From: Geoglobus acetivorans
GTDB taxonomy: Archaea > Halobacteriota > Archaeoglobi > Archaeoglobales > Archaeoglobaceae
NCBI RefSeq assembly: GCF_000789255.1
Contig: NZ_CP009552.1
Coordinates: 620,001-684,000, forward strand
Direction of reading: 5' to 3'
DNA length: 64,000 nt
Part shown: piece after piece, positions 1 through 64,000 of the stretch
Numbering within the stretch: position 1 is the stretch's first letter
Layout of the letters: every line of letters begins with the position of its first letter
Translations under genes and position numbers: made by a program
Notes under the pieces: generated by a model
What the model was told of the DNA's origin: nothing
The model's database searches: none
Seen by the model: the letters and a program-made list of their open reading frames with translations, nothing else

Positions 1-987
1 CAGATGAAACCTGACCGGAAAACTGAAAGTTTTCACTTCAGTGTTCTCAAACTCAAGCTCTCTGAGAAAATCAGAGTCTGAAACTGAGTTTTCCAGAGAT
101 TCAATCACGCCGTAAGGTATATCCTCTCCAAAGATGTCTTCGATTTCCCTTCTACTCATGTTCGACAGCCTTTCGGCAACCAGCTTTTCAATTTCTTCAG
201 CCCTTGCAAGCCTTTCCTCAAATCCAACATCTGCAAGCTCATCGAGACCCAGTCTCCTGCAGAATATCTCCCAGAACACAGGCTCGTCCAGAATTCCTAC
301 TGACACGTGGCAATCTCTCGCCCTGTAAATTCTGTAACCGGGATTGGCGTAAAAATCCCTGAGATGGGGCCTGCCATTCGCAGCCCTGAGAGCGTGCAGA
401 GGCACTGAAAACAGAGCCGAACCATACATGTCAACATCGATGTAAGCACCTCTCCCAGTCCTCATCTTCCTGATGTATGCTGACAGAATTGAAATTGCAG
501 CCATCACAGATGAAGTGTAGTCTGAGAACTGGACATTCGGATCCCTCGGAATACCCTCCGACAGCCCAGACACCTCACAGATTCCGGCCATGGAGAGAAC
601 ATTGATATCGTGAACGGGCCTTGTTATTTTTGAGTTCTGGCCAAAGCCTGTTATGGAACAGTAAATGAGCCCCTCATTGATCCTGCTCAGAGTTTCGTAG
701 TCAACACCCAGTTTTTTTGCGACCCCCGGCCTGAAGCCCTCAACCACAACATCCGCACTCTCAACAAGACGGTAGAATTCATCTCTGCCTTCTTCTGTTT
801 TCAGGTCAATTCTATGCAGTTCCTTCCCCGCGTTTATCCCCGCAAATATCTCGGGCCGGTATCTCATGGGGTCTCCGGATGGTGGTTCAACCTTCACCAC
901 TCTCGCTCCCAGGTCTGAAAGAATTTTGCAGCAGAACGGACCGGGATAGTAATACGCAAGTTCGATCACAAACATTTCCCCAAGCAT
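1..987 (-). CDS. CaiB/BaiF family CoA-transferase, C-terminus cut by window edge
   Basis: The frame is open from an ATG at 987 to the window edge, so about 329 residues are visible and the C-terminus is missing. The product begins MLGEMFVIELAYYYPGPF and carries the class III CoA-transferase pattern: the N-terminal substrate loop (PGPFCCKILSDLGARVVKVE), a GFGQ turn, and an aspartate in QFSDYTSSVMAA that matches the catalytic Asp of formyl-CoA transferase. Family members move CoA between carboxylic acids. The enzyme probably activates an acid for the divergent beta-oxidation genes. A second ATG at 975 is possible. A TATA box 27 bases before 987 suggests a leaderless message from 987. The substrate cannot be read from sequence. 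Confidence 0.85.
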   Translation of the reverse strand, partial: MLGEMFVIELAYYYPGPFCCKILSDLGARVVKVEPPSGDPMRYRPEIFAGINAGKELHRIDLKTEEGRDEFYRLVESADVVVEGFRPGVAKKLGVDYETLSRINEGLIYCSITGFGQNSKITRPVHDINVLSMAGICEVSGLSEGIPRDPNVQFSDYTSSVMAAISILSAYIRKMRTGRGAYIDVDMYGSALFSVPLHALRAANGRPHLRDFYANPGYRIYRARDCHVSVGILDEPVFWEIFCRRLGLDELADVGFEERLARAEEIEKLVAERLSNMSRREIEDIFGEDIPYGVIESLENSVSDSDFLRELEFENTEVKTFSFPVRFHL

Positions 988-1007
988 GAGGGTTTCGAGG
1001 GTCAATG

Positions 1008-1020
1008 TCCTATAAAAACC
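1008..1020 (-). promoter_or_regulatory. TATA box of the CoA-transferase gene
   Basis: On the minus strand the sequence reads GGTTTTTATAGG. Its centre lies about 27 bases before the ATG at 987, the usual archaeal distance from TATA box to transcription start, so the transcript is probably leaderless. Confidence 0.5.
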
Positions 1021-1080
1021 TCATTATTTTTTATTACTCCCAGCAGACCAATCCATTCAATTAATCATCGCCAAAAGGGA

Positions 1081-1120
1081 AAATATTATTAACTTAACAA
1101 TTACGTTAATTTTTGGTGAT
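1081..1120 (+). promoter_or_regulatory. Promoter with inverted repeat before the thiolase operon
   Basis: An AT-rich TATA-like stretch (AAATATTATTAA) is followed by an inverted repeat, ATTAAC at 1088-1093 and GTTAAT at 1105-1110. A GGTGAT ribosome binding site at 1115-1120 lies just before the ATG at 1124. The inverted repeat sits where a repressor would block the transcription start. Its role as an operator is an inference. Confidence 0.45.
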
Positions 1121-1123
1121 AAA

Positions 1124-2305
1124 ATGACAAGAACTGTTATCGTCAGTGGTGTCAGAACTCCAATAGGGAGGTTTGGTGGAGGCCTGAAGGACGTTTCTGC
1201 CGTTGAACTTGGAAGCATAGTGATAAGGGAGGCCATTGAAAGGGCCGGAATAAAGCCGGAGGATGTTGACGAGGTCATTATGGGTCACGTCGTCACAGCA
1301 GGATGCGGACAGAACACGGCAAGGCACGCTGCACTCAGGGCAGGATTGCCAGATACGATCCCGGCCTATCAGATCAACAAGGTCTGCACCTCCGGGCTCA
1401 AGGCCGTGGCTCTCGGGCACCTCATGATCCAGATGGGCGAGGCTGAGATTGTCGTCGCAGGTGGCATGGAGAGCATGAGCAATGTCCCGTACGCACTGAT
1501 GAAGGCAAGATGGGGCTACAGGATGTTCAACGATACCCTTGTTGATCTCATGGTGCACGACGGTTTATGGGATCCGATATACAACCAGCACATGGCGGAG
1601 AACACTGAAGATGTGGCAAATGAGTTTGGTGTCAGCAGGGATGAAATGGATGAATGGTCATATTACAGTCACGTAAAGGCGATAAAGGCAATTGATGAAG
1701 GTAAATTCAAGGACGAGATTATTCCCGTCACAATTAAGGAGAAAAAAGGCGATAAAGTTGTTGATACTGACGAGAACCCGAGAAGAGATACAACTCTTGA
1801 AAAAATAAAGAGCCTGAAACCCGTTTTCAGGCCGGATGGCAAGATTACCGCTGCCAACGCACCCAATACAAGCGATGGTGCAGCTGCTGTTGTTCTTATG
1901 AGCGAAGAGAAAGCGAAAGAGCTTGGCATAGAGCCAAAACTTGAGGTTCTTGCACACGGCCAGGCTTCGAGAGATCCAAAGTACATCGCAACTGTTCCGG
2001 CGTATGCGGCGGAAATCGCCCTTGAAAAAGCCGGTGTTGCCAAAGAAGAGATTGGCCTGTGGGAAATCAACGAGGCCTTTGCGGCAGTAACACTCATCTC
2101 TGCCAAATATCTGCTGAATATTGACCTTGACAGGGTGAACGTCAATGGTGGAGCTGTTGCTCTCGGTCATCCGATTGGTGCAACTGGAGCGAGGCTTGTT
2201 GTAACACTCATGCACGAGATGCTGAGAAGAAATGAAGAATGCGGTGTGGTTACGCTTTGTGCAGGAATGGCTCAGGGTGATGCGATAGTCTTCAGGAAGT
2301 ATTGA
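1124..2305 (+). CDS. Acetyl-CoA C-acyltransferase (thiolase)
   Basis: This is a 393-residue classical thiolase, the usual length. It has the nucleophilic cysteine in NKVCTSGLKAV (about residue 88), the NGGAVALGHPIGATGAR loop with the catalytic His, and the second cysteine in VTLCAGMAQGDA. It cleaves 3-ketoacyl-CoA to acetyl-CoA and a shortened acyl-CoA, or runs in reverse. The GGTGAT site before the ATG supports the start. It is first in an operon with an acyl-CoA dehydrogenase (9-base gap) and a 3-hydroxyacyl-CoA dehydrogenase. Together these supply three of the four beta-oxidation steps, and no crotonase is in this operon. Chain-length preference is not visible. Confidence 0.93.
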   Translation: MTRTVIVSGVRTPIGRFGGGLKDVSAVELGSIVIREAIERAGIKPEDVDEVIMGHVVTAGCGQNTARHAALRAGLPDTIPAYQINKVCTSGLKAVALGHLMIQMGEAEIVVAGGMESMSNVPYALMKARWGYRMFNDTLVDLMVHDGLWDPIYNQHMAENTEDVANEFGVSRDEMDEWSYYSHVKAIKAIDEGKFKDEIIPVTIKEKKGDKVVDTDENPRRDTTLEKIKSLKPVFRPDGKITAANAPNTSDGAAAVVLMSEEKAKELGIEPKLEVLAHGQASRDPKYIATVPAYAAEIALEKAGVAKEEIGLWEINEAFAAVTLISAKYLLNIDLDRVNVNGGAVALGHPIGATGARLVVTLMHEMLRRNEECGVVTLCAGMAQGDAIVFRKY

Positions 2306-2314
2306 GGTGATTGT

Positions 2315-3463
2315 ATGGATTTCACGCTGGATGAAGAGCACAAAATGCTCCAGCAGGCGGTGAGAGAATTCGCTGAAAAGGAAATAATGCCATACGGGAA
2401 AGAGTACGATGAGAAAAAGGAATATCCAATGAAAATTTACAGGAAAGCCGCAAAACTCGGTTACATCGGGGCAAGCATACCTGAGGAGTACAACGGCGCT
2501 GGAATGGACTGCCTGGCTGAGGCGATAATCAGCATGGAGTTCACGAGGGCAGACAGCAGCATCGGCTCTGCCATAGACCTCGCGGTTCTCGGTGTTCCAA
2601 TGCTCCTTCATTTTGGCTCGGAGGAGCAGAAGGAAAAATTCATGGCGAAGGTCCCCAAGGGTGAGGGTATCTCGGCAATAGCCATCACCGAGCCGGATTG
2701 TGGTACTGACGTGGCCGCAATGAGGACAAGGGCCGTTAAGGACGGCAGTGAATGGGTGCTGAATGGCACAAAGCAGTTCATAACCAACGGAAGTGAGGGT
2801 ATTTACACGGTTGTTCTCGCAAAAACCGCTCAGGTTGATCCACCCCACAGAGGCATCTCGGCCTTCCTTGTAGAGCAGGACAGAGAGGGATATTCTGCCA
2901 AAAAAATAGATAAAATGGGCCTGAACTGCCACGATACTGCCGAAGTTTCTCTCAGCAATGTGAGAGTGCCTGAAGAAAATCTCGTAGGCAGGGAAAACAA
3001 TGGTTTTTACCAGCTGATGGCATTTTTCAATGAAAGCAGGATCAAGATCGGCGCTCTGCACCTCGGCATGGCCATCGGGGCATACGAAAGAGCACTTGAG
3101 TATGCGAAGGAAAGGAAGAGCTTTGGAAAACCCCTGATAGAGCATCAGGCCATAGCCTTCAAGCTTGCCGACATGTATAAAGACATAGAGGCGGCGAAGC
3201 TTCTTGTCTTCAAGGCGGCATGGCTTGTCGATAACGGTAAGGCTGATCCGGCCTTAAGCTCTGCAGCAAAGCTGTTTGCGAGTGAGGTTGCAGTAAAGGT
3301 TACCTACGAGGCCGTGCAGATCTTTGGAGGATACGGGTTCAGCAAGGAGTATGATGTTGAGAGATATTACAGGGATGCGAGGGTTGGAACGATTTATGAG
3401 GGGACGAGTGAGGCTCAGAGGATAGTCATCTCAAGAAGGCTTGCCGGAAAGATAAGGGTATGA
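2315..3463 (+). CDS. Acyl-CoA dehydrogenase
   Basis: A 382-residue FAD-dependent acyl-CoA dehydrogenase of normal family length. Family signatures visible are AIAITEPDCGTDVAAMRT (FAD/substrate signature), QIFGGYGFSKEYDVERYYRD near the C-terminus, and YEGTSEAQRIVISR, whose Glu in EGTSE is the usual catalytic base position. It introduces the alpha-beta double bond into acyl-CoA and passes electrons to an electron-transfer flavoprotein, which is not encoded here. A GAGGTGATT site precedes the ATG. It lies between thiolase and 3-hydroxyacyl-CoA dehydrogenase, with 9-base gaps on both sides. It could be a butyryl-, glutaryl- or medium-chain enzyme. Confidence 0.93.
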   Translation: MDFTLDEEHKMLQQAVREFAEKEIMPYGKEYDEKKEYPMKIYRKAAKLGYIGASIPEEYNGAGMDCLAEAIISMEFTRADSSIGSAIDLAVLGVPMLLHFGSEEQKEKFMAKVPKGEGISAIAITEPDCGTDVAAMRTRAVKDGSEWVLNGTKQFITNGSEGIYTVVLAKTAQVDPPHRGISAFLVEQDREGYSAKKIDKMGLNCHDTAEVSLSNVRVPEENLVGRENNGFYQLMAFFNESRIKIGALHLGMAIGAYERALEYAKERKSFGKPLIEHQAIAFKLADMYKDIEAAKLLVFKAAWLVDNGKADPALSSAAKLFASEVAVKVTYEAVQIFGGYGFSKEYDVERYYRDARVGTIYEGTSEAQRIVISRRLAGKIRV

Positions 3464-3472
3464 GGTGATGGG

Positions 3473-4333
3473 ATGAACGTTGAAGATGTTAAAAGGGTTG
3501 GAGTACTCGGCGCTGGAACCATGGGTGGAGGAATAGCCCAGGTATGTGCGATGGCAGGTTATGAGGTGGTGCTGAGAGACATAGAAGACAGATTCCTCGA
3601 AAGGGGGCTTGCCAATATAAGAAAAAGTCTTGAGAAGTTTGCAGAAAAGGGCAGGCTGAACGAGGATGTTGAGACGATAATGGGCAGAATAAAGCCCACA
3701 ACGAAGCTTGAGGATCTCGCAGATGTGGATGTCGTGATTGAGGCAATAATTGAGAACATGGATTTGAAAAAGGAAACGTTCAGACAGCTCAGCGAGATCG
3801 TGAAGAGGGAGGATGCGATTTTCGCTTCGAATACCTCCACGCTCAGCATCACAGAAATGGCATCAGTTACGAGGAAGCCGGAGAACTTCGTGGGCATCCA
3901 CTTCATGAACCCCGTCCCGGTGATGAAGGGAGTTGAGATCGTCAGAGGGCTGTTAACGAGCGACGAAACCTTAGAGTTTGCGGTTGAGTTCACGAAGAAG
4001 CTTGGGAAAGAGCCAGTTGTCTGCAGGGACTCTCCGGGCTTCATCTCCAACAGAATCCTGATGCCCTGGATAAACGAGGGAATCTGGGTGCTTTACGAGG
4101 GTGTTGCGACGAAGGAGGAGATAGACAGGGGAATGAGACTCTTCACAAACGTTCCGATGGGGCCGTTAGAGCTTGCCGACCTGATTGGCTTAGACATCTG
4201 CCTTGCTGCAATCGAAACCCTGCACAGAGAGCTCGGAGACAAATACCGCCCCTGCCCCCTGCTCAAGCAGATGGTTCAGGCGGGATTGCTCGGAAGGAAG
4301 ACGGGAAGGGGCTTCTACGACTACAGCAAGTGA
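3473..4333 (+). CDS. 3-hydroxyacyl-CoA (3-hydroxybutyryl-CoA) dehydrogenase
   Basis: A 286-residue NAD-dependent 3-hydroxyacyl-CoA dehydrogenase. The Rossmann dinucleotide motif [11 protein letters not shown] is at residues 13-23. The catalytic His is in [19 protein letters not shown], and the C-terminal domain carries [18 protein letters not shown] and a closing [11 protein letters not shown]. It oxidises 3-hydroxyacyl-CoA to 3-ketoacyl-CoA. AGGTGATGGG before the ATG supports the start. It is the last gene of the operon and is followed by a T-rich stretch. It resembles the free-standing Hbd type, unlike the fused paralogue at 36119-38098. Confidence 0.93.
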
Positions 4334-4352
4334 TTTTTCTCCTCTTTTTTTA
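4334..4352 (+). terminator. T-rich terminator after the beta-oxidation operon
   Basis: Directly after the stop codon the coding strand reads TTTTTCTCCTCTTTTTTT, a pyrimidine/T-rich run of the kind that ends archaeal transcripts. No hairpin was seen. Confidence 0.45.
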
Positions 4353-4398
4353 ACAGAAATCTATTTTTCAATAATTTAAAGATTATTCCCTCATTACA

Positions 4399-4690
4399 TT
4401 TAATGCTGACGTTACTATCCTTTCAATTCTCCTGGCATCCCATAGAGTGTATGCTGCGATTCTGAAATACATCGAGAAGGTACTGAATGTATGGAGGCAC
4501 CGGAATTATTGTCCATCCCCACTTTTTAGCATAGCAGAAACGGCAGCACTTCGGTGAATCCTTCCATTCACAATTGACCTCCTTTTGCTCAAAAACCCCG
4601 ATAAAATCATTCCTGCAGGAATGTCCTCGAGTTATGTCCGATTGTGATTGCTGCACCACCTGCACAGCTCAGGAGTTTTGGCACTATCAT
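4399..4690 (-). pseudogene. Decayed C-terminal copy of the glycine-zipper secreted protein
   Basis: Read on the minus strand, this stretch encodes AKKWGWTIIPVPPYIQY in one frame and YFRIAAYTLWDA in the next. The intact protein at 6460-7317 ends with SKSFSWVTVPVAPYV followed by YFRVASYTLWDA. The two matches are in the right order and spacing but need a frame change near 4480. Further upstream, around 4620-4690, a Gly/Ala/Ile-rich segment may be the remains of the glycine zipper. It is best read as a frameshifted remnant of a third copy of the secreted-protein family. The 80-residue open frame at 4423-4665 is part of it and is probably not a gene. Confidence 0.6.
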
Positions 4691-4698
4691 CACCCTCG

Positions 4699-5055
4699 TC
4701 AAAACTCTTTGGAACGGCTTTCAAGTTGCCTCTCCTCAAGGCTTTTCAGACATCTTGCACCGCAAACTGGAGGGAGTGTGAAAGCGAGGAGCAGCTGAGC
4801 AAGGTAGAGAAAGTTCCACACGAACGTGAAAAAACCATTAATGTTGAAGGGAGATACCACAGCCAGCATCCCGGACACAAATATGGGAATAGCGAACAGC
4901 TTCAGGCAGATTTTATCTTTACTCAGCATGTACAGCACAATCAGCAAAATTTCCGAGAGAACTACGGAGGAGTAAACGAAACTCTCAAAAACGGCGTAGA
5001 AGAAAAATACAGTGTTCAAAAAAATTATGGAGTAGATGATTGTTGTCTTCCGCAT
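4699..5055 (-). CDS. Small membrane protein, partner of the 5059-5940 secreted protein
   Basis: A 118-residue hydrophobic protein with about three predicted membrane segments: IIYSIIFLNTVFFFYAVFE, a segment around VVLSEILLIVLYML, and two adjoining stretches near LFAIPIFVSGMLAVVSPF and FFTFVWNFLYLAQLLLAF. It starts 3 bases after the stop of the secreted-protein gene, so the two are almost certainly co-transcribed. I recognise no family. The layout copies the neighbouring pair (6460-7317 with 5995-6426), so an immunity, anchoring or export role for the secreted partner is a reasonable guess, not a demonstrated function. Confidence 0.6.
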   Translation of the reverse strand: MRKTTIIYSIIFLNTVFFFYAVFESFVYSSVVLSEILLIVLYMLSKDKICLKLFAIPIFVSGMLAVVSPFNINGFFTFVWNFLYLAQLLLAFTLPPVCGARCLKSLEERQLESRSKEF

Positions 5056-5058
5056 AAT

Positions 5059-5940
5059 TTATCCTCTGCTGAACTCCAGATGGGCAGTATAGCTGTCAGA
5101 TAGCTCAATTGTGTGAAACTCAACGCCAGCTAACGCCACATAGTTTATCTTGTAGTCTACATCAACTGCGCCTGTATTTGGAGTTACATCATCGCCAATG
5201 TGGAATACAGTACCACTCGTTGCTCCATCACCGAACAAGATTGCCGGCTGATTCAGTGTGATGCCTTCTGTCTGAATATCGAAGTAAACCGATGAGTCAA
5301 CGTAGCCAGTCCCGCTCAGGTCTATCGAACTCGATGGTGAAATCTCTGTGATGATTGTCGTGTCAAATGTCCACGTGGCAATCTTGATCCCAAAAACATT
5401 GTATATGTCAAAAACCCTATGGAAATTTTTGTAATCAGACCAGTGAACGGCTAACGAGGAAATGCTATTCTGACTCTTCTCAACAAAAGTGGCAGCATAG
5501 AACCACATGTGTGAATCAAAGACAACGTTACCTGTGTTCAGATCTATAATAGCAATAGATTCTGAACCTTTCGAGTCGTTCCACTCAACCTCAGCCAAAA
5601 TTGTATTGTCTAGCTTTTGTGCTTTTAAGTAATCTTCTATCGCCTTTAGGACCATTTGCCTTTTGGTTTTGTCGAGTTTGGTGACCTTATCTACTTCATT
5701 TAGTGCATAGGCAACTGCTTTTGATATTGCATAAGATTCGTTTACTGGTTTCCATAGTCGATTTGATTTTGAGTGCATGTGATATATTGGCCTTGCTTTT
5801 GTAGATTTTAAAGATTTCTCTGCAACAACATGCAGATCCTTTGATAGTCTTCCGGTTGTCATAGGTGCTGCAGCCGTCACCGGACTCACTACGCTACCCA
5901 CCATCACCAAAACCAGCAACACCGCTACGGCTCTTTTCAC
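5059..5940 (-). CDS. Secreted protein with MKRA-type signal peptide, unknown function
   Basis: A 293-residue protein with a clear Sec signal peptide (MKRAVAVLLVLVMVGSVV, probable cleavage after TAA near residue 24). The mature part has a charged alpha-helical half with DKTKRQMVLKAIEDYLKAQK, then a beta-rich C-terminal half rich in Ser, Thr, Val and Asp (DLSGTGYVDSSVYFDIQTEG). No cysteines or catalytic motif stand out. The signal peptide and the promoter closely match those of the 6460-7317 gene, but the mature parts do not resemble each other. GAGGTGACG before the start supports it. A membrane-protein gene follows after 3 bases. I do not recognise the family. Confidence 0.7.
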   Translation of the reverse strand: MKRAVAVLLVLVMVGSVVSPVTAAAPMTTGRLSKDLHVVAEKSLKSTKARPIYHMHSKSNRLWKPVNESYAISKAVAYALNEVDKVTKLDKTKRQMVLKAIEDYLKAQKLDNTILAEVEWNDSKGSESIAIIDLNTGNVVFDSHMWFYAATFVEKSQNSISSLAVHWSDYKNFHRVFDIYNVFGIKIATWTFDTTIITEISPSSSIDLSGTGYVDSSVYFDIQTEGITLNQPAILFGDGATSGTVFHIGDDVTPNTGAVDVDYKINYVALAGVEFHTIELSDSYTAHLEFSRG

Positions 5941-5970
5941 CGCGTCACCTCAGAAGGCATTGAACATCAA

Positions 5971-6002
5971 ACTATTTATTATCTAAAAAGTTAATTACAA
6001 AC
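5971..6002 (-). promoter_or_regulatory. Promoter of the 5059-5940 secreted-protein cassette
   Basis: On the minus strand this holds GTTTGTAATTAACTTTTTAG followed by an AT-rich TATA stretch (ATAATAAATAG), about 30-60 bases before the ATG. The same GTTTGTAA...TTTTTAGA element, at similar spacing, lies before the paralogous secreted gene (7369-7390). It also covers the last codons of the preceding membrane-protein gene. Confidence 0.5.
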
Positions 6003-6426
6003 GTTTGATTAGGCAGATTGCAAGCGTAACCAGATATCCCATTAAAACAGTTGCAAAGGTACTATTTGGTTGTCCAAGTTCAAACGACTGTTGCAGAATG
6101 ACCGACATGCTGAATCCGAACAGACTTAGGATTACCAGAACGCTCAGCCATACGCCAAAACCCAGAAGCAAACTCCTCAAAACTTTAACGTCTGACGCCT
6201 TATTTGTAAAAATGTAGTGTCCCAGCACAAGATAGAACACCAACAACCCGTCAGACAACCACACGAAAACGTCGTTGGGTGGTATCTTGAGGACTGAGGT
6301 TCCGTGGATGGCATATTTTTTTGCAAAAAAGAAACTTTGGATTAGGAGAATCATGAAAATCCAGATGTAGTACAGCAGCAGTCCAAATAACATTCCAGCA
6401 GCATCAAATCTGCTGAATCTACTCAT
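5995..6426 (-). CDS. Four-helix membrane protein, partner of the 6460-7317 secreted protein
   Basis: A 143-residue protein with four hydrophobic segments: MLFGLLLYYIWIFMILLIQ, WLSDGLLVFYLVLGHYIF, SLLLGFGVWLSVLVILSLFG and FATVLMGYLVTLAICLI. It begins 33 bases after the stop of the glycine-zipper secreted protein, on the same strand. No family is recognised. In position and size it matches the membrane partner of the second cassette (4699-5055), although the two do not look alike in sequence. An immunity or membrane-receptor role is inferred from context only. Confidence 0.6.
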   Translation of the reverse strand: MSRFSRFDAAGMLFGLLLYYIWIFMILLIQSFFFAKKYAIHGTSVLKIPPNDVFVWLSDGLLVFYLVLGHYIFTNKASDVKVLRSLLLGFGVWLSVLVILSLFGFSMSVILQQSFELGQPNSTFATVLMGYLVTLAICLIKRL

Positions 6427-6459
6427 TTTTTATCCCCAATTTATAAAAAAATTAAGAAT

Positions 6460-7317
6460 TTAAGGGTTTCCAATTCCGAGTGCATCCCATAATGTATAGG
6501 ATGCCACTCTGAAATAATTTGGCACCCATGCGACATAAGGCGCTACTGGTACTGTTACCCAGCTAAAGCTTTTTGAGAACCAGAACCATATACTTCCGTG
6601 CTCATCAAGGAGCATGTTTGACAAATCTGCTCCAAACCAAAGTGCTAATACTCCCCCCACTATTCCTCCGACTACACCACCAACTCCGCCTCCAAGCACT
6701 TCTCCAACAATTCCTCCAATAACCGCTCCTGCTACTACTGGCGGCAATCCTGCTATTTTCTGTGAGTTGTAATCCGAGATGTGGTAATGTACCAGCTTGT
6801 TTCCAGTAATGTAGCTGTCGTCCCAAGGTTCTATCCGATAGTATGCATAGTCTGGATGAGGATACTTGACACCGTACCATTTTACGAACTTCACACCGTC
6901 CCACCAGTAGGAATAGGAGAGTATCCTGATGTTCGCAACGCGTTTGCTATTTTCAGACAGCAGCTTCTTCGTAACGTTTGAATCCAGTGGGTTATACTTG
7001 GACTCGTACTTGTTGACGAGTCTCCCTTTGCTGTACACTTCGATAGTGTATTTACCATTGTTTTCACTCACCCTGTATTCGAATATGTATGTCTTGCCAG
7101 TTTTGAGATCCTTAATTTCTAAATTGGCTTTTGTTAAGTTTTTGTTGCTTTTCAGACTTATTAACACATTGTTCACTTCAACAACTGTTGATGTCCTTGA
7201 CTTCTCTCGGAGGATCAGTTTGACATGTGTTCTCGTGACTTCTGTATTTGCCATTGCTGGTGTTATTACGCTTCCAAGCATCACTAAAACCAGCAGCACC
7301 GCCAGTGCCCTTTTCAT
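6460..7317 (-). CDS. Secreted protein with glycine-zipper hydrophobic segment
   Basis: A 285-residue product from the ATG at 7317, chosen because it has a GAGGTTGATG site just upstream and starts directly with the signal peptide MKRALAVLLVLVMLGSVITP. A longer frame to 7350 would put 11 charged residues before the signal. The N-terminal half is soluble and Lys-rich. From about residue 195 there is a long Gly/Val/Ile run (VAGAVIGGIVGEVLGGGVGG and onward) with repeated GxxxG spacing, then an aromatic C-terminus (FWFSKSFSWVTVPVAPYV...YTLWDALG). Glycine zippers of this kind occur in pore-forming toxins and in membrane-inserting linkers. Its C-terminus is the parent of the pseudogene at 4399-4690. 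Function unknown. A secreted antagonistic peptide precursor is one possibility. Confidence 0.7.
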   Translation of the reverse strand: MKRALAVLLVLVMLGSVITPAMANTEVTRTHVKLILREKSRTSTVVEVNNVLISLKSNKNLTKANLEIKDLKTGKTYIFEYRVSENNGKYTIEVYSKGRLVNKYESKYNPLDSNVTKKLLSENSKRVANIRILSYSYWWDGVKFVKWYGVKYPHPDYAYYRIEPWDDSYITGNKLVHYHISDYNSQKIAGLPPVVAGAVIGGIVGEVLGGGVGGVVGGIVGGVLALWFGADLSNMLLDEHGSIWFWFSKSFSWVTVPVAPYVAWVPNYFRVASYTLWDALGIGNP

Positions 7318-7344
7318 TTCATCAACCTCAAAATCAAGTGAGAG

Positions 7345-7422
7345 TATCATATATTTATTAATTTCTATTCTAAAAATTTTAGTTACAAACTAAACTGTTT
7401 AGTCACCAGCTAAACTTTTTAG
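7345..7422 (-). promoter_or_regulatory. Promoter and repeated TAAAC sites before the glycine-zipper gene
   Basis: A TATA box (minus strand AATAAATATATGATA) lies at about 7343-7357, roughly 30-40 bases before the ATG. Upstream of it come the shared GTTTGTAAC...TTTTTAGA element, then a near-perfect palindrome CTAAACTGTTTAG at 7390-7402 and another CTAAAC at 7410-7415. The spacing upstream of the TATA box suits an activator site more than a repressor site. Function inferred. Confidence 0.45.
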
Positions 7423-7665
7423 AGGCAGATTAAAAATTTTAATTCCGAAATAAAAATATACTTGGTCGACTAAAGAGGGGGACTGTCAAATTAACACCCC
7501 CAGATTATACAAGCCCACAAAACTCCCCACACAGCTTTGAAGAGAGGCAGACGGGCTCGTGGGATCTTTTATCTTTAGCAACTCTCGCAACATCTTTCCA
7601 TGCTTAAAACCACAGCTTTTCTATTATGTGAAAAATTTTAAATTAGTCAGACATCAATACACAAC
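7423..7665. other. Intergenic stretch with a GC hairpin and a promoter
   Basis: No gene is seen here. A hairpin with arms GGGGG(AC)TGT and ACACCCCC spans 7477-7501. It could be an RNA structure or the leftover end of a mobile element, but there is no second end or transposase nearby. A TATA-like AAATTTTAAATTAG near 7628-7640 lies about 30 bases before the ATG at 7666 and probably drives that gene. Confidence 0.4.
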
Positions 7666-8088
7666 ATGAAAAAACACCTACTCCCGATAGTCCTGCTACT
7701 CCTCATCCATATTGCAAGGGCTGACGTTATTTTCCCGCTCACATTCGTGTTCATCCCATACATACCCATCATCATTCTCCTCGAGGTGTTAGCATTTCTT
7801 GCTCTCAGGGAAAGGCTTGGACTGGAAATTCAGGCTGGCAGAGGCATTCTGGTCGTTGCAATAGCCAACATCATAAGTTCAGCTGCAGGACTGGTTGTTC
7901 CCGGTCCGTACAAATCTGCAATAGAAATCTGGTTCCTCTCCGCCTACGCCCTATCCACGCTGATTGAGGGAGTCATTTACAGAGTTGGAATGGGGAAGAG
8001 CGCAGTGAAAAGTGTTCTCCTCTCAGCAATTCTTAACGCTGTCTCGTACGCTGCTGTTCTTGTAGCAATAATAACGAAGATGCTCTGA
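7666..8088 (+). CDS. Small polytopic membrane protein
   Basis: A 140-residue protein that starts with a signal-like segment (MKKHLLPIVLLLLIHIARA), followed by three hydrophobic stretches: VFIPYIPIIILLEVLAFLAL, ILVVAIANIISSAAGLVVPG and the C-terminal VLLSAILNAVSYAAVLVAII. The start follows a TATA-like box at leaderless distance. I recognise no family. It stands alone, with convergent neighbours downstream and the accessory cassettes divergent upstream. Confidence 0.6.
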   Translation: MKKHLLPIVLLLLIHIARADVIFPLTFVFIPYIPIIILLEVLAFLALRERLGLEIQAGRGILVVAIANIISSAAGLVVPGPYKSAIEIWFLSAYALSTLIEGVIYRVGMGKSAVKSVLLSAILNAVSYAAVLVAIITKML

Positions 8089-8119
8089 AAGAGAAAATGC
8101 AGAACGGAACAGATAGATC

Positions 8120-8968
8120 TCATGCTATCAGATGTGACCCATCGCAGCTTCCGGCTTTGAACGGTATTCCCTCCCTGCAGAACGCATAGCTTATACCAAG
8201 CTCCTCACACTTTTCAGCAACTCCTGATAAAAGCTTCACCCTGAGGTCTCTTCCCAGATACCAGCTCCCGCCCAACCTCTCACCCTCCCTGAAGTACAGC
8301 CTCCTGTAGTGCTCTTTAAGTTCCGGAAATTCCTTTACAATCCGAGAATACGAGTCTCCCCGGAGCTTCAGGGTGGATGAGACAACGTGGTCCACAAAGC
8401 TGGCCCTCTCGAGAACCTCCTCAAAATTCTCGTCGTTGATCTTTGGCATTACCGGATCGAGTCTCAGAATTACAGAAATTCCTGCTTTCTTCAGCCTTTT
8501 CAGCGCTCTGATTCTTCTCTCCGGCTCAGGAGCGTTTGGCTCCATTTTCCCTGCAACATCCTCATCGAGTGTTGTTACCGTTATCGAAACTGCGGCCCTC
8601 ATGTTTTTCAGGATGTCAGCATCTCTCGCCACAATGTCGCTCTTGGTTATAACCAGCAACCTCAAGTTTTTCTCCGATATCTGCCTCAGCACGTTTCTCG
8701 TCAGCCCCATATCTCTCTCCATCGGCGGATACGGGTCGGAACTGTTCGACATGGAGATGAGCGCATTTTCAGGCAGATTCTTCAGTTCCCTTTCAAGCCT
8801 CGTCAGCAGGAGCTTCTTTGGTCGGGCGCTGAAAAAATTCGGAATGTATGTGGAATAGCAGTAAAGACACCGATGGTCACAGCCGGTGTAGGGGTTGAGG
8901 GAGTACTTCGCAGGACAGGTGCAGATTCTTGATTTCCAGGGGTCGAATGATGTGATCAAACGGCTCAT
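8120..8968 (-). CDS. Radical SAM protein, SPL-like family
   Basis: A 282-residue protein with the radical SAM cluster motif CxxxCxxC at Cys30, Cys34 and Cys37 (TGCDHRCLYCYSTYIP), followed by an NSSDPYPPMER stretch typical of the spore photoproduct lyase-like group, often annotated as DNA repair photolyase. The barrel continues through LRLDPVMPKINDENFEE. The reaction is unknown for this archaeal subgroup. True spore photoproduct lyase is not expected in an archaeon. Its ATG overlaps the stop of the triphosphatase gene by four bases (ATGA), so the two are translationally coupled. Confidence 0.85.
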   Translation of the reverse strand: MSRLITSFDPWKSRICTCPAKYSLNPYTGCDHRCLYCYSTYIPNFFSARPKKLLLTRLERELKNLPENALISMSNSSDPYPPMERDMGLTRNVLRQISEKNLRLLVITKSDIVARDADILKNMRAAVSITVTTLDEDVAGKMEPNAPEPERRIRALKRLKKAGISVILRLDPVMPKINDENFEEVLERASFVDHVVSSTLKLRGDSYSRIVKEFPELKEHYRRLYFREGERLGGSWYLGRDLRVKLLSGVAEKCEELGISYAFCREGIPFKAGSCDGSHLIA

Positions 8969-9489
8969 TGCCGGTACATCTCCCTGTTAAGCCAGGGTAT
9001 CAGGGCCATTGTTACTGCAATCTCGCTGAGCATGCTCCTGGTTATGGCATTCTTTGTCAAAAAGCCTATTGCACCCTGTTTTTTCCCGAGATTTTCAATC
9101 CCTGTAAGGACCTCCATGACATCCCCTACCTCCTTCCCGTTAAGCACTTCCCTCACAACCAGAGGTGGGTACTCAAAACCCGGCCCGAAACCTATGGTGT
9201 AATGTTCGCCATCAAACACGCATGCGACCTGAAAATCGATGTAGCCCGTGAGCGTGAACGGCAGCTCGAAGAGTCCCGCCTCAATTCCCACAGAGAAGTC
9301 CAGATCCTCACTGTACGCGTTCCTTGCCCTGTTCACAGCCCCCTCTATTGTCTCAGCACCGAATGGCTGATCGCTAACACCCGATATACCCTCCCTGGGA
9401 ACAACCTGGACATCGTGAAAGAATTTCTCAAAAGCCCTTTTGACACCTTCTATTTTGGCAGGATTCTTCGTTCCAACAGCAATTTTCAT
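8965..9489 (-). CDS. Inosine/xanthosine triphosphatase (YjjX-like)
   Basis: A 174-residue protein starting MKIAVGTKNPAKIEGVKRAF, the N-terminal signature of the YjjX/DUF84 family. Family members hydrolyse ITP and XTP and so remove non-canonical nucleotides. Further family features are the SDQPFGAETIEGAVNRARNA stretch (residues 43-62) and an acidic Gly-rich GIEAGLFELP loop. Length is normal. It overlaps the downstream radical SAM gene by four bases, which suggests a shared role in nucleotide or nucleic-acid quality control, though this is inference. Confidence 0.85.
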   Translation of the reverse strand: MKIAVGTKNPAKIEGVKRAFEKFFHDVQVVPREGISGVSDQPFGAETIEGAVNRARNAYSEDLDFSVGIEAGLFELPFTLTGYIDFQVACVFDGEHYTIGFGPGFEYPPLVVREVLNGKEVGDVMEVLTGIENLGKKQGAIGFLTKNAITRSMLSEIAVTMALIPWLNREMYRQ

Positions 9490-9562
9490 CCGGAAAACCG
9501 GGAATCAAACTCAAGATAAACTTTTCTCTCACCATCTTCACCACAAAAAAAGAGTTGCGTCC

Positions 9563-9925
9563 TCATAGCACTTTATTGAGCGTCTCAGTAAGCACGTGCA
9601 CCTCATCTTTCAGCTCGGCCAGAACTTTACTGCCAAGCTCCGTGATCCTGTAATACCTCCTGAATCTTCCCCCAACCTCAGCCTGGAAGTCTTCCACGAG
9701 CCCGTACTTCCTGAGGCTCTTCAGGAGGTCGTAAAGCGTTCCCTCACTCGGAACCAGCTTTCCGTCGCTGAGCGTTTCAAGATTCTTTCTTATTGCGTAG
9801 CCATGGAGGTCCCCCTCGTTTTCAAGGATTGACAGCACCAGAAAAGAGTAGAAACCTGATCGCAAATCCTTGCGAAGTTTTTTGACTGCGTTTTTCTCGT
9901 TTTGCCGGAACACGGGCGTTATCAC
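9563..9925 (-). CDS. PadR-family transcriptional regulator
   Basis: A 120-residue winged-helix protein. The PadR signature is clear: GFYSFLVLSILENEGDLHGYAIRK, then VPSEGTLYDLLKSLRKYGLVE as the recognition region, and a wing GGRFRRYYRITELGSKVL. PadR proteins are usually small repressors of stress, drug or phenolic-acid genes. The frame begins at a GTG at 9925, and a GTG at 9913 is an alternative placed after GAGGAGTG. It is adjacent to a YbjQ-like gene on the same strand (35 bases). Its targets are unknown. Confidence 0.85.
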   Translation of the reverse strand: MITPVFRQNEKNAVKKLRKDLRSGFYSFLVLSILENEGDLHGYAIRKNLETLSDGKLVPSEGTLYDLLKSLRKYGLVEDFQAEVGGRFRRYYRITELGSKVLAELKDEVHVLTETLNKVL

Positions 9926-9960
9926 TCCTCAGCAGCACTGGAACTTCATGCCGTAACCAT

Positions 9961-10293
9961 TCACTGCTCGGGTTCAGCAACAACTGCAGTGCCGTAGGCA
10001 TAGACTTCCGCAACGTTCGAGCGAACGTTTGAGGTTGCAAACCTGATGTTGACGACAGCGTTGGCTCCAAGCTCCTTTGCATGGAGAAACATCCGTTTCA
10101 GAGCTTCCTCTCTTGCCTCTGCCATCATCCGGGTGTACTCGTCTATCTCTCCACCCCTGATGTTTCTCAGGAGAGCCATTATGTCCCTCCCAATGTGCGT
10201 GGCCCTCACCACCCCGCCACGTGCTATTCCTTTTACCTCAACAATCCTATAACCAGGTATTGTTTCGGTTGTTACGGCCAGAACGTCACCCAT
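9961..10293 (-). CDS. YbjQ/UPF0145-family protein
   Basis: A 110-residue protein from the ATG at 10293, chosen because GGGGTGATGG precedes it and because the family begins at this point (MGDVLAVTTETIPGYRIVEV). The longer frame to 10410 adds 39 residues that do not fit the family. Conserved features include GIARGGVVRATHIGRDIMA and ELGANAVVNIRFATSNV. The family forms oligomers and is sometimes called a heavy-metal-binding domain, but its function is unsettled. It lies directly upstream of the PadR gene on the same strand. Confidence 0.85.
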   Translation of the reverse strand: MGDVLAVTTETIPGYRIVEVKGIARGGVVRATHIGRDIMALLRNIRGGEIDEYTRMMAEAREEALKRMFLHAKELGANAVVNIRFATSNVRSNVAEVYAYGTAVVAEPEQ

Positions 10294-10577
10294 ACCATCA
10301 CCCCATACATCGGACTCCGAGGTAAGTGTGTCAGGGTGCAATAAAAAAGTTTCGACGAACGCAGTAATGCACAGACATTCACCGTTCAGTACACTTCCAG
10401 TTCCAGGCACTGTTCCGGTCCATTATAATTATTTAGATTATAACCATACCATCAGTAATTTTTTTATTATTGAGATAAAGAGCTATATTCAGAATTTATT
10501 GCAGATAAACCAAACAGTGTTAAACTGATGAATATATAATTACTACAGAATAAAACAAATACAATATGAGGGTTATT
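10294..10577. other. Divergent intergenic region
   Basis: No gene is supported here. The right half (10430-10565) is very AT-rich and holds a TATA-like ATATATAATTA at about 10532-10542, roughly 40 bases before the winged-helix start at 10578. The left half, next to the YbjQ gene, has near-normal GC content and an open frame in phase with that gene, which I take as untranslated. Confidence 0.35.
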
Positions 10578-10844
10578 ATGAAAGTGCGCAGAAGCAGTTT
10601 CGAAATCATACACGACATTCTCTCTGCAATAAACAGCGGAACTACCAAAAAAACGCAGATAATGTATAAAGCCTGCATCGACTGGAGGAACTGCGAAAAA
10701 TACATTTCCCTTCTTATCGAAAACGGGATGATCCGGAGGAACAACGGGTCTTTTGAGATGACGGAGAGGGGAGAGGAGCTTTACACCCACCTTTCAAGGG
10801 TTATCGAACTGATCAGCATAAACTCAAAAAATTATAAATTTTAA
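10578..10844 (+). CDS. Winged-helix DNA-binding protein
   Basis: An 88-residue protein from the ATG at 10578, which has GAGGGT six bases upstream. An earlier in-frame ATG at 10566 lacks a site. The sequence KVRRSSFEIIHDILSAINSG, KKTQIMYKACIDWRNCEKYI, LLIENGMIRRNNGSFEMTERGEEL fits the archaeal winged-helix family often annotated as HTH_45 or ArnR1-like. It is the first gene before the TasA/SipW-like cluster and points the same way, but an AT-rich run and a separate promoter lie between. A regulator of that cluster is a reasonable inference. Confidence 0.75.
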   Translation: MKVRRSSFEIIHDILSAINSGTTKKTQIMYKACIDWRNCEKYISLLIENGMIRRNNGSFEMTERGEELYTHLSRVIELISINSKNYKF

Positions 10845-10994
10845 ATAAAAATTTTATTTTTATTGATTCCTAATCATCATGACAATTATTTATATGCTTG
10901 TTGCACAGAAGTGAAACATGTTACAGATACACATGTCAATAAATCTTGAACATTTATATCTCATCAAAAATCATTGGAGTATGAGGTGCAGAAA
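10845..10994 (+). promoter_or_regulatory. Terminator-like run and promoter before the TasA-like cluster
   Basis: The left end carries AAATAAAAATTTTATTTTTA, a T-rich self-complementary run suited to ending the winged-helix transcript. Further on, two ACATGT palindromes (10916-10921 and 10931-10936) sit 9 bases apart. A TATA-like CATTTATATCTC lies at about 10950-10961. GAGGTG at 10983-10988 is the ribosome binding site for the ATG at 10995. The paired ACATGT sites could be an operator. Confidence 0.45.
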
Positions 10995-11594
10995 ATGAGA
11001 TGGATAGTGGGTGTGTTGATGGTGGCCCTGGTAGGGCTGGTGATTGGAGCGGGAACGTTTGCGTACTTCAGTGATACGGAGACGAGCAGTGGGAACCAAA
11101 TTACGGCTGGGACTTTGGAACTCAAACTTGGAGATGGTGCAAATACATGGTACGACGATCCAAACATACCCAGTTACACTGTCACGAATGTCTATCCAGG
11201 CTGGAGTGATTGGCTTGACTTCTATGCCAAGAACTTTGGAAGCATTGATGGCGACCTATATATGAAAGTTACATATACCGAAAGCACTGGTGATAATACC
11301 GAGGCGGAGGGAAGCCCAGATGATGCCGTTTTGGACGATAACCTCTGTGTTGCAGTTACTTTGGACGGAACTTCCTTTGATCTGAGTACCTACGACACCA
11401 ATAGTGATGGTTGTGTTTCGCTCTCAGAGATTGCCAACCAGTACATCTTACTTGGAGACCTTACCGGAGGAAATTCTATGCACATAAAGATCGATGTGAA
11501 TATCCCGACAACAGTCGGAAACGAGATCCAGGGAGACACGGTGACTGTCAATGTCGAGTTCAAGCTAATGCAAGACGGAATTTTACCATCCTAA
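10995..11594 (+). CDS. TasA/camelysin-like secreted filament subunit 1
   Basis: A 199-residue protein from the ATG at 10995 (GAGGTG upstream). It has the SipW-substrate N-terminus: a membrane segment IVGVLMVALVGLVIGAGTFA, then YFSDTETSSGNQITAGTLEL, the hallmark of TasA, camelysin and archaeal bundling pilins. The mature part is beta-rich. An Asp-rich loop YDTNSDGCVSLSEI (about residues 129-142) looks like an EF-hand calcium loop. Family knowledge: a dedicated signal peptidase cleaves before the YFSDTE motif and the subunits polymerise. The signal peptidase is three genes downstream. Probably a main or minor filament subunit on the cell surface. Confidence 0.8.
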   Translation: MRWIVGVLMVALVGLVIGAGTFAYFSDTETSSGNQITAGTLELKLGDGANTWYDDPNIPSYTVTNVYPGWSDWLDFYAKNFGSIDGDLYMKVTYTESTGDNTEAEGSPDDAVLDDNLCVAVTLDGTSFDLSTYDTNSDGCVSLSEIANQYILLGDLTGGNSMHIKIDVNIPTTVGNEIQGDTVTVNVEFKLMQDGILPS

Positions 11595-11631
11595 ACAATT
11601 AGTCATTTAATTTTTCAATGGGTGACCAGCG

Positions 11632-12411
11632 ATGCGAAGCGTTGCAGCGGCTCTCATCCTCATCAGCCTTGTGCTCGCAGGAGCTGGCTACGGTACATGG
11701 GCAATCTATCAGGACACTGAGACGAGCAGTGGAAATTATGTTCAGGCTGGAACGTTGGACATATACCTGACAGACCATACAACCGATGCAAACCAGCAGT
11801 GGCTTGTTCTCAACTCGTATCCAAGAACTGATGAAGATAATCCGGGCCAGAGCAGTTGGATGGGGTCTGGACAGATAAAGGTTCACAACGACGGTAGTCT
11901 ACGGGGAGACCACATAGAGCTGGCTTTCAAGTTCAAATGTTACGAGGACGACGACGGCGATGTATTCGTCAGCCCGACGTATCCATATGACTTTACATAT
12001 GACTCATCAAAACACACCATCGGCCCAGAATCAGATACCAACCAAAGTGGTATAGGAGATTGGTTGAAAGAGATTAAACTCACAAAACTAAACTATGGGC
12101 TCTCCTCCAACAGAGAGACTACGTACAACTTGCTAAACGGATTGTGCATGGCAGACGGTGATTCAGAATGCACAATGAACGATTTGGCGTTGTCTGTTAT
12201 TAAACTGCCATCAGATTACACACCGCTTACGGACGGCAATGAGTACGGTCTCATCCAGATGGATTTCGAGATTATTGACACAGGAACGCCCCAGAACGAC
12301 TGGCAGGGCGATGTCTGCGAACTGATAGTGCAGGTTGCATTGGCCCAGGATCCAAGCCAGACGGTCCTTTCGCCGGGAGGGGTTGAGGTAATACTTCCGA
12401 GCAGCAATTGA
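11632..12411 (+). CDS. TasA/camelysin-like secreted filament subunit 2
   Basis: A 259-residue protein with the same N-terminal plan as the gene before it: signal segment MRSVAAALILISLVLAGAGY, then IYQDTETSSGNYVQAGTLDI. The mature part is acidic and beta-rich, with an Asp-rich stretch CYEDDDGDVFVSPTYP and a C-terminus VALAQDPSQTVLSPGGVEVI. The ATG follows GGTGACCAGCG. It is 37 bases after subunit 1 and probably co-transcribed. The larger size suggests a different filament role, such as a tip, base or minor subunit. That assignment is inference. Confidence 0.8.
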   Translation: MRSVAAALILISLVLAGAGYGTWAIYQDTETSSGNYVQAGTLDIYLTDHTTDANQQWLVLNSYPRTDEDNPGQSSWMGSGQIKVHNDGSLRGDHIELAFKFKCYEDDDGDVFVSPTYPYDFTYDSSKHTIGPESDTNQSGIGDWLKEIKLTKLNYGLSSNRETTYNLLNGLCMADGDSECTMNDLALSVIKLPSDYTPLTDGNEYGLIQMDFEIIDTGTPQNDWQGDVCELIVQVALAQDPSQTVLSPGGVEVILPSSN

Positions 12412-12428
12412 TCACAGCAGAGATCAGC

Positions 12429-13019
12429 ATGAAGTCCATCAAGAAATTTTCAATTTTTTTTGTGATCTTGCTGGCTATCTTGCTGCAAATTCTCAGCCAG
12501 ACTTACGCCCTGAACCCCCATTACTTCGCACCATCTGCCACAGGCTATCCTGATCTCTGCTTCGTTGTGGATGGCAACACAGCTCAGCAAGCCCCACCGT
12601 TTCTGAGAGCATCAAACTTCAGGCCGGGAGATTACGCCGAGGGTTTTCTAACGCTGAAAAACTGTGGAACTGGTAAGTCAAGCTTTCTCAGCATCTCGCT
12701 GAGCTACTACGGCTTCACCGACCCAAACTCGGATAGCAGCCCGGAGGGTTTCCTTTCTGCCATTGAGATCACAGATATGTCCTTGGGTGAAAGCGGAAGT
12801 CCTGTGTGGAGAAATCTGAAAAACTACATCGAGGACGTGAACAGTAACGGCAGAATAGACCTGCACGACCTCTCACTGTTCCCTGTAAACATCCAGTACA
12901 CAATCAATCCGGACGATGGTAGAGAATTCTACATAAAGGTAAGGTTTATACCGGATGCCGGCAACGAGTATCAGGGAGACAGCATAAACCTGAGCTTCAC
13001 GTTCACAATCGGGGGTTGA
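12429..13019 (+). CDS. Secreted protein of the TasA-like cluster with dockerin-like loop
   Basis: A 196-residue protein from the ATG at 12429. An in-frame TTG at 12408 overlaps the preceding stop but adds only seven residues before the signal. The signal peptide is conventional (KKFSIFFVILLAILLQILSQ, cleavage near TYA). It lacks the YFSDTE motif. The mature part resembles the other subunits in its beta-rich segments (GYAEGFLTLKN-like, and a final EYQGDSINLSFTFTIGG close to the EIQGDTVTVNVEFKL end of subunit 1). It contains DVNSNGRIDLHDLSLF, a dockerin/EF-hand-like calcium loop. Probably an accessory or assembly component. Confidence 0.7.
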   Translation: MKSIKKFSIFFVILLAILLQILSQTYALNPHYFAPSATGYPDLCFVVDGNTAQQAPPFLRASNFRPGDYAEGFLTLKNCGTGKSSFLSISLSYYGFTDPNSDSSPEGFLSAIEITDMSLGESGSPVWRNLKNYIEDVNSNGRIDLHDLSLFPVNIQYTINPDDGREFYIKVRFIPDAGNEYQGDSINLSFTFTIGG

Positions 13020-13021
13020 AG

Positions 13022-13549
13022 ATGAAGACCGGCATCCTCATGCTTGCGATCTCGGGAATGGCTCTCGTTTTCCTCGCATACACAGGCTTCACGTCAAGTT
13101 ATTTTTATGACACTGAAAAAGTTACGATTACACTGCAGGTCTATGCTCCTCAATCATCACACGTTGAGGTCGAAAAGCTGAGCGACTGCCCCTTTAACCA
13201 CTGCAGTGAATATTTCTGCGTGAGGCTGAAAAATACAGGAGATGCAAGCGTCACCCTTGTGGAAATTGAAGGTGAGAGCCTTCAAAAGCTGATTGCGCTC
13301 AACGGATCGGGTGGTGAGATTTACGACAGCAGTAATGAGAAACACAGCCTGAGCATCACAGTTCCGCCCTTTTTCAGTGATGAGGACTACATTTACCTTG
13401 CCCTCAAGTTTGGTGAACGCTGCTCAGAGAAGCATGGCATGCACGGAAAGGATAAAGAGCATGAGGATAAGCATGATGAAAAGCACACGGTCAGGCTGAA
13501 GTTTTCGGACGGTTCAGAGCTGAAAGTTGAATTCGAGAGAGGTGATTGA
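13022..13549 (+). CDS. Membrane-anchored or SipW-processed protein with His-rich tail
   Basis: A 175-residue protein from the ATG at 13022, placed after GGGGGTTGAAG and overlapping nothing. The N-terminus TGILMLAISGMALVFLAYTG, then SSYFYDTEKVTITLQVY, repeats the signal-plus-YFxDTE plan of the TasA-like genes, so it may be processed by the next gene's peptidase. It has two cysteine pairs (LSDCPFNHCSEYFCVRL and GERCSEKH). A charged run, EKHGMHGKDKEHEDKHDEKH, near residues 138-157 could bind metal. The product is probably a cell-surface component. No exact family recognised. Confidence 0.65.
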   Translation: MKTGILMLAISGMALVFLAYTGFTSSYFYDTEKVTITLQVYAPQSSHVEVEKLSDCPFNHCSEYFCVRLKNTGDASVTLVEIEGESLQKLIALNGSGGEIYDSSNEKHSLSITVPPFFSDEDYIYLALKFGERCSEKHGMHGKDKEHEDKHDEKHTVRLKFSDGSELKVEFERGD

Positions 13550-14392
13550 TTGTCAAGGGTGATTGCAGTTGTATCCACCACATTATCCGCGGTTTTTCTT
13601 CTCGCCTTTCTGACTTTCAAACCTGCAGCACTTATAGTGCTGAGCGGGAGCATGGTTCCAGTGATATATCCCGGAGACATAGTCCTGGTTTTTGAAAAAA
13701 ACCCTGAAGAGCTGTCCGTAGGGGATATAATCACATTCAGAAGCCCTGATGGGAGGGAGAACGTTCTCATAACCCACAGGATAATAAACATAACGAAAGA
13801 AGACGATGGAAGCCTTGTTTTCAGAACGAAGGGGGATGCTGTGGAGGAGCCAGACCCCTTCACCGTTCACGAAGACGATATTGTCGGCAGCCCCGGAATT
13901 CTCATTCCGATGCTCGGATACCTGCACGAGAAAAGGGAGATCACGTACTTTGGACTCATACTGATACCGTCTGCCATCATAATGGCACAGGAACTCAGGA
14001 TACTCGCGAACCCCACGGTAAGCGAGAGAGAAGAGGTGAGGAAAAAAAGACTCTCAGAGAGGAGGAGGGGTGTTTTCAGATGGCACAGGCTTTTGTTTGT
14101 CACCTCAGCATACACAGCCCTTTTCTCAGCACTGTTCTGGATATCTGCCAACACCAACCTGCCGGTGCAGAAGGCAGAGTTTGTCAACGGAAGCTGGTTT
14201 GTTGCGGAGAATTTTGACCCATACAGCATGATTTATATAATTCCTCCATTCTATATCGAAAGGCTCGGATTGAATCCACTCATCGTGCTTGGCATCTATA
14301 CAGCATTCTGCACGCTGATTTCGATTCCACTGTGTATCGAGAGGAGGAGAAATGCATGGAAAAGAAGAAGATATGGCTTGCTGTTTCGCTGA
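13550..14392 (+). CDS. SipW-like signal peptidase I (S26B)
   Basis: A 280-residue protein starting at a TTG with AGGTGA seven bases upstream. The membrane segment is at residues 5-23. The catalytic motif LSGSMVPVIYPGD gives Ser34. VLITHRI gives His76 in the place of the bacterial Lys, as in SipW and archaeal/eukaryotic Sec11. The third block TKGDAVEEPDP gives Asp96 and Asp102. A long C-terminal extension with two further membrane segments (LLFVTSAYTALFSALFWISA and LIVLGIYTAFCTLISIPLCI) is unusual for a housekeeping peptidase. Position after four secreted genes argues for a dedicated processing enzyme. Confidence 0.88.
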   Translation: MSRVIAVVSTTLSAVFLLAFLTFKPAALIVLSGSMVPVIYPGDIVLVFEKNPEELSVGDIITFRSPDGRENVLITHRIINITKEDDGSLVFRTKGDAVEEPDPFTVHEDDIVGSPGILIPMLGYLHEKREITYFGLILIPSAIIMAQELRILANPTVSEREEVRKKRLSERRRGVFRWHRLLFVTSAYTALFSALFWISANTNLPVQKAEFVNGSWFVAENFDPYSMIYIIPPFYIERLGLNPLIVLGIYTAFCTLISIPLCIERRRNAWKRRRYGLLFR

Positions 14393-15324
14393 TTTTTTTG
14401 CTCGTAACTCTGGCAGCCGGATATTATGCCTACGGGAACCTCAGGCCAGAGGTGAAGCAGATAAAAACCACGGAAAAGGCTGGAGTGGTCACAGTGGGAT
14501 TCACCCACTCCGCAATCGTTATGAGCGATAACCCGCTGTGGGAAAGAGGAAGCAGGCTTGAGAACAGGAGCGTGTACTTCTACTCCGTAAGCCCTGTCCT
14601 CGATATCTGGCTCACGATCTCGTATCCGGGAAATTTCACCGCTGACTACGTCATCCGGCTGGAATACCTCTCCAAAAACTCAAACCAGGTTCTCTGGGAG
14701 AAGACAGAGACCGTCAGCTCAGGCAACACATCGTCTTCAAACTGGGCCACCGTTCATACATCGCTTAACATCCCTGACCTCAGAAAGAAGATTTCAGAAA
14801 TAGAGAGCTATCTGGACTTCAGAGGGGGCAGCAAGGAGATCCGGCTCACTGCTGAGGTTGAAATATCCGGCGATTACGGCAAGTACAGTTTGTCAGCACC
14901 GCTAACTATCTCTCCCGGGGACAGCTACTATTCTGTCTCCTCACAGAAATCCGAAAAACAGATAGAGAAAAAGGTCACAAAGACCGTCTCTGTGCCGCCC
15001 ACACAGAAAGAGATCGCTGCCAGCGCCGGACTTGTGGTCGCTCCACTTCTTGCAATGATTGCCTCGATATACATGTACGCAACCTCGGCACCCACACCCG
15101 AAAAGCTCCACAGAAAGTACGGGAAGTGGATAAGCAACGCCAAGCTTCCGGAAGGCGACTTTACTGAAATTCAGGTTGAGAGTCTTCAGGACCTTGTTGA
15201 TATTGCCATAGATACTGGAGAGAGAGTTCTGCATGATAGGGAGACCGGCGTGTACTTCATCGTAAAGCAGGGAATCATCTACAAATACAGACTTGCTTAC
15301 AGAAAGAAGGGTAAAAAACAGTGA
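14356..15324 (+). CDS. DUF5305-like membrane protein of the TasA/SipW cluster
   Basis: A 322-residue protein from the ATG at 14356, which has GAGGAGGAG upstream and overlaps the peptidase gene by 37 bases. It has an N-terminal membrane segment (IWLAVSLIFLLVTLAAGYYA), an external beta-rich domain of about 200 residues (SVYFYSVSPVLDIWLTISYP and onward), a second membrane segment near AGLVVAPLLAMIASIYMY, and a soluble C-terminal tail. This plan and the pairing with a signal peptidase match archaeal DUF5305 proteins as I recall them. It is the last gene of the cluster. A role as filament anchor or assembly platform is inferred. Confidence 0.7.
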   Translation: MEKKKIWLAVSLIFLLVTLAAGYYAYGNLRPEVKQIKTTEKAGVVTVGFTHSAIVMSDNPLWERGSRLENRSVYFYSVSPVLDIWLTISYPGNFTADYVIRLEYLSKNSNQVLWEKTETVSSGNTSSSNWATVHTSLNIPDLRKKISEIESYLDFRGGSKEIRLTAEVEISGDYGKYSLSAPLTISPGDSYYSVSSQKSEKQIEKKVTKTVSVPPTQKEIAASAGLVVAPLLAMIASIYMYATSAPTPEKLHRKYGKWISNAKLPEGDFTEIQVESLQDLVDIAIDTGERVLHDRETGVYFIVKQGIIYKYRLAYRKKGKKQ

Positions 15325-16086
15325 TCAATCAACGCCGAGCAGCGACCTCACGAGATTCTCCCTGGACCACTCCCCTCCGCTAAACCTTTCAAACATCATT
15401 GCCTTCTCGCCTGCCTTACCGAAAACCTCTGCGTAGATCTCCATATATGACTTTCCTCTTTCATAAAGCTCCAAACACCTCTGTCTCAACCACTTGAGGT
15501 AATTCAGGTACTCCTCGACCTCTTCTCTGCGGTATATTCCATGCCCTCCAAACGCAATCTCGAAATCATGATTGAGCAACCTCTCCAGGGATTCGATGAT
15601 CTGAACATATCTCTCATACCTCAGAGCCACGGATACCCTCTTTGCTGCAATCAGATCCCCGATGAAGGCATAACCATCCAGAATGTAAACAACATGATCC
15701 CGGGAATGTCCAGGAGTGTAAACGAACTCTATTTCAGGTTCCCTGAACCTCTCGGCGGGAATCTGTTCAACCTCTCCCCATACCAGCTTCCGGTAGTCAG
15801 GTATCTCAAATCCTGATGAAAGAATTTCAGCCGTGGCCTTTCCTGAATAGATCACATCAAACAGTCCCGCATTTCCAGAGTGGTCTTCGTGGTGGTGGGT
15901 GAGATAAACCGAATCACAGGCTCTCTTCCCGAAATATTCTCTTATTTCGTCCCTCACATTTGAACATCCTGAATCGAAAACGAGGTCTGAATAAGCGTAG
16001 AATGACGTTGTGAACACCACTCTGCCTCCAACCTCTGCCCCAACTTCAATCCGCTCCACATCCCCAATCCTTTCGGTTGCAAGCAT
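15325..16086 (-). CDS. Metallo-beta-lactamase-fold hydrolase
   Basis: A 253-residue MBL-fold protein. The metal-binding motif HHHEDHSGN lies in VYLTHHHEDHSGNAGLFDVI, a second His is in VYTPGHSRDHVVYI, an Asp in YAFIGDLIAAKR, and a late His in IAFGGHGIY. This set supports a di-metal hydrolase such as a glyoxalase-II-like or thioesterase-like enzyme. The substrate is unknown. I chose the ATG at 16086, which directly follows the polB stop (TGATATG), over an in-frame TTG at 16107. The gene is therefore coupled to polB. Confidence 0.8.
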   Translation of the reverse strand: MLATERIGDVERIEVGAEVGGRVVFTTSFYAYSDLVFDSGCSNVRDEIREYFGKRACDSVYLTHHHEDHSGNAGLFDVIYSGKATAEILSSGFEIPDYRKLVWGEVEQIPAERFREPEIEFVYTPGHSRDHVVYILDGYAFIGDLIAAKRVSVALRYERYVQIIESLERLLNHDFEIAFGGHGIYRREEVEEYLNYLKWLRQRCLELYERGKSYMEIYAEVFGKAGEKAMMFERFSGGEWSRENLVRSLLGVD

Positions 16087-16087
16087 A

Positions 16088-18433
16088 TCAGCCAAAGAAT
16101 GAGTCAAGGGTTTTTTGTGTATTTCCCTTTATGGTCAGCTCGTTGTACCCGAACCTCTCAAGTATCCTCAAAACACTCGGGATAATCTGATTGTTTATGT
16201 AGTACTCCCTGTCAATCCTCTTCTTCTCGTTGCCGAGTTTGGTTTTCAGCTCAACAAGCTCTCCATCAAAGCTTTCAATCAGTTCGAGTGGATAGGCTCT
16301 GTCTCCGATGTTGCCGGAACCCTCAACAACCACGAATCCCACCTTTGTGCCTACAGGGTAATGATACCCAAGCTCCATTCCTCTCTTGGCAGCCTTAACG
16401 TGTGCCTGAACACTCTCATATCTGGAGGGTTTTCTTGTCAGCCCCTTGTAAATGATGTACTTTTCAAGGGGGTACTCACCGGACTTTATTCTGCCTATCA
16501 CCTCTCTAACATATTTGAGAGCCTTTTCCGGATTCATTTCTTTCAGGATTATCTCTATAACACTCCTCTGGGTTTCCTTCGCAAGCTCACACCAGTCTCC
16601 TCTCCTGACTTCAAGACCCTTGACAACAAGTCTTCCGTCCGATGTAAGTCCGGCGTACCTCTTTTTTTCAACGAAAAATATTGTTCGGTAGATTTCATCG
16701 ACCTCAATAGTGATTGGTATTTCTTTCGAGATGCGCTTTATCAGCTCCTCCACTTCCTTGCTGTCTGCAAGTCCGTCGTTCTTCTTTACAAAAAGCGAGT
16801 CCGTATCGCCATAAAGCACCTCAAACCCCATGCTTCTGGCAATCTCTGCAGATTTCTTTATGAAATGTCTCCCCCATGCTGTTGTCGCCTCAGCACATGC
16901 TCTGCAGTACCACCTTGCCCCGCTCCATCCTGTGTATCCGTAAAATGAGTTCGTGAGAATTTTGAGCGTCTGCTGCTTTATGTCGAGAAGCCTGTAGTCG
17001 ATGCTGTCCCTGTCTGTTTCGCCCATCATGGCTTTCACTTCACGCCTCCGTCTGATCAGGTCCTGAAGAATTCTCTTGAAAAAGCCATCTGGTTGTTTTC
17101 TGAACCTGTGGTTAACCTCGGGCGCAACAAAACAGTCATCACATGCTCCCGAAACGTATGTATCTGGAGAGATGTTGTAGGCAATCATTATGGAGGGGTA
17201 CATCGAAGCGAAATCCAGACAGTAAACGTTCTCATGCAGACCTCTGACCGGTTCGAGGACAAATGCTCCCTCGTAACCCTCATCCATTTCCCTGGGATTT
17301 GGTGCGAGTTCGTTCAGTCTGTACGCTTCACTCAGAAGCAACCAGTCAACCTGCTTTCCCCTGCCGATCCTTGTGATGTCGTCCACAGGGAGTCTGACCA
17401 TCCTGGAAAGCTCGTAGTGCATCGGAAGGAGTTCTTCGGCTATAAAATACGTGTTGAGTATGTCCTGTCTCGAGTATCTGAAAACGCTCTCCTTATCTCC
17501 AGAGGTCCACTTCCGGTAGATGTCCTTCGCCTCTATGTCCGCAATTTCCACCTTCCTGCCCAGAAATTCGGCCACATTTTCAAGCTTTTTGACCTTGACG
17601 TCCAGTCTCATCGCCAGGTCATAGAGGTCAACATTCAGCCGTCCAGTGATTTTCGGCCTACCACCCCTGAAAGTCAGCTCACTACCGTCTCTGCCAACTG
17701 AAAGCTTAACGGAGAGCTTTTCGGCTCTCTTTTTTAAATACGGCCAGTCAAAACCATCCTGGTTGTAACCAACGATGATGTCGGGATCCAGCTCCCTTAT
17801 CACCTTTACAAATCTGGCTATTATCTCCCTCTCCTCACCGTGTATGATTTCCTCATAATCACCCATCTTGACTCCGATGATTATTATCGGGTCCTTCTCT
17901 GCATCAGCCATCCCGAACTCGGTCAGCATCTCACAGTCAAATGCGAGAACTCTCAAACTGGGAAACGTCTTCTTTCTCACTCTCTCGACGGTCTCTGCAT
18001 CAACAACCCTCAGTCCCTTTTCCTGTCTGACATCACCCTCAACCCTCACACCATCCATGCATGCAAGATCCCTGTCAATCAGATACCTGTATGCAAAGGG
18101 TATGTCCGCCTCCCTCACATCCCCGTAGTCTCTGAAAACCTCCCTCAGCTTTGGGACATCCTGGGGGTGGCGTGCATAAACCACATAAACTTCAGTTTCC
18201 TTGCCAAAAATCTTTTTCCTGGCTTTTTCCACCTTCAGAGGGGATACGACCTTTCCCTTGGATTCAACCTTTACATCCATCGGATCGAAGTCTTGGTAAG
18301 GAATGACGTAAAAGTAGGGGGTGAAATTTCTGTCATACACTACGAAAACTCCTTCCTCGTCCCTGCACCACAGCCTTACCACTGCTTTTCCTACCTCGGT
18401 AACATAATCTGCATCAATGAGCCAGCCTTCCAT
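16088..18433 (-). CDS. polB: Family-B replicative DNA polymerase
   Basis: A 781-residue family-B DNA polymerase, normal for archaeal PolB. The 3'-5' exonuclease motifs are present: Exo I LAFDCEMLTEFG, Exo II VGYNQDGFDWPYL and Exo III YSRQDILNTY. Polymerase motif A is DFASMYPSIMIAYNISP, motif B KILTNSFYGYTGW and motif C YGDTDSLFV. The C-terminus QKTLDSFFG is a PCNA-interacting (PIP) box. The ATG lies about 25 bases after a TATA-like TTAAATAG, so the mRNA is probably leaderless. An MBL hydrolase gene follows immediately. Confidence 0.97.
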   Translation of the reverse strand: MEGWLIDADYVTEVGKAVVRLWCRDEEGVFVVYDRNFTPYFYVIPYQDFDPMDVKVESKGKVVSPLKVEKARKKIFGKETEVYVVYARHPQDVPKLREVFRDYGDVREADIPFAYRYLIDRDLACMDGVRVEGDVRQEKGLRVVDAETVERVRKKTFPSLRVLAFDCEMLTEFGMADAEKDPIIIIGVKMGDYEEIIHGEEREIIARFVKVIRELDPDIIVGYNQDGFDWPYLKKRAEKLSVKLSVGRDGSELTFRGGRPKITGRLNVDLYDLAMRLDVKVKKLENVAEFLGRKVEIADIEAKDIYRKWTSGDKESVFRYSRQDILNTYFIAEELLPMHYELSRMVRLPVDDITRIGRGKQVDWLLLSEAYRLNELAPNPREMDEGYEGAFVLEPVRGLHENVYCLDFASMYPSIMIAYNISPDTYVSGACDDCFVAPEVNHRFRKQPDGFFKRILQDLIRRRREVKAMMGETDRDSIDYRLLDIKQQTLKILTNSFYGYTGWSGARWYCRACAEATTAWGRHFIKKSAEIARSMGFEVLYGDTDSLFVKKNDGLADSKEVEELIKRISKEIPITIEVDEIYRTIFFVEKKRYAGLTSDGRLVVKGLEVRRGDWCELAKETQRSVIEIILKEMNPEKALKYVREVIGRIKSGEYPLEKYIIYKGLTRKPSRYESVQAHVKAAKRGMELGYHYPVGTKVGFVVVEGSGNIGDRAYPLELIESFDGELVELKTKLGNEKKRIDREYYINNQIIPSVLRILERFGYNELTIKGNTQKTLDSFFG

Positions 18434-18488
18434 TCAGGGAATTGTTGGCGGGATACTATTTAACCCTTTCACGACTCTGATGCAATTC

Positions 18489-18508
18489 TGTATTACATAT
18501 GTAATACA
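18489..18508. promoter_or_regulatory. Perfect 20-base palindrome before the CobT-like gene
   Basis: The sequence TGTATTACATATGTAATACA is identical to its own reverse complement. It ends 15 bases before the CobT-like ATG and lies 55 bases upstream of the polB start. The TATA box expected for the CobT gene would fall inside it, so a bound dimer would block that promoter. An operator role is inferred from symmetry and position. Confidence 0.55.
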
Positions 18509-18523
18509 AAAAAAACAGTTATA

Positions 18524-19573
18524 ATGCCTGTAATCCTTCCAGAATCCATGAGCTACAGGGTTGTTAAGGGAAAGGACTTTTCAGATGTGCTGAATGGAAA
18601 CGTGGGTTTCGTTCTGTGCATCGGCAATACAAAAACTGCGGAAATTCCTGGAATCACTGCAGCAGGGGAAAATCCAGACCTGATTAAGTTCACCCCACCA
18701 GCTGATGCAGAACTCCTGCATTACGGACAGTGCAAGAGCATTCCGTTTCCGCCTGCAACTCCAGACGGAAAACCAACCCCGGCACTTATCACATACACTG
18801 CCCTGAGGCTGCTCAAAATCCCGCTGTTTGTGGTCGATGCGGGACTTATGGTGAAACCGAAGATACCGTACTACAGCATTAACGCACCTGTGGGAAACAA
18901 CATTGCAGAGCAAAGTGCCTTCAGCATGGATTCGGCAATGGAGGCTTTTGAGTATGCCCGGATCATAGGGAAAGAAATTTCAAAGGCCTTTGACGTGCTG
19001 ATGGTGGGTGAAAGCATCCCTGCCGGAACAACAACGGCGGGAGCAGTTCTGAAGGCACTTGGACTGAATCCCGCTGTTTCATCAAGCATGCCCCGGAATC
19101 CAGTAAACATAAAAAGAGAGGTTATCGAAAAAGCCGTGAGCAGGGTTAAGACCGATGACCCGATTGAAATTCTTGCAGAGGTCGGCGACCCCGTTCTGCT
19201 TGCGGTTGCAGGCATTTCCACAGGCTCGAAAAAACCGGTTGTTCTTGCAGGAGGCACACAGATGGCCGCAGCCTCGCAGATAATAAAGAGAATAGACAGG
19301 AGCAGTGAGATATACCTTGCCACAACAGCGTACGTTGCCGAGGATGCAACAGCCAGCATTTCTGAAATTTCGGCTGTGGACGTTATAGCGAGTGATCCGG
19401 GACTTGGCGAATCCTCGAAACCCGGACTCAGAGCCTACGCCGAAGGATTTGTCAAGGAAGGGGTCGGAGCAGGAGGTGCCACGCTCCTCGCCTACAAGAA
19501 CGGTTACACCATGAAACAGTTTTTGGATGAAGTGGAGAGAGATTATGAGTCCATAATAGAGCAGGCCAGGTAA
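18524..19573 (+). CDS. cobT: CobT-like nicotinate-nucleotide phosphoribosyltransferase
   Basis: A 349-residue protein of the archaeal nicotinate-nucleotide:dimethylbenzimidazole phosphoribosyltransferase-like family, which activates the lower-ligand base of cobamides. Family features include the Gly-rich SAFSMDSAMEAFEYARIIGK, GESIPAGTTTAGAVLKALGL and VLAGGTQMAAASQIIKRID. The methylmalonyl-CoA mutase encoded about 2 kb downstream requires a B12 cofactor, so the position makes sense. The gene lies alone on the plus strand behind a perfect palindrome. Archaea often use other lower bases, so the real substrate is uncertain. Confidence 0.85.
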   Translation: MPVILPESMSYRVVKGKDFSDVLNGNVGFVLCIGNTKTAEIPGITAAGENPDLIKFTPPADAELLHYGQCKSIPFPPATPDGKPTPALITYTALRLLKIPLFVVDAGLMVKPKIPYYSINAPVGNNIAEQSAFSMDSAMEAFEYARIIGKEISKAFDVLMVGESIPAGTTTAGAVLKALGLNPAVSSSMPRNPVNIKREVIEKAVSRVKTDDPIEILAEVGDPVLLAVAGISTGSKKPVVLAGGTQMAAASQIIKRIDRSSEIYLATTAYVAEDATASISEISAVDVIASDPGLGESSKPGLRAYAEGFVKEGVGAGGATLLAYKNGYTMKQFLDEVERDYESIIEQAR

Positions 19574-19670
19574 CGGGCCTGATTAATTCATTTTTTAAAT
19601 CTGTCCCCCTTTCCCATTCAGCAGCCGAACACGAGAACATTTTTATTGAACACCGTACATAATCCGGCTG

Positions 19671-20243
19671 ATGCCTCACAGATATTCCGGAAAGCCGGAA
19701 GCCCTCAAAAGTGAGAAAAGAAGGAGAATTCTACCCGTAGATGTCTTCGAGAAAGAGGTTATAGGAAAAGTGCGGTGCAGGGAAAACGCAGTAGACTACG
19801 GTGCCGGGCCGGGGTATTTCACCATCCCCCTTGCAAAGCACTTCAAAAGAGTTTATGCAATAGATGCAAACATAGAGATGGTCGAAGCGCTGAGGAGCGA
19901 GCTTGAGAGGTTAAAGATTAAGAACGTGGGTATTGTACTCTCTGAAAGGCTACCTGAGTTTGATTTCCCCGTAGATTTCGTTTTGTTCTCCAATGTCCTG
20001 CATGAGGTGGATGACTGGAGAGGATTCCTGGAGTGGGCTTCAAAAGCTAAAGTCGTCTGCGTTATAGAATGGAAAAAGATTGAAATGGACTACGGACCAC
20101 CTGTTGAGGAAAGGATTGACGAAAATGAGATGGAAAAAGCGTTGAGGGAGAATTTCAGGTTCGTTGAAAAGCTCCCCATTTATGCTCACCATTACACACT
20201 AATGGGCTATAATGAAAAAGATGCTCTGAACGAGCCCGATTAA
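19671..20243 (+). CDS. Class I SAM-dependent methyltransferase
   Basis: A 190-residue methyltransferase. Motif I is VDYGAGPGYFTIPLA (about residues 41-55), followed by the acidic loop VYAIDANIEMVEAL (Asp binds the ribose), and a motif IV-like FPVDFVLFSNVLHEVDDW. The substrate is unknown: the fold serves small molecules as well as RNA and proteins. Its last 45 bases overlap the end of the convergent DUF445 gene. Confidence 0.8.
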   Translation: MPHRYSGKPEALKSEKRRRILPVDVFEKEVIGKVRCRENAVDYGAGPGYFTIPLAKHFKRVYAIDANIEMVEALRSELERLKIKNVGIVLSERLPEFDFPVDFVLFSNVLHEVDDWRGFLEWASKAKVVCVIEWKKIEMDYGPPVEERIDENEMEKALRENFRFVEKLPIYAHHYTLMGYNEKDALNEPD

Positions 20244-20768
20244 AAATCCCAGGATTGCTCCTGAAATCTCTATGAACCTCATCTCGTTTTTCGCCAGCTT
20301 TTTGAACACGTACTCGGCTTCCTCCTCACTGAACTCCGCAATTTTCCGCTCCAGGAATTTTCTGAAGTCAATATTTTCCACAATCACCTTGCTCGCCATA
20401 ACCTGTGTTTTTGACAGCAGGTCCTCAATCTGGTCTGAAATTCGGTCAACCACCCCGTATCTTTCCAGAATGGCAATAACTGCCGAATTTGACAGAATCC
20501 TGAAAAGTCTTGACTCTCTGATTGTCTTTTCAATAGCCTCCTCGATAAGCTCCCTGAATTCTTCCCTGCCAACGTATTCCTCAAAAACATCGATTATCCT
20601 GTGGGCAAATTCCTCACTTTTGGCGGGAATTAAGCCCTGTATCTTGAATCCCAGAATCTTTATTGGTTTTTTTGGATGAAAAAGCAGCTTTACAGCTACA
20701 ACGTTTGTCAGGTAGCCTATGAACGCTCCAAGGATTGGAGGAATAAAAAATAAATATATGTCCTCCAG
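20199..20768 (-). CDS. DUF445-family membrane protein with apparent CTG start
   Basis: The frame runs without a stop from just after the mutase stop codon (20778) to 20199 and encodes a DUF445-type protein: N-terminal EDIYLFFIPPILGAFIGYLT, then NVVAVKLLFHPKKPIKILGF, a KIQGLIPAKSEEFAHRIIDV block, and a C-terminal membrane segment ISGAILGFLIGLVQSIFFII. This N-terminus matches the family start, yet no ATG, GTG or TTG precedes it. A CTG at 20768 follows GAGGTGG at the right spacing and would give 189 residues. The first ordinary start codon is an internal GTG at 20453, which would lose the whole N-terminal domain. Function of the family is unknown. It is last in the methylmalonyl-CoA operon. Confidence 0.75.
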   Translation of the reverse strand: MEDIYLFFIPPILGAFIGYLTNVVAVKLLFHPKKPIKILGFKIQGLIPAKSEEFAHRIIDVFEEYVGREEFRELIEEAIEKTIRESRLFRILSNSAVIAILERYGVVDRISDQIEDLLSKTQVMASKVIVENIDFRKFLERKIAEFSEEEAEYVFKKLAKNEMRFIEISGAILGFLIGLVQSIFFIIAH

Positions 20769-20777
20769 AAAACCACC

Positions 20778-22424
20778 TCAGAATATCTGCGGGGCTCTGT
20801 ACTCCCCAAACGCCTCCCTCAGAGCGTCTGTTATCTCTCCGAGGGTGGCTCTGGCCTTCACCGCCTCAAGAATGTACGGCATCAGGTTTTCGTCGGGATT
20901 CTCTGCTGCTTTCTTGAGTTTGGTGAGTGCCTCCTCCATTTTGCTCCTGTCTCTGGTTTCTCTGAACCTTTTCAGCCTGTCTATCTGCTTCTGAACCATT
21001 TCCCTGTCTATCCTCAGAATTTCGACGTTCAGCTCCTCATCTATTCTGTACTTGTTAACTCCCACGACTGTAAGCTCACCCTCGTCAATTGCCTTCTGCT
21101 TCTCATAGGCAGACTTCTGTATTTCCCTCTGTATGTATCCACTCTCAATGCCCTTTATGACTCCACCCATCTCGTCGATCTTCTCGATGTACTTCATCGC
21201 CTCTTCCTCGATCCTCTCGGTGAGCCACTCAACATAGTATGCCCCACCAAGCGGATCTGCGACATCTGCCACCCCACTCTCCTCTGCAATGATCTGCTGC
21301 GTCCTGAGTGCGATTCTCACAGCTTTCTCGGTCGGAAGGCTCAGCGCCTCATCATAGCTGTTGGTGTGCAGACTCTGCGTTCCTCCGAGAACGGCGGCAA
21401 GAGCCTGTAACGTAACCCTGATTATGTTGTTTTCAGGCTGCTGGGCCGTTAAGGTGCATCCTGCAGTCTGGACATGGAACCTGAGCATCATTGACCTCGG
21501 GTTCTTCGCCCCAAATCTTTCCTTCATAATTCTTGCCCAGATCCTTCTCGCAGCCCTGAACTTCGCAACCTCTTCGAGCAGGTTGTTTCCCGCTGCAAAG
21601 AAGAAGCTCAATCTCGGAGCGAAGGTATCCACATCCATACCTCTGTCTATTACCCTCTGCACATACTCTATTCCATCTGCAAGAGTGAATGCGACTTCCT
21701 GCACTGGCGTGGCTCCGGCCTCTTCCATGTGGTAACCTGAAATGCTGATTGAATTCCATTTCGGCACCTCTTTTGCGCAGAACATTATGATGTCAGTTGC
21801 AAGCCTCAGGCTCGGCTCTGGCGGGAAGATATATGTCCCTCTCGCAATGTATTCCTTCAGCATATCGTTCTGAACAGTACCCCTCAGAACCTTCCTGTCG
21901 ACACCCTGCGACTCGGCAACGCTTATGTACATGCTCAGGAGCTGTGCTGCAGTGGAATTGATCGTCATGGATGTTGAGACCTTGTCGAGTGGAATCCCAT
22001 TAAACAGAATCTGCATGTCCTCTATTGTATCGATGGCAACACCAACCTTCCCGACCTCTCCGAGGGCCATCGGACTGTCGCTGTCGTAGCCTATCTGGGT
22101 GGGCAGATCAAAGGCAACACTCAGTCCGGTCTGACCCTGTTCAAGCAGGTACTTGTACCTCTTGTTCGTCTCCTCTGCCGTTCCAAACCCGGCATACTGC
22201 CTCATTGTCCATACTCTTCCACGATACATTGTGGGGTAAATGCCCCTCGTGAACGGGTAAGCTCCGGGATAGCCGAGCCTGCTTTCATAATCGATACTGA
22301 CATCTTCGGGCGTGTAAACCCTGTCAACCTCAAAACCACTTGCTGTTCTGAATACATTTTTCCTTTCAGGAGCTTTTTCGAGGAGAGGTTTCACGTATTT
22401 TTCTTCCCATTCTCTCTTATTCAT
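20778..22424 (-). CDS. Methylmalonyl-CoA mutase, large (catalytic) subunit
   Basis: A 548-residue protein covering the substrate-binding barrel of methylmalonyl-CoA mutase. Visible signatures are [20 protein letters not shown], the [20 protein letters not shown] strand and [20 protein letters not shown]. It lacks the B12-binding domain, which is the separate gene at 25194-25610, as in many archaea. The holoenzyme interconverts methylmalonyl-CoA and succinyl-CoA. It is in one leftward operon with epimerase and carboxyltransferase genes. The starting ATG follows GAGGTGTATCC. Confidence 0.95.
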
Positions 22425-22436
22425 GGATACACCTCC

Positions 22437-23093
22437 TCAGGATACGACAAAAAGCTCGGAACCGGCCTGAACCCTGTCGCCTTCCTTAACGAGTATTTTC
22501 GAAAGTCTGCCATCAGAGGGCGACACAATCTCGTTTTCCATCTTCATTGCCTCGAGAACCAGTACTGGTTCACCTTTCCTGACTTCCTGACCCTCGTTTC
22601 TCAGAATTCTGACAATTGTGCCGGACATCTCGGCCTTCACCAAATTTCCATCCAGCTTTTCACTTCCGCCGGGCGATACACCCTGCCCTGAAGAGCTACC
22701 GGTGTCAATCCTTACAAGAACATCTCCCGCCTGAACCTTCGCCCCCTCGTTTACCTCGACACCAGCCACAGTACCGTCAAATGGAGAGACTATTTCGTTT
22801 TCCATCTTCATTGCCTCGAGGATCAGCAGGGGCTGACCCTTCTTAACCTCATCACCGTTTTTAACCAGAATCCTCACAACCGTTCCGGACATCTCTGCCT
22901 TTACCTCTCCTCCGGCTGCTTTTACGGGGGCAGCAGAGACCTGAGACTCTGCAGCCTGCAGCTGCTTTCTTTCCTCGACCATCTCGATTACTTCTTCCTT
23001 ACCGTTGACGTTCACTCTGAACTTGCCCGGTGCTATCTCCTCAACATGTACATCATATCTTCTCCCGTTAACCGTAACGGCATATCTCGCCAA
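22437..23093 (-). CDS. Biotin carboxyl carrier protein with two tandem biotinyl domains
   Basis: A 218-residue carrier. The N-terminal 40 residues are a small beta domain (MARYAVTVNGRRYDVHVEEI). Then come two biotinyl domains, each with the EAMKMEN acceptor motif: the acceptor lysines are Lys96 and Lys184. The domains are joined by a Ser/Gly-rich linker (TGSSSGQGVSPGGSEKLDGN). Both have the AEMSGTxVRIL entry strand, so a recent internal duplication is likely. Carriers of this family normally have one domain. It serves the carboxyltransferase two genes upstream. No biotin carboxylase gene is in the operon. Confidence 0.92.
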   Translation of the reverse strand: MARYAVTVNGRRYDVHVEEIAPGKFRVNVNGKEEVIEMVEERKQLQAAESQVSAAPVKAAGGEVKAEMSGTVVRILVKNGDEVKKGQPLLILEAMKMENEIVSPFDGTVAGVEVNEGAKVQAGDVLVRIDTGSSSGQGVSPGGSEKLDGNLVKAEMSGTIVRILRNEGQEVRKGEPVLVLEAMKMENEIVSPSDGRLSKILVKEGDRVQAGSELFVVS

Positions 23094-23096
23094 GAT

Positions 23097-23231
23097 TCAC
23101 CACCCCGGCACTCTCGAAACTATTTTCCAGTAGCTGACTTCTCTCCGGATTTCAACAGGCTTCTCCGAGTGATCCTCGATATATCTGTGAATGGCAGTTA
23201 TGGCGGCAAGAAATTCTTCAGTGTTCACCAC
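23097..23231 (-). CDS. 44-residue small subunit of the acyl-CoA carboxylase/decarboxylase
   Basis: A short frame missed by length filters, starting at GTG 23231 (AGGTGATGT upstream; GTG 23228 also possible) and ending in TGA at 23097-23099. The product runs VNTEEFLAAITAIHRYIEDH and ends SYWKIVSRVPGW. It sits 3 bases before the carrier gene and 8 bases after the carboxyltransferase gene. The EEFLAAITAIxxYI pattern with a tryptophan-rich tail recalls the tiny extra subunits reported for archaeal propionyl-CoA carboxylase (PccX) and for actinobacterial carboxylases (epsilon). Its role as an assembly or stabilising subunit is inferred. Confidence 0.75.
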   Translation of the reverse strand: MVNTEEFLAAITAIHRYIEDHSEKPVEIRREVSYWKIVSRVPGW

Positions 23232-23239
23232 ACATCACC

Positions 23240-24796
23240 TCACAGGGGTATGTTGCCGTGCTTCTTGGGCGGGAGTTTCTCCCTCTTGGTGTCCAGAACT
23301 CTCAGAGCAGATATGATTTTGACCCTTGTGAACTTTGGATCGATTACATCATCAATGTAACCCCTCGCAGCTGCCCTGTAGGGATTCGCGAAACTGTCCC
23401 TGTACTCCTGAACCTTTTCCTGTTTGACCTTCTCAGGGTCTTCGGCTTTCGCAATCTCCTTTCTGAATACGATTTCCGCAGCACCTTCCGGACCCATCAC
23501 CGCAATTTCAGCGGTAGGATAGGCATAAACCACGTCAGCACCAAGGTGCTTGCTGCCCATGGCAAGATACGCTCCACCATAGGCTTTTCTCAGGATCAGA
23601 GTAACGAGTGGGACTGTGGCCTCACTGTATGCATACAGAATCTTTGCACCGTGCCTTATGATACCGCCATACTCCTGCTGAACTCCGGGAAGATAACCGG
23701 GGACATCAACAAAAGTCAGTATCGGTATGTTGAACGCATCGCAGAACCTGACAAATCTCGCAATTTTATCACTGCTGTTCACGTCGAGGGTTCCGGCATA
23801 GAACTTGGGGTTGTTTGCAACAATTCCAACCGTCTTTCCGTCCATCCTGGCAAACCCAACTGTGGCATTGGGGGCAAACATCTCGTGAATTTCGAAGAAT
23901 TCCCCGTTATCCACCACTGCCCTGATAACATCCCTAACATCATAGGGCTTGTTCGGGTCGTCAGGTATGATATCATAGATTTCAGGAGTTGTTCTCGCAG
24001 GGCTATCGCCCGTATCCTTCTTAGGTGGATCTTCGAGGTTGTTCGGTGGCAGGAAGCTGACGAGCTTTCTGACGAGCCTCATGGCATCCTTATCATCTTC
24101 GGCAACAAGGTGTGCGTTACCGCTCTTGGCAGCATGTGCCTCCCAGCCACCCAGCTCCTGAGGAGTAACATCCTCTCCGGTTACGGTTTTTATCACCTGC
24201 GGCCCGGTGATGAACATGTAACAGCCCTTGTTCTTAGTCATCACTATGAAGTCACCGATGGCAGGGCTGTAAACTGCACCACCTGCACACGGGCCAAGGA
24301 TAACACTGATCTGCGGAATAACACCGCTTGCGAGAGTATTCCTGTAGAATATATCTCCATAACCCTTGAGGGCATCCACACCCTCCTGTATTCTGGCTCC
24401 ACCGGAGTCGTTCAGCCCTATTACCGGAATCCCGACCTTCATGGCGAAGTCGAGAAGGTAGGCTATCTTGTAGCCGTGCATCTCTCCAAGACTGCCACCC
24501 ATCACCGTGAAGTCCTGGGCAAATACTGCCACCAGCCTCCCATCTATGGTTCCGTAGCCAGTCACAACGCCGTCTGCTGGTAGCTCAACCTTATCAAGCC
24601 CGAAATCCGTGTTCCTCTTCTCAACAAACGGATTTATCTCTACGAAGCTACCGGGATCGAGAAGGAGTTCAATCCTTTCCCTCGCCGTTAGCTTTCCTGC
24701 GTCGTGCTGCTTCTTTATTCTCTCCTCCCCACCCATCTGTTTGATCTTCTCCTTTCTGCGGTAAAGTTCGTCGATCAGTTCTCTCCTCAATTTCAT
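23240..24796 (-). CDS. Carboxyltransferase (propionyl-CoA carboxylase beta / methylmalonyl-CoA decarboxylase alpha)
   Basis: A 518-residue biotin-dependent carboxyltransferase. The N-terminal half has [20 protein letters not shown] and the oxyanion loop [11 protein letters not shown]. The C-terminal half has [20 protein letters not shown] and [14 protein letters not shown]. It moves a carboxyl group between methylmalonyl-CoA/propionyl-CoA and carrier biotin. Genes for epimerase and both mutase subunits flank it, so the acyl substrate is almost surely propionyl-/methylmalonyl-CoA. Direction is open: carboxylase if paired with a biotin carboxylase elsewhere, sodium-pump decarboxylase if paired with a beta membrane subunit. 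Neither partner is in this window. Confidence 0.93.
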
Positions 24797-25197
24797 CCCT
24801 CCACAAATTCCAGCAAAACGCCCTTCGTGCTTTTTGGATGAACAAATGCAACCTTCTTGCCACCAGCACCGATCCTCGGCTTTTCGTCTATAACCTGAAG
24901 ACCATTCTTCTTTGCGTTCTCGATCGCCTCTTCAATGTTTGAGACGTTGATTGCTATGTGCTGGATGCCCTCTCCCCTTTTCTCGACGTGTTTTGCTATC
25001 GCACTTTCCGGAGAGGTTGCCTCAAGAAGTTCTATTTTGCTTTCACCAGCGGGAAGCATTGCAACCCTTACCTTCTGTTCCGGCACCTCTTCAATCTCCT
25101 TTACCTCAAAGCCGAGCTTTTTGTAAAGCTCTACTGCCTCGTCCAGACTTTTTACAGCAATACCGATATGATCAATCTTCCTGATCTCAAAGCTCAT
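24793..25197 (-). CDS. mce: Methylmalonyl-CoA epimerase
   Basis: A 134-residue glyoxalase-fold protein beginning [20 protein letters not shown] and ending [13 protein letters not shown]. The metal ligands of the family are visible: His10 in DHIGIAV, a central GIQHIAINV His, and the closing Glu in LLEFVE. It interconverts the (R) and (S) forms of methylmalonyl-CoA. It overlaps both neighbours by four bases (ATGA type), so it is translationally coupled with the mutase small subunit and the carboxyltransferase. Confidence 0.95.
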
Positions 25198-25610
25198 GCT
25201 ACCACCTTTTCACCAACACTCCTCTTGATAAAGTCAATAATCTCATACATTGGCGTACCGGGTATGAAGACCTCGGCCACGCCCATTTCCTTCAGCTTTG
25301 GTATATCTTCAGGAGGGATAATTCCCCCAACAAGAACAACAATATCTCTGCCAGGCTCAATTCCTCTCTTCCTAAGCTCATCCACTATGAGAGGGATCAG
25401 TTCGAGATGCGCTCCACTCAGAATGCTAAGGCCAATAACATCTACATCCTCCTGCAGAGCTGTCTCAGCAATTTCCTCCGGCGTCCTTCTTATTCCGGTG
25501 TAAATGACCTCAAAACCGGCATCCCTCAAAGCCCTTGCAATCACCTTTGCACCCCTGTCATGACCATCAAGACCCGGTTTTGCAATAAGAACTCTGATTT
25601 TTTTCTCCAT
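25194..25610 (-). CDS. Methylmalonyl-CoA mutase, B12-binding small subunit
   Basis: A 138-residue cobalamin-binding protein from the ATG at 25610 (AGGTGTCTGT upstream). The open frame extends to 25730, but the added 40 residues cross the promoter and do not fit the family. The B12-binding motif [20 protein letters not shown] (DxHxxG, with the lower-axial His) and the following [19 protein letters not shown] and [12 protein letters not shown] strands are complete. It pairs with the large subunit at 20778-22424. It is first in the operon. Confidence 0.95.
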
Positions 25611-25663
25611 ACAGACACCTCCGGCAGCTATTTTACATGATATGCCACGAAAATTCCACTTGA

Positions 25664-25680
25664 AATTCATATATACCTTT
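25664..25680 (-). promoter_or_regulatory. Promoter of the methylmalonyl-CoA operon
   Basis: On the minus strand the sequence is GAAAGGTATATATGAA: a purine-rich BRE-like stretch followed by a strong TATA box, about 60 bases before the ATG at 25610. It probably drives all genes down to 20199. The remaining region from 25681 to 25959 holds no gene. Confidence 0.55.
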
Positions 25681-25959
25681 CGAAAAATTACGTTCTTGTG
25701 AGTTTCTACCCCCCTCCCCACCTTTTCCACTGGAATTTCTCCGTTCTCGTCAATTTCTGCTTAGAAAAGCAAATGGATTAAAAAAGGTTCAGAAAACAGT
25801 ATGGACTGAAAAAACACCCAATAACATGCCGATATCCAATCAAGAGTCCAAATCACACGTCCACAATTCCAGAAAAATCAATTCTGCGTTTTTGAGCTGG
25901 AACACATGTGGAAGCCTTGCAAAAATTAATATATCCGGGTTTCAAGATAGCAGAGTAAA

Positions 25960-27126
25960 ATGTCCATAGTCATAAGCCCAACCATCCAGAACGGAAAACT
26001 GAGTGGTCTGGGAGTCGAACAAAGGTATCCAACGAAGCAGCTTGGTTTATCATTCTACGATGGGGTCGAAAACAGCGAAATAAACAGAGATATCGTGAAA
26101 AATCACAGAGGGCTGTTTTACGCAGTTTCGTTTAAGTCCGACAGAGTTATCCTGACAAGGGACATTCTCGGCTCAAAACCGCTTTACTACAACGATCACC
26201 TTGCAGTGTCAAATTTCAAAAAATTCGTGCCTGAATTCAGAGAAGTCCTGCCCGGTGAATATCTCGAACTGGGATATGATGGGGAGGTGATATTCCAGGA
26301 AATCACTGAATTTTTCGAAGTGATAAAACCCGGTGAATTCGATAAACCCGTTATTGAGGAAAGAATCATTGAATCTCTTGAAAAAAAGAAATTTGGCAAC
26401 GCATGTCTGAGTTTTTCGGGCGGAATCGATTCGTCGTTCCTTGCATATTTCTACGACGTCCCGCTTATTGCTGTCACGGCATCCAGGGCAGAGGAAAAAA
26501 GAATTAAAGATGCTGCCAGGCTTCTTGGAAAAGATGTGGACATATTCAGGTTCGATCTGGACACGCTGAAGAACACTCTTCCTGCAGTAATTACTGCAAT
26601 CGAGACTTCCAACCCCCTGCAGGTCTCAATAGCCCTGCCGATATACCTCTCGATGAACTATGCAAAATCCCTTGGATTTACGGAAATAGTATTCGGTCAG
26701 GGGGCAGATGAGCTTTTCGGAGGATACAAGAGGTATGAGAACCTCATTGGAAAAAGCCTGGAAAAGGCATTGCTTGAGGACATCCTCAACATCGGGGACA
26801 ACAATCTCGTGAGAGATGCGAAGCTGTCCTACATCAACGAGATGAGGCTCCACACACCTTATCTTGACTTTGACATCATAGAATCCGCACTTTCGATACC
26901 CGTTGAGTTAAAAATACATCGGGAAGGCGGGAAAGTTATCAGAAAATACTTTCTGAGAGAGATTGCAAGAAAATACATTCCGGCCGAGCTTGCCTATGCA
27001 AGTAAAAAGGCGATCCAGTATTCCACAAACACCTACAAAATGCTCGAAAAGGTGGCGAAAGCCTACAAAACTGAGCTTGGAGAATTCCTGAGGGGGATGT
27101 ATGGAGATCAGACTGAACTGCACTGA
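25960..27126 (+). CDS. Asparagine synthetase B-like protein without N-terminal cysteine
   Basis: A 388-residue protein. The PP-loop ATP pyrophosphatase motif SGGIDSS is at residues 153-159. QGADELFGGYKRYENL is the conserved second ATP/aspartate-binding stretch. The N-terminal domain resembles a shortened glutaminase fold (TRDILGSKPLYYNDHLAVSN) but starts MSIVIS and so lacks the Cys2 nucleophile of true AsnB. It should therefore not hydrolyse glutamine, and may use ammonia or adenylate a different carboxylate. A TATA-like TTAATATA about 30 bases before the ATG fits a leaderless message. It overlaps the next gene by 26 bases. Confidence 0.8.
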   Translation: MSIVISPTIQNGKLSGLGVEQRYPTKQLGLSFYDGVENSEINRDIVKNHRGLFYAVSFKSDRVILTRDILGSKPLYYNDHLAVSNFKKFVPEFREVLPGEYLELGYDGEVIFQEITEFFEVIKPGEFDKPVIEERIIESLEKKKFGNACLSFSGGIDSSFLAYFYDVPLIAVTASRAEEKRIKDAARLLGKDVDIFRFDLDTLKNTLPAVITAIETSNPLQVSIALPIYLSMNYAKSLGFTEIVFGQGADELFGGYKRYENLIGKSLEKALLEDILNIGDNNLVRDAKLSYINEMRLHTPYLDFDIIESALSIPVELKIHREGGKVIRKYFLREIARKYIPAELAYASKKAIQYSTNTYKMLEKVAKAYKTELGEFLRGMYGDQTELH

Positions 27127-27481
27127 TAAAGGATGCCACAAATGCTGTATTGAGACAGAAATGCAGCTCAGTGAAAGAGATATGAAAAGGATTGAATCTC
27201 TTGGTTATGACAGAAATGACTTCAGCATCGAAGTTGACGGCATAAGGGTCCTCAGGAATGTGGATGGAAGGTGTTTCTTTCTGAAAGGTGGTCGATGCAC
27301 AATATACGAAAACAGACCTCTCGGATGCAGACTTTATCCGGTAGTTTATGACGTGGAGAGAAAAAGAGCAGCAGTTCACGATTTCTGCCCATCAGCAGAG
27401 GAAGTCCCCGTATCAAAAATAAAGAGAGTTGAGAGGACACTCATCAAGCACATAAAAGACATCTACGGGTTTATCCCATAA
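27101..27481 (+). CDS. YkgJ-family CxxxCC cysteine-cluster protein
   Basis: A 126-residue protein with the family cysteine set: CTDKGCHKCC near the start, GRCFFLKGGRCTIYENRPLG, CRLYP, and a final HDFCP. The set binds zinc or an iron-sulfur cluster. Function in the family is unsettled. It begins inside the asparagine synthetase-like gene (26-base overlap), so the two are coupled and may act together. That makes a modification role possible. The end overlaps the convergent membrane gene by 11 bases. Confidence 0.8.
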   Translation: MEIRLNCTDKGCHKCCIETEMQLSERDMKRIESLGYDRNDFSIEVDGIRVLRNVDGRCFFLKGGRCTIYENRPLGCRLYPVVYDVERKRAAVHDFCPSAEEVPVSKIKRVERTLIKHIKDIYGFIP

Positions 27482-28076
27482 AAATAAGGGCTGCTGAAAA
27501 ACCCAGAAGGATTGCCAGAAGATACAGGCCGAGAGTTTTAGTTTTGAAGTCAAGAACCTCAGGAATGGCGAGCAGGAAAGTGAACGGAACGAGTCTGTAA
27601 TTCACAAGGGCAGAGATTAGAGAGAACAAGGCAATTCCGGCAATGAGGGTTCTTCTATCAGAGTATATTCTCGAATCGGCCACAAGAACAGATGCAAAGG
27701 CAAATGAAATGAACAGAATGACCGTTTTCGGGTCTGCAATGTATGCTGCGGGCAGGGTTGTCAGAACGGATGCAAAAATAACATACTTCCTGAAATCTTT
27801 TCGAAATGCAACTGAAAGGGCAAGAGGAATTGCATACATGGCAACAAACGGATTGTCCAGCGCAGTAATTCCGGCGAGTGCTGCGGAAATCAGAACCACA
27901 GCGTAATCGATCCGTGATTTATTGCCCTTGAAGATAATATTGTGGCCTGAAGCTATGGCAAAGATTAGCGAGACTGAGGCCAGGAATTCAAGCGTATTCA
28001 GTCTGAAAGCCGAAACCAGGACAGCAGATAACCATATTGATGTTGCACCATGCATTTTAGGAATGAAAGACTTCAC
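27471..28076 (-). CDS. Polytopic membrane protein
   Basis: A 201-residue hydrophobic protein with about six membrane segments, for example IWLSAVLVSAFRLNTLEFLA, YAVVLISAALAGITAL, MYAIPLALSVAFR, YVIFASVLTTLPAAYI, VILFISFAFASVLVA and LGLYLLAILLGFSAALIFMG. A GTG at 28076 gives the first start, and an ATG at 28055 is also possible. No family recognised. It could be a small transporter or permease component. Neighbours do not help. Confidence 0.6.
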   Translation of the reverse strand: MKSFIPKMHGATSIWLSAVLVSAFRLNTLEFLASVSLIFAIASGHNIIFKGNKSRIDYAVVLISAALAGITALDNPFVAMYAIPLALSVAFRKDFRKYVIFASVLTTLPAAYIADPKTVILFISFAFASVLVADSRIYSDRRTLIAGIALFSLISALVNYRLVPFTFLLAIPEVLDFKTKTLGLYLLAILLGFSAALIFMG

Positions 28077-28122
28077 AAAATAAAATTGGAGAACTGAATA
28101 TATCCAGATTTCCCCTAAGAAA

Positions 28123-28299
28123 TTAGGATTGTGCTGTATAGTAGCATCTTTTCGGGCTTGTAATCCTGCCCTCTTTCTTGAGCCTGCTTATGATCTTCGA
28201 AACTTCCTTGCTGTCCATTCCGGCAAGCTCTGCAATTTCTGCAGTTTTCAGCGGCCTGCCAGCGTTCTTCAAAATCTCTATAATTTTTTCCTCAGACAT
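28123..28299 (-). CDS. Small winged-helix DNA-binding protein
   Basis: A 58-residue protein from the ATG at 28299, which follows GGTGATTGAA. The frame is open to 28434, but the extra N-terminus has no support. The sequence MSEEKIIEILKNAGRPLKTA, EIAELAGMDSKEVSKIISRL, KKEGRITSPKRCYYTAQ is one complete helix-turn-helix with a short wing. Such single-domain proteins are common archaeal regulators. It lies beside the CRISPR array and points away from it. A link to it is not shown. Confidence 0.7.
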   Translation of the reverse strand: MSEEKIIEILKNAGRPLKTAEIAELAGMDSKEVSKIISRLKKEGRITSPKRCYYTAQS

Positions 28300-28741
28300 T
28301 TCAATCACCATTTTTGAATTATTCTGTTCGGAATTTAAACTTTTCTTATCAAAATACGAATTGGAAATTATAGTACATAACTCCCGCCCAGACCTCACAA
28401 TTCCCAGTTCAGCAAATTCTGGTGCCGCCACCACTGCAACAGAACTCTTTAAGCCCGACGCAGACCTTTTAATTCGCCATTTTTATAGCAAAAACTTTTA
28501 ATTTTCACTTCCTTCTTTTAAGAAATTGAGCAAGTTTATTTTTATTCTCCAACTCTTCCATGACAGATTTACTCAAATTCAGTAAAAAACCCGTAAAAAA
28601 TCCACAATCGAAAAACAAACCTCAGGATAAAATTCGCACGACGTTATAAACAACACGCATCACCGGAGGTTCGCTGCAGTATTTAAACGAAAGAAGCGGG
28701 AAGAAAGCTTTTTAAAGGAATCTGGGGGAATATTAACGGAG
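28300..28741. other. Intergenic region with CRISPR leader
   Basis: No gene is supported in this 440-base AT-rich stretch. The part next to the first repeat probably serves as leader. It has TATA-like runs at about 28677-28688 (AGTATTTAAACG) and 28706-28717 (GCTTTTTAAAGG). The repeat orientation (ATTGAAAG at the 3' end, as in crRNA 5' handles) also puts the leader on this side. Confidence 0.45.
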
Positions 28742-28906
28742 GTTAAAATCAGACCTTGAAGGGATTGAAAGAGAGGAAGATGAGGAAGAGGGGTTTATAA
28801 TTATCAAGGTTAAAATCAGACCTTGAAGGGATTGAAAGTGTTCAGGGCGGAAGTATGCGAGGTAATCTTCGATCTCGTTAAAATCAGACCTTGAAGGGAT
28901 TGAAAG
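28742..28906 (+). CRISPR. Three-repeat CRISPR array without adjacent cas genes
   Basis: Three identical 30-base repeats at 28742-28771, 28809-28838 and 28877-28906, starting GTTAAAATCAGACC and ending GGGATTGAAAG. Two spacers of 37 bases (28772-28808) and 38 bases (28839-28876) separate them. The ATTGAAAG end is the type I/III crRNA handle and the repeat resembles Archaeoglobus repeats. No cas gene is seen in the window, so the array must rely on Cas proteins encoded elsewhere, if it is active. No match to either spacer was noticed elsewhere in the window. Confidence 0.95.
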
Positions 28907-28926
28907 GAAAAAATAATAGAAAAAAT

Positions 28927-29028
28927 TTACACCTTTTCTGCCTTCATCGCCCTGTACAGGAAGTAAGCCAGACCCCCATACAGCACGGCGAATCCGAAAA
29001 GGCCCATGGCTATGGCATCAGGAGACAT
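28927..29028 (-). CDS. Tiny single-helix subunit of the NSS transporter (MetS-like)
   Basis: A 33-residue protein from the ATG at 29028 (GGAGGAGTAAGG upstream), ending in TAA at 28927. The sequence MSPDAIAMGLFGFAVLYGGL continues as AYFLYRAMKAEKV, one membrane helix with a positive tail. It matches the pattern of the MetS-type small subunits that accompany bacterial NSS methionine/alanine importers. It starts inside the end of the transporter gene (11-base overlap), which argues for coupled translation. Confidence 0.8.
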   Translation of the reverse strand: MSPDAIAMGLFGFAVLYGGLAYFLYRAMKAEKV

Positions 29029-30484
29029 CCTTACTCCTCCACGAGAGTAGTGCTGAAACAAGCATTCCTGCCAGGATTACACCGAAGCCCGCAAGCAGGG
29101 CATTGACCGGGTAGCCTCCGTAAGGCTCCTTCAGATTGCCAGCTATGTCAAATCCAAGCAGAACCAGCAGTATTGCCGGCACGGCAAACTTGACAGCATA
29201 GCTCCACCATGAGCCAACCTTTATCTCTGATACGGCGTTTATGTGTTCCCTGATCTTTCCGAGGTCAAAGAACCATGCAACGGCTATGACCTCCAGCAGC
29301 CCCACAAGCACCAAGCCATAGTAGTTCACGAAATGGTCAACGATGTCAAGCCAGTACAGGCCAGCTTTCGTGGTGTAGAGCAAACTGCCTAAGAACCCGA
29401 TTCCGACAACAAGGTTAACAGCTTTCCTCCTTTCAATGCCGAACCTGTCCATCACCGCCGCAACAACAGCCTCGACGAGAGAGATGGATGACGAGAGACC
29501 TGCAACAACCAGTGCGAGGAAGAACACCACAGCCGTGAACACCTTGAGGGCTGGGAGCATGTTGAGGGCCTGCGGGAAAACAACAAACGCAAGACCTATG
29601 GACTGTGCGACAACATCACCAATCTCGCTTCCGGTTGCGTATGCCATGTAGCCGAGAGTGCCGAATATTGCAAAGCCAATGAGGAAGCTGAATGCACAGT
29701 TCGCAAGGGCAACAATGAAGGCATTGTTGGCTATGTCGCTTTTCTCGGGCAGATAGCTGGCATAGGCAATCATTATACCCATTCCAAGGCTGAGAGTGAA
29801 GAATATCTGTCCAAAGGCTGAAAGCCAGATGTTGTAATCGCCGAGTTTTGAGAAATTGGGCTTGAGATACCACTCTATGCCCTCAATCGCCCCGGGCAGG
29901 GTCAGTGCTCTGACGACGAGGATTATGGCCAGAATCCACAGCAGTGGCATGAGAACCATGTTCGCCTTTTCAATACCCTTCCTGACACCCCTGAAGTCTA
30001 TGAACCAGTTGAGCGCCCAGACAACTGCGGTTGCCACAAGAACCTCCACGGCAAACCCACCAAAGTTCCAGGGCGAGTCAGTAAGCTGCAGAATCTGCCC
30101 AAAGTAGTACGCTTTCGTCTCAGCACCCCAGGCGAGGGTGAAGGCCCTGGTGAAGTAAACTAAGGCCCAGGCAATCACCACAGAGTAATACATCGTGATG
30201 ATCATTCCACCCACAACGGCCCACCAGCCTATCCACTCGAATTTTTTACCCACTGCTCTCAACGCCTGTGGGGCGCTTGCTCTGAACTTGTGGCCGAGCG
30301 CAAACTCCAGAATCATCAGACTTATTCCCGCAATAAAAAGCGCAACAAAATACGGAATCAGAAAGGCTCCACCACCGTTTTTATAGACAAGATATCCGAA
30401 TCTCCAGATGTTGCCGAGACCTATGGCCGATCCCACTGCAGCAAGAACAAATCCTGCTCTCGTTGCCCAGTGCTCTCTCTGCAA
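29018..30484 (-). CDS. NSS-family sodium-dependent amino-acid transporter
   Basis: A 488-residue transporter from the TTG at 30484 (AAGGAGGTGGTTAC upstream). The product then starts LQREHWATRAGFVLAAVGSA, the conserved NSS beginning, followed by IGLGNIWRFGYLVYKNGGGA with the sodium-site asparagine and glycine residues. An upstream extension to 30565 is not supported. About twelve membrane segments are visible, as in the LeuT fold. The substrate is probably an amino acid. The presence of the MetS-like partner hints at methionine, alanine or branched-chain import. Confidence 0.92.
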   Translation of the reverse strand: MQREHWATRAGFVLAAVGSAIGLGNIWRFGYLVYKNGGGAFLIPYFVALFIAGISLMILEFALGHKFRASAPQALRAVGKKFEWIGWWAVVGGMIITMYYSVVIAWALVYFTRAFTLAWGAETKAYYFGQILQLTDSPWNFGGFAVEVLVATAVVWALNWFIDFRGVRKGIEKANMVLMPLLWILAIILVVRALTLPGAIEGIEWYLKPNFSKLGDYNIWLSAFGQIFFTLSLGMGIMIAYASYLPEKSDIANNAFIVALANCAFSFLIGFAIFGTLGYMAYATGSEIGDVVAQSIGLAFVVFPQALNMLPALKVFTAVVFFLALVVAGLSSSISLVEAVVAAVMDRFGIERRKAVNLVVGIGFLGSLLYTTKAGLYWLDIVDHFVNYYGLVLVGLLEVIAVAWFFDLGKIREHINAVSEIKVGSWWSYAVKFAVPAILLVLLGFDIAGNLKEPYGGYPVNALLAGFGVILAGMLVSALLSWRSKDVS

Positions 30485-30603
30485 GTAACCACCTCCTTGA
30501 TATTTTGTCGCAAAAATGCGCAGTTGCTGAAAAAAGTATCTGAAATTATAAATTGTTGCAAACATCAGGAATGGCTTAAATAAGAAGATGTGAAATTTCT
30601 CCC

Positions 30604-31491
30604 ATGAAGCTTGTACAGGTCTCTGACAGTTCCCATCTCATTCCCGGTGCCACAAACGTGGGAGTTATCCGGTGTGATGATGCAGCAATCCTCGTCGATA
30701 CCGGCCTTGACAGAGAGTCGGGCCGGAAAATACTGAAGCTTCTCGAAAAGAACGGTTTAAAGCTCAAGGCAATAATCAACACCCACTCGCATGCTGACCA
30801 TTTCGGCGGGAACAGTTACCTGGTGAATATGACAGACGCAAGGGTTTATGCCCCTGAAGTCGAGGCAGGAATCATTCAGTATCCCTACCTCGAACCGCTC
30901 TACCTGTTCTCCGCACACCCCGTGAACGAGATGATGAACCGCTTCCTCATGGCCAGACCATCAAGAGTGGATAATGTCATAGGTGCTGACGGCGAAACTG
31001 AATTTGACTTTGGAGTGCTAAAGCTCACCACAGTTCCGCTTCCAGGGCATTCTCCAGGACAGATTGGTGTTGAGGCTGATGGTGTGCTATACTGTGCAGA
31101 CGCTGTGTTTTCCGGAAGAGTCATAGAGAAGTACAGAATCCCGCTGTTCATGGACATAGAAAAACAGATAGAAACACTATCGTTCCTGGAAAAAAGCAGC
31201 TTCGAGCATTATGTACCGTGTCATGCAGAACCGACAGAAGACATCTCATATCTTGCCGATTTGAATATGAACGTCATCGAGCGAGTTGAAGAATTTATTC
31301 TCTCCGTCGGCGGAGGCACAACAGAAGAGATTCTGAGAAGGCTATGCTCAGAGTTTGAAATAAGGCTGAGCAACTTCACGGAATACAGTCTCATGCTCGC
31401 AGCGCTGAAAGCATACCTCAGCTACCTGCACAACAGAGGTGACATTCAGGCAGAGTTTGACGGAATTCTTTACTGGAAAATAACCAGATAA
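30604..31491 (+). CDS. Metallo-beta-lactamase-fold hydrolase
   Basis: A 295-residue MBL-fold protein. The metal motif HSHADHFGG is in INTHSHADHFGGNSYL, followed by a second His in TVPLPGHSPGQIGVEADGVL, an Asp in YCADAVF, and a late His in YVPCHAEPT. The C-terminal 80 residues (VEEFILSVGGGTTEEILRRL) form a helical, winged-helix-like extension found in some MBL proteins. The substrate is unknown. A TATA-like GGCTTAAATAAG about 28 bases before the ATG suggests leaderless transcription. The gene is divergent from the NSS transporter. Confidence 0.82.
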   Translation: MKLVQVSDSSHLIPGATNVGVIRCDDAAILVDTGLDRESGRKILKLLEKNGLKLKAIINTHSHADHFGGNSYLVNMTDARVYAPEVEAGIIQYPYLEPLYLFSAHPVNEMMNRFLMARPSRVDNVIGADGETEFDFGVLKLTTVPLPGHSPGQIGVEADGVLYCADAVFSGRVIEKYRIPLFMDIEKQIETLSFLEKSSFEHYVPCHAEPTEDISYLADLNMNVIERVEEFILSVGGGTTEEILRRLCSEFEIRLSNFTEYSLMLAALKAYLSYLHNRGDIQAEFDGILYWKITR

Positions 31492-31499
31492 TGCGGGAG

Positions 31500-32396
31500 T
31501 CAGGCCCTGTGAGCCAACCCGACAATATCCTCCAGCTTTTCTCCCGTCATTCTTGTGTATGCTATCAGACTCTCCTCAAGGCTGTAGAAGATTCTGTTGG
31601 AGTAATAGAGAGCCGAACCTATCTGCACCGCTTTAGCTCCGGCAAGAATGAACTCTATAACGTCCTTCCAGCTGGTAACCCCTCCAGAGCCAATAACAGG
31701 TATGCTCAGCTCCTCATACAGATCCCAGACACATTTGACGGCGACGGGCTTAATGCCCTCCCCGCTCACCCCACCGCTAACGTTGCTCAGAATGGGCTTC
31801 TTTGCAAATATGTCTATTTTCATACCTTTCAGGGTGTTGATTGCCACAACACCGTCAGCTTTCCCCTCTTCGGCTGCCTTGCCAACTTCCACAATATCCC
31901 TGACATTTGGCGAGAGTTTGGCAAAAACCGGTTTGTTCGTAGCTTTTTTCACAGCCCCGACGATATCGCGAACGAGGTCAGGGTCGCTGCCCACCGCCAG
32001 CCCAACATCCCTGGCATGGGGACAGCTGAGATTCAGCTCGAAGCCATCTGCGAATGGAAAATACTCTACAAGCTCTGCAAATTCCTCGGGTGTTGAGGCG
32101 AAGAGGCTGACCACGAGTGGAGCGTAAAAAACGTAATCCTCAAGCTCCCTTGCAAAAGCTCTTGCTCCCGGAGAAGCCAGGCCAACAGCATTTATCAGCC
32201 CGTGGGAATAGTTGATCACGGCAGGATTGCTGTAACCCTCAACAGGTTCAAGCCCCACGCTTTTCGTAACCACGGCTCCGGCATTCTCGGAAAGCCTGTT
32301 CAAAGATGAGGCGAAGCTGCCCATAATACCGCTGGACAGCATCAGCGGATTTCTCATTTCAATTCCTGCCAGATTTATCCTCAGCGCCTCTCTCAT
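31500..32396 (-). CDS. pyrD: Dihydroorotate dehydrogenase (class 1B catalytic subunit)
   Basis: A 298-residue FMN barrel enzyme of pyrimidine synthesis. Signatures are NPLMLSSGIMGSF (N-terminal FMN loop), FELNLSCPHARDVGLAVGSD (catalytic Cys and phosphate site), FAKLSPNVRDI, and VIGSGGVTSWKDVIEFILAG. The SCP cysteine is the catalytic base of class 1 enzymes. It oxidises dihydroorotate to orotate. The class 1B partner (PyrK) is not next to it. It overlaps the small upstream gene by four bases. Confidence 0.95.
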   Translation of the reverse strand: MREALRINLAGIEMRNPLMLSSGIMGSFASSLNRLSENAGAVVTKSVGLEPVEGYSNPAVINYSHGLINAVGLASPGARAFARELEDYVFYAPLVVSLFASTPEEFAELVEYFPFADGFELNLSCPHARDVGLAVGSDPDLVRDIVGAVKKATNKPVFAKLSPNVRDIVEVGKAAEEGKADGVVAINTLKGMKIDIFAKKPILSNVSGGVSGEGIKPVAVKCVWDLYEELSIPVIGSGGVTSWKDVIEFILAGAKAVQIGSALYYSNRIFYSLEESLIAYTRMTGEKLEDIVGLAHRA

Positions 32397-32587
32397 TTTA
32401 TCAGCTCAAACGCCTCTTTAAGCTTCAGATTTCCATTCTCAAAAAACTCTATGCTCTCCTTAATCTTTCTCGAAACGTCAGGATATTCATCTTCAATCTT
32501 CTCTGCCCATTCCAAGTATTTGGAAACATGCTCGTTATTGTGTTCAATCCAGTGCTGCAGGAGGTGCTTCAGTTTTTCAATCTCCAT
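32393..32587 (-). CDS. Small His/Glu-rich protein of unknown function
   Basis: A 64-residue, highly charged helical protein: MEIEKLKHLLQHWIEHNNEH, VSKYLEWAEKIEDEYPDVSR, then IKESIEFFENGNLKLKEAFELI. The HWIEHNNEH stretch holds several metal-capable histidines. It lies between the amidohydrolase (7 bases) and pyrD (4-base overlap), so it is a real coupled gene. I do not recognise a characterised family. A helical metal-binding or adaptor protein is possible. Confidence 0.7.
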   Translation of the reverse strand: MEIEKLKHLLQHWIEHNNEHVSKYLEWAEKIEDEYPDVSRKIKESIEFFENGNLKLKEAFELIK

Positions 32588-32594
32588 CGTTTCC

Positions 32595-33425
32595 TCACTC
32601 CAGATATTTTCTTATAAACTTTTCCGGATTTTTTCTCGTGATCTGAATGACAGTATCCTCATCGAATTCCTGGTTTAGAGTCCTGAGGGTCTCATCCGGG
32701 TCCACCCATATCACCGGAATCTCGCTGCCGTACAGAATTCTGTCAGGATACTGCATCACAGCTTCCCTGACTTCATCGCTGTAAAACCTCACCTTTTCGC
32801 CCGAGCGAGGGTCGGGGATTTCTACCCTGATGAACGCCAGGGATGTGTCCGAGTATATGTTACTCCTGGCATCGAGAAATCTCGGCAGGTGTTCCGTTTT
32901 CCCCACCATCATGTGTGCAAGAATTACGGGAAAGGAGTAGCTGTAAGCGAGTGTTTCATAAAATTCGGGAAGCGTGTATTTAAAGCCATTATCAAGGAAG
33001 TAGCCTGTATGAATTACAAGCGGTTTTCCAAGTTCGTCAAGGACCTCATATATTTCGAGAGCTTCTCTGCTATCCGGATAAAGCCTCTGGACCGGAGGAT
33101 GAAGTTTCAGACCATCAATTCCCAGTTCGAAAATCCTGTATAGCTCTTCAGTACCGTTGTCCTGGTGAAATCCCGTGAACACGTGGCAATTCAACCTTTT
33201 CTTCAGTTCTGCATTCCATTCTGCAAGAGGTTTTGTCATTTCGGGCGTTATTGAATGGGTCAGATTGAAAAAGTGCCCAACACCCATGCTCCGGAGTTTT
33301 TCCAATACAGAATCAGCATCAAGCTGGACAGTGGCTTTGGATTTGTGTTTCTTCTCTATCCAGGCATACAGTCTCCAGAGGACTTCATCCGGAAAGACAT
33401 GAACGTGCGTATCAATCATGGCCAT
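32595..33425 (-). CDS. Amidohydrolase-family protein
   Basis: A 276-residue TIM-barrel amidohydrolase. It begins MAMIDTHVHVFPDEVLWRLY, where the HxH pair on strand 1 is the metal-binding motif. HTGYFLDNG and VILAHMMVGKTEHLPRFLD supply the later histidines, and LYGSEIPVIWVD provides the last acidic/hydrolytic position. Group members decarboxylate or hydrolyse cyclic or aromatic acids. The reaction is not predictable here. It heads the small operon that ends with pyrD. Confidence 0.8.
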   Translation of the reverse strand: MAMIDTHVHVFPDEVLWRLYAWIEKKHKSKATVQLDADSVLEKLRSMGVGHFFNLTHSITPEMTKPLAEWNAELKKRLNCHVFTGFHQDNGTEELYRIFELGIDGLKLHPPVQRLYPDSREALEIYEVLDELGKPLVIHTGYFLDNGFKYTLPEFYETLAYSYSFPVILAHMMVGKTEHLPRFLDARSNIYSDTSLAFIRVEIPDPRSGEKVRFYSDEVREAVMQYPDRILYGSEIPVIWVDPDETLRTLNQEFDEDTVIQITRKNPEKFIRKYLE

Positions 33426-33535
33426 CCCCGACTACAGACCTCCATTGTCAGGCACAGGTTTAATATTTTCCTTTTTAGCACGTCTGAAGAATGAATTGAA
33501 AAAATATTTTTCAGCACACGAAAAAGATTTAAAAA

Positions 33536-35404
33536 TTATCTTGCCGGTTTTATCGCCCTTTCCGGACAGATCTGGGTGCAAACTCCGCATCCCGCACACA
33601 GAGATTCATCGATCCACACATTCTCTCCGTCATACACTATGGCCGGACAAGCAAACTGACTGACACACTTCATACACTTCACGCAGTCTTCGGTAACCTC
33701 GAACGGCCTTATTCTGATCCCTTTCCTCTTCCTCTCCCTGTTCCAGAGAATTGCACACAGCTGCCTTGCAACAACAACAGCCACACCATCATGTTCCATT
33801 GCCGATTTTATTGTGTTCTCCATCTTCCTGATGTTGTATGGGTTAACGACCTCAACAAACTCAACCCCCACTGCTCTGGCAACATCCTCTATCCTGACCC
33901 TGCTGCCATCCTCACCGCACCCCCTCACGTCCATACCGGGGTGGGGTTGATGCCCGGTCATCGCTGTTGTGGAGTTGTCAAGAACGACAAACACAACATT
34001 CGCCCTGTTGTAAACAGCATTTACGAGGGCCGGGAGAGATGCATGGAAAAACGTTGAATCACCAGCAGTAGCGATCACCTTGTTCGTAACAACCCTGCTG
34101 AGTCCGTTTGAAATTCCAAACCCTCCTCCCATGCAGAGTGTGATATCCACCGCCTCGAAGGGTCTGTTGACTCCAAGGGTGTAGCACCCGATATCGCTTG
34201 GCAAAGCCTCCTCACCCGCAACTTCCTTGATTGCGTAGTAGCTTGCTGCATGAGGACAGCCAGGACAGAAGACAGGTGGTCTCAGCGGTGCCATCTGGTT
34301 TGCAGGTTTCGCTTTTTCAATTGTCTCATCGTAGTTGAGCGACGTTGACTCACCGAGCATCCTTGCGATTCCCTTCTCGACGATGTGGACAGAATACTCA
34401 TAATGCATGGGGAAGTATCCGTTTTTCTTGCCATAAATCTCCACTCCGTACTCTCCCGCAATCGCCCTCACCTGCATCTCAACGAACGGATCAAGCTCTT
34501 CGACAATGGCAACACTGTCAAGGCGTGATATGAAGTCCTCGACAAGCTTTTCGGGGAGGGGATTAGTGGTCGATAGCTTGAGCAGGGGTAAATCCTTTCC
34601 GAGCCTTTTCAGAGATTCTCTGGCATACCTGTAGGCGATGCCGCTCGCTATGATGCCCTTATCTGAATCTCCACCCTCTATCCAGTTCAGCTCAGAATTT
34701 CCAAAGTATTCCCGTATTTTTTCAATTTTTTCAAGCAAAACCAGCTTCTGTCTTCTTGCATTTCCCGGAACGAGGACATCAGTTGGAGGGTTTCTCTTCC
34801 ACTCCACCTTTTCAAGTTTCTTCTCAGGAATTTCTCCAAGCTCCACAACGCCGCTTCCGTGATTCAGCCTGGTTACGGTTCTGAATATCACAGGGAGTCC
34901 GAATTTTTCAGAGATTTCGAACGCTTTGCTCACGTAATCCTTGGCCTCCTGAGGTGAAGTCGGCTCAATAACTGGTATTTTCGCGGCAATCCCGTACCAC
35001 CTGTTGTCCTGCTCATTCTGACTTGAGTGCATTGATGGATCATCAGCAGAAATGCAGACAAAACCGCCTCTCGCACCCATGTATGCAAAGCTGAAAAGAG
35101 CATCCGCTGCAACATTCACTCCAACATGCTTCATCCCGCACATGCCTCTTTTTCCGGCAAGGGATGCACCCACAGCCACTTCAAAGGCGACCTTTTCGTT
35201 TACAGAATATTCAAGGTAAAAGTCCATTTTTCCCTTAAGCAACCTGCATGCCTGGCTCAGGGTATCCACAATTTCAGAGGATGGTGTACCGGGATAGGCA
35301 GAATAGATGTCGATACCAGCTTCAATTGCACCTCTGGCAATGGCCTCGTTTCCGAGCAGAAATACCTTCTCTCCAGGAGCGTCAAGAACTACCTCCTTAA
35401 GCAT
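33536..35404 (-). CDS. iorA: Indolepyruvate ferredoxin oxidoreductase, alpha subunit
   Basis: A 622-residue TPP-dependent 2-oxoacid oxidoreductase. The start at 35404 (MLKEVVLDAPGEKVFLLGNE) is preferred because the longer frame's ATG at 35428 lies inside the TATA box. TPP-binding pattern: CMGGGFGISNGLSRV and GDSTFFHASLPALVNAVYNR with DNSTTAMTGHQPHPGM. Two ferredoxin clusters end the protein (CVKCMKCVSQFACPAI and CAGCGVCTQICPERAI). It converts arylpyruvates from aromatic amino acids to aryl-acetyl-CoA and reduced ferredoxin. The partner iorB is the divergent gene at 35517. The product would feed the aryl-CoA genes further right. Confidence 0.95.
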   Translation of the reverse strand: MLKEVVLDAPGEKVFLLGNEAIARGAIEAGIDIYSAYPGTPSSEIVDTLSQACRLLKGKMDFYLEYSVNEKVAFEVAVGASLAGKRGMCGMKHVGVNVAADALFSFAYMGARGGFVCISADDPSMHSSQNEQDNRWYGIAAKIPVIEPTSPQEAKDYVSKAFEISEKFGLPVIFRTVTRLNHGSGVVELGEIPEKKLEKVEWKRNPPTDVLVPGNARRQKLVLLEKIEKIREYFGNSELNWIEGGDSDKGIIASGIAYRYARESLKRLGKDLPLLKLSTTNPLPEKLVEDFISRLDSVAIVEELDPFVEMQVRAIAGEYGVEIYGKKNGYFPMHYEYSVHIVEKGIARMLGESTSLNYDETIEKAKPANQMAPLRPPVFCPGCPHAASYYAIKEVAGEEALPSDIGCYTLGVNRPFEAVDITLCMGGGFGISNGLSRVVTNKVIATAGDSTFFHASLPALVNAVYNRANVVFVVLDNSTTAMTGHQPHPGMDVRGCGEDGSRVRIEDVARAVGVEFVEVVNPYNIRKMENTIKSAMEHDGVAVVVARQLCAILWNRERKRKGIRIRPFEVTEDCVKCMKCVSQFACPAIVYDGENVWIDESLCAGCGVCTQICPERAIKPAR

Positions 35405-35516
35405 GTAATAACATTGTTCAGTGGACATTTAAATAATTTTTGATGTTGTAAAGAATAAAGGGGTCAAAGAATAACTTCAGTAAAATTAAAATATTAGAAA
35501 ATTTAAATTTGGAAAG

Positions 35517-36107
35517 ATGAATGTGGTCAACATTCTTCTGGTAGGTGTGGGGGGTCAGGGTATTCTCACGACTTCCGGCATACTCGCCAGATCTGCACTC
35601 AAAGCAGGATTGAACGTGGTTACAGCAGAAACCCACGGAATGGCACAGCGTGGAGGGAGTGTTGAGGTCCATGTCAGAATCGGAGATGCCGAATCTCCTC
35701 TTATCCCGATCGGCTCAGCCCACTACCTCATTGCCCTTGAACCGTCTGAGGCGCTGAGGTACATTCAGTATGCAAACAGGAACACAACGCTCCTGGTAAA
35801 TGACAGACCGATTATACCGCCATCAGTCTCCCAGGGAATTTCCAGCTATCCGGACATCAAAAAAACGTATGAGAAACTGAAGGAATATTCGGAAAGAATT
35901 GAACTCGTTCCGGCATCAAAAATAGCAGAGGATGTTGCCGGCACGGTTCAGGCAACAAACGTGGTGGTGCTGGGAATGCTTTCCAGAATTGCGAATCTTC
36001 CATTCTCTTACGAAATAATCGAGAGTGCCATGAAGGATGTCCTCCCGGAAAAACTGCATGAGGCGAATATAAAGGCTCTGAAGGCAGGATATGACTACTT
36101 TTCGTGA
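35517..36107 (+). CDS. iorB: Indolepyruvate ferredoxin oxidoreductase, beta subunit
   Basis: A 196-residue gamma-domain-like protein beginning MNVVNILLVGVGGQGILTTS, then ETHGMAQRGGSVEVHVRIGD, both characteristic of the IorB / 2-oxoacid oxidoreductase gamma family. It is the partner of iorA, but the two genes are divergent with about 110 bases between starts instead of sharing an operon. It is the first gene of a plus-strand set that continues with the fused dehydrogenase/hydratase after 11 bases. Confidence 0.94.
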   Translation: MNVVNILLVGVGGQGILTTSGILARSALKAGLNVVTAETHGMAQRGGSVEVHVRIGDAESPLIPIGSAHYLIALEPSEALRYIQYANRNTTLLVNDRPIIPPSVSQGISSYPDIKKTYEKLKEYSERIELVPASKIAEDVAGTVQATNVVVLGMLSRIANLPFSYEIIESAMKDVLPEKLHEANIKALKAGYDYFS

Positions 36108-36118
36108 GGTGATCAGCT

Positions 36119-38098
36119 ATGGAAGTTAGGAAGGTTGCTGTCCTCGGGGCAGGAGCGATGGGTCATGCCATTGCGGAACTCTGTGCAATCTCAGGATACG
36201 AGGTCGTAATCAGAGATATTAAAGAAGAGATTCTTGAAAGAGCCTATGAAAAAATAAAATCAGGTCTCGAGAGAGACAGGAAAAAAGGCAGGCTGAAGGA
36301 AGAGGTCAGTTCGGTACTGTCAAGAATCAAAACCACGACTGACGTTGCATCTGCGGTTAAGGATGCTGATCTGATAATTGAGGCGATTCCCGAAATTCTC
36401 GATCTGAAAAGCCAGGTATTTCAGGAAGTGGAAAAGTACTGCAGAGATGATGCGATCATTGCAACAAACACCTCCTCTCTCAGCATCACACAGCTTTCAG
36501 AGTTTCTGAACAAAAAAGACAGGTTTGTGGGGCTTCACTTTTTCAACCCGCCAAAGATAATGAGGCTTGTAGAGATAGTCTATGGAAAATACACGAGCGA
36601 GGAGACAATAAAAACCGTTGAAGAAGTTTCAAAGAAACTGAACAGAGTGATAATCCACGTAAGAAAGGACGTCCCGGGCTTTGTCGTCAACAGAATTTTT
36701 GTAACAATGGCTAACGAAGCTGCATGGGCGCTTGAAAATGGAGAAGGAACTGTTGAAGAAATCGATTCAGCCGTCAAATACAGAATGGGGCTTCCTATGG
36801 GGCTTTTTGAGCTTCACGACCTTCTCGGTGGGGGGTGCATTGATGTCAGCTACCACGTTCTCGAATACTACAGGGAAACGCTCGGTGAATCATATCGCCC
36901 AGCACCGCCATTTGAAAGGCTGTTCAAAGCGGGACATCTGGGTAAAAAGTCAGGGAAGGGGTTTTACGACTGGGGTGAGGGCAAAACAAACGAGGTTCCT
37001 CTGAGGGCCGGAAAGGATTTCGACATCCTGAGACTGCTTGCTCCTGCTGTGAACGAAGCAGCATGGCTCATCGAAAAAGGTGTTGCAACGCCTGAGGAAA
37101 TAGACCTCGGAGTCCTGTATGGTCTGAACTATCCACGGGGTCTCCTGAGAATGGCTGACGATGCAGGCCTGGACGCCATTCTGAAAAAGCTTGAAGACCT
37201 CTATTCCGAATACGGTGAAGAGAGATACAGGCCCAACCCGGTAATCGTCAGACTCGTTGAAGAGGGCAAAACTGGCAGAAAATCCGGTGAGGGGTTCTTC
37301 AAATACGGACCATTCATGTATGAGTTTGTCAGGGTGAGCATAGACAGAGAAAAGAGGATAGGGTTCATAAAGCTGAACAGGCCCCAGAGGGCAAACGCTC
37401 TCAATCCGACGTTTCTTGACGAGATATGCTCGGCTCTGGATGTTCTCGAAAGGGATGATGATGTGAGGTGCATAGTTATCACAGGAGAGGGCAGGAATTT
37501 CTGTGCCGGAGCGGACATGTCAGTGTTCGCAAGCGGCAAGGCAGAGGATATGCTGGAATTCAGCGAAAAAGGACATAAAACATTCACGAAAATTGAGACA
37601 CTTTCCAAGCCGGTCATTGCGGCAATCAACGGACCTGCAATGGGTGGAGGATTTGAGCTTGCACTTGCATGTGACCTGAGGGTTGTAAGCAAGAAAGCCG
37701 TGCTTGCGCTGCCGGAACTTAACCTCGGCCTCTTCCCGGGATGGGGAGGAACACAGAGACTTGTTCACATCGTTGGAATGTCAAGAGCCAAACAGGCGAT
37801 ACTGATGAGAGAGCCAGTAGATGCAGACAGAGCCTACGAGTGGGGTATTGCCAACTATGTCGCCGAACCTGACGAGTTCATGGAAAAGGTTACCGAAGTT
37901 GCTGAAAAAATTGCCGATGGACCGCCTCTCGCCTACAAACTCGTGAAGAAGGTGATGTATTACGGCAACCAGGACCACCTCAGGACGGGTCTTTATCTGG
38001 AGGCAGCTTCTGGCGGAAACGTTGCAGTCAGCGAAGATATAGCTGAGGGGATTCAGGCGTTCATGTACAGGAGAAAACCGAACTTCAGAGGGAGATGA
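36119..38098 (+). CDS. Fused 3-hydroxyacyl-CoA dehydrogenase / enoyl-CoA hydratase
   Basis: A 659-residue bifunctional enzyme. Residues 1-290 are a 3-hydroxyacyl-CoA dehydrogenase (GAGAMGHAIAELCAISGYEV; GLHFFNPPKIMRLVEIVYGK). A second, half-size C-terminal-type dehydrogenase domain follows (about 300-395). The rest, about 395-659, is a crotonase (VCIVITGEGRNFCAGADM-like oxyanion loop and GGFELALACDLRVV, with LNLGLFPGWGGTQRLV). It hydrates enoyl-CoA and oxidises the product. The arrangement matches archaeal FadB-like and crotonyl-CoA hydratase/3-hydroxybutyryl-CoA dehydrogenase fusions. The next gene is a thiolase, overlapping by four bases. Confidence 0.94.
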   Translation: MEVRKVAVLGAGAMGHAIAELCAISGYEVVIRDIKEEILERAYEKIKSGLERDRKKGRLKEEVSSVLSRIKTTTDVASAVKDADLIIEAIPEILDLKSQVFQEVEKYCRDDAIIATNTSSLSITQLSEFLNKKDRFVGLHFFNPPKIMRLVEIVYGKYTSEETIKTVEEVSKKLNRVIIHVRKDVPGFVVNRIFVTMANEAAWALENGEGTVEEIDSAVKYRMGLPMGLFELHDLLGGGCIDVSYHVLEYYRETLGESYRPAPPFERLFKAGHLGKKSGKGFYDWGEGKTNEVPLRAGKDFDILRLLAPAVNEAAWLIEKGVATPEEIDLGVLYGLNYPRGLLRMADDAGLDAILKKLEDLYSEYGEERYRPNPVIVRLVEEGKTGRKSGEGFFKYGPFMYEFVRVSIDREKRIGFIKLNRPQRANALNPTFLDEICSALDVLERDDDVRCIVITGEGRNFCAGADMSVFASGKAEDMLEFSEKGHKTFTKIETLSKPVIAAINGPAMGGGFELALACDLRVVSKKAVLALPELNLGLFPGWGGTQRLVHIVGMSRAKQAILMREPVDADRAYEWGIANYVAEPDEFMEKVTEVAEKIADGPPLAYKLVKKVMYYGNQDHLRTGLYLEAASGGNVAVSEDIAEGIQAFMYRRKPNFRGR

Positions 38099-39300
38099 TC
38101 AGGATGAGGGAGGTTGCGATTGTAGGAGCGGGAATAACCAGATTTGGCGTTAGAGAGGCGAGCTGGAGAGACCTCGTTCAGGAGGCGGGAAAGGCCGTTT
38201 TCGATGATGTGCCGAATCTGGATAAAAAGGACATTGATTCGCTTTTTGTTGGAGCGGCACAGCCTGAAAGGTGGGTTTTTCAGACTCATGTGGCTCCATA
38301 CGTTGCCGAACTTCTGGGGATCAACGTCAGCAGGGTGATTTCGAGAACTGAGGTCGCATGCGCAAGCGGCCAGGCAGCCATAAGATACGCATGGCTTGCG
38401 GTTGCAACAGGCTTGAGCGATGTGGCCATGGTTGTTGGGGTTGAGAAGATGAACTCGAAATTCATGAGCGTTTCCCAGTCCAGCATGATCAATGTCGGAA
38501 ACAGAGAATTTGACGGAGTTAACGGGTTCACCGCACCGCCATTTTTCGCAATGGTTGCCCAGAGGCACATGCATGAGTTTGGCACAACGAGCGAGCAGCT
38601 GGCAATGGTCAGGGTCAAGAATTCGTATTACGGTGCAAGAAACCCCTACGCCCAGTTCCAGAAGGAGGTTACGGTTGAGAAGGTTCTCGGATCAAGAATG
38701 GTTGCCCCGCCATTAACACTCTTTGACTGCAGTGCCATAACCGACGGTGCCTGTGCGCTCATTCTCACCAGCGAGGAAAGGGCAAGAGAATTCACCGACA
38801 CCCCTGTATGGATACTCGGTGGGGTGCAGCACGTTGATTCAGCCCACACAACAAACCAGTTTGGAGACCTGAGCCACTGGGTCGGGTTGAGGAAGGCAGC
38901 AAAAGACCTCTACTCCATGCTCAAGATATCTCCGGACGACATAGATATGGCGGAGGTTCATGACTGCTTCACCATAAGTGAAATTCTGGAATATGAGGAG
39001 CTTGGTTTCTGCAAAAAGGGGGAGGGTGGAAAGTTCATCGAAGAGGGCGAGAGCTACATAGGTGGGAAGGTTGCTGTCAACCCGGGCGGTGGGCTGCTTT
39101 CGAACGGACACCCTCTCGGAGCCACTGGTGTGAGGCAGGCATGGGAGATGGTCATGCAGTTCAGGGGAGAGGTGCCGGAGGAAAGGTATGTGAATGGTGC
39201 AGAGATTGGAATCGCCCACAACCTGAGCGGAATGGCACAGCTTCACCACATCATGGCATACAGCATATATAAAAGAAAGGACCTGAAGCAGGAGGTGTAA
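38095..39300 (+). CDS. Thiolase (SCP-x type), paired with a DUF35 protein
   Basis: A 401-residue thiolase of the archaeal SCP-2/SCP-x type: TEVACASGQAAIRYAWLAVA (nucleophilic Cys), HDCFTISEILEYEELGFC, GGGLLSNGHPLGATGVRQ (catalytic His) and the HNLSGMAQLHH end, which replaces the classical second Cys. An ATG at 38104 is an alternative to 38095. It cleaves 3-ketoacyl-CoA, completing the sequence begun by the fused enzyme before it. The DUF35 protein after it (3 bases) is the usual partner and binds the complex. Confidence 0.92.
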   Translation: MIRMREVAIVGAGITRFGVREASWRDLVQEAGKAVFDDVPNLDKKDIDSLFVGAAQPERWVFQTHVAPYVAELLGINVSRVISRTEVACASGQAAIRYAWLAVATGLSDVAMVVGVEKMNSKFMSVSQSSMINVGNREFDGVNGFTAPPFFAMVAQRHMHEFGTTSEQLAMVRVKNSYYGARNPYAQFQKEVTVEKVLGSRMVAPPLTLFDCSAITDGACALILTSEERAREFTDTPVWILGGVQHVDSAHTTNQFGDLSHWVGLRKAAKDLYSMLKISPDDIDMAEVHDCFTISEILEYEELGFCKKGEGGKFIEEGESYIGGKVAVNPGGGLLSNGHPLGATGVRQAWEMVMQFRGEVPEERYVNGAEIGIAHNLSGMAQLHHIMAYSIYKRKDLKQEV

Positions 39301-39303
39301 AAA

Positions 39304-39801
39304 ATGGCATCACACACCAGAAGGAAATTGAAGCTCCCTGATCAAATCCCTCTGAACCCTCTGCTCGATCTGTGGGAGCAGCAGGAACCGGAAGGGCCTG
39401 ATGCAACACGCATATACGAATTTTACAGGTCTCTCGCTGAAGGAAAGTTCGTTACAACGAGGTGCATAACATGCGGAAAGATACACTTCCCCCCGCTGAT
39501 TGTCTGCCCAAACTGCAACGGCGAAGACCTTGAGTGGATCGAGATTCCTGAGGAGGGCGAGCTTTACGCTTTCACCGAACTTAAACTCGGAGCGCCTGTT
39601 ATAGTTGAGGATTACGCACCTTTCGTCATTGCCGTTGCAAGATTCGGAAACTACCCGGAAAACGGTGTGCAGATAAGCGGCATGATGTTTGACGTGAGCT
39701 ATGAGGACCTTAAAGTCGGAGACCGGGTCACATGGGAGATAATGGAGATCGTTGGACCGGGCGATAAGACGAGATACTGGTACTGCTTCACCAGAGTTTA
39801 A
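39304..39801 (+). CDS. DUF35 zinc-ribbon/OB-fold partner of thiolase
   Basis: A 165-residue protein with a rubredoxin-like zinc ribbon (CITCGKIHFPPLIVCPNC, two CxxC pairs) and a C-terminal OB fold (LYAFTELKLGAPVIVEDYAP). DUF35 proteins pair with this thiolase type; in archaeal mevalonate synthesis they bridge thiolase and HMG-CoA synthase and channel the intermediate. Here the neighbours are degradative. A second such pair is at 62723-64000. Confidence 0.9.
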   Translation: MASHTRRKLKLPDQIPLNPLLDLWEQQEPEGPDATRIYEFYRSLAEGKFVTTRCITCGKIHFPPLIVCPNCNGEDLEWIEIPEEGELYAFTELKLGAPVIVEDYAPFVIAVARFGNYPENGVQISGMMFDVSYEDLKVGDRVTWEIMEIVGPGDKTRYWYCFTRV

Positions 39802-39847
39802 TCTTTTCCTCTTTCATGCATCAAACAAATTTTTCCCGGAAGGTAAT

Positions 39848-41233
39848 ATGATGAAGCCTGAACGTCTGAAGACTCTTTTCAACCCAGAATCCGTGGCTGT
39901 TGCCGGAGCTACGGACAATGAGAATAAGATGGGATATCACGTAATGAAGAGTCTTGTCGAAAGCTTTGATGGCAGAATATATCCTGTGAATCCGGGGAAA
40001 GACCAGGTTTTTGGCATAGCCGCATACCCCGGAGTTGAAGAGCTTCCGGAAGCTCCCGACCTTGCAATAATTGTGATTCCAAGAGAGAAAATCCACGATA
40101 CTGTAAAGAAGTTCATTGAGAGAGGTACGGGGGCTTTCGTAATAATAACCTCTGGATTCAGGGAGGCTGAGATGCCGGATGGTGGAAAACTGCATGAAAA
40201 ACTCAGAAATCTTGTTGAAAGGGCAAATGCAGTGGTTATAGGGCCGAATACCTTTGGCATCGTAAACGTCAGGAGAGGCCTTAATGCAAGCTTCACTCCT
40301 GCTCTGTTTAAAGTCAGAGGAGGCAGCATCGCTCTCGTAAGCCAGAGCGGTGGGATATGCCATCTTCTCGCACCTTATGCAATGAGGGAAGGGATAGGCT
40401 TCAGCAAGATAATCGGCCTCGGGAATCGTCTGAATGTTGATTTTCCTGAAATACTGGAATACCTCGCCACAGATGATGACACGAGATGCATAGCACTGTA
40501 CATAGAAGGCACGGAGAATCCGAGAAGGATGCTGGATGAGATTGTGAAAATCACCAGGTCAAAACCGGTGGTTGCTCTGAAGGCGGGGAGATTCGAAAAG
40601 GCAGACAGGGCATCCAGATCACACACAGGGTCCATGGCGGGGGACTACAGAATTTTCGTTTCCGCTTTGAAACAGTATGGAGCGGTGGTTGCTGAAACGC
40701 TTGAAGAGCTTATATCGTTTGCCAAAGCCCTGTCAATGCAGAAGCCCATGTTCGGTGACAGGGTTGCAGTCGTATCCCTTGTTGCGGGTCTCGGGATGGT
40801 CGCATGCGATACAGCTGAAAAATGTGGAATGAAGCTGGCCGAATTTTCTGAAAACACGAGATCTCAGCTTTATGAACTGCTTCCGCCCTACACGATAAGG
40901 GACAACCCTGTTGATCTTGGTTTTGTTGCCAGCGACGTGGAATTGTGCGGGAAGGCAATAGAACTCATTGCAGAGGACAGAAACGTGGATGGAATCGTCC
41001 TGAACTACGTTTACTCGTGGTCCGGAGATTTCCTTCAGGTTCCGGTCGACAGCATAATCAGAGCATCCGGGCAAAAGCCCATGACGGTCTGTCTGAATTA
41101 TCCTCCAGGCACATGGGATGACGTCAGAGAGAAAATTGAGGCAAACGGAATACCGGTGTATTCAACGCCCGAAATGGCTGTAAAAAGTCTTAAAGCGCTT
41201 GGAGATTACGGCAAAATCCTGCTCAGAGAATGA
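39848..41233 (+). CDS. ADP-forming acyl-CoA synthetase, alpha subunit
   Basis: A 461-residue CoA-binding/ligase protein from the ATG at 39848 (GGAAGGTAAT upstream; the next codon is also ATG). The CoA-binding Rossmann domain begins NPESVAVAGATDNENKMGYH. The ligase-CoA domain follows, and RASRSHTGSMAGDYRIF carries the phospho-histidine motif of archaeal ACD alpha subunits. ACD converts acyl-CoA, ADP and phosphate to the acid, CoA and ATP, conserving energy from aryl- or acyl-CoA. Its ATP-grasp beta subunit is the convergent gene at 41223-41816. Confidence 0.92.
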   Translation: MMKPERLKTLFNPESVAVAGATDNENKMGYHVMKSLVESFDGRIYPVNPGKDQVFGIAAYPGVEELPEAPDLAIIVIPREKIHDTVKKFIERGTGAFVIITSGFREAEMPDGGKLHEKLRNLVERANAVVIGPNTFGIVNVRRGLNASFTPALFKVRGGSIALVSQSGGICHLLAPYAMREGIGFSKIIGLGNRLNVDFPEILEYLATDDDTRCIALYIEGTENPRRMLDEIVKITRSKPVVALKAGRFEKADRASRSHTGSMAGDYRIFVSALKQYGAVVAETLEELISFAKALSMQKPMFGDRVAVVSLVAGLGMVACDTAEKCGMKLAEFSENTRSQLYELLPPYTIRDNPVDLGFVASDVELCGKAIELIAEDRNVDGIVLNYVYSWSGDFLQVPVDSIIRASGQKPMTVCLNYPPGTWDDVREKIEANGIPVYSTPEMAVKSLKALGDYGKILLRE

Positions 41234-41816
41234 TTCTTGCATCGACTGCCAGAATTTCATCACCGTCTGCAATAAGTGGGTTGATATCCGCTTCGACCAC
41301 ACCTTCCTCGATAACCATCCTTTCAAATTTCTTTACTATGCTGTAAAGCTTTTTCCTGCTGAAACCAAAGTTTCTGAATCCTCTCGATACAGCAGACAGT
41401 TTTGTCTCATCCATCATATCGTCAAAATCCTGCCACGTTATGGGCATCAATCTGAACGATATGTCCTCGAAAAGCTCTGCAAACACGCCTCCAGTCCCGA
41501 GGGCAAGAACATGTCCGAAAAACCTGTCCCTCTTCGCCCCGAGAAAAATCTCAAAGCCGTGAACCATCCTCTGAATTCCAGCCTCACAGCCAAGTTCATT
41601 CAGAGCGTGGAGGATTTCATCCACTGATCTCAGATCCTTAAACACTCCCAGCTCGGACTTGTGACCGCCAGTATTTGGCTTAACCACACAGGGTAAAGGC
41701 AGCACGTCTTTCAAACCAAGAACATCATCTTCCGAGGATACGAAAAAAGTGTCAGCAACCGGGATGCCGTACTTCCTGAGCAGGGCAAGAGATTCCCTCA
41801 GGTCAAGAGTTCTCAT
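41223..41816 (-). CDS. ADP-forming acyl-CoA synthetase, beta (ATP-grasp) subunit
   Basis: A 197-residue ATP-grasp protein from the ATG at 41816, whose LRESLALLRKYGIPVADTFF fits the family N-terminus. An in-frame TTG at 41852 overlaps the preceding stop and remains possible. The family stretch VKPNTGGHKSELGVFKDLRS (ATP-binding lysine and glycine) and VVEADINPLIAD (metal-binding end) are visible. It should pair with the alpha subunit at 39848-41233. Subunit genes are normally adjacent in tandem. Here they converge and overlap by 11 bases, so they are expressed from different promoters. Confidence 0.9.
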   Translation of the reverse strand: MRTLDLRESLALLRKYGIPVADTFFVSSEDDVLGLKDVLPLPCVVKPNTGGHKSELGVFKDLRSVDEILHALNELGCEAGIQRMVHGFEIFLGAKRDRFFGHVLALGTGGVFAELFEDISFRLMPITWQDFDDMMDETKLSAVSRGFRNFGFSRKKLYSIVKKFERMVIEEGVVEADINPLIADGDEILAVDARIIL

Positions 41817-41848
41817 AGGCCATGCAAAAAATTGGAATGTTGGCTGGC

Positions 41849-42784
41849 TCAACCCCTCTTACCGTACATGTACTCAATCGATTTCACAATGTTGGTGATG
41901 ACCCTGTTCGCCGGGACACTGACTCCAAGCCGCTCTCCCTCTGCAACGATTGCTCCGTTAAGCGTGTCCACCTCGGTCTTTCTCTTCGCCTCAACATCCT
42001 GAAGCATGGAAACCTTGTTGTCCTTTGTTCCCGCAAATGCCTGATAGACGAACTCGGCTATGTTTTCCATCTCCTCAAAGTAAATGCCTCTCGCCTTTGC
42101 AACGGCCACAACTTCCTCAGCCAGTATTTTGATCAGTTCCCTGCTGTTTTCGCAGGCAAGAGCTTCAACACTCGTCATTCCGGTTATGGCCGCCACGGGA
42201 TTGCATGCAACGTTGGCAACAAGCTTTTTCCAGATGATTGGTTCGATATCGTCCACAACAAGAATCTCCTCTCCAGTCTTTCTCAGTTCCTCAACCACCC
42301 AGTTAAATCTCTCATCCGGATTCTTGTCATATTTGCCTATGGTCAGAAGGGGTCCGTAACCACCGACGTACCTGATGACGTTTGGCGAGACCGGCATGCC
42401 ACTGTGGGCGGTAATACCTGCAATAACCTTCTCCCTGCCAACGATGTTCGAAATGATGTCATGCACAAGTCCATTCTGAACAGACAGAACCATGGTATCC
42501 TTCCCTATCATGGGCAGGGCATTCTTCGTTGCCGGTTCGGTTGCATACCCCTTCACGGATATCTGAACAAGGTCAACCTCGCCAACCTCCGCCGGGTCAG
42601 GGGTCACATGAACGTTATCAACGTGCACCTCGCTCCCATCCGGCATTATTATCGAATAGCCCTCCTTTCTGTAAAGTTCGACCTTCTCCTTCACAACTTC
42701 GATCAGTGTAACCTCGTGCTTCCTTCCAAATATGTATGCAAAAATGCTCCCAATTACTCCGGCCCCCACTATGGCAATCCTCAT
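41849..42784 (-). CDS. Ketopantoate reductase-family dehydrogenase
   Basis: A 311-residue protein starting MRIAIVGAGVIGSIFAYIFG, the NADP-binding motif of the ApbA/PanE family, with KLVANVACNPVAAITGMTSV and VPANRVITNIVKSIEYMYG in the C-terminal helical domain. The family reduces ketopantoate in CoA synthesis, but relatives reduce other 2-ketoacids. The catabolic surroundings make the latter plausible. It precedes the acyl-CoA synthetase beta gene closely, so they likely form one operon. Confidence 0.88.
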   Translation of the reverse strand: MRIAIVGAGVIGSIFAYIFGRKHEVTLIEVVKEKVELYRKEGYSIIMPDGSEVHVDNVHVTPDPAEVGEVDLVQISVKGYATEPATKNALPMIGKDTMVLSVQNGLVHDIISNIVGREKVIAGITAHSGMPVSPNVIRYVGGYGPLLTIGKYDKNPDERFNWVVEELRKTGEEILVVDDIEPIIWKKLVANVACNPVAAITGMTSVEALACENSRELIKILAEEVVAVAKARGIYFEEMENIAEFVYQAFAGTKDNKVSMLQDVEAKRKTEVDTLNGAIVAEGERLGVSVPANRVITNIVKSIEYMYGKRG

Positions 42785-42904
42785 GTTTAATTGTTATTTT
42801 ACAAATTTAAAAATTATTCGGTTAAATTTTGACAATGTTTGACACAAAGACACATTGGTGTTACAAAGTTAGACCGGCAAAAAATCTGAAAAAATTGAGG
42901 TGGT

Positions 42905-43447
42905 TCAGCACTTTCCACGAACAGACTCAAGGAACTCCTCACTTCCCATAACCTGAAAAGCCGGCAGACCCCTGAATCGATTGACAACAAACTCGTGAAC
43001 CTCTCTGGTGTGGGAGGCGCAGCAATCCTTCAGCAGGATCACCCTGAAATCGTTGCTGATGGCATCGAAAGCCGTGGAAAGGACACATACGTGAGTGTTT
43101 ATCCCTGCAAGAACGACTGTATCCACTCCAAGCTCTCTCAGGGTTATGTCCAGGTCGGTTCTGAAGAATGCACTGAATCTTCTTTTTTCCACAATGATAT
43201 CCCCTTCCATGACTCCCAGTTCTTCGATTACCTCCACTTCCTCAGTTCCCCTTACTGCGTGTTTCTTCATGAAATTGAAGAGCCAGTCATTCTCAGGGTA
43301 GCTGTCGTTTGCAAAAATTATGGGAACAGAAAAATTCCTCAGCTCATCTATTACACGCCTGACTCTCGGGATTATCTGCAAATGCTCTTCGTTAAAAAAG
43401 GGTTTGTTCCCCTTTATCAGGTCTATGACCACGAGTGCCGGCCTCAA
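42905..43447 (-). CDS. Isochorismatase-family cysteine hydrolase
   Basis: A 180-residue hydrolase. The Asp of the catalytic triad is in PALVVIDLIKGN, the Lys in DIIVEKRRFSAFFRTDLD, and the nucleophilic Cys in AGINTHVCVLSTAFDA. The family hydrolyses amides, nicotinamide or vinyl ethers. The substrate is unknown. It lies 5 bases after the phenylacetate-CoA ligase gene and so is probably co-transcribed, which would fit release of an aromatic acid from an amide. Confidence 0.88.
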   Translation of the reverse strand: MRPALVVIDLIKGNKPFFNEEHLQIIPRVRRVIDELRNFSVPIIFANDSYPENDWLFNFMKKHAVRGTEEVEVIEELGVMEGDIIVEKRRFSAFFRTDLDITLRELGVDTVVLAGINTHVCVLSTAFDAISNDFRVILLKDCCASHTREVHEFVVNRFRGLPAFQVMGSEEFLESVRGKC

Positions 43448-43452
43448 TGCTA

Positions 43453-44748
43453 TCAGACCTTTCTCTTGTCAACAACTCTCCTGGCCTTTCCCTCGAACCT
43501 TGGCAGGGTTTCAGGCTCCACAATCTCAACGGCCGGGGTTACATTCAGATAGCTCCTCAGTGTCTCCTGAACCTTCCGGGCAAGCTCATCGAACCCTATT
43601 CTGCCCACATATTCTGGGTTTATCTCAACCTGCACCTTCATCAGATCAAGCCCGTTTTCATCCCTCTCAAGTACGATCATGTAATGCTCGCTGACCTCCC
43701 TGACCTGCATGAGCGCATACTCCACGTGACTCGGAAAGACATTGACTCCCCTCACAATGAACATGTCGTCCGCTCTGCCGGTAATCCTGTCAATTCTCGG
43801 GTGCCACCTTCCGCAGTTGCATTTCTCGTAGATTATGCTGGTTATGTCTCCTGTCCTCCACCTTATCATCGGAAGTCCTTCCTTTCCGAGGACCGTAACT
43901 ACGAGTTCGCCTTTCTCCCCCTCCCCGAGCTGCTCACCGGTTTTTGGATCGATTACCTCAATCAGGAATATGTCTGCCCAGAAGTGGATTCCAGCCTTTT
44001 CGTGGCACTCGCTCACTACAGGTCCGCTTATCTCCGAAGTGCCGTAGATGTTTATGGCATCAATTCCGGATTTGTTCTCAATCCTCTTCCTGGTCTCCTC
44101 GCTCCAGGGTTCTGCTCCAAAAACACCCATTCTGAGCTCAGTATCCTCCCTCAGATCAACTCCCATTTTGGCCGCATACTCTGTCAGGTAGATCATGTAA
44201 CTTGGGGTACAGCATATTACTGTAGAACCGAGGTCCTTCATAAGCTCAATCTGTCTCTGAGTGTTTCCCGACGATGACGGAATTACCGTCGCACCAATCT
44301 TCTCTCCGGCATAGTGGAAACCAAGGCCGCCGGTGAAGAGCCCGTAGCCATAGGCGTTCTGGATTATATCCTCCTTCCGGATACCTGCCGAGTACAGTCC
44401 CCTCGCCAGGCTTTCGCTCCAGAGTTCAAGATCGTCGGCGGTGTATCCGGTAACTGTCGGTTTCCCGGTTGTTCCGCTGGAGGCATGAATTCTCAGAATT
44501 TTTGAAAGAGGTACTGCAAACATGCCGTAAGGATAGCTGTCCCTCAAATCCTGCTTTTTTACGAATGGCAGTTTCACAACATCGTCCACACTCCTGACAT
44601 CATCCGGCCTGATTCCGGCGCCATCATACAGCTTCCTGTAAAACGGAGAATAGCTGTAGGCATAATGCACCGTGTTTCTCAGCAACCTCCCCTGCATCTC
44701 CCTGATCTCATCAGGGCCCATCTTCTCTATAACTGGGTTCCAGTACAT
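43453..44748 (-). CDS. Phenylacetate-CoA ligase-like enzyme
   Basis: A 431-residue adenylating enzyme from the ATG at 44748 (GGGGTGGTTGG upstream). Signatures are IHASSGTTGKPTVTGYT (P-loop), GYGLFTGGLGFHYAGEKIGA, and WRTGDITSIIYEKCNCGRWH with IDRITGRADDMFIVRGVNVF. It forms phenylacetyl-CoA or a related aryl-CoA from the acid, ATP and CoA. It can accept the arylacetates that IorA/IorB and ACD produce or consume. The upstream region carries the TTTGTAAAG/TAATTCGTAAA motifs seen before other catabolic genes. Confidence 0.92.
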   Translation of the reverse strand: MYWNPVIEKMGPDEIREMQGRLLRNTVHYAYSYSPFYRKLYDGAGIRPDDVRSVDDVVKLPFVKKQDLRDSYPYGMFAVPLSKILRIHASSGTTGKPTVTGYTADDLELWSESLARGLYSAGIRKEDIIQNAYGYGLFTGGLGFHYAGEKIGATVIPSSSGNTQRQIELMKDLGSTVICCTPSYMIYLTEYAAKMGVDLREDTELRMGVFGAEPWSEETRKRIENKSGIDAINIYGTSEISGPVVSECHEKAGIHFWADIFLIEVIDPKTGEQLGEGEKGELVVTVLGKEGLPMIRWRTGDITSIIYEKCNCGRWHPRIDRITGRADDMFIVRGVNVFPSHVEYALMQVREVSEHYMIVLERDENGLDLMKVQVEINPEYVGRIGFDELARKVQETLRSYLNVTPAVEIVEPETLPRFEGKARRVVDKRKV

Positions 44749-44799
44749 CCAACCACCCCAAACAATATTAACCATTAACCATGAAAATTACACAGTAAA

Positions 44800-44864
44800 T
44801 CGTATAAATAACTTTCTGTTAAGTTTGTAAAGTTAAGAGAGGCAAAAATTTTAATTCGTAAATT
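44800..44864 (-). promoter_or_regulatory. Promoter of paaK-like gene with recurrent motifs
   Basis: A TATA box (minus strand GTTATTTATACG) lies at about 44802-44813, about 55 bases before the start. Upstream are TTTGTAAAGTT at 44824-44834 and TAATTCGTAAATT at 44852-44864. The second also lies upstream of the SDR gene (49233-49245) and of the Oah-like gene (59555-59567). Confidence 0.45.
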
Positions 44865-45834
44865 AATCCGGAATTCTGAAAAACGTCCACCTGAATTCGA
44901 GATCGTGTGGAAGATTTTTCAACCGCTCTTTCACCAGTTTTACCCTTTCCACATATTCAATTCCCGGAAAAAGTGCGTTTGACATCGCAGGGACTGAATA
45001 AAAATCGATTATCAGGTGTCTTCCAGCCCTGTAGTCCACCACGTCAATTTCCCCGCCAAGTTCACGAATCATGGACACTATTCGGTCTGATGGGTAAACC
45101 TCTCTGTGCATCAGGCCAAGCTCTGCAAGAGCATTATCTCCAGAGCGATAAATGCCCGAAAACAGACTGCCAGCAACTGTGCCACCGGTCCTTACAACCC
45201 GCAGAGCTTCTCTCAGCGCTTTTCCCGCATCGGGTATCAGAAAAATCGATGCATTGAATAAAACGGCGTCAAAGCTGCCATCCCTGAAAGGGAGATTTGC
45301 ACCATCTCCCTGCACGAGATGAATCATGAATTCTCTGGCCTTCTCAAGCATTTTTCTCGAGATATCGAGCCCAACAACCTCACAGTCATCCAGAATCCGG
45401 GCAAGGACCCCGGTTCCGCAGCCAACATCAAGACACGATTCGAAAGTACCACCTGAAAACTCCACCAGATCAGAGGCGAGTCTGGTGAAAAATTCATGCT
45501 TTTCCTCAAAAATGTGATACGTTTCCCCGCTCAGGTCAAAGTTGCCCATCACAATCTTTTTTACCCTCTCCGCCCTATCACCCCCTGAGATCGCAGGAAT
45601 CACTATGATCTCATCCTCATCCCGAACCATAATCGAATCAATTTCATCCTTCCTCACGAGTACGCCATTGAGGGAGAAGTTGTACGCCTCGACGTCATCA
45701 ATCTCGCCTTTGAGTTCCGGATATTTCTCGGAGACGATTTTCAGTGCTTTTCCAAGGGTGATATCCCCGCCTACATGGATTTCGATAACCTCTCCATATT
45801 TTCGCTTAAGCGGTCCTACCAGCCTCACCCGCAT
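44863..45834 (-). CDS. MoaD-like domain fused to a SAM methyltransferase
   Basis: A 323-residue protein from the ATG at 45834, just past the ferredoxin stop (TGATATG), with GGGAG upstream. Residues 1-85 are a MoaD/ThiS ubiquitin-like domain (MRVRLVGPLKRKYGEVIEIH to VIPAISGG), but the GG that normally ends the protein is followed by a class I methyltransferase: CLDVGCGTGVLARIL (about 134-148), VVGLDISRKMLEKARE, then FDAVLFNASIFLIPDA. MoaD supplies sulfur for molybdo/tungstopterin, which the AOR in this operon needs. The MoaX fusion of Mycobacterium is known to be cut after the GG. Whether this one is cut, or whether the MoaD part is only a binding domain, is open. Confidence 0.9.
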   Translation of the reverse strand: MRVRLVGPLKRKYGEVIEIHVGGDITLGKALKIVSEKYPELKGEIDDVEAYNFSLNGVLVRKDEIDSIMVRDEDEIIVIPAISGGDRAERVKKIVMGNFDLSGETYHIFEEKHEFFTRLASDLVEFSGGTFESCLDVGCGTGVLARILDDCEVVGLDISRKMLEKAREFMIHLVQGDGANLPFRDGSFDAVLFNASIFLIPDAGKALREALRVVRTGGTVAGSLFSGIYRSGDNALAELGLMHREVYPSDRIVSMIRELGGEIDVVDYRAGRHLIIDFYSVPAMSNALFPGIEYVERVKLVKERLKNLPHDLEFRWTFFRIPD

Positions 45835-45835
45835 A

Positions 45836-46321
45836 TCACATCTCCCTTTCAATCAGAGCCTTAATGTAATTTCTCGAAGCAAGTCTTAACTCTTCCGAAT
45901 TTATCTCTTCGGGGCTGAGGTATCTTATCGCACCAGTCGAGCAAAACTCTGCACACACCGGATCGCCACCGCAGAGGTCGCACTTGATGGGCTTTCCCGT
46001 TTCAGGATTCAGAAAATTCGCACCGAGGGGGCAGACAACTATGCATCTCCTGCACCCTATGCACCTCTCGTAATCAATTATCTTTGCACCCCTCTCGTCA
46101 ACATATATCGCCTCAACCCTGCATGAATTCATGCACGGAGCGTCAATGCACTGCATGCAAACCACAGGAATCTCCATCCCTTCAAATACATCTCTTATTA
46201 TCCTGATTCTCGACTTCTGGTAACCCACGACTCCATCGTGTTTCAGAGAACATGCGATCTCGCACTCCCTGCATCCGGTACAAAGCTCAGGGAACACCAT
46301 GAGGTATCTCTCAGATGTCAT
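45836..46321 (-). CDS. Four-cluster ferredoxin, electron partner of the AOR
   Basis: A 161-residue iron-sulfur protein of the HycB/PhsB type with four cysteine groups: CTGCRECEIACSLKHDG, CMQCIDAPCMNSCRVEAI, CIGCRRCIVVCPLGANF and CDLCGGDPVCAEFCSTGAI. It starts directly after the AOR stop (TGAATG) and ends 1 base before the MoaD-methyltransferase start. It likely carries electrons from the aldehyde oxidoreductase to the ferredoxin pool or to a respiratory complex. Confidence 0.93.
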   Translation of the reverse strand: MTSERYLMVFPELCTGCRECEIACSLKHDGVVGYQKSRIRIIRDVFEGMEIPVVCMQCIDAPCMNSCRVEAIYVDERGAKIIDYERCIGCRRCIVVCPLGANFLNPETGKPIKCDLCGGDPVCAEFCSTGAIRYLSPEEINSEELRLASRNYIKALIEREM

Positions 46322-48223
46322 TCACAGCACCTCCAGAATCGAATAATCAGGCTCAGATATCCCGAGCCGTTCGAGCGTTTCCCTCTTCGGAACCCCATTT
46401 TCATCCCAGCCGTGCTGCCTGTAGTATTCCTCGAGCATCATGTCGTACTTCTCTCTATCAAGCTTCCTGCCCTTCATGAACGGTAAACCCCTCTTGGTCT
46501 CCTCTCTGAAATACCTCTCGGGCGGGTAGTCGTCCTTTCTGCTGAATCCGTTCAAAACGTTGAACATTCTCTCGATGGTGTAATTCCTTTCACCAATCTC
46601 CATCAGATCCTCCTTTGTCATCCTGATTCCTGCTGCAAACTCTATCAGAGGCACGTAATCCTCAAATCTCGGAGAGTTTGCAGAGTTAAAAACGGTCTGG
46701 AACTTGCAGATCCCGAGACTGTCAACAACGTTGTAAAGCAGTTCATGCCACCACACCATTATTCCCTTTGTCTCGTAAGCCGTAAAATCGCTCACAATTC
46801 TGTGTCCGTATATCCTCTCAAGGGTTTCCTCAGGAAGCTGGAAGAGGTCAATTCCCGGTCTGCTCCTCAAATGGTCTGCCCCCCTCGTGGATGTGGCAAT
46901 TCCAAGAGCGAAGCTTGGGATTCCTCTTTCGTCCGTCAGCAGGTTCGGATGTCCTTTTGTCTGGTTGGCATAGTAAAGCGAGTCCTTACCGAATTTTTCA
47001 GAGGCTTTCAGCATCCCGTCAGCAAGAACATTTCCAACATTCTTCCTTTCCACGATCATTTTCGCAAGCTCGAGAACTGCATTTTCATCGCCCCACTCAA
47101 GCCGCAAACCGCCTGTGTCATTCTCGGTTATATAGCCCCTCTGGAAAAGTTCAAACGCCCATGCGACAGTTGTTCCAAGAGATATCAGATCAATCCCCCA
47201 TTTGTTTGCCATCTCATTGCATTTTATGACAAACTCCCAGTCGTAAACACCCACTCCGGTCCCAAATGCCCCTATGGCGGCATATTCCGGGCCCTCGGTC
47301 ACAACCCCTCTGTATCTGCCCTCCCGGATCTTCACCCTGTGCCTGCAGTGAACACTGCATCCAATGCATGCCACCATTTTAACACTGTATTTCTCGAGAT
47401 TCTCTGCTTCAAGCGGTTTTCCATCCTCTCCCGGAGTGTTGTACTGCCAGTTCAGCGTGCCAATAAATCCCGTGGTATATGACACATCATAAAGCAGAGG
47501 GGTGCCGAGACGTCCCAGAGTTTTTGCCCACTTGGTGTTTCTCGCCCGTCTGTCCACTTCAAGAGCGTAGTCAAGGAGTTTTTCTGGATCGTGAACCACC
47601 AGATCGATATCTCCGCTCGCCACGATCGCCTTGAGGTTCTTTGACCCCATAACAGCCCCGGTGCCGCTCCTCCCTCCGGCATTCTTTATTCCGTTCATCA
47701 CGTTGGCGAAAGAGACGAGATTTTCTCCTGCCCTACCGATCACCATGCTCTCAGCCCTATCGTCTCCTGTCTCTTCTCTGAGCACTTTCTGTGCTGTGTG
47801 GGTATCGAGACCCCAGAGATGCTCAGCACTCCGGATTTCTATTCCACCATCTCTGACGAGAATGTAAGATGGTTTTTCAGCTCTGCCAACAATGAGGAGG
47901 TGATCAAAACCGGCAAGCCTGAGCTGTGGTCCAAATGCACCACCCATGTTGGAATCGCCAACACCGCCCGTCATGGGGTTTTTTGTAGAGATCTGCGTCC
48001 TTCCAGCACCGAGTGCTGGAAATCCCGTCAGCAAACCTGCACCGATGGCAAGGACGTTTTCAGGAGAATACGGATCAACATCGGGACGGATGGAATTGTA
48101 GAGATAGTACCAGTTAAGCCCTCTCCCTCCGAGGTGCTTTTTTCTCAGCTCAACAGGGATTTCTCTAACCAGAACCCTGTTCTTACCCAGATCAATGATT
48201 CCCAGCTTTCGGTTAAGAACCAT
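46322..48223 (-). CDS. Aldehyde ferredoxin oxidoreductase (tungsten)
   Basis: A 633-residue tungstopterin enzyme, the family length. Markers are KHLGGRGLNWYYLYNSIRPD, the cofactor loops GRTQISTKNPMTGGVGDSNM and AGGRSGTGAVMGSKNLKAIV, and the cluster motif CIGCSVHCRHRV. It oxidises an aldehyde to the acid with ferredoxin. In this context aryl or branched aldehydes formed from 2-oxoacids are likely substrates. The start follows GAGGTGTTTGT. It is third in an operon SDR, zinc ribbon, AOR, ferredoxin, MoaD-methyltransferase. Confidence 0.95.
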   Translation of the reverse strand: MVLNRKLGIIDLGKNRVLVREIPVELRKKHLGGRGLNWYYLYNSIRPDVDPYSPENVLAIGAGLLTGFPALGAGRTQISTKNPMTGGVGDSNMGGAFGPQLRLAGFDHLLIVGRAEKPSYILVRDGGIEIRSAEHLWGLDTHTAQKVLREETGDDRAESMVIGRAGENLVSFANVMNGIKNAGGRSGTGAVMGSKNLKAIVASGDIDLVVHDPEKLLDYALEVDRRARNTKWAKTLGRLGTPLLYDVSYTTGFIGTLNWQYNTPGEDGKPLEAENLEKYSVKMVACIGCSVHCRHRVKIREGRYRGVVTEGPEYAAIGAFGTGVGVYDWEFVIKCNEMANKWGIDLISLGTTVAWAFELFQRGYITENDTGGLRLEWGDENAVLELAKMIVERKNVGNVLADGMLKASEKFGKDSLYYANQTKGHPNLLTDERGIPSFALGIATSTRGADHLRSRPGIDLFQLPEETLERIYGHRIVSDFTAYETKGIMVWWHELLYNVVDSLGICKFQTVFNSANSPRFEDYVPLIEFAAGIRMTKEDLMEIGERNYTIERMFNVLNGFSRKDDYPPERYFREETKRGLPFMKGRKLDREKYDMMLEEYYRQHGWDENGVPKRETLERLGISEPDYSILEVL

Positions 48224-48232
48224 ACAAACACC

Positions 48233-48382
48233 TCATTCCGCCTTGCCCTGAACCTTGGGCTGTTCGGGATCCATCCAGCTTATTCTCCACCTTGTCCCGC
48301 AGTAGGGACATTCTGCAGTGTCCACACCTCTCTCAACCTCAAACCTGTGTCTGCAGTTCAGACATCTTGTCGAAGGCGCCAT
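48233..48382 (-). CDS. Small zinc-ribbon protein
   Basis: A 49-residue protein from the ATG at 48382 (GAGGGAAAAAG upstream; an ATG at 48430 overlapping the SDR stop is an alternative). One zinc ribbon is visible in CLNCRHRFEVERGVDTAECP with YCGTRW, two CxxC pairs. It lies between the SDR and AOR genes, 9 bases from the AOR stop-to-start junction. No function is assigned. A small accessory or adaptor of the redox operon is possible. Confidence 0.7.
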   Translation of the reverse strand: MAPSTRCLNCRHRFEVERGVDTAECPYCGTRWRISWMDPEQPKVQGKAE

Positions 48383-48429
48383 ACTTTTTCCCTCGCTCAA
48401 AAATTTAGAAAACGCCTGATTGAGGCGCA

Positions 48430-49185
48430 TTATCCAAGTGTGGTGTATCCTCCGCTTATGCTTATCACCTGGCCAGTTATGTACTCTGACTCGTCAAGAG
48501 CGAAAAAGATCACCCCATTGGCTATGTCTTCAGGCTTTCCGAGCCTCCCTCTGGGGTACGCTTTCACAAGCTTTTCCTCTCCGCCAACACTTTTCAGAAA
48601 GCCCTCGACCCCCGGTGTTTTTGTTACACCTGCGGCAACGCAGTTGACCGTGATATTGCGTCTGGCAACCTCCTTCGCAAGAGCCTTGCTGAACCCTATT
48701 ACAGCAGCCTTCGCTCCGGAGTAGACCGCCAGATACGGCTCTCCAATTCTTCCCGCATCACTCACGATGTTTATTATCCTGCCGTATCTTTTCTCAAGCA
48801 TGCCTCCCAGAAAGGCATGGGTGCAGTTCAGCGTACCGTAATAGCATATCCTGATGTCCTTTTCCCAGTCATCAGGGGTTGTGTCTATGAACTTCTTGAT
48901 GGTCCAGAACCCCGCATTGTTCACCAGAATGTCAACCGTTCCGAGCTCTTTTTTAACGTACTCCGCCATCTCGGAAACCTCAGAATAGCTGGTAACGTCT
49001 GCTTTGTAGCCAAGAGTCTTGACGCCATATCTTTCGGCCAGTTCTTTAGCTGTTTTTTTCGCATCCTCTTCATTTATGTCATTGATCACAACATTCGCAC
49101 CTTCTCTGGCAAATGCCTCAGCTATCGCCCTTCCTATACCCCTACCCGCTCCGGTTACCAGCACAACCCGATCCTTAAATCTCAT
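48430..49185 (-). CDS. Short-chain dehydrogenase/reductase (SDR)
   Basis: A 251-residue classical SDR from the ATG at 49185 (GGTGATAGG upstream). Signatures are TGAGRGIGRAIAEAFAREGA (NAD site), NNAG in VDILVNNAGFWTIKK, and the catalytic YSGAKAAVIGFSKAL with Ser about 13 residues before the Tyr. The substrate could be a hydroxyacyl-CoA: in this region a ring or side-chain hydroxyl oxidation is plausible. The upstream region has both shared motifs TTGTAAAC (49204-49211) and TAATTCGTAAAAT (49233-49245). Confidence 0.88.
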   Translation of the reverse strand: MRFKDRVVLVTGAGRGIGRAIAEAFAREGANVVINDINEEDAKKTAKELAERYGVKTLGYKADVTSYSEVSEMAEYVKKELGTVDILVNNAGFWTIKKFIDTTPDDWEKDIRICYYGTLNCTHAFLGGMLEKRYGRIINIVSDAGRIGEPYLAVYSGAKAAVIGFSKALAKEVARRNITVNCVAAGVTKTPGVEGFLKSVGGEEKLVKAYPRGRLGKPEDIANGVIFFALDESEYITGQVISISGGYTTLG

Positions 49186-49203
49186 CCTATCACCAGTATT
49201 ACA

Positions 49204-49245
49204 TTGTAAACACACTTTAAAAATTTAATGTTTAATTCGTAAAAT
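49204..49245 (-). promoter_or_regulatory. Recurrent TTGTAAAC and TAATTCGTAAA motifs before the SDR operon
   Basis: TTGTAAAC is at 49204-49211 and TAATTCGTAAAAT at 49233-49245, both upstream of the ATG at 49185. Equivalent copies precede the paaK-like, livH and Oah-like genes. A common regulator is inferred. Confidence 0.45.
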
Positions 49246-49253
49246 AAAGCTGG

Positions 49254-49670
49254 TCAAATTGAGAGCAATGTAACAATGATCTCGGTCAGAGCCTTCAAAA
49301 TCCTGTGTTCCGTAATGATTCCCACAATCTTCCCGTTATCCTCAACATAGAGCTGCTTGACATTATCCGAAACAAACTTGATCATCGCATCCCGTAAGCT
49401 CATGTCTGCCGGAATGGTTTTCAGCGGGGTTGACATTATCTCCCCAACCCTGACCTCTGCAGGGTCCTTCCGGTCCATCAGCACCTTTCTGACGACGGTG
49501 CCTTCAGTTATCAGGCCAATCTCCTTTCCGCTGTCATCGACCACAACCGCACATTTCACGCCCTTTTCAATCATTTTATTCATTGCCGAAAGCACATCCT
49601 CGTTTTTCTCAACCTTCGTTACATCCTCATTCATCACATCCCTAACTCTCAGCATCACCGGCAACTCCAT
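49254..49670 (-). CDS. Protein with two CBS domains
   Basis: A 138-residue protein made of two CBS modules: VMNEDVTKVEKNEDVLSAMN with VVDDSGKEIGLITEGTVV, then IMSTPLKTIPADMSLRDAMI with VEDNGKIVGIITEHRILKAL. Pairs of CBS domains bind adenosyl ligands such as AMP, ATP or SAM and act as energy sensors. ATG 49670 is preferred, but ATG 49655 also has a ribosome binding site. It lies 9 bases after the LivF-like gene and may report energy status to the transport/catabolic set. Confidence 0.88.
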   Translation of the reverse strand: MELPVMLRVRDVMNEDVTKVEKNEDVLSAMNKMIEKGVKCAVVVDDSGKEIGLITEGTVVRKVLMDRKDPAEVRVGEIMSTPLKTIPADMSLRDAMIKFVSDNVKQLYVEDNGKIVGIITEHRILKALTEIIVTLLSI

Positions 49671-49679
49671 CACCCCGTT

Positions 49680-50369
49680 TTACAGCTCAAAATAATGCTT
49701 CTCGAGGTCCACCATCTCCTCAGCCTTCCCTTCACTCACTATCTCACCCTTGACAAGTACGCTCACCCTGTCCGCAAGCTGAAGTGCAAGATGGACATTC
49801 TGCTCCACAAGAAGTATGGATATCTCAGTCTCCTCCCTTATTCTCTTCAGAGCTTCCATTATTTTCCCGAGAATTATAGGCGCAAGCCCCATCGATGGTT
49901 CATCAAGCAGAAGAAGTTCGGGATTTGACATCAGTGCCCTGCCGATTGCCACCATCTGCTGCTCTCCACCACTCATGTTTTTAACAACGTTATTTTTCAG
50001 CTCCTTTATTCTCGGGAAGAGGTCATAAACGAATTCAAGCTGTTCTTTGGCATTTCCGTTTCCCGCTCCAAGCAGGAGGTTGTCCTCAACCGTCATATCG
50101 GGAAAGAGTTTTCTCCCCTCCGGACACACCCCCATACCCAGCTTGATCCTTCTGTATGGTTTCAGAGAAGAGATTTCCCTATCCTTGAAGAGTATCTCAC
50201 CCTCTGTTTTCACCATGCCACATATCGAATTGAGAAGGGTCGTTTTCCCAGCCCCATTGGGGCCGAGGACTGCAAGCGTCTCCCCCCTGTCAACATGCAG
50301 TGAGACGTCGTGAAGCACGTGTGCTTTCCCGTAATACGAGTTGAGGTTGCGGACCTCAAGCAACCGCAT
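49680..50369 (-). CDS. Branched-chain-type ABC transporter ATPase (LivF-like)
   Basis: A 229-residue ABC ATPase from the ATG at 50369 (GGTGATGGGT upstream). Walker A is GPNGAGKTTLLNSICG, the signature is NMSGGEQQMVAIGRALMSNP, Walker B LLLLDEPSMGLAP, and the switch His is in LLVEQNVHLALQLADRV. The sequence has the LivF layout (short helical domain, no extra insertion). It overlaps the LivG-like gene by 14 bases. Confidence 0.93.
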   Translation of the reverse strand: MRLLEVRNLNSYYGKAHVLHDVSLHVDRGETLAVLGPNGAGKTTLLNSICGMVKTEGEILFKDREISSLKPYRRIKLGMGVCPEGRKLFPDMTVEDNLLLGAGNGNAKEQLEFVYDLFPRIKELKNNVVKNMSGGEQQMVAIGRALMSNPELLLLDEPSMGLAPIILGKIMEALKRIREETEISILLVEQNVHLALQLADRVSVLVKGEIVSEGKAEEMVDLEKHYFEL

Positions 50370-51051
50370 ACCCATCACCGAGATATGCTTCAATAACCTT
50401 CACGTCGTTCACGACCTCGTCCGGTTTACCTTCACAGAGCAGAATGCCATAATTCAGCACCAGAACTCTCTCCACGTGGCTGAAAAGCTCCTTGAGCTTG
50501 TGTTCAATAATCACCATCGTTACACCTCGTTCCTTCAGGTGGTCTATCACCGAATGAAGCTCTGCGCACTCTTTCGGACTCAAGCCCGAAAAAGGTTCAT
50601 CGAGAAGCAGAAGTTTGGGCTGCGTGGCCAGCGAAAGGCCTATATTCAGTTTCCTCAAATCCCCCTGCGAGAGATTCTTTGCAACCATGTTCCTCTTGCT
50701 CCACAGACCGAGTTCCTTCATTATGTCCTCATACTCTCCACCAACTGCCAGGAAATTCTCCTCCACAGTCATATTTCTGAACGCCCGTATAATCTGAAAC
50801 GTCCTTACAAGTCCAAGTTTTACAAGCTCGCTTGGCCTCTTTCCAGTAATGTCCTTCCCGTCAAAAAACACTCGCCCTTCAGTAGGCCTCATATGGCCAG
50901 AAATAACATTGAAGAGCGTTGTTTTCCCCGCTCCATTGGGGCCTATTATACCCAGACACTCTCTGTCAAACACTTCAAAGGAAATATTTTCCAGTGCTAC
51001 AAGTTCACCGAATTTTTTCTTAACATTTTCAACTTTGAGTACTGGTTTCAT
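50356..51051 (-). CDS. Branched-chain-type ABC transporter ATPase (LivG-like)
   Basis: A 231-residue ABC ATPase. Walker A is GPNGAGKTTLFNVISGHMRP, the signature NLSQGDLRKLNIGLSLATQP, Walker B LLLLDEPFSGLSP. The FDGKDITGKRPSELVKLGLV stretch is typical of LivG. It diverges from the substrate-binding gene across 56 bases, so both transcripts start from one short shared promoter region. Confidence 0.93.
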   Translation of the reverse strand: MKPVLKVENVKKKFGELVALENISFEVFDRECLGIIGPNGAGKTTLFNVISGHMRPTEGRVFFDGKDITGKRPSELVKLGLVRTFQIIRAFRNMTVEENFLAVGGEYEDIMKELGLWSKRNMVAKNLSQGDLRKLNIGLSLATQPKLLLLDEPFSGLSPKECAELHSVIDHLKERGVTMVIIEHKLKELFSHVERVLVLNYGILLCEGKPDEVVNDVKVIEAYLGDGYAVA

Positions 51052-51073
51052 CGAATGTTGTATTTGCTCACGA

Positions 51074-51107
51074 AATATTTAAGTATTACCTTTTTCAATC
51101 ACAATAA
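51074..51107 (+). promoter_or_regulatory. Promoter of the importer substrate-binding gene
   Basis: A TATA-like AATATTTAAG at about 51074-51083 lies 25-30 bases before the ATG at 51108. This suggests a leaderless message. The LivG-like gene starts 56 bases away on the other strand. Confidence 0.45.
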
Positions 51108-52430
51108 ATGATGAAAAAACTGATATTAGTTCTGGTGTTGGTGGCAGCATTAGCACTCGGTTGTGCACAGGAGCAGAAGCCAGAAGCGACACCTACACCC
51201 ACACCCCAGGCTACACCCACTCCACAGGCCACCGCAACCCCGACACCCAAATTTGAAGGGAAAACGGAGGTTGTGATTGGAGTCATAGGTCCCATGTCTC
51301 TGCCTGAAGGAACTGCCGAGAAAAATGCAGCCCAGCTCGCAGTTGATGAGATAAACGCACAGGGTGGAATTCTCGGCCTTCCAGTAAGACTTGTCGTGGG
51401 AGACACGAAACTCAACCCGGATGCCGCAACTGCCGAATTCAGAAGGCTCGCCACACAGGAAAATGCAGACATGATCACGGGAGGGTTCAGCAGCGGAGTC
51501 ATGAGCGCAATGATGGAGGTCATGGCTGAAACAAAGACGATATTCCTCTCAGATGCTTCAAGTCCCGTACATCCGAAGATGGTTGCCGAAAACTACGACA
51601 AGTACAAGTACTGGTTCAGGGTGAGCCAGAACAACGGTTCAACTTTCGCACTGGATCTTGCAGCAATGATCGACTACCTGAGAAGCAAGGGTGTTGAGAT
51701 CAACAAGGTGTATATCATAAGAGATGAGCATGTCTGGACCGATCCCGTTGTTGCCGGTCTGACTCCTCTGCTTGAGGAAAGAGGTATAGAAATTGTTGGA
51801 GACCAGAAGGTTCCGAGAGGATTTACCGAATATGAGCAGATCCTTCTTGACGCTCAGGACAAGGGTGCAGATTTGATAATGCCGATACTCGCCATTTCCG
51901 GTACGGGAGATGTTCTCGCAAAGCAGTGGGCTGAACTGCAAATACCTGCCATTCTCGGCGGGCATGATCTCGCTGCAATAGATGCCCAGTTCTATGAGAA
52001 GACCGGTGGGGCTGCCAATTATGAAATATTCCTCGTTGATGGCGGTGTGCTGATAACCTCGCCACCAACCGAAATGGCGGCCAAGTTCATCGAGAATTAC
52101 AAGAAGAAGTACGGGCACTATCCTGAATCCCATCAGGCGTATGGAGCGTACGACGCAGTGTATCTCTACAAGATGGCGGTAGAAGCTGCATATAAGGCTG
52201 GAGAAAAGAATCCGTTTGATCCTGATGTTGTCGTCAAATACCTTGAGAAATACAAGCCCGGAAACCCTGCCAAGCTGACGAGGAACATTGCTTTCTACAG
52301 CAATCACGCCCTTGTCTGGGGCGATGAATATGTCAGAAACTTCATAGCCCAGTGGCAGGATGGAAAGCAGTACTATCTGTACCCATCGACCGTTGCGAAC
52401 GGAGACCTTAAGTTACCACCGTGGATTTGA
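51108..52430 (+). CDS. ABC importer substrate-binding lipoprotein (LivK-like)
   Basis: A 440-residue protein. The N-terminus MMKKLILVLVLVAALALGCA has a lipobox-like LGC, then a Thr/Pro linker (ATPTPTPQATPTPQATATPT), then a periplasmic-binding-protein domain starting EVVIGVIGPMSLPEGTAEKN. Type I folds of this kind bind amino acids, amides or aromatic acids. It is in the aromatic-catabolism region, so aromatic acids or branched-chain acids are likely. The second ATG at 51111 is also possible. Confidence 0.92.
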   Translation: MMKKLILVLVLVAALALGCAQEQKPEATPTPTPQATPTPQATATPTPKFEGKTEVVIGVIGPMSLPEGTAEKNAAQLAVDEINAQGGILGLPVRLVVGDTKLNPDAATAEFRRLATQENADMITGGFSSGVMSAMMEVMAETKTIFLSDASSPVHPKMVAENYDKYKYWFRVSQNNGSTFALDLAAMIDYLRSKGVEINKVYIIRDEHVWTDPVVAGLTPLLEERGIEIVGDQKVPRGFTEYEQILLDAQDKGADLIMPILAISGTGDVLAKQWAELQIPAILGGHDLAAIDAQFYEKTGGAANYEIFLVDGGVLITSPPTEMAAKFIENYKKKYGHYPESHQAYGAYDAVYLYKMAVEAAYKAGEKNPFDPDVVVKYLEKYKPGNPAKLTRNIAFYSNHALVWGDEYVRNFIAQWQDGKQYYLYPSTVANGDLKLPPWI

Positions 52431-52450
52431 ACTTAAAAAAGTTCCAGAAT

Positions 52451-52490
52451 TTGTAAACTTTGACCGAAATTTTTTTATTTTTTTGTAAAC
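52451..52490 (+). promoter_or_regulatory. Paired TTGTAAAC motifs before the LivH-like gene
   Basis: Two TTGTAAAC copies, at 52451-52458 and 52483-52490, flank an AT-rich run that would serve as the TATA region. The second ends 12 bases before the ATG at 52503. The same octamer precedes the SDR and Oah-like genes. Confidence 0.45.
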
Positions 52491-52502
52491 ACATTATCAA
52501 CC

Positions 52503-53360
52503 ATGATAGATATCCTGCTCAGGATTCTTGTCTATGGCGCTGTCGTAAGCGGAATATGGGCGCTCGTTGCTTCAGGTTTCTCACTCATTTTCGGTGTTTC
52601 GAGAATCCTGAATTTCGCTCACGGGACGTTTTTTGTTCTGTCGGCATACATTGGCATAAGCCTGTACAAATACGGGCTCGACCCATACATAGCATCGGTC
52701 GTGTCTGTATTCCTCGTGGGCATGATAGGGGTTGCGCTGTATTCGGGCATACTTGCCAGAATAAAGGAGCATGAGGTCATGATCATAATCGTAACTCTCG
52801 CGTTTGCCCTCCTTGTGGAGCAGATACTCATCCTCCTGTTCGGAGAACACGGTATTTCGTATCCCTCGCTTATCACCGGCGTTCTCAGGATAGGAAGCGT
52901 CCCCATCACCTACAAGAGGATTCTCGCGTTCTTCGTCGCAATCATCTGTCTTATCCTGCTCGAGGTGTTCATCAACAAGACAAGGACTGGAAAAAAGGTG
53001 TCAGCATCCTCACAGAATGTTGAGGGAGCGATGCTTGTGGGTATCAATGTGGACAGAATTTTCATGCTCACAATGTTCATATCCGCCGTGCTGGCGGGAA
53101 TTGGTGGCATACTCTACACCCAGGTTTTCGCAGCCACACCAATGGTGGCCATGAAATCCCTGATCTACGCTTTTGCGATAGTCATCCTCGGCGGGCTTGG
53201 AAGTGTGAGGGGCAGCATAGTTGCGGCGTTCATTGTCGGTTATGTTATTACAATCGTGATAACCTTCTTCGGGGCAAGGTGGTCTGAGTTTGTGACGCTC
53301 CTCCTGATAATTGCCATCCTTATTTTCAGACCTACCGGACTTTTCGGGGTGGAAGAATGA
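52503..53360 (+). CDS. ABC transporter permease (LivH-like)
   Basis: A 285-residue membrane permease with about eight hydrophobic segments and the LivH pattern SGFSLIFGVSRILNFAHGTF near the N-terminus and AFAIVILGGLGSVRGSIVAA near the C-terminus, the latter contacting the ATPase. It overlaps the next permease by four bases. Confidence 0.93.
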   Translation: MIDILLRILVYGAVVSGIWALVASGFSLIFGVSRILNFAHGTFFVLSAYIGISLYKYGLDPYIASVVSVFLVGMIGVALYSGILARIKEHEVMIIIVTLAFALLVEQILILLFGEHGISYPSLITGVLRIGSVPITYKRILAFFVAIICLILLEVFINKTRTGKKVSASSQNVEGAMLVGINVDRIFMLTMFISAVLAGIGGILYTQVFAATPMVAMKSLIYAFAIVILGGLGSVRGSIVAAFIVGYVITIVITFFGARWSEFVTLLLIIAILIFRPTGLFGVEE

Positions 53361-54382
53361 TGGTATCTAAGCTACCGGAAATGGATATGAGACAGATAAT
53401 CGCATGGACGATATTCTTAATAGCGGGTCTTGCAATCCCGTTTGCTGTTTCAGAGGCGTTTCTGTACCTGCTGGGGCTCACCATGATTTTTCTGATCCTG
53501 ACGATAAGCTGGGACATAATTGTGGGCTACACGGGTCAGGTCAATCTCGGCCACACGGTTTTTGTCGGTCTCGGGGCATACACCGCTGCTCTGCTGCAGG
53601 TCCCGTCCAGATTTTCCGGCTCGGTGGATTTTCTGGCAAACATGTCTCCCGTGCCGGTACCCGTATCGATCCTTATGGGAGGAATAGTTGCGGCACTTTT
53701 CGGACTTGGCATAGGCATCATTACGCTGAGGCTGAAAGGCTACTACTTCTCACTCGTTACCGCCATACTGCCCCTCGTGTTCATGCAGTCGGTGTATGTC
53801 TTCTCCAACATATTCGGCGGTGAGGAGGGATTTTCCATAGGCCTCGAGAGGAGCCTTTCAGAATCACCCCTGCTCAGATACTACTTCGCCTTCGCCGTGT
53901 TCATGATCTCCTTCATACTCATCTGGCTGCTTGTCAACAGCGAGATAGGCCTAAAATTCAGGGCAGTCAGAGATGACGAGGTACTCGCAGAGGCTCTTGG
54001 AATAAACGTTGTCAAATACAAGATTCTCGCATTCGTTACAAGCTCATTCTTCGCAGGAATAGGTGGTGCCACCCTCGTCCACTACAGAATAACGATCGGG
54101 CCCGATGTTTACGATATCCCGCTCATGCTGCTGATAATACTGTCGGCCGTTATAGGCGGGCTTGGAACACTCTACGGCCCCGTTTTTGGTGGGTTTGCGA
54201 TATACCTCCTCAAGAACTGGTGGCTGAAAGGTGCTGTCCAGGCTTTTCCGGCATGGCTCCCTGTAAACGATGAGGTTCTGCTGTACATACTCCTGATAGT
54301 CGTGGCTGTGATTGCACCGGAAGGGTTATGGAGCAAGATAAAGAGGTTCACGGTAAAGAAAGAAGAAGCACTTCCGGAATGA
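53357..54382 (+). CDS. ABC transporter permease (LivM-like)
   Basis: A 341-residue permease with LivM features: LTISWDIIVGYTGQVNLGHT near residue 60, GINVVKYKILAFVTSSFFAG, and LMLLIILSAVIGGLGTLYGP for ATPase contact. It completes the five-part importer: binding protein, two permeases, two ATPases. The message probably ends in the hairpin at 54374-54400. Confidence 0.93.
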   Translation: MMVSKLPEMDMRQIIAWTIFLIAGLAIPFAVSEAFLYLLGLTMIFLILTISWDIIVGYTGQVNLGHTVFVGLGAYTAALLQVPSRFSGSVDFLANMSPVPVPVSILMGGIVAALFGLGIGIITLRLKGYYFSLVTAILPLVFMQSVYVFSNIFGGEEGFSIGLERSLSESPLLRYYFAFAVFMISFILIWLLVNSEIGLKFRAVRDDEVLAEALGINVVKYKILAFVTSSFFAGIGGATLVHYRITIGPDVYDIPLMLLIILSAVIGGLGTLYGPVFGGFAIYLLKNWWLKGAVQAFPAWLPVNDEVLLYILLIVVAVIAPEGLWSKIKRFTVKKEEALPE

Positions 54383-54400
54383 CTCCTTTCCGGATTTTTT
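54374..54400 (+). terminator. Hairpin terminator after the LivM-like gene
   Basis: Arms CCGGAA (54374-54379) and TTCCGG (54388-54393) with an 8-base loop, followed by ATTTTTT. The left arm overlaps the stop region of the permease gene. The rest of the gap (54401-54610) is AT-rich with no gene and includes ATGTAAAC at 54562-54569, close to the shared motif. Confidence 0.55.
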
Positions 54401-54610
54401 ATCATTGTTACATTGTTTGACAATTACTGTCATAATCTTAACTTTGGTTTATTGTTACCCTTCAATACTTTACAGATTAAACAGAATTACAGCAGAGTGA
54501 AACAGTAAAAAACATTTTAATCGCTCATTGAACGATAAAGATCAGCTTATGGCTCTGACACATGTAAACCGATAGAAAAAGTTATTAAGGAATTAATGTA
54601 AAAATAAATC

Positions 54611-56275
54611 ATGAACGATCAGATCTGGAAAAAGTGGTATCCATACATAGGATGGCCGGAGGACATTGAAGAACCGGACACCACTCCTCCACATGCGCTT
54701 GAAAGCGTTTCAGAGGAATTCAGAGACAAGGATGCCATCATATATTACGGGAACAGGATCAAGTATGGTGAGTTTTTTGACCATGTCTGCAGGTTTGCAG
54801 GCGGATTGAGTGAGTATCTGGAACGAGGAGACAGAATTTCATTTTTCATGCCGAACTGTCCCCAGTTCAACATAGGGTACTTCGGTGCAATAAGCAACGG
54901 AATGATAGCTGTCCACACGAACGTGATGTACACTGAAAGAGAGCTTGAATACCAGCTCAATCACTCAGGAGCCAGAGCCATAGTAACCCTCGACATCCTT
55001 TACGATAGAGTCAGAGCTGTTCTCGACAGAACCGGGCTCGAGTACGTGATCCTGACAAGTCTGAGAGATTTCATATCTCCATCAGCAAGAAGGTTTATCC
55101 CGATGCTCCACGAACAGGAGATCAGGGAAAAGGAGAACGTTCTCTACTTCAACGATCTGCTCAAACACTCTCCAAAGAGGCCTGAAAAGGACCTAAAACC
55201 CGAGGATGTTGCCTCACTGACATACACGGGCGGGACAACCGGGAGAGCGAAGGGTGCAGTTTACACACACCGCAACCTGATGATCGATGCAAAGATATTC
55301 TCTGCCTGTTTGGACATAAGAAGGGGTGAAGACGTTTTTTCCGGACTGATGCCGATGTTTCACGGAAACGGGATATGGACATCCAACATGAACGTCTTCA
55401 TGAATGGCGGCACCGTTGTTCTGTTCCCCTACTTCGACGCCGGAGAATTCATCAGTGCAATTGAAACCTACGGCATAACCCAGATTCACTGCGTGCCGAC
55501 CCATCTTGTCGCCATTGTGAACCATCCATACTCGAAGACCGCAGACTTCTCGTCTGTAAGGGTTATAAGCGTTGGTTCTGCTCCCGTACCAGTTGAGCTT
55601 CTGAAGGAGGTCAAGGCGCTCATGCCAAACGCAACCGTGATAGAGCAGTGGGGGCTGACCGAGGCTGCAATAATAGGCACGAGCAACCCCGTTCACGGTG
55701 TAATAAAGGTGGGCAGTGCGGGACTGCCAGTTCCAACTGTCGAGATGAGAATAATGGACCCCGGCACTGACAACCCGCTCCCACCCGGTGAAGAAAACAT
55801 TGGCGAGATTGTTCTCAGGAGCAAGAAAATAATCAGGGAGTACTGGAATGATCCCGAAAAAACGAGGGAGGCCATAAAGGACGGCTGGCTCTACACAGGC
55901 GATATGGGCTACATGGACGAGGACGGTTACATATACATAGTGGACAGGAAGAAGGACATGATAATCGCCGGAGGGTTCAACATCTATCCGTCAGAGGTTG
56001 AAGAGGTTCTCTACATGCACCCAAAGGTCAAGGAGTGTGCCGTTATCGGAGTGCCTGACAAGTACAGGGGTGAGACTGTAAAGGCATTCATTGTTCTCAA
56101 GGAAGGCGAAACCGCAACAGAGGAGGAAATCGTGGAATTTGCAAGAAAGCACCTGGCAAGCTACAAGGTTCCGAGAATCATAGAATTCAGAGACGAACTT
56201 CCAAAGTCTCCGGTGGGCAAGATCCTCAGGAGAATCCTGAGAGAGGAAGAGAGAAAGAAATTCGAGGGTAGCTGA
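54611..56275 (+). CDS. AMP-forming acyl/aryl-CoA ligase
   Basis: A 554-residue ligase. The P-loop is LTYTGGTTGRAKGAVYTHRN, the A8 hinge region YTGDMGYMDEDGYIYIVDRK with AGGFNIYPSEVEEVLYMHP, and the catalytic lysine is in PKSPVGKILRR. It converts an acid to its CoA thioester through an adenylate. It heads the ring-reductase operon (14 bases before the next gene), so an aromatic acid such as benzoate is the best guess. Medium-chain fatty acids are the alternative. Confidence 0.92.
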   Translation: MNDQIWKKWYPYIGWPEDIEEPDTTPPHALESVSEEFRDKDAIIYYGNRIKYGEFFDHVCRFAGGLSEYLERGDRISFFMPNCPQFNIGYFGAISNGMIAVHTNVMYTERELEYQLNHSGARAIVTLDILYDRVRAVLDRTGLEYVILTSLRDFISPSARRFIPMLHEQEIREKENVLYFNDLLKHSPKRPEKDLKPEDVASLTYTGGTTGRAKGAVYTHRNLMIDAKIFSACLDIRRGEDVFSGLMPMFHGNGIWTSNMNVFMNGGTVVLFPYFDAGEFISAIETYGITQIHCVPTHLVAIVNHPYSKTADFSSVRVISVGSAPVPVELLKEVKALMPNATVIEQWGLTEAAIIGTSNPVHGVIKVGSAGLPVPTVEMRIMDPGTDNPLPPGEENIGEIVLRSKKIIREYWNDPEKTREAIKDGWLYTGDMGYMDEDGYIYIVDRKKDMIIAGGFNIYPSEVEEVLYMHPKVKECAVIGVPDKYRGETVKAFIVLKEGETATEEEIVEFARKHLASYKVPRIIEFRDELPKSPVGKILRRILREEERKKFEGS

Positions 56276-56288
56276 ACCGGTGATATCG

Positions 56289-57410
56289 TTGAGCGACAGC
56301 GTTGACGAACTGTTCGCCCGGATGAAAAACGCCGTCGATAACAGGGCGAAAATAAAGGAGTACAGAGAAAAGGGAATGAAGGTGATAGGAACGCTCTGCA
56401 ATAATGTCCCGGAAGAAATAATCCACTCAGCCAAAGCCGTACCGGTGAGAGTATTCGGAAACTACGGAAGCACACCCAATGCCAGCTCCGTCATGCCCCA
56501 GTGGACGTGCTATTACGCAAGAAACGTTATGGAGGCTGGACTGAGGGGTGAAACTGACTATCTGGACGGGATTGCAAGCACAACTTCCGACGACACCAAA
56601 ATACATCTTTTCTCGCTCTACCGTTTTTACTTAAAACCGGAGTTCTCCTACATGGTTCAGTATCCGTTCAGCAGAGATGAGAAATCGAGAAAATTCTTCA
56701 TCAAAGAGCTTGAACGGTTTTCGAGTTTTCTTTCAAAGTTTACGGGTTCCGAGACAGATGCTGCAACACTGAAAAAGTCCATAGAGGTGTATAACGCCTT
56801 TAGAAAGATTTGCATGAAACTGGAGAGGTTGAGGAGCGAGGATGAAGTAAAGATAAGCGCTTCGGAGTGGATGCTGATCATGCTGTCATCCATGCACATG
56901 CTTAAGGAGGATTTCAACAGAATTGCAGAAGAGCTTTACAGACTTCTTTCTGAAAGAGAGGGAAACGGTGACTACATCCTGAGGGTTCACGTTTCCGGTA
57001 CGGACTTTTACAGCTCCGAGCTTCTGGAAATTCTTGAAAACCACGGAATTGCCGTGGTCTCTGACGACTTCTGCACCTCCACGGGATACCACCACGGAAT
57101 CATAAACAGAGCAAATCTTGAGGGGATTGCAGACAGATACCTCCAGTCAACTGCATGCGTGATGACCTCGGCATCCAACGAGCTTTCAGTGCATGAAAGG
57201 GCAAAATTCATCAGAGACAGGATAAAGGCCAGCAGGGCTGAAGCTGTAATCGTTTTCAAAGACAGGGGCTGTGAGGTTTGCGGACATCAGTGTCCGGCCA
57301 TTATCGACGAGCTCGACCTGCCGGTTTTAACGATAGACCTTGACTTTCCGCTTTCGAAGGCCCAAATTGAGGGCAGGATTGAGGCGTTTGTTGAATCCCA
57401 CGGGAGATGA
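56289..57410 (+). CDS. Benzoyl-CoA reductase / 2-hydroxyacyl-CoA dehydratase subunit (BcrC/HgdB-like)
   Basis: A 373-residue subunit from the TTG at 56289, which follows GGTGATATCG. A GTG at 56280 is an alternative. It has the HgdB/BcrC pattern GTLCNNVPEEIIHSAKAVPV (Cys37), the QWTCYYARNVMEAG Cys74, VSDDFCTSTGYHHG, and a cysteine-rich GCEVCGHQCPAIIDELDLPV near the C-terminus. These cysteines suit a [4Fe-4S] site. It forms the catalytic half with the following gene. The neighbouring CoA ligase and Oah-like hydrolase favour a ring reductase over an amino-acid-type dehydratase, but this is not certain. Confidence 0.87.
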   Translation: MSDSVDELFARMKNAVDNRAKIKEYREKGMKVIGTLCNNVPEEIIHSAKAVPVRVFGNYGSTPNASSVMPQWTCYYARNVMEAGLRGETDYLDGIASTTSDDTKIHLFSLYRFYLKPEFSYMVQYPFSRDEKSRKFFIKELERFSSFLSKFTGSETDAATLKKSIEVYNAFRKICMKLERLRSEDEVKISASEWMLIMLSSMHMLKEDFNRIAEELYRLLSEREGNGDYILRVHVSGTDFYSSELLEILENHGIAVVSDDFCTSTGYHHGIINRANLEGIADRYLQSTACVMTSASNELSVHERAKFIRDRIKASRAEAVIVFKDRGCEVCGHQCPAIIDELDLPVLTIDLDFPLSKAQIEGRIEAFVESHGR

Positions 57411-58642
57411 TGTTTATGGCATATTGGAATCCCATCGGTTATAAAACCCTTTACAGGGAGCTTTTCAGGAAGCATCTCGAAAGGCAGAGCAGGCTGGCAG
57501 AGAAGAACAGACCTGTGGGGTGGTTCTTCTCCTTCCATCCTTCAGAGCTCATATACGTTTTCGACGTAATTCCAGCATTCCCCGAACAGTACTCAGCATA
57601 CTGTGCCGCCAGAGGCAGCTCATCAGACCTGATAGACTCGGCAATATCTCATGGATACAGCCACTTCATATGCGACTACTTCAAGACGACCCTCGGCATG
57701 ATTCTCGAGCCGGAAAAGGCGACAAAACCCCTGATGCCGAGACCGGACTTCATTGTGGGGACAAGGGCTTTATGTGTAGCGCACCACGAGATGGCAGACG
57801 TTTTTGCAAGGTATTACGGCGTGCCGAGGTACGTGATCAACTACCCGTACTGGACGTCAGATTCCCTGAAAAACCTCGACGAGGTCACAAAGGAGGCAGA
57901 ATGGGCCGAGGAACTTTACGTGGAATACACGATCGACAGGCTAAAGGATCTCATGAGCTTCATGGAGTCAGTTGCGGGCCCTTATGATGAGGACAAGTTC
58001 AGAGAGGTTTTTGCAATTTCGGAGAAAACATCCCAACTGCTCATCGATACACTGGACCTGATGATGTCCACACCCACTCCAGCGAGTCAGAGAGAGCTTG
58101 GAGACTTCGTTTTCATTGCGTTTTTCGTTCTCGGAAGCGATTATGCTTATGAGTTCATGAAGAAGGCTCACGAAATGATGAAAGAAAGGGTGAAAAAACG
58201 TGAAGGAGTCTCGGACGAGAAACACAGACTTTTAACTTTCGGAATAATGCCCTGGCACACACTCTCGCTGTACGAATACTGTGAGAGAAATGGCGCCAAT
58301 TTCCCGGTAAACCTGTACGTGAACGCATCCGTCCACAGAGTCGATGCTTCAAAACCCCTTGAGAGCATGGTGAGAAGGTCGATGCACGTAACCAACTCGG
58401 GCTACGAGATGCTCGACAGCGTTGTGAGGACAGCTAAGAAAGCAGACATTGACGGTGCGCTCCTCCTGGAAAACACGGGATGCAGGATAACGTCCATGAT
58501 CGTCAGACCTCTTGCAAAGGTTCTGCAGGAAGAACTCGGCATAAGCAGTCTCATCCTCGAGGCCCCCCAGTGCGATCCAAGGCTGATGCCACTCGAAAGG
58601 GCCAAAAACCTTATTGATGCCTATCTTGAGTCAATATCGTAG
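57407..58642 (+). CDS. Benzoyl-CoA reductase / 2-hydroxyacyl-CoA dehydratase subunit (BcrB/HgdA-like)
   Basis: A 411-residue subunit overlapping the previous gene by four bases. It has the BcrB/HgdA pattern VGWFFSFHPSELIYVFDVIP with EQYSAYCAARGSSSDL, then YSHFICDYFKTTLG (Cys), TRALCVAHHEMADVFARYYG, and late LLENTGCRITSMIVRPLAKV with APQCDPRLMPLERAKNLID. An ATG at 57416 is possible. It should bind the substrate CoA ester with its partner and receive electrons from the ATPase subunit that follows. Confidence 0.88.
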   Translation: MMFMAYWNPIGYKTLYRELFRKHLERQSRLAEKNRPVGWFFSFHPSELIYVFDVIPAFPEQYSAYCAARGSSSDLIDSAISHGYSHFICDYFKTTLGMILEPEKATKPLMPRPDFIVGTRALCVAHHEMADVFARYYGVPRYVINYPYWTSDSLKNLDEVTKEAEWAEELYVEYTIDRLKDLMSFMESVAGPYDEDKFREVFAISEKTSQLLIDTLDLMMSTPTPASQRELGDFVFIAFFVLGSDYAYEFMKKAHEMMKERVKKREGVSDEKHRLLTFGIMPWHTLSLYEYCERNGANFPVNLYVNASVHRVDASKPLESMVRRSMHVTNSGYEMLDSVVRTAKKADIDGALLLENTGCRITSMIVRPLAKVLQEELGISSLILEAPQCDPRLMPLERAKNLIDAYLESIS

Positions 58643-58653
58643 TCACACAGGTG

Positions 58654-59454
58654 ATGGCTCTGTACTTTGCCGGAATAGACATTGGATCGCTGGCAATCAA
58701 GGTTTGCGTTGTCGATGGGGATGGAAATATTGCGGCATATCACATTGCAAAAACAGAGGCGAAGCTATCAGAAAGCGGCAAAAGAGCATACCTCGACTGT
58801 CTCAGAAAGGCGGGGCTTGATGAAGGAGACGTGCTGTTCAGGGTCGCTACAGGATACGGCAGGAACCTGGCATCCCAGCACTTTGCAGATGAAAAGGTTA
58901 CGGAGATAACCTGCCACGCAACGGGTGCAAAAAAGATTTTCGACAGTGTGAGGACTGTAATCGACATAGGAGGTCAGGACAGCAAGGTAATCGGGCTGTC
59001 AGGAGAGGGAAAGGTCGTCAGGTTCACGATGAACGACAAGTGTGCTGCCGGGACAGGAAAGTTTCTCGAGGTGATGGCGGAAAGGCTGGGGGTGTCTCTG
59101 AACGAGATGAGCGAGATGCACTTCAGAAGCAGAAAAAAGATCACCATAACCAGCGTGTGCACGGTTTTTGCCGAAAGTGAGGTGATATCGCTGCTCGCAC
59201 AGGGAGAAGAGGCCGAGGACATTGTGGCAGGACTTCATGAGTCCATAGCCAAGAGGATATACGGCCTCGTAAAGCAGGTTGGTATTGTCGAGGATGTTGT
59301 GATGACCGGTGGTGTGGCAAAGAACAGGGGTGTCGTGAGTGCAATAGAGCAGGAGCTGGGCGTGAGAGTACTCGTGCCAGAAGAACCCCAGGTAGTGGGA
59401 GCCTACGGGGCCGCACTGATTGCACGGGACAAATTCAAAAAGTTTAAAAAATAA
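58654..59454 (+). CDS. ATPase activator subunit (BcrD/HgdC-like)
   Basis: A 266-residue acetate-kinase-fold ATPase. Motifs are FAGIDIGSLAIKVCVV (phosphate loop), VIDIGGQDSKVIGLSGEGK, NDKCAAGTGKFLEVMAERLG and TSVCTVFAESEVISLLAQGE. The two cysteines, NDKC and SVC, bridge one [4Fe-4S] cluster between two subunits. It couples ATP hydrolysis to low-potential electron transfer to the catalytic pair. Known class I benzoyl-CoA reductases have two unequal ATPase subunits (A and D), and here only one is encoded, so a homodimer as in HgdC is expected. Confidence 0.93.
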   Translation: MALYFAGIDIGSLAIKVCVVDGDGNIAAYHIAKTEAKLSESGKRAYLDCLRKAGLDEGDVLFRVATGYGRNLASQHFADEKVTEITCHATGAKKIFDSVRTVIDIGGQDSKVIGLSGEGKVVRFTMNDKCAAGTGKFLEVMAERLGVSLNEMSEMHFRSRKKITITSVCTVFAESEVISLLAQGEEAEDIVAGLHESIAKRIYGLVKQVGIVEDVVMTGGVAKNRGVVSAIEQELGVRVLVPEEPQVVGAYGAALIARDKFKKFKK

Positions 59455-59525
59455 AGAACTCATTAATAAAAATCGGTAAAAACGCCGCCGGTAACATTTT
59501 CAAGATTTTGAATCTGCTTTTATTA

Positions 59526-59578
59526 CTTTGTAAACTTTTCTCAACTCAATATCGTAATTCGTAAAATTTATATTTAAG
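59526..59578 (+). promoter_or_regulatory. Promoter of the Oah-like gene with shared motifs
   Basis: TTGTAAAC at 59528-59535 and TAATTCGTAAAAT at 59555-59567 are followed by a TATA box (AATTTATATTTAAG, about 59564-59577) some 25 bases before the ATG at 59596, so the transcript may be leaderless. The second motif overlaps the TATA box. Confidence 0.5.
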
Positions 59579-59595
59579 TAATACCAGTATTTATC

Positions 59596-60528
59596 ATGAC
59601 CGAATATAAGGAGATAATTTACGACAAGGAGTGGTATGACCACACAGCTCTGATAGCCATAAACCGCCCCCATGAGCACAACTCCTACACCCTCACAACA
59701 CTGAGGGAAATGGTGTCGGCAATAGAGGATGCCATGTGGGATGACAATGTGCAGTTCATTGTCCTGTCGGGTGTCGGAGACAAGGCTTTCTGCACAGGAG
59801 GAAACGTCCACGAGTACGCTGAGGAGTACACCAAAAAATCGTCTGACTTCTGGAAGTGGGGCGAGATTTACGGCAGGGTTTTTGACATGATAATGCACTG
59901 CGGAAAACCCGTAATTGCAAGGGTGAACGGGATCACGGCAGGAGGTGGCTTCGAGTTCGTCGCTGCCTGCGACCTCGCCATAGCAAGTGAAAACGCCAGG
60001 TTCATCTCTCCCGGTCCACGAGTTGGCATGACCTCAATCGGTGGCCTATCCCAGTGGCTGCCTCTCCACATGGGTATCAAGAGAACGGCAGAGATAGTTA
60101 TGCTGAGCAGCGAGATTGATGCCAAGACGGCATACGAGTGGGGAGTTGTCAACGAGGTCGTGCCGCTCGAAAAACTGGATGAGAAGGTCAAGGAATACAT
60201 CGACAGGATGCTTGACCTCTCCGCCTCAAGTCTCTGGTACTTCAAGGTTCACCTGAACTGGTGGAGAGACCTGATCTGGAGGCTTACGTGGGAGCATGGC
60301 AAGGCCTGGTTCTCGCTGAACATAGGCAGTGTTGAGCCATCAGAGGGACTCTGGGCATTCAAGGAGAAGAGGAAACCGAGAATGAGGGAGATCAGAAAGA
60401 AGATCGGAGAAGGAATGGATCCCAGGTATCCATACGGCCCGCTGATGAAAAAATGTGAAAAGTGCGGTGCAGAGTTTCTGCCCGACAATTCGAAATTCTG
60501 CCTTGCCTGTGGGGCGAAACTCAAGTAA
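59596..60528 (+). CDS. Oah/BamA-like ring hydrolase of the crotonase family with C-terminal zinc ribbon
   Basis: A 310-residue crotonase-fold protein close to 6-oxocyclohex-1-ene-1-carbonyl-CoA hydrolase: NSYTLTTLREMVSAIED, GDKAFCTGGNVHEYAEEY, CGKPVIARVNGITAGGGFEF, SIGGLSQWLPLHMG, AWFSLNIG near the end. Oah opens the reduced benzoyl ring to 3-hydroxypimelyl-CoA. Compared with the Oah/BamA sequences I recall, it is shorter by about 65 residues and has a C-terminal zinc ribbon (CEKCGAEFLPDNSKFCLACG, two CxxC pairs). The position just after the reductase set supports this role. A different enoyl-CoA hydratase/hydrolase activity is possible. Confidence 0.8.
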   Translation: MTEYKEIIYDKEWYDHTALIAINRPHEHNSYTLTTLREMVSAIEDAMWDDNVQFIVLSGVGDKAFCTGGNVHEYAEEYTKKSSDFWKWGEIYGRVFDMIMHCGKPVIARVNGITAGGGFEFVAACDLAIASENARFISPGPRVGMTSIGGLSQWLPLHMGIKRTAEIVMLSSEIDAKTAYEWGVVNEVVPLEKLDEKVKEYIDRMLDLSASSLWYFKVHLNWWRDLIWRLTWEHGKAWFSLNIGSVEPSEGLWAFKEKRKPRMREIRKKIGEGMDPRYPYGPLMKKCEKCGAEFLPDNSKFCLACGAKLK

Positions 60529-60548
60529 TTTTTATTTTTCAGGGAATG

Positions 60549-60992
60549 TTACTCCCCCTTCTTTTTGATTGCCGATTTCGAGATGTAGGTGAGAACCACA
60601 TCTCCGGTCTGCTTGATGACGCTGACCTCGAACGTTACAATGCCGTATTTCTCCCTCTCCTCTCTGTCAACAACCTTCAGAGTTGCCTTTATCGTATCAC
60701 CTATGAATACGGGTTTTGTGAATCTCAGCTTTTCAATCCCGTAGTATGCCACGATCGTCTTTTCCACGAGCCTCATTCTCGTTATCAGACCGCTCGCTAT
60801 TGCGAGAGTTAAAAGACCGTGGGCTATCCTCTCCCCGAAAACAGTGTTCTTTGCAAATTCCTTATCGGTATGAATGGGGTTCCAGTCCCCGGATATTGCT
60901 GCAAAGTTGACTATATCTGCCTCAGTCACCGTTCTGCCTGCTGTTTCAAATTCCATTCCCACTTCAAAGTCCTCAAAATAAAGGTTCTCCAT
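60549..60992 (-). CDS. MaoC-like (R)-enoyl-CoA hydratase
   Basis: A 147-residue hot-dog-fold protein from the ATG at 60992 (GGGTGGTCAGT upstream). The hydratase motif AAISGDWNPIHTDKEFAKNT contains the catalytic Asp/His pair, and FGERIAHGLLTLAIASGLIT the following helix. It adds water to an enoyl-CoA. It is the last gene of the leftward set that starts with thiolase at the window edge. Confidence 0.9.
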   Translation of the reverse strand: MENLYFEDFEVGMEFETAGRTVTEADIVNFAAISGDWNPIHTDKEFAKNTVFGERIAHGLLTLAIASGLITRMRLVEKTIVAYYGIEKLRFTKPVFIGDTIKATLKVVDREEREKYGIVTFEVSVIKQTGDVVLTYISKSAIKKKGE

Positions 60993-61012
60993 ACTGACCA
61001 CCCGAACGTCAG

Positions 61013-61933
61013 CTATTTTCTTACTCCGAGCCTTTTTAAAAGTTCGGTTGGCCTTTCCTGACCGAAGTACTCGTATATCCCTCCCCTGCTATCTTTTTTC
61101 ACCCCCGGGTCTCCGGTATAGCCCGCATCGACAAGCTGCACGAGAAGCTTCGGAGGCGCCCATTTCGGATCCTTGGTCATCTCGAAGAGCGATTCAAGTA
61201 TTCTCAACCTCGTGTCCCATCCCACAAGGTCCCCCGTTTCGAGAGGTCCCATCGGGTATCCATAGCCAAGCATCATTCCGATGTCTATGTCCTGTGGTGT
61301 TGCTACTCCTTCCTGCACCATCAGCAGCGCCTCCCTGGCAAGAGTCAGGCCAAGCCGGGTTGTGGCAAATCCAGGAGAGTCGTTAACCATGATCGGGACC
61401 TTTCCAAGCTCAGCAAACCACGCCCTGATATCCTCCATCAGGTCCCGGTCGGTCAGCATACCTCTTACAAGCTCCACGAGCTTCTGAATCTGGGCAGGAT
61501 TGAAGAAATGTATTCCAAGAAATCTTTCCGGTTGTTTGACAGCCCCGGAAAGTCTGGTTATGCTTATTGAGGAGGTGTTGGAGCCTATGATCGCATCCTC
61601 TGCCACCTCTGCTATTTTCCCGAGGACCTGTTTCTTGAGTTCTATGCTCTCGAAGACAGCCTCTATTATGAGCTGAGCATTCTTCAATTCACCATAATCT
61701 GTGGTGGTTTTAATCCTCTCAAGAACTGCGTCCATCACATCCTCGCTGAGCTTTCCCCTTTCAACAAGCCTTTTGAGACCGAACCTTCCATCCCTGATCT
61801 CTGCAAGCCCCCTCTCCAGAGCATCCCGGCTCACATCCAGAGCAACAACCTCAAAACCCTTCTGGGCGAAAAACTGTGTGATTTGCGTTCCCATCAGTCC
61901 AAAACCAACAACACCAACCGTATCAATCTTCAT
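61013..61933 (-). CDS. 3-hydroxyacyl-CoA dehydrogenase
   Basis: A 306-residue NAD-dependent dehydrogenase from the ATG at 61933 (GGGGGAATTGAA upstream). Rossmann motif: VGVVGFGLMGTQITQFFAQK. Catalytic His: FLGIHFFNPAQIQKLVELVR. C-terminal domain: NDSPGFATTRLGLTLAREAL and PMGPLETGDLVGWDTRLRIL. It is the third such enzyme in the window. It follows the enoyl-CoA hydratase with no real gap, so the two steps are coupled. Confidence 0.93.
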   Translation of the reverse strand: MKIDTVGVVGFGLMGTQITQFFAQKGFEVVALDVSRDALERGLAEIRDGRFGLKRLVERGKLSEDVMDAVLERIKTTTDYGELKNAQLIIEAVFESIELKKQVLGKIAEVAEDAIIGSNTSSISITRLSGAVKQPERFLGIHFFNPAQIQKLVELVRGMLTDRDLMEDIRAWFAELGKVPIMVNDSPGFATTRLGLTLAREALLMVQEGVATPQDIDIGMMLGYGYPMGPLETGDLVGWDTRLRILESLFEMTKDPKWAPPKLLVQLVDAGYTGDPGVKKDSRGGIYEYFGQERPTELLKRLGVRK

Positions 61934-61934
61934 T

Positions 61935-62726
61935 TCAATTCCCCCTGAATTCGGGTTTCCTCTTCTCAAGAAATGCCTTCATACCTTCCCTGGCATCGTT
62001 TGTGGAGAAGAGCATAGAGAAGAGGGTGAGTTCGTACTTCAAGCCATCTGCAAGGCTCATAGATTTTGCAGAATTTATCGCTTTTTTGGCAAATTTTACT
62101 GCAATAGGGGATTTTTCGGCTATCTTTTCTGCAATTTCCATAGCCCTTTCCATCAGCCCGTCCTCCTCAACAACCTCCTCCACGAGGCCCAGCCTGTGAG
62201 CGGTTTCGGCGTCAATTATCTCCCCCGTTAGAATCAGCTTTTTTGCCATTCCCATGCCGACGAGCCTGGGCAGTCTCTGTGTTCCACCGGCACCGGGAAT
62301 CAGGGCAAGGTTTATCTCGGGTTGCCCGAACTTCGCCTTTCTGCTTGCAATCCTTATGTCGCAAGCCATGGCAAGCTCGCATCCTCCACCAAGAGCGTAA
62401 CCGTTGATTGCCGCAATGACAGGTATGTCCAGTTCCTCAATCCGGTTGAATAGCTCACTCCCGAGTTTAGCTGCCTCCATGCAGTCAAGCGATGTTCTCT
62501 GGAGAAGCTCATTTATGTCAGCACCTGCAGCGAACGCCTTTCCAGAGCCTGTTATGACCAGAACCTTCGCCCTTCCCTCAACCTCATCCAGAGCCTCCTT
62601 CAGCTCCATCCTGGTTTTGGAGTCGAGCGCATTGAGCTTTTCAGGTCTGTTCAGCGTCAGAATGGCAATATCCCCAACATAATCCAGCTTTATCCTTTCG
62701 AATTTTTTCGAGTTCAAATAAATCAC
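61935..62726 (-). CDS. Enoyl-CoA hydratase (crotonase)
   Basis: A 263-residue crotonase of standard length. The oxyanion loop is KVLVITGSGKAFAAGADINE, the second is AAINGYALGGGCELAMACDI, and FGQPEINLALIPGAGGTQRL holds both catalytic glutamates of a true hydratase (Glu in CELAMA and in QPEINL). It overlaps the DUF35 gene by four bases. Confidence 0.95.
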   Translation of the reverse strand: MIYLNSKKFERIKLDYVGDIAILTLNRPEKLNALDSKTRMELKEALDEVEGRAKVLVITGSGKAFAAGADINELLQRTSLDCMEAAKLGSELFNRIEELDIPVIAAINGYALGGGCELAMACDIRIASRKAKFGQPEINLALIPGAGGTQRLPRLVGMGMAKKLILTGEIIDAETAHRLGLVEEVVEEDGLMERAMEIAEKIAEKSPIAVKFAKKAINSAKSMSLADGLKYELTLFSMLFSTNDAREGMKAFLEKRKPEFRGN

Positions 62727-63151
62727 CCTACCTTCTCAAAATAAACTTTCCAGACTCCTGTTTCATCCCTGCCGGTTCTCGCCCTTACTTTCTCTCCAAC
62801 CCTAAGTCCTCCAGACCCCTCAAACCACCCCATTACCCTGAAAGCCCCGAACCTTGCAACGGCAATCGTGTAGGGTTCACCCTTGAACTCAAAGCCCTGG
62901 GGAATGCTGTGAATCCGAGTTAACGCCTCCACGACCCCTTCTCCTTTAACCTCAACCCATTCCATGTCGGAGGTGTAGCATGCATTGCAGTCGGCCTGGG
63001 GTGGTGAGAAAGCCTTACCACAGTTTCTGCAGACGGTGGCATAGATTTTTCCCTCCTCCATCCCCTTCCAGTACCTTTCGGTTTTTGTGGCCGGAATCCT
63101 GTGTCTGATAACGAACTGTCTGCTTTCGATTGTGAACTTATCATCGCCCAT
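62723..63151 (-). CDS. DUF35 zinc-ribbon/OB-fold partner of thiolase
   Basis: A 142-residue protein from the ATG at 63151. The zinc ribbon is CRNCGKAFSPPQADCNACYT (two CxxC pairs) and the OB fold covers EALTRIHSIPQGFEFKGEPY onward. It is the second thiolase-DUF35 pair of the window. It overlaps the upstream thiolase stop by a few bases. Confidence 0.88.
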   Translation of the reverse strand: MGDDKFTIESRQFVIRHRIPATKTERYWKGMEEGKIYATVCRNCGKAFSPPQADCNACYTSDMEWVEVKGEGVVEALTRIHSIPQGFEFKGEPYTIAVARFGAFRVMGWFEGSGGLRVGEKVRARTGRDETGVWKVYFEKVG

Positions 63152-63153
63152 GA

Positions 63154-64000
63154 TCACACCCCCAGCACGAACACCCAGCCGAAATGCCCGGTGCCACCGA
63201 TGTTGTGGGTCAGGCCCCTGTAGTTCTTCAAATCCACCTGCAGCTTTCCTGCCTCGCCCCTAAGCTGTTTCACGATCTCGTAAAACATCGCAACGCCAGT
63301 GGCTCCAAGAGGATGGCCCTTTGCCTTAAGCCCCCCGAATGTGTTAACCGGAAGCTTTCCGCCGAAATCTGAATCGCCGCTCTCAACAAACCTCCCGCCT
63401 TCACCCTTCCTGCAGAATCTCAGGTCCTCGTATGCCATGATCTCCGCAATGGTGAAGCAGTCATGAACCGCAGCGACATCAAGCTGTCTGACCGGGTCAT
63501 CAATCCCGGCCATTCTGTATGCCATCTCACCTGCCCTCATCGTGGCTCTGAGCGTGGTGTAACCATCCCTCCGGGTCATGTTGGCGGTATCGCTGCTGAA
63601 ACCCACACCCTCAATCCATACGGCGTTGTCAATTCCAAGCTCCCTGATTTTCTCCTCACTTGCCAGAACCACCGCCGAAGAGCCGTCAGTAATCGCACTG
63701 CAGTCAAAGAGCCTGAGGGGATATGCCACGTATCTCGAGCTTAAAGCTTTTTCAAGCGATATCTCCTTCCTGAACATGGCCTTTTCATTGTGAACGGCAT
63801 TTCTGTGATTTTTTACCGCAACAAGGGCCATCTGCTCTTCCGTCGTTCCATACTCGGCCATGTGGGCGGAAGCGTGCATCGCGTAATAGCCCGGAAACGT
63901 GGTTCCGTACTGGTGGAACTCCCACAGGTAGCTCCCGCTCCTGCCACCAACGGCGAGAGAGGTTGGTGTATCCACCTCACTCATCTTTTCCACTCCCACA
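63154..64000 (-). CDS. Thiolase (SCP-x type), N-terminus cut by window edge
   Basis: The C-terminal 281 residues of a thiolase. The visible part has AAVHDCFTIAEIMAYEDLRF, GGLKAKGHPLGATGVAMFYE with the catalytic His, and GLTHNIGGTGHFGWVFVLG at the end. The nucleophilic Cys lies outside the window. It is the first of five leftward genes that cover beta-oxidation of a hydroxyacyl- or enoyl-CoA product. Confidence 0.9.
   Translation of the reverse strand, partial: VGVEKMSEVDTPTSLAVGGRSGSYLWEFHQYGTTFPGYYAMHASAHMAEYGTTEEQMALVAVKNHRNAVHNEKAMFRKEISLEKALSSRYVAYPLRLFDCSAITDGSSAVVLASEEKIRELGIDNAVWIEGVGFSSDTANMTRRDGYTTLRATMRAGEMAYRMAGIDDPVRQLDVAAVHDCFTIAEIMAYEDLRFCRKGEGGRFVESGDSDFGGKLPVNTFGGLKAKGHPLGATGVAMFYEIVKQLRGEAGKLQVDLKNYRGLTHNIGGTGHFGWVFVLGV

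What the first reader, a model, noticed from the sequence alone, without database searches (positions are those of the whole stretch)
4399..7422. Paired secreted-protein/membrane-protein cassettes: candidate undescribed antagonism or surface system
Two cassettes stand head to tail: a secreted protein (6460-7317; 5059-5940) followed by a small polytopic membrane protein (5995-6426; 4699-5055). The promoters share GTTTGTAA...TTTTTAGA, and the signal peptides are nearly the same (MKRAxAVLLVLVM). The mature proteins and membrane partners differ. A third copy survives only as a frameshifted C-terminus. Conserved expression and export ends with variable payloads is the pattern of bacteriocin/immunity or similar diversifying systems. 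No family was recognised.
Basis: partly seen in the sequence, partly recalled or inferred. Interest (0 to 1): 0.75.

Follow-up and report, generated by a model that had tools for sequence, protein, structure and literature searches.

The report
Shuffling archaeal toxin-immunity gene pairs
A heat-loving archaeon carries two gene pairs, each a secreted protein next to a small membrane protein, that look like a toxin and its antidote; relatives swap the toxin end together with the antidote, which would make this a little-known weapon system in archaea.

Summary
Window 4399-7442 contains two head-to-tail cassettes, secreted protein plus 4-TM protein: P1 6460-7317 with 5995-6426, and P2 5059-5940 with 4699-5055. 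A broken remnant lies at 4435-4539. No family library recognises them.

The best reading is a Sec-secreted toxin with its membrane immunity protein. P1 and its partner sit side by side in all 13 full-length P1 loci found, in Archaeoglobaceae and a second family that includes a Methanosarcina-like genome.

P1 is a recombinant. Its N-domain is 96% identical to one relative and its C-terminus 88% identical to another, and the partner follows the C-terminus (78% versus 35%). The remnant is a C-terminus of the first relative's type (92% DNA identity), apparently a displaced older toxin tip. Partners also occur without a toxin.

The same promoter, ribosome site and signal peptide form a 5' module on unrelated payloads across the family: zinc phospholipase C, C39-like protease, halocin C8-domain proteins. 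A tandem 20-bp operator array upstream of P1 also precedes halocin C8 and phospholipase genes.

Toxicity and immunity are inferred from comparative genomics; nothing was tested in the laboratory. A pore formed by P1's glycine-rich hairpin is the likely but unproven mechanism.

The parts
7370..7442 (-). tandem operator array upstream of P1: 13-bp palindromes CTAAA-N3-TTTAG at 20-nt pitch (class A)
   Evidence: only array in the 1.86-Mb genome; 0 expected by shuffling; same array upstream of P1 homologues and of halocin C8 and phospholipase C genes in relatives
6460..7317 (-). P1: secreted protein of 285 aa; signal peptide 1-23, N-domain 24-130, C-terminal part about 155-285 with glycine-zipper hydrophobic stretch (191-229) and Trp-rich tail; proposed toxin
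5995..6426 (-). 4-TM membrane protein of 143 aa, partner of P1; proposed immunity protein
5880..5982 (-). 5' module of the P2 cassette: remnant operator unit, ribosome site and signal-peptide codons, 94% identical over 104 nt to the 5' module of an unrelated phospholipase C-like gene in relative G025
5059..5940 (-). P2: secreted protein of 293 aa, GTG start; payload body 89.5% identical to G030; about 333 nt missing in frame relative to G030
4699..5055 (-). 4-TM membrane protein of 118 aa, partner of P2; proposed immunity protein
4435..4539 (-). orphan, frameshifted 3' remnant of a G025-type P1 C-terminus, displaced downstream
   Evidence: 92.4% DNA identity over 105 nt to L051:9090-9193

Best explanation
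Each cassette is a Sec-secreted toxin followed by its membrane immunity protein, kept in a modular arsenal. Shown by sequence: a shared 5' module (operator/promoter, ribosome site, signal peptide) drives and exports unrelated payloads; P1 is a recombinant between two lineages; and the 4-TM partner is inherited with P1's C-terminal half. A C-terminal tip of the former type is left downstream as an orphan, as happens in bacterial CdiA and Rhs loci. Inferred: P1 is exported, its N-domain works as a carrier or prodomain, and the C-terminal glycine-zipper hairpin with its Trp-rich tail inserts into the membrane of competing archaea and makes a pore. The 4-TM partner sits in the producer's membrane and blocks its own toxin type, much as 3-4-TM immunity proteins do for pore-forming colicins. 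P2 with its partner is a second pair with an unidentified payload, perhaps partly deleted. The tandem operators are probably bound by a FilR1-family winged-helix regulator encoded next to the array in relatives; the window genome has lost the close homologue of that gene.
For: Pair conservation: all 13 full-length P1 homologues (5 in Archaeoglobaceae, 8 loci in another family) have a 3-4-TM partner of one family adjacent, even where gene order is reversed in G168 and G345. Mosaicism: G000/G025 N-domain 96%, C-term 57%, partner 35%; G000/G028 60%, 88%, 78%. Fourfold-degenerate sites show the same switch, 33/38 against 10/29 and 10/24 against 38/50, crossover about residues 130-165, so it is recombination, not constraint. 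Partner identity follows the C-term (r=0.98 over 10 non-independent pairs, against 0.15 for the N-domain); over 12 loci Mantel r=0.81, partial r given the N-domain 0.66. Orphan C-terminus in the window. Partners without toxin: the partner family is in 47 of 394 genomes and most of 20 partner-only loci read have no recognisable toxin; the P2 partner stands alone in G026. Same 5' module on other payloads, homology ending at a median of +67 nt, IQR 60-75, in 314 pairs with unrelated bodies, including halocin C8-domain proteins over the curated cut-off and Zn phospholipase C. A small protein with 3 or more TM follows 24 of 53 signal genes against 20 of 294 control genes, p=3e-11. The operator array also precedes halocin C8-type genes in G005 and G006. 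Close FilR1-family regulator homologues co-occur with arrays: 13 of 15 regulator genomes have arrays against 5 of 40 others, p=5e-7.
Against: There is no functional test and no known toxin domain in P1 or P2. AlphaFold models of both are poor (mean pLDDT 48 and 46), and the fold search gave nothing with E<=0.001. In G006 the toxin is intact but its partner is frameshifted, though that is a draft MAG. About half of the signal genes lack a polytopic neighbour; many have a 1-TM neighbour instead. Some payloads are enzymes that could simply scavenge nutrients. In the phospholipase C set, G030 and G023 have 81% identical C-termini but unrelated partners. Some second-family homologues carry extra C-terminal domains, unlike a simple bacteriocin.
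Confidence: 0.66

Rival explanations
1. Self/non-self or kin recognition surface module without killing: the secreted protein and its membrane partner are matching parts of a variable cell-surface recognition device, as proposed as one option for VARTIG in Thermococcales.
For: VARTIG loci have the same look (secreted variable protein, downstream membrane proteins that follow subfamily) and no toxin domains have been identified in them (PMC8416519). P1 has no recognised toxin domain. Some homologues carry extra C-terminal domains.
Against: The 5' module and operator array are shared with halocin C8-domain proteins, phospholipase C and proteases, and partners persist without the secreted protein, which suits immunity better than a two-part receptor.
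Confidence: 0.17
2. Ordinary secreted exoenzymes and surface proteins that share an efficient signal peptide and promoter by gene duplication and conversion; the small membrane proteins are export or membrane helpers.
For: Several payloads look like hydrolases (Zn phospholipase C, C39-like peptidase with Spi-type prodomain). About half of the signal genes lack a polytopic neighbour.
Against: It does not explain why the partner follows the C-terminal half and not the N-domain, nor the orphan C-terminus, nor orphan partners. P1 has no enzyme signature.
Confidence: 0.14
3. P1 and its 4-TM partner form a physiological membrane complex or channel that coevolves for contact reasons only.
For: Strict adjacency and coevolution of the C-term and partner fit any obligate complex.
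Against: The partner occurs far more often than P1 (47 of 394 genomes against about a dozen with a full-length P1) and in tandem groups. The P1 distribution is patchy even within one genus.
Confidence: 0.08

Closest known systems
Pore-forming colicins with 3-4-TM immunity proteins (recalled knowledge)
   Same: Secreted protein with a hydrophobic glycine/alanine-rich hairpin near the C-terminus; small polytopic immunity-like gene directly adjacent; partner specific to the C-terminal domain.
   Different: Archaeal, Sec signal peptide, no sequence similarity found, about 285 aa; receptor and translocation parts not identified; not released by lysis as far as can be seen.
Polymorphic toxin systems (CdiA/Rhs type; archaeal versions predicted by Makarova et al. 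2019, cited in PMC8416519)
   Same: Conserved N-terminal part, exchanged C-terminal part with cognate immunity gene, displaced orphan C-terminus downstream.
   Different: Short Sec-exported protein, no large delivery domain. The exchangeable unit also includes promoter plus signal peptide fused to wholly unrelated payloads.
Halocin C8 family archaeocins (TIGR04449)
   Same: In the same family of archaea, halocin C8-domain proteins carry the same type of signal peptide, a small multi-TM neighbour and, in G006, the same operator array.
   Different: The window proteins have no halocin C8 domain and no cysteines. Classical halocin C8 has its immunity function in the same gene (Sun et al. 2005 title, cited in PMC12893001).
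VARTIG modules of Thermococcales (PMC8416519)
   Same: Hypervariable secreted proteins with matching downstream membrane proteins, built by recombination.
   Different: VARTIG is defined by Ig domains; none were found here. Here toxin- and archaeocin-like payloads share the module.

Membership tests
Halocin C8 archaeocins | halocin C8 domain (TIGR04449) over curated cut-off | tested here: not met
   No match in G000, whereas 6 of 55 family genomes match over cut-off; P1 and P2 have no Cys
Halocin C8 archaeocins | secreted precursor with N-terminal signal peptide | tested here: met
Polymorphic toxin system | conserved N-terminal part with exchanged C-terminal part | tested here: met
   96% against 57% identity and fourfold-site switch
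Polymorphic toxin system | immunity gene directly downstream that follows the C-terminal type | tested here: met
   Partner 78% against 35%; adjacent in 13 of 13 full-length loci; immunity activity itself untested
Polymorphic toxin system | orphan C-terminal cassettes | tested here: met
   Window 4435-4539; short C-terminal ORF beside a partner in L182
Polymorphic toxin system | large delivery protein of a recognised export system (T5SS, T6SS, T7SS, PVC) | tested here: not met
   285-aa Sec-type protein; no such Pfam or NCBIfam domain
Pore-forming bacteriocin/colicin class | hydrophobic hairpin in the active domain | tested here: inconclusive
   Glycine-rich hydrophobic stretch 191-229 by sequence; low-confidence model
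Pore-forming bacteriocin/colicin class | membrane permeabilisation and killing blocked by a 3-4-TM immunity protein | not testable with these tools
   4-TM partner present; activity needs the bench
VARTIG | immunoglobulin domains | tested here: not met
   No Ig-family match over cut-off in Pfam or NCBIfam

The most novel reading that the evidence does not exclude
An undescribed modular archaeal weapon system in which one regulated promoter-plus-signal-peptide cartridge is copied onto many unrelated payloads (glycine-zipper pore former, halocin C8 type, phospholipase C, protease), each with its own membrane antidote. It evolves by swapping C-terminal toxin-immunity units and leaving orphan tips behind. 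It includes a new pore-forming protein-archaeocin family that spans Archaeoglobales and a Methanosarcina-like family.
Probability: 0.5. Interest if true: 0.85.

Novelty: new variant of a known kind. Interest (0 to 1): 0.72.

Why it matters
Antagonism among archaea is poorly known, and apart from halocins and sulfolobicins few archaeal weapons have been tested. This gives a defined toxin-immunity candidate in hyperthermophiles whose homologue also lies in a 5.75-Mb genome whose length fits Methanosarcina acetivorans, a genetically tractable archaeon, so the idea can be tested directly. The promoter-plus-signal cartridge and its tandem-operator regulator also offer a way to find many more candidate effectors now annotated as hypothetical.

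Tried and rejected
Anti-phage defence or phage gene: no PADLOC match and only weak matches to PHROGs of unknown function. Structure-based identification: AF2 of P1 with 3 sequences and of P2 alone gave low confidence; the P1 Foldseek search had no match at E<=0.001 and was disregarded. PDB sequence search: nothing credible. Weak Pfam matches of P1, including one to a C-terminal toxin-domain family and to glycine-zipper families, were all below the curated cut-offs and not used. P1 as a halocin C8 member: rejected. 'Third copy' as a copy of P1: rejected; it matches the G025 type. P1 limited to Archaeoglobaceae: rejected after the phylum search, although the earlier named-genome scan had found only Archaeoglobi. 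The mBio 2019 survey of archaeal toxins is not held, so it could not be checked whether some of these genes are already in its candidate list.
Full report
What is there. The window is G000:C1:620001-684000 of a single-contig 1,860,815-base genome. Its nearest named relatives are Geoglobus and other Archaeoglobaceae records; from memory the size fits Geoglobus acetivorans, which was not verified. On the minus strand between a conserved membrane gene (7666-8088) and a 3-hydroxyacyl-CoA dehydrogenase-like gene (3473-4333) lie P1 (6460-7317), its 4-TM partner (5995-6426), P2 (5059-5940), its 4-TM partner (4699-5055) and a frameshifted remnant (4435-4539). No curated family in Pfam or NCBIfam is reached, and PHROGs, PADLOC and PDB sequence searches give nothing credible.

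The pair is conserved. Within 55 Archaeoglobaceae genomes P1 has full-length homologues in G028 (76%), G025 (78%), G006 (71%) and G040 (56%). The partner's homologue lies directly downstream in each; it is frameshifted in the draft genome G006. A profile search of 394 genomes of the phylum found more full-length homologues in another family, f5 (G180, G320, G383, G369, G103, two in G168, G345; E 1e-57 to 1e-87). Every one has a 3-4-TM protein of the same family next to it, upstream in G168/G345 and downstream elsewhere. P2 and its partner recur together in G030 (80% and 78%), and the P2 partner occurs without P2 in G026.

The partner follows the C-terminus. P1 of the window is 96% identical to G025 in residues 24-130 but 57% in 182-285; against G028 it is 60% and 88%. 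Fourfold-degenerate sites show the same reversal (33/38 against 10/29 with G025; 10/24 against 38/50 with G028), so this is a recombination crossover in about residues 130-165, not differential constraint. The partner is 78% identical to G028's and 35% to G025's. Over the ten Archaeoglobaceae pairs, which are not independent, partner identity correlates with C-terminal identity at r=0.98 and with N-domain identity at r=0.15. With the second family added, Mantel r is 0.81, and partial r is 0.66 given the N-domain against 0.29 the other way.

A displaced tip. The remnant at 4435-4539 is 92% identical to the G025 C-terminus and sits just before the gene that also follows the cassette region in G025. 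The simplest history is that an ancestral G025-like locus received a G028-type C-terminus with its partner, plus the P2 cassette, and the older tip was left downstream. Displaced C-terminal tips of this kind are known from bacterial CdiA and Rhs loci (established knowledge, not tested here).

A shared 5' cartridge. A 24-aa signal query matches 37 of 55 family genomes. Among signal-bearing genes with unrelated bodies, 314 pairs share 5' DNA that ends at a median of 67 nt after the start codon (IQR 60-75), which is the end of the signal peptide, and it often reaches into the promoter. Signal cores are more alike within genomes than between them for different payloads (0.64 against 0.52, permutation p about 5e-4). 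P2 is a clear case: its 5' segment (5982-5880) is 94% identical to that of a phospholipase C-like gene of G025, whereas its body is 89.5% identical to the G030 homologue, which lacks this signal; about 333 nt in the body are missing relative to G030. Payloads under the cartridge include Zn phospholipase C (E=9e-9), a C39-like peptidase with a Spi-type prodomain and halocin C8-domain proteins over the curated cut-off. A small protein with at least 3 TM follows 24 of 53 such genes against 20 of 294 control genes (p=3e-11); others are followed by a 1-TM protein or none.

Regulation. P1's promoter holds tandem CTAAA-N3-TTTAG palindromes at 20-nt pitch, unique in the genome. The same array lies upstream of P1 homologues in G025 and G028, of phospholipase C genes (L054, L058, L155), of halocin C8-type genes in G005 and G006 and of a Cys-rich relative in G017. 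A FilR1_middle winged-helix gene (PF08350, E about 1e-31) lies next to the array in G003, G005, G006, G007, G017 and G025; close homologues co-occur with arrays (13 of 15 against 5 of 40, p=5e-7), and in genus g12 a short array precedes a gene of this type. The window genome has only a distant relative of it. A second operator class, a TTCTGACCAT...ATGGTCAGAA inverted repeat, lies upstream of other cartridges and has replaced the array at the G006 P1 homologue.

Orphans. The partner family is in 47 of 394 genomes, far more than full-length P1. In 20 partner-only loci, most show no P1-like ORF nearby; G345 has tandem partners, G156 (L184) a decayed toxin beside an intact partner, and G366 (L182) a 73-aa C-terminal ORF beside a partner. 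Extra immunity genes without toxin are expected if the partner protects against neighbours.

Mechanism and limits. The 191-229 stretch of P1 is one third glycine and strongly hydrophobic, followed by a nearly invariant LDE-G-IW-W...Y-R...TLW tail. The likeliest action is insertion into the target membrane, with the 4-TM partner blocking its own type, as with pore-forming colicins. This step is inference: the structure models are poor and there is no assay. Counter-evidence: an intact toxin with a frameshifted partner in G006, phospholipase C homologues with 81% identical C-termini but unrelated partners, and secreted genes without a polytopic neighbour. Rival readings are a non-killing recognition module like VARTIG (PMC8416519), exoenzymes with a common export tag, or a physiological complex.

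Novelty. Archaeal polymorphic toxins and an expanded halocin C8 family were predicted in 2019 (from memory, and cited in PMC8416519); that paper could not be read. No paper found in the library describes this cassette family in Archaeoglobales. I file it as a new variant of a known kind.

Noticed in passing
window 10974-14392 (+): Secreted proteins with the FSDTETSSGN start typical of TasA/camelysin-like fibre proteins, followed by a SipW-like signal peptidase (13550-14392). Recognised by eye only.
   Followed up: no
L052:11329-11383, L057 about 16017-16072, L058, L059, L134, L166:4601: A second operator class, inverted repeat TTCTGACCAT...ATGGTCAGAA, upstream of other signal-peptide cassettes; in L052, L057 and L166 it lies beside an operon of a small secreted protein plus a membrane-anchored double winged-helix regulator.
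   Followed up: partly
L164:3817-4822 (own genome, about 31 kb): A further signal-peptide gene in the window's genome split by a frameshift; intact in G025 (L165:4061-5065).
   Followed up: no
L198:2655-4016, L199:2159-3632: Tandem groups of the 4-TM partner family in genome G345, with secreted proteins carrying dockerin-like ends nearby.
   Followed up: partly
L056:8194-9434: Cys-rich halocin-like secreted protein plus 4-TM neighbour under the same operator array, below the halocin C8 model's cut-off.
   Followed up: partly
L182:649-1293: A 73-aa ORF that is little more than the P1 C-terminal tail, beside an intact partner gene; possibly a minimal peptide version or a relic.
   Followed up: no
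L159, L160, L161, L162 (genus g12): A short operator array stands between a phosphatidylethanolamine-binding-like gene and a winged-helix regulator gene, suggesting autoregulation.
   Followed up: no

Follow-up and report, generated by a model that had tools for sequence, protein, structure and literature searches.

Gene content and extent of the locus

The window analyzed here is a stretch of 64,000 nucleotides from the genome of the hot-vent archaeon Geoglobus acetivorans. It contains a module in which the gene of a winged-helix (wHTH) regulator is followed by genes of four exported proteins, by that of a Ser-His signal peptidase, and by that of a membrane protein of the DUF5305 family. All reading frames of a first-pass annotation of this DNA were recovered at their positions. 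The features of the locus are listed below.

10325..15340, no strand: accessory module, present or absent as a unit (comparison of flanks with the sister species G025)
10578..10844, + strand: winged-helix regulator of the HTH_45/Sso10a family (HTH_45 88.7 bits, Sso10a_fam 83.2 bits)
10995..11594, + strand: subunit 1, TasA/camelysin-like, probable major pilin (TIGR04088, Peptidase_M73; model nearest to TasA fibre 8aur)
11064..11096, + strand: YFSDTETSSGN segment of subunit 1, just past the predicted cleavage site (between A and YF), candidate N-terminal donor strand
11394..11429, + strand: loop DTNSDGCVSLSE of subunit 1 with an EF-hand/dockerin-like pattern that may bind calcium
11632..12411, + strand: subunit 2, TasA/camelysin-like, probable second pilin (TIGR04088, Peptidase_M73)
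12429..13019, + strand: subunit 3, TasA-like by jackhmmer, with an ordinary signal peptide and without the DTE motif, possible minor subunit
13022..13549, + strand: subunit 4, a short exported protein of the SipW type that has SSYFYDTEK past the signal and a His-rich tail
13550..14392, + strand: Ser-His-Asp (ER-type) signal peptidase with four membrane helices (TIGR02228 92.2 bits, cutoff 51.85)
14090..14340, + strand: peptidase extension of helix 3, a short ectodomain, and helix 4 (the two helices begin near residues 181 and 245)
14356..15324, + strand: DUF5305 protein of helix 1, a long-stranded beta ectodomain, helix 2, and a cytoplasmic domain (PF17231 141.6 bits, gathering score 29)

In the sister species, whose flanks are 84–89% identical, the counterparts of window positions 8002-10324 and 15341-18497 lie about 180 bp apart and the module is absent between them. 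This comparison shows that the cassette of about 5 kb carried by Geoglobus acetivorans is optional and was gained or lost as a unit. Position 10578, previously given as the start of the cluster, belongs to the wHTH/Sso10a-like gene, which the first-pass annotation did not describe and whose open frame starts at 10566. Scans for sigma-70 promoters and terminators gave chance-level results only and have no meaning in an archaeon.

Each of the five Archaeoglobi clusters of the TasA-like type has TasA-like subunits, a small pilin, the long peptidase, and DUF5305, and several relatives' clusters hold a second, short peptidase. This co-conservation does not extend to subunit 3, which was recognized only in Geoglobus acetivorans and its nearest relative among the five. 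The four-subunit composition, which the first-pass annotation considered poorly described, is not the defining feature; the subunit set varies.

Relationship of the exported proteins to TasA

Subunits 1 and 2 both carry the signal peptide and YFSDTETSSGN-type N-terminus assigned to them earlier, the motif reading YQDTETSSGN in subunit 2, and a GAGGTG stretch of the ribosome-binding type stands upstream of the ATG of subunit 1. Against TIGR04088 (curated cutoff 19 bits) and Peptidase_M73 (PF12389; cutoff 22.5 bits), subunit 1 scores 46.1 bits (3.5e-12) and 36.5 bits (5.7e-9), and subunit 2 scores 23.7 bits (3.8e-5) and 28.3 bits (1.9e-6). Judged by sequence, the two are members of the TasA/camelysin family; the equivalog model for B. 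subtilis TasA (NF046066) gave 20 bits against a cutoff of 450, and they are not filed as TasA itself.

Subunit 3, formerly read as a conventional secreted protein, is a TasA-family subunit too: a jackhmmer search started from subunit 1 reached it with an E value of 4e-45, its Peptidase_M73 score of 21.4 bits falls 1.1 bits short of the cutoff, and it contains a calcium-type loop, DVNSNGRIDLHD, at 12834-12869. The SSYFYDTEK sequence reported for subunit 4 is indeed present past its signal. This protein had no match in curated family searches, including those with the TasA/camelysin models. It stands directly before the long peptidase, and a small SipW-type protein occupies the same position in three other loci (L044, L046, and L048); it is possibly an initiator or a cap.

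In a search of PDB sequences, the profile of the subunit family matched the TasA fibre 8aur (1.4e-9), the TasA crystal structure 5of1 (2.1e-9), and AbpX 9sj2 (4e-5). These matches come from the family profile only; single-sequence searches with subunits 1 and 2 returned nothing useful, and AbpX was not reached from subunit 1. In the profile search, the YFSDTETSSGN segment aligns where the TasA fibre chain has its mature N-terminus, and in the monomer model of subunit 1 it has low confidence and lies outside regular structure. For that AlphaFold model (pLDDT 84), the TasA fibre 8aur came first among PDB folds in Foldseek (2.2e-5), followed by the archaeal thread 7pnb (9.5e-4); the match to 8aur has a probability of 1.00 but a TM-score of only 0.45, with one subunit modelled. 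The predicted fold of subunit 1 resembles the TasA jelly roll, and the TasA/SipW-like reading proposed at the outset holds at the level of sequence and predicted fold.

The single invariant column in an alignment of 25 sequences is P68, in a PG motif that aligns with the PG of TasA. That PG of TasA lies in a region of the interface between protomers that has been named the proline box (PMC10151520). The EF-hand-like loop pattern was found in 9 of 39 TasA-like subunits compared to 2 of 1784 background frames.

The exported proteins might instead stay unpolymerized, as a mixed surface coat or as secreted camelysin-like proteins, with the peptidase and DUF5305 forming a special branch for export and processing. 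Subunits 3 and 4 have changed rapidly, with 43% and 26% identity to their counterparts in the relative, and may be surface proteins in their own right. However, subunits 1 and 2 are conserved like DNA polymerase B (75% and 76% compared to 73% in the same relative) and retain the proline position and the candidate donor strand, both common to the known fibre protein. This alternative is quite improbable, and a fibre is the preferred reading.

The signal peptidase and the cleavage-site rule

The enzyme annotated at first pass as a Ser-His signal peptidase is one: S34, H76, D96, and D102 are invariant across 22 relatives, and its helices start near residues 4, 134, 181, and 245. It scores 76.8 bits against the SipW equivalog (NF046067; cutoff 190) and is filed as archaeal signal peptidase I. 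The two-helix C-terminal extension described earlier is present but, contrary to that description, is not unusual, being the rule among peptidases linked to DUF5305. Its ectodomain is unusually short in Geoglobus acetivorans and aligns with the larger ectodomains of DUF1102-type peptidases. Comparisons gave no support for the extension being a fused pilin or being related to DUF5305.

The enzyme scores above the cutoff of the general model for archaeal signal peptidase I, which would fit an effectively general signal peptidase with an incidental pilin neighbourhood. However, the genome has five signal-peptidase genes, so that this is not the only one; two of the four other TIGR02228 genes are without a DUF5305 neighbour, and the sister species lacks the entire module. 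This reading is disfavoured and very improbable; a dedicated enzyme is preferred.

An aromatic residue occupies P2' in all 27 aligned TasA-like subunits, in 51 of 52 Archaeoglobi DUF1102 proteins, and in 157 of 181 DUF1102 proteins overall. In Bacillus, the P2' residue of TasA is Phe, and a dedicated ER-type peptidase, SipW, cleaves the protein (PMC10269814). Placement of DUF1102 in the TasA superfamily was rejected: hhalign gave a probability of 92% with signal peptides and 9% with the mature parts, and the signal peptide explains the score. A shuffle control for this comparison produced one anomalous high score and was not relied on. By sequence comparison, a relation between DUF1102 and TasA is not established.

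DUF5305 and its partnership with the peptidase

The last gene does encode the DUF5305-like membrane protein that had been proposed. In its high-confidence AlphaFold model (mean pLDDT 94.7), two membrane helices flank an ectodomain of long beta strands, and a cytoplasmic domain follows. Searches of the PDB with this fold yielded generic beta-sandwich matches and no solved counterpart. Neither sequence nor fold matched a pilus chaperone, an usher, or TapA, and comparisons did not support DUF5305 as a TasA-like subunit.

Of 83 DUF5305 loci, 75 have an S26 signal peptidase, nearly always of the four-helix form, no more than 2.5 kb away, and in 55 of the 83 the two genes are direct neighbours on one strand. 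A narrower collection search with the DUF5305 alignment gave 16 named loci. The distance matrices of the pair correlate with an r of 0.72, to which shared species history contributes, and none of 2000 permutations was as high. The subunits beside the pair are TasA-like, DUF1102, or AbpX-like, most with an aromatic P2', and those of type C DUF5305 cassettes match AbpX directly (3.7e-11). Contrary to the first-pass annotation, DUF5305 is not a special anchor of the TasA-like cluster; throughout Halobacteriota it is the partner of four-helix signal peptidases in general. TIGR04088 SipW-type proteins are also encoded in Haloferax volcanii and other genomes that lack DUF5305, so that DUF5305 is dispensable for some of them. 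The novelty lies in the pair and not in the four-subunit set. The presence of a four-helix peptidase beside DUF5305 in about nine of ten loci suggests that the pair is a widespread site, so far undescribed, at which archaeal surface fibres are assembled.

A different role for DUF5305 would be that of a surface sensor on a cell that does form the fibre, its ectodomain detecting build-up or misfolding of pilins and its cytoplasmic domain signalling to the wHTH protein or the peptidase. Several of the best-conserved positions in a 12-sequence alignment (L278, V292, D295, and Y310) are cytoplasmic, and a small wHTH homologue is encoded near most Archaeoglobi DUF5305 loci. Haloarchaeal loci, in contrast, mostly lack a wHTH of the HTH_45/Sso10a type and have another wHTH family beside the pair, and Pfam recognizes no signalling domain in DUF5305. 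A sensor is unlikely, and an assembly role is preferred.

Proposed mechanism

The module probably makes a biofilm-type surface fibre of the TasA/archaeal-bundling-pilus kind, with the peptidase and DUF5305 as a dedicated site at which donor-strand pilins are cleaved and assembled. Export and dedicated cleavage rest on sequence; polymerization, the minor parts, and the assembly site are inferred. Subunits 1, 2, and 4, with SipW-type signal peptides and an aromatic P2', would exit via Sec, and the local four-helix Ser-His-Asp peptidase would be their dedicated processing enzyme. Cleavage would free the N-terminal strand (YFSDTETSSGN in subunit 1), which the jelly roll of the following subunit would take up. 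Subunits 1 and 2 would polymerize by such donor-strand exchange, calcium bound in the EF-hand-like loop perhaps adding stability, and subunits 3 and 4 would be minor parts acting as initiator, cap, or adaptor. The outer loop of the peptidase and DUF5305 would form a joint membrane assembly site, at which the ectodomain of DUF5305 may hold or guide the base of the growing fibre and its conserved cytoplasmic domain may report or control assembly. The wHTH protein presumably regulates the operon. In Archaeoglobi, methanogens, ANME-1, and haloarchaea, the pair may also serve the DUF1102 and AbpX-like subunit families.

A broader proposal, which we advance tentatively, is that the pair is a general and undescribed terminal assembly site of archaea, at which the four-helix ER-type peptidase and DUF5305 capture the subunit at cleavage and pass it to the fibre base. 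Such a site would be a functional counterpart of chaperone-usher systems or TapA and would serve at least three subunit families.

Comparison with known fibre systems

Among archaeal fibres, AbpA of the bundling pilus reportedly forms a TasA-related fibre, in work of Wang et al. 2022. AbpX (9sj2, 9rhp) is likewise an archaeal TasA-related fibre matched by the subunit profile; by profile, the module subunits score higher against TasA than against AbpX. The Sulfolobus thread Saci_0406 (7pnb), the second-best fold match to the subunit 1 model, is a filament held together by donor strands, and its subunit carries a type I signal peptide for export (PMC9715654). Its sequence identity is low (17%), and the available part of its description mentions neither a dedicated peptidase nor DUF5305 and places the thread genes in surroundings without a definite chaperone or usher (PMC9715654). 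CanA of the Pyrodictium cannulae is an archaeal jelly-roll subunit that polymerizes with divalent ions (PMC12326000); the likeness to the calcium-type loop is an analogy, and the PDB profile search with the subunit family found no sequence match to CanA.

Compared to tapA-sipW-tasA of B. subtilis (8aur, 5of1), the module shares the SipW-type signal peptide, Phe at P2', a neighbouring dedicated ER-type peptidase, a jelly-roll subunit, and the interface proline. It differs in having two TasA-like main subunits and two further exported proteins, a peptidase with two extra helices, DUF5305 in the cluster, and an EF-hand-like loop. The B. cereus sipW-tasA/capP/calY system, in the available part of its account, has two camelysin-type subunits that form heterofilaments, together with SipW and the helper protein CapP; unlike the module, DUF5305 and a four-helix peptidase are not mentioned there (PMC13082335).

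With these results, the archaea in which TasA-type clusters occur come to include Archaeoglobi, Methanosarcina, and ANME-1. Through a common cleavage-site rule, the results tie DUF1102 and DUF5305, two families without an assigned function, to the export of surface fibres. For the question of how archaeal donor-strand fibres such as bundling pili and threads start and stay at the membrane, the pair of peptidase and DUF5305, which accompanies several subunit families, offers a concrete candidate that, in haloarchaea for example, can be deleted.

Layout and borders of the module

The module lies in a complete genome of 1,860,815 bases. Its reading frames, listed below, are closely packed from subunit 1 through the DUF5305 gene, neighbouring genes being separated by small gaps or overlapping.

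Reading frames of the module
10578-10844, forward strand, wHTH gene
10995-11594, forward strand, subunit 1
11632-12411, forward strand, subunit 2
12429-13019, forward strand, subunit 3
13022-13549, forward strand, subunit 4
13550-14392, forward strand, signal peptidase
14356-15324, forward strand, DUF5305 protein

A sister species from this genus has flanks that are 84-89% identical, ending at 10324 and resuming at 15341; there they lie about 180 bases apart, with the module absent between them. It is likewise absent from a second species of the genus, whose flanks are 72-75% identical. Because the flanks are kept without the module in both species, the cluster is an accessory unit.

Subunit family and fold

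Subunits 1 and 2 exceed the curated cutoffs of the SipW-type signal peptide and camelysin M73 models. Subunit 3, called a conventional secreted protein in the first-pass annotation, joins the same TasA-like family by iterative search (E 4e-45) and is therefore no unrelated secreted protein. A profile built from 25 subunit sequences matched the TasA fibre (8aur, 1.4e-9), the TasA crystal (5of1, 2.1e-9) and AbpX (9sj2, 4e-5) in the PDB. The TasA-like fold proposed earlier is supported for subunit 1, the subunit modelled: its AlphaFold model (mean pLDDT 84) matches the TasA fibre best, with a Sulfolobus thread also among the top matches. The segment past the cleavage site has no regular structure in this model, as would be expected of an unplaced donor strand, low confidence alone being no proof. 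The sole invariant column of the family is a proline aligned with the PG of TasA, within a region described as the best-conserved part of the protomer interface (PMC10151520). An EF-hand/dockerin-like loop, predicted to bind calcium, occurs in 9 of 39 TasA-like subunits, compared with 2 of 1784 background frames. These sequence and model comparisons give good support for reading the cluster as one for an archaeal fibre of the TasA type, and it likely forms filaments.

Divergence among relatives

The relatives compared include genomes that we take to be Ferroglobus placidus (carrying DUF5305 locus L045), Archaeoglobus fulgidus (locus L048) and A. veneficus. Subunits 1 and 2 (10995-12411, compared with L045 3992-5404) are 75-76% identical to those of the Ferroglobus-size relative, where DNA polymerase B reaches 73%, whereas identity falls to 43% for subunit 3, 44% for the wHTH protein, 45% for the peptidase, 40% for DUF5305 and 26% for subunit 4. 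The fibre proteins thus change slowly and the machinery quickly, a pattern that either strong constraint on the subunits or pilin-gene recombination could account for. In the relative, the wHTH gene is separated from subunit 1 by transposase-like reading frames (L045 3205-3919).

Cleavage site and cassette types

The second residue after the cleavage site (P2') is Phe, Tyr or Trp in all 27 TasA-like subunits alignable there; subunit 3 lacks an aromatic P2'. Among DUF1102 proteins, the corresponding residue is aromatic in 51 of the 52 from Archaeoglobi and in 157 of all 181. Bacterial LepB is impeded by an aromatic P2', and TasA, whose P2' residue is Phe, is processed by the dedicated ER-type peptidase SipW (PMC10269814). 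The aromatic P2' joins distinct subunit families adjoining one kind of peptidase.

Cassette types at DUF5305 loci
Type A, TasA-like subunits: window, L044-L046, L048, L155, L157, L159, L160, L166
Type B, DUF1102 subunits: L016 and L017 (both own genome), most haloarchaeal loci
Type C, AbpX-like subunits, with a multi-helix part fused to the peptidase's N-terminus: L049, L061

The constant element across these types is the pair of peptidase and DUF5305. Among type A loci, a large subtilisin-like secreted protease adjoins the L046 cluster (1826-5338, genome G004), and a related protein flanks that of L048. Both loci encode a TasA-like subunit with an added C-terminal domain of about 100 residues directly preceding the short peptidase (L048 8009-8941, L046 8232-9161). 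A DUF11-like protein accompanies type B examples such as L016, where a fusion of DUF1102, von Willebrand A and C-terminal NEW3-like domains (3695-5263, near 1.256 Mb) is a likely adhesin of its cluster. In type C, an N-terminal multi-helix domain of about 230 residues replaces the peptidase's C-terminal extension (L049 8497-9630, L061 8459-9586), and a secreted protein of about 850 residues is encoded downstream on the opposite strand.

The signal peptidase and its DUF5305 partner

The peptidase's Ser-His-Asp set is invariant across 22 relatives. It is not the genome's only signal peptidase: five TIGR02228 genes were counted, three adjoining DUF5305. Nor is its two-helix C-terminal extension unusual, as had been thought; by hydropathy, nearly all DUF5305-linked peptidases run helix 1, catalytic part, helix 2, cytoplasmic linker, helix 3, ectodomain, helix 4. 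The ectodomain has about 100 residues in the DUF1102 type and is a short loop in the window. A second, minimal peptidase (about 150-160 residues) also occurs in type A loci L044, L046, L048, L157, L159 and L160; the window and the Ferroglobus-size genome have none. At L017 (7706-8723, near 1.814 Mb), the third DUF5305 cluster of the genome, a frameshift, either genuine or an artefact of sequencing, splits the peptidase between catalytic part and two-helix extension.

Of 59 Archaeoglobi genomes, 20 carry DUF5305; across the phylum Halobacteriota, 106 of 394 sampled genomes do, with named records from Methanosarcina, Methanococcoides, Methanophagales (ANME-1) and haloarchaea. A signal peptidase is present anywhere in the stretch at 79 of 83 DUF5305 loci, within 2.5 kb at 75, and adjacent on the same strand at 55; by our estimate, with five such genes per 1.86 Mb, a gene picked at random would have a peptidase within 2.5 kb in about 2% of cases. 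Peptidase and DUF5305 distances correlate at r 0.72, a value that includes shared ancestry (highest of 2000 permutations, 0.19). The DUF5305 AlphaFold model (mean pLDDT 94.7) has a set of strands, three of them 23-28 residues long, between helices 1 and 2, followed by a cytoplasmic alpha/beta portion, and matched no solved structure below 1e-3 in a fold search.

No paper found by our literature search named DUF5305 or DUF1102; such neighbourhoods may have been described earlier, because the AbpA and AbpX reports lay outside that search. Beyond the cluster itself, the wider finding is a recurring pair of four-helix signal peptidase and DUF5305 protein.
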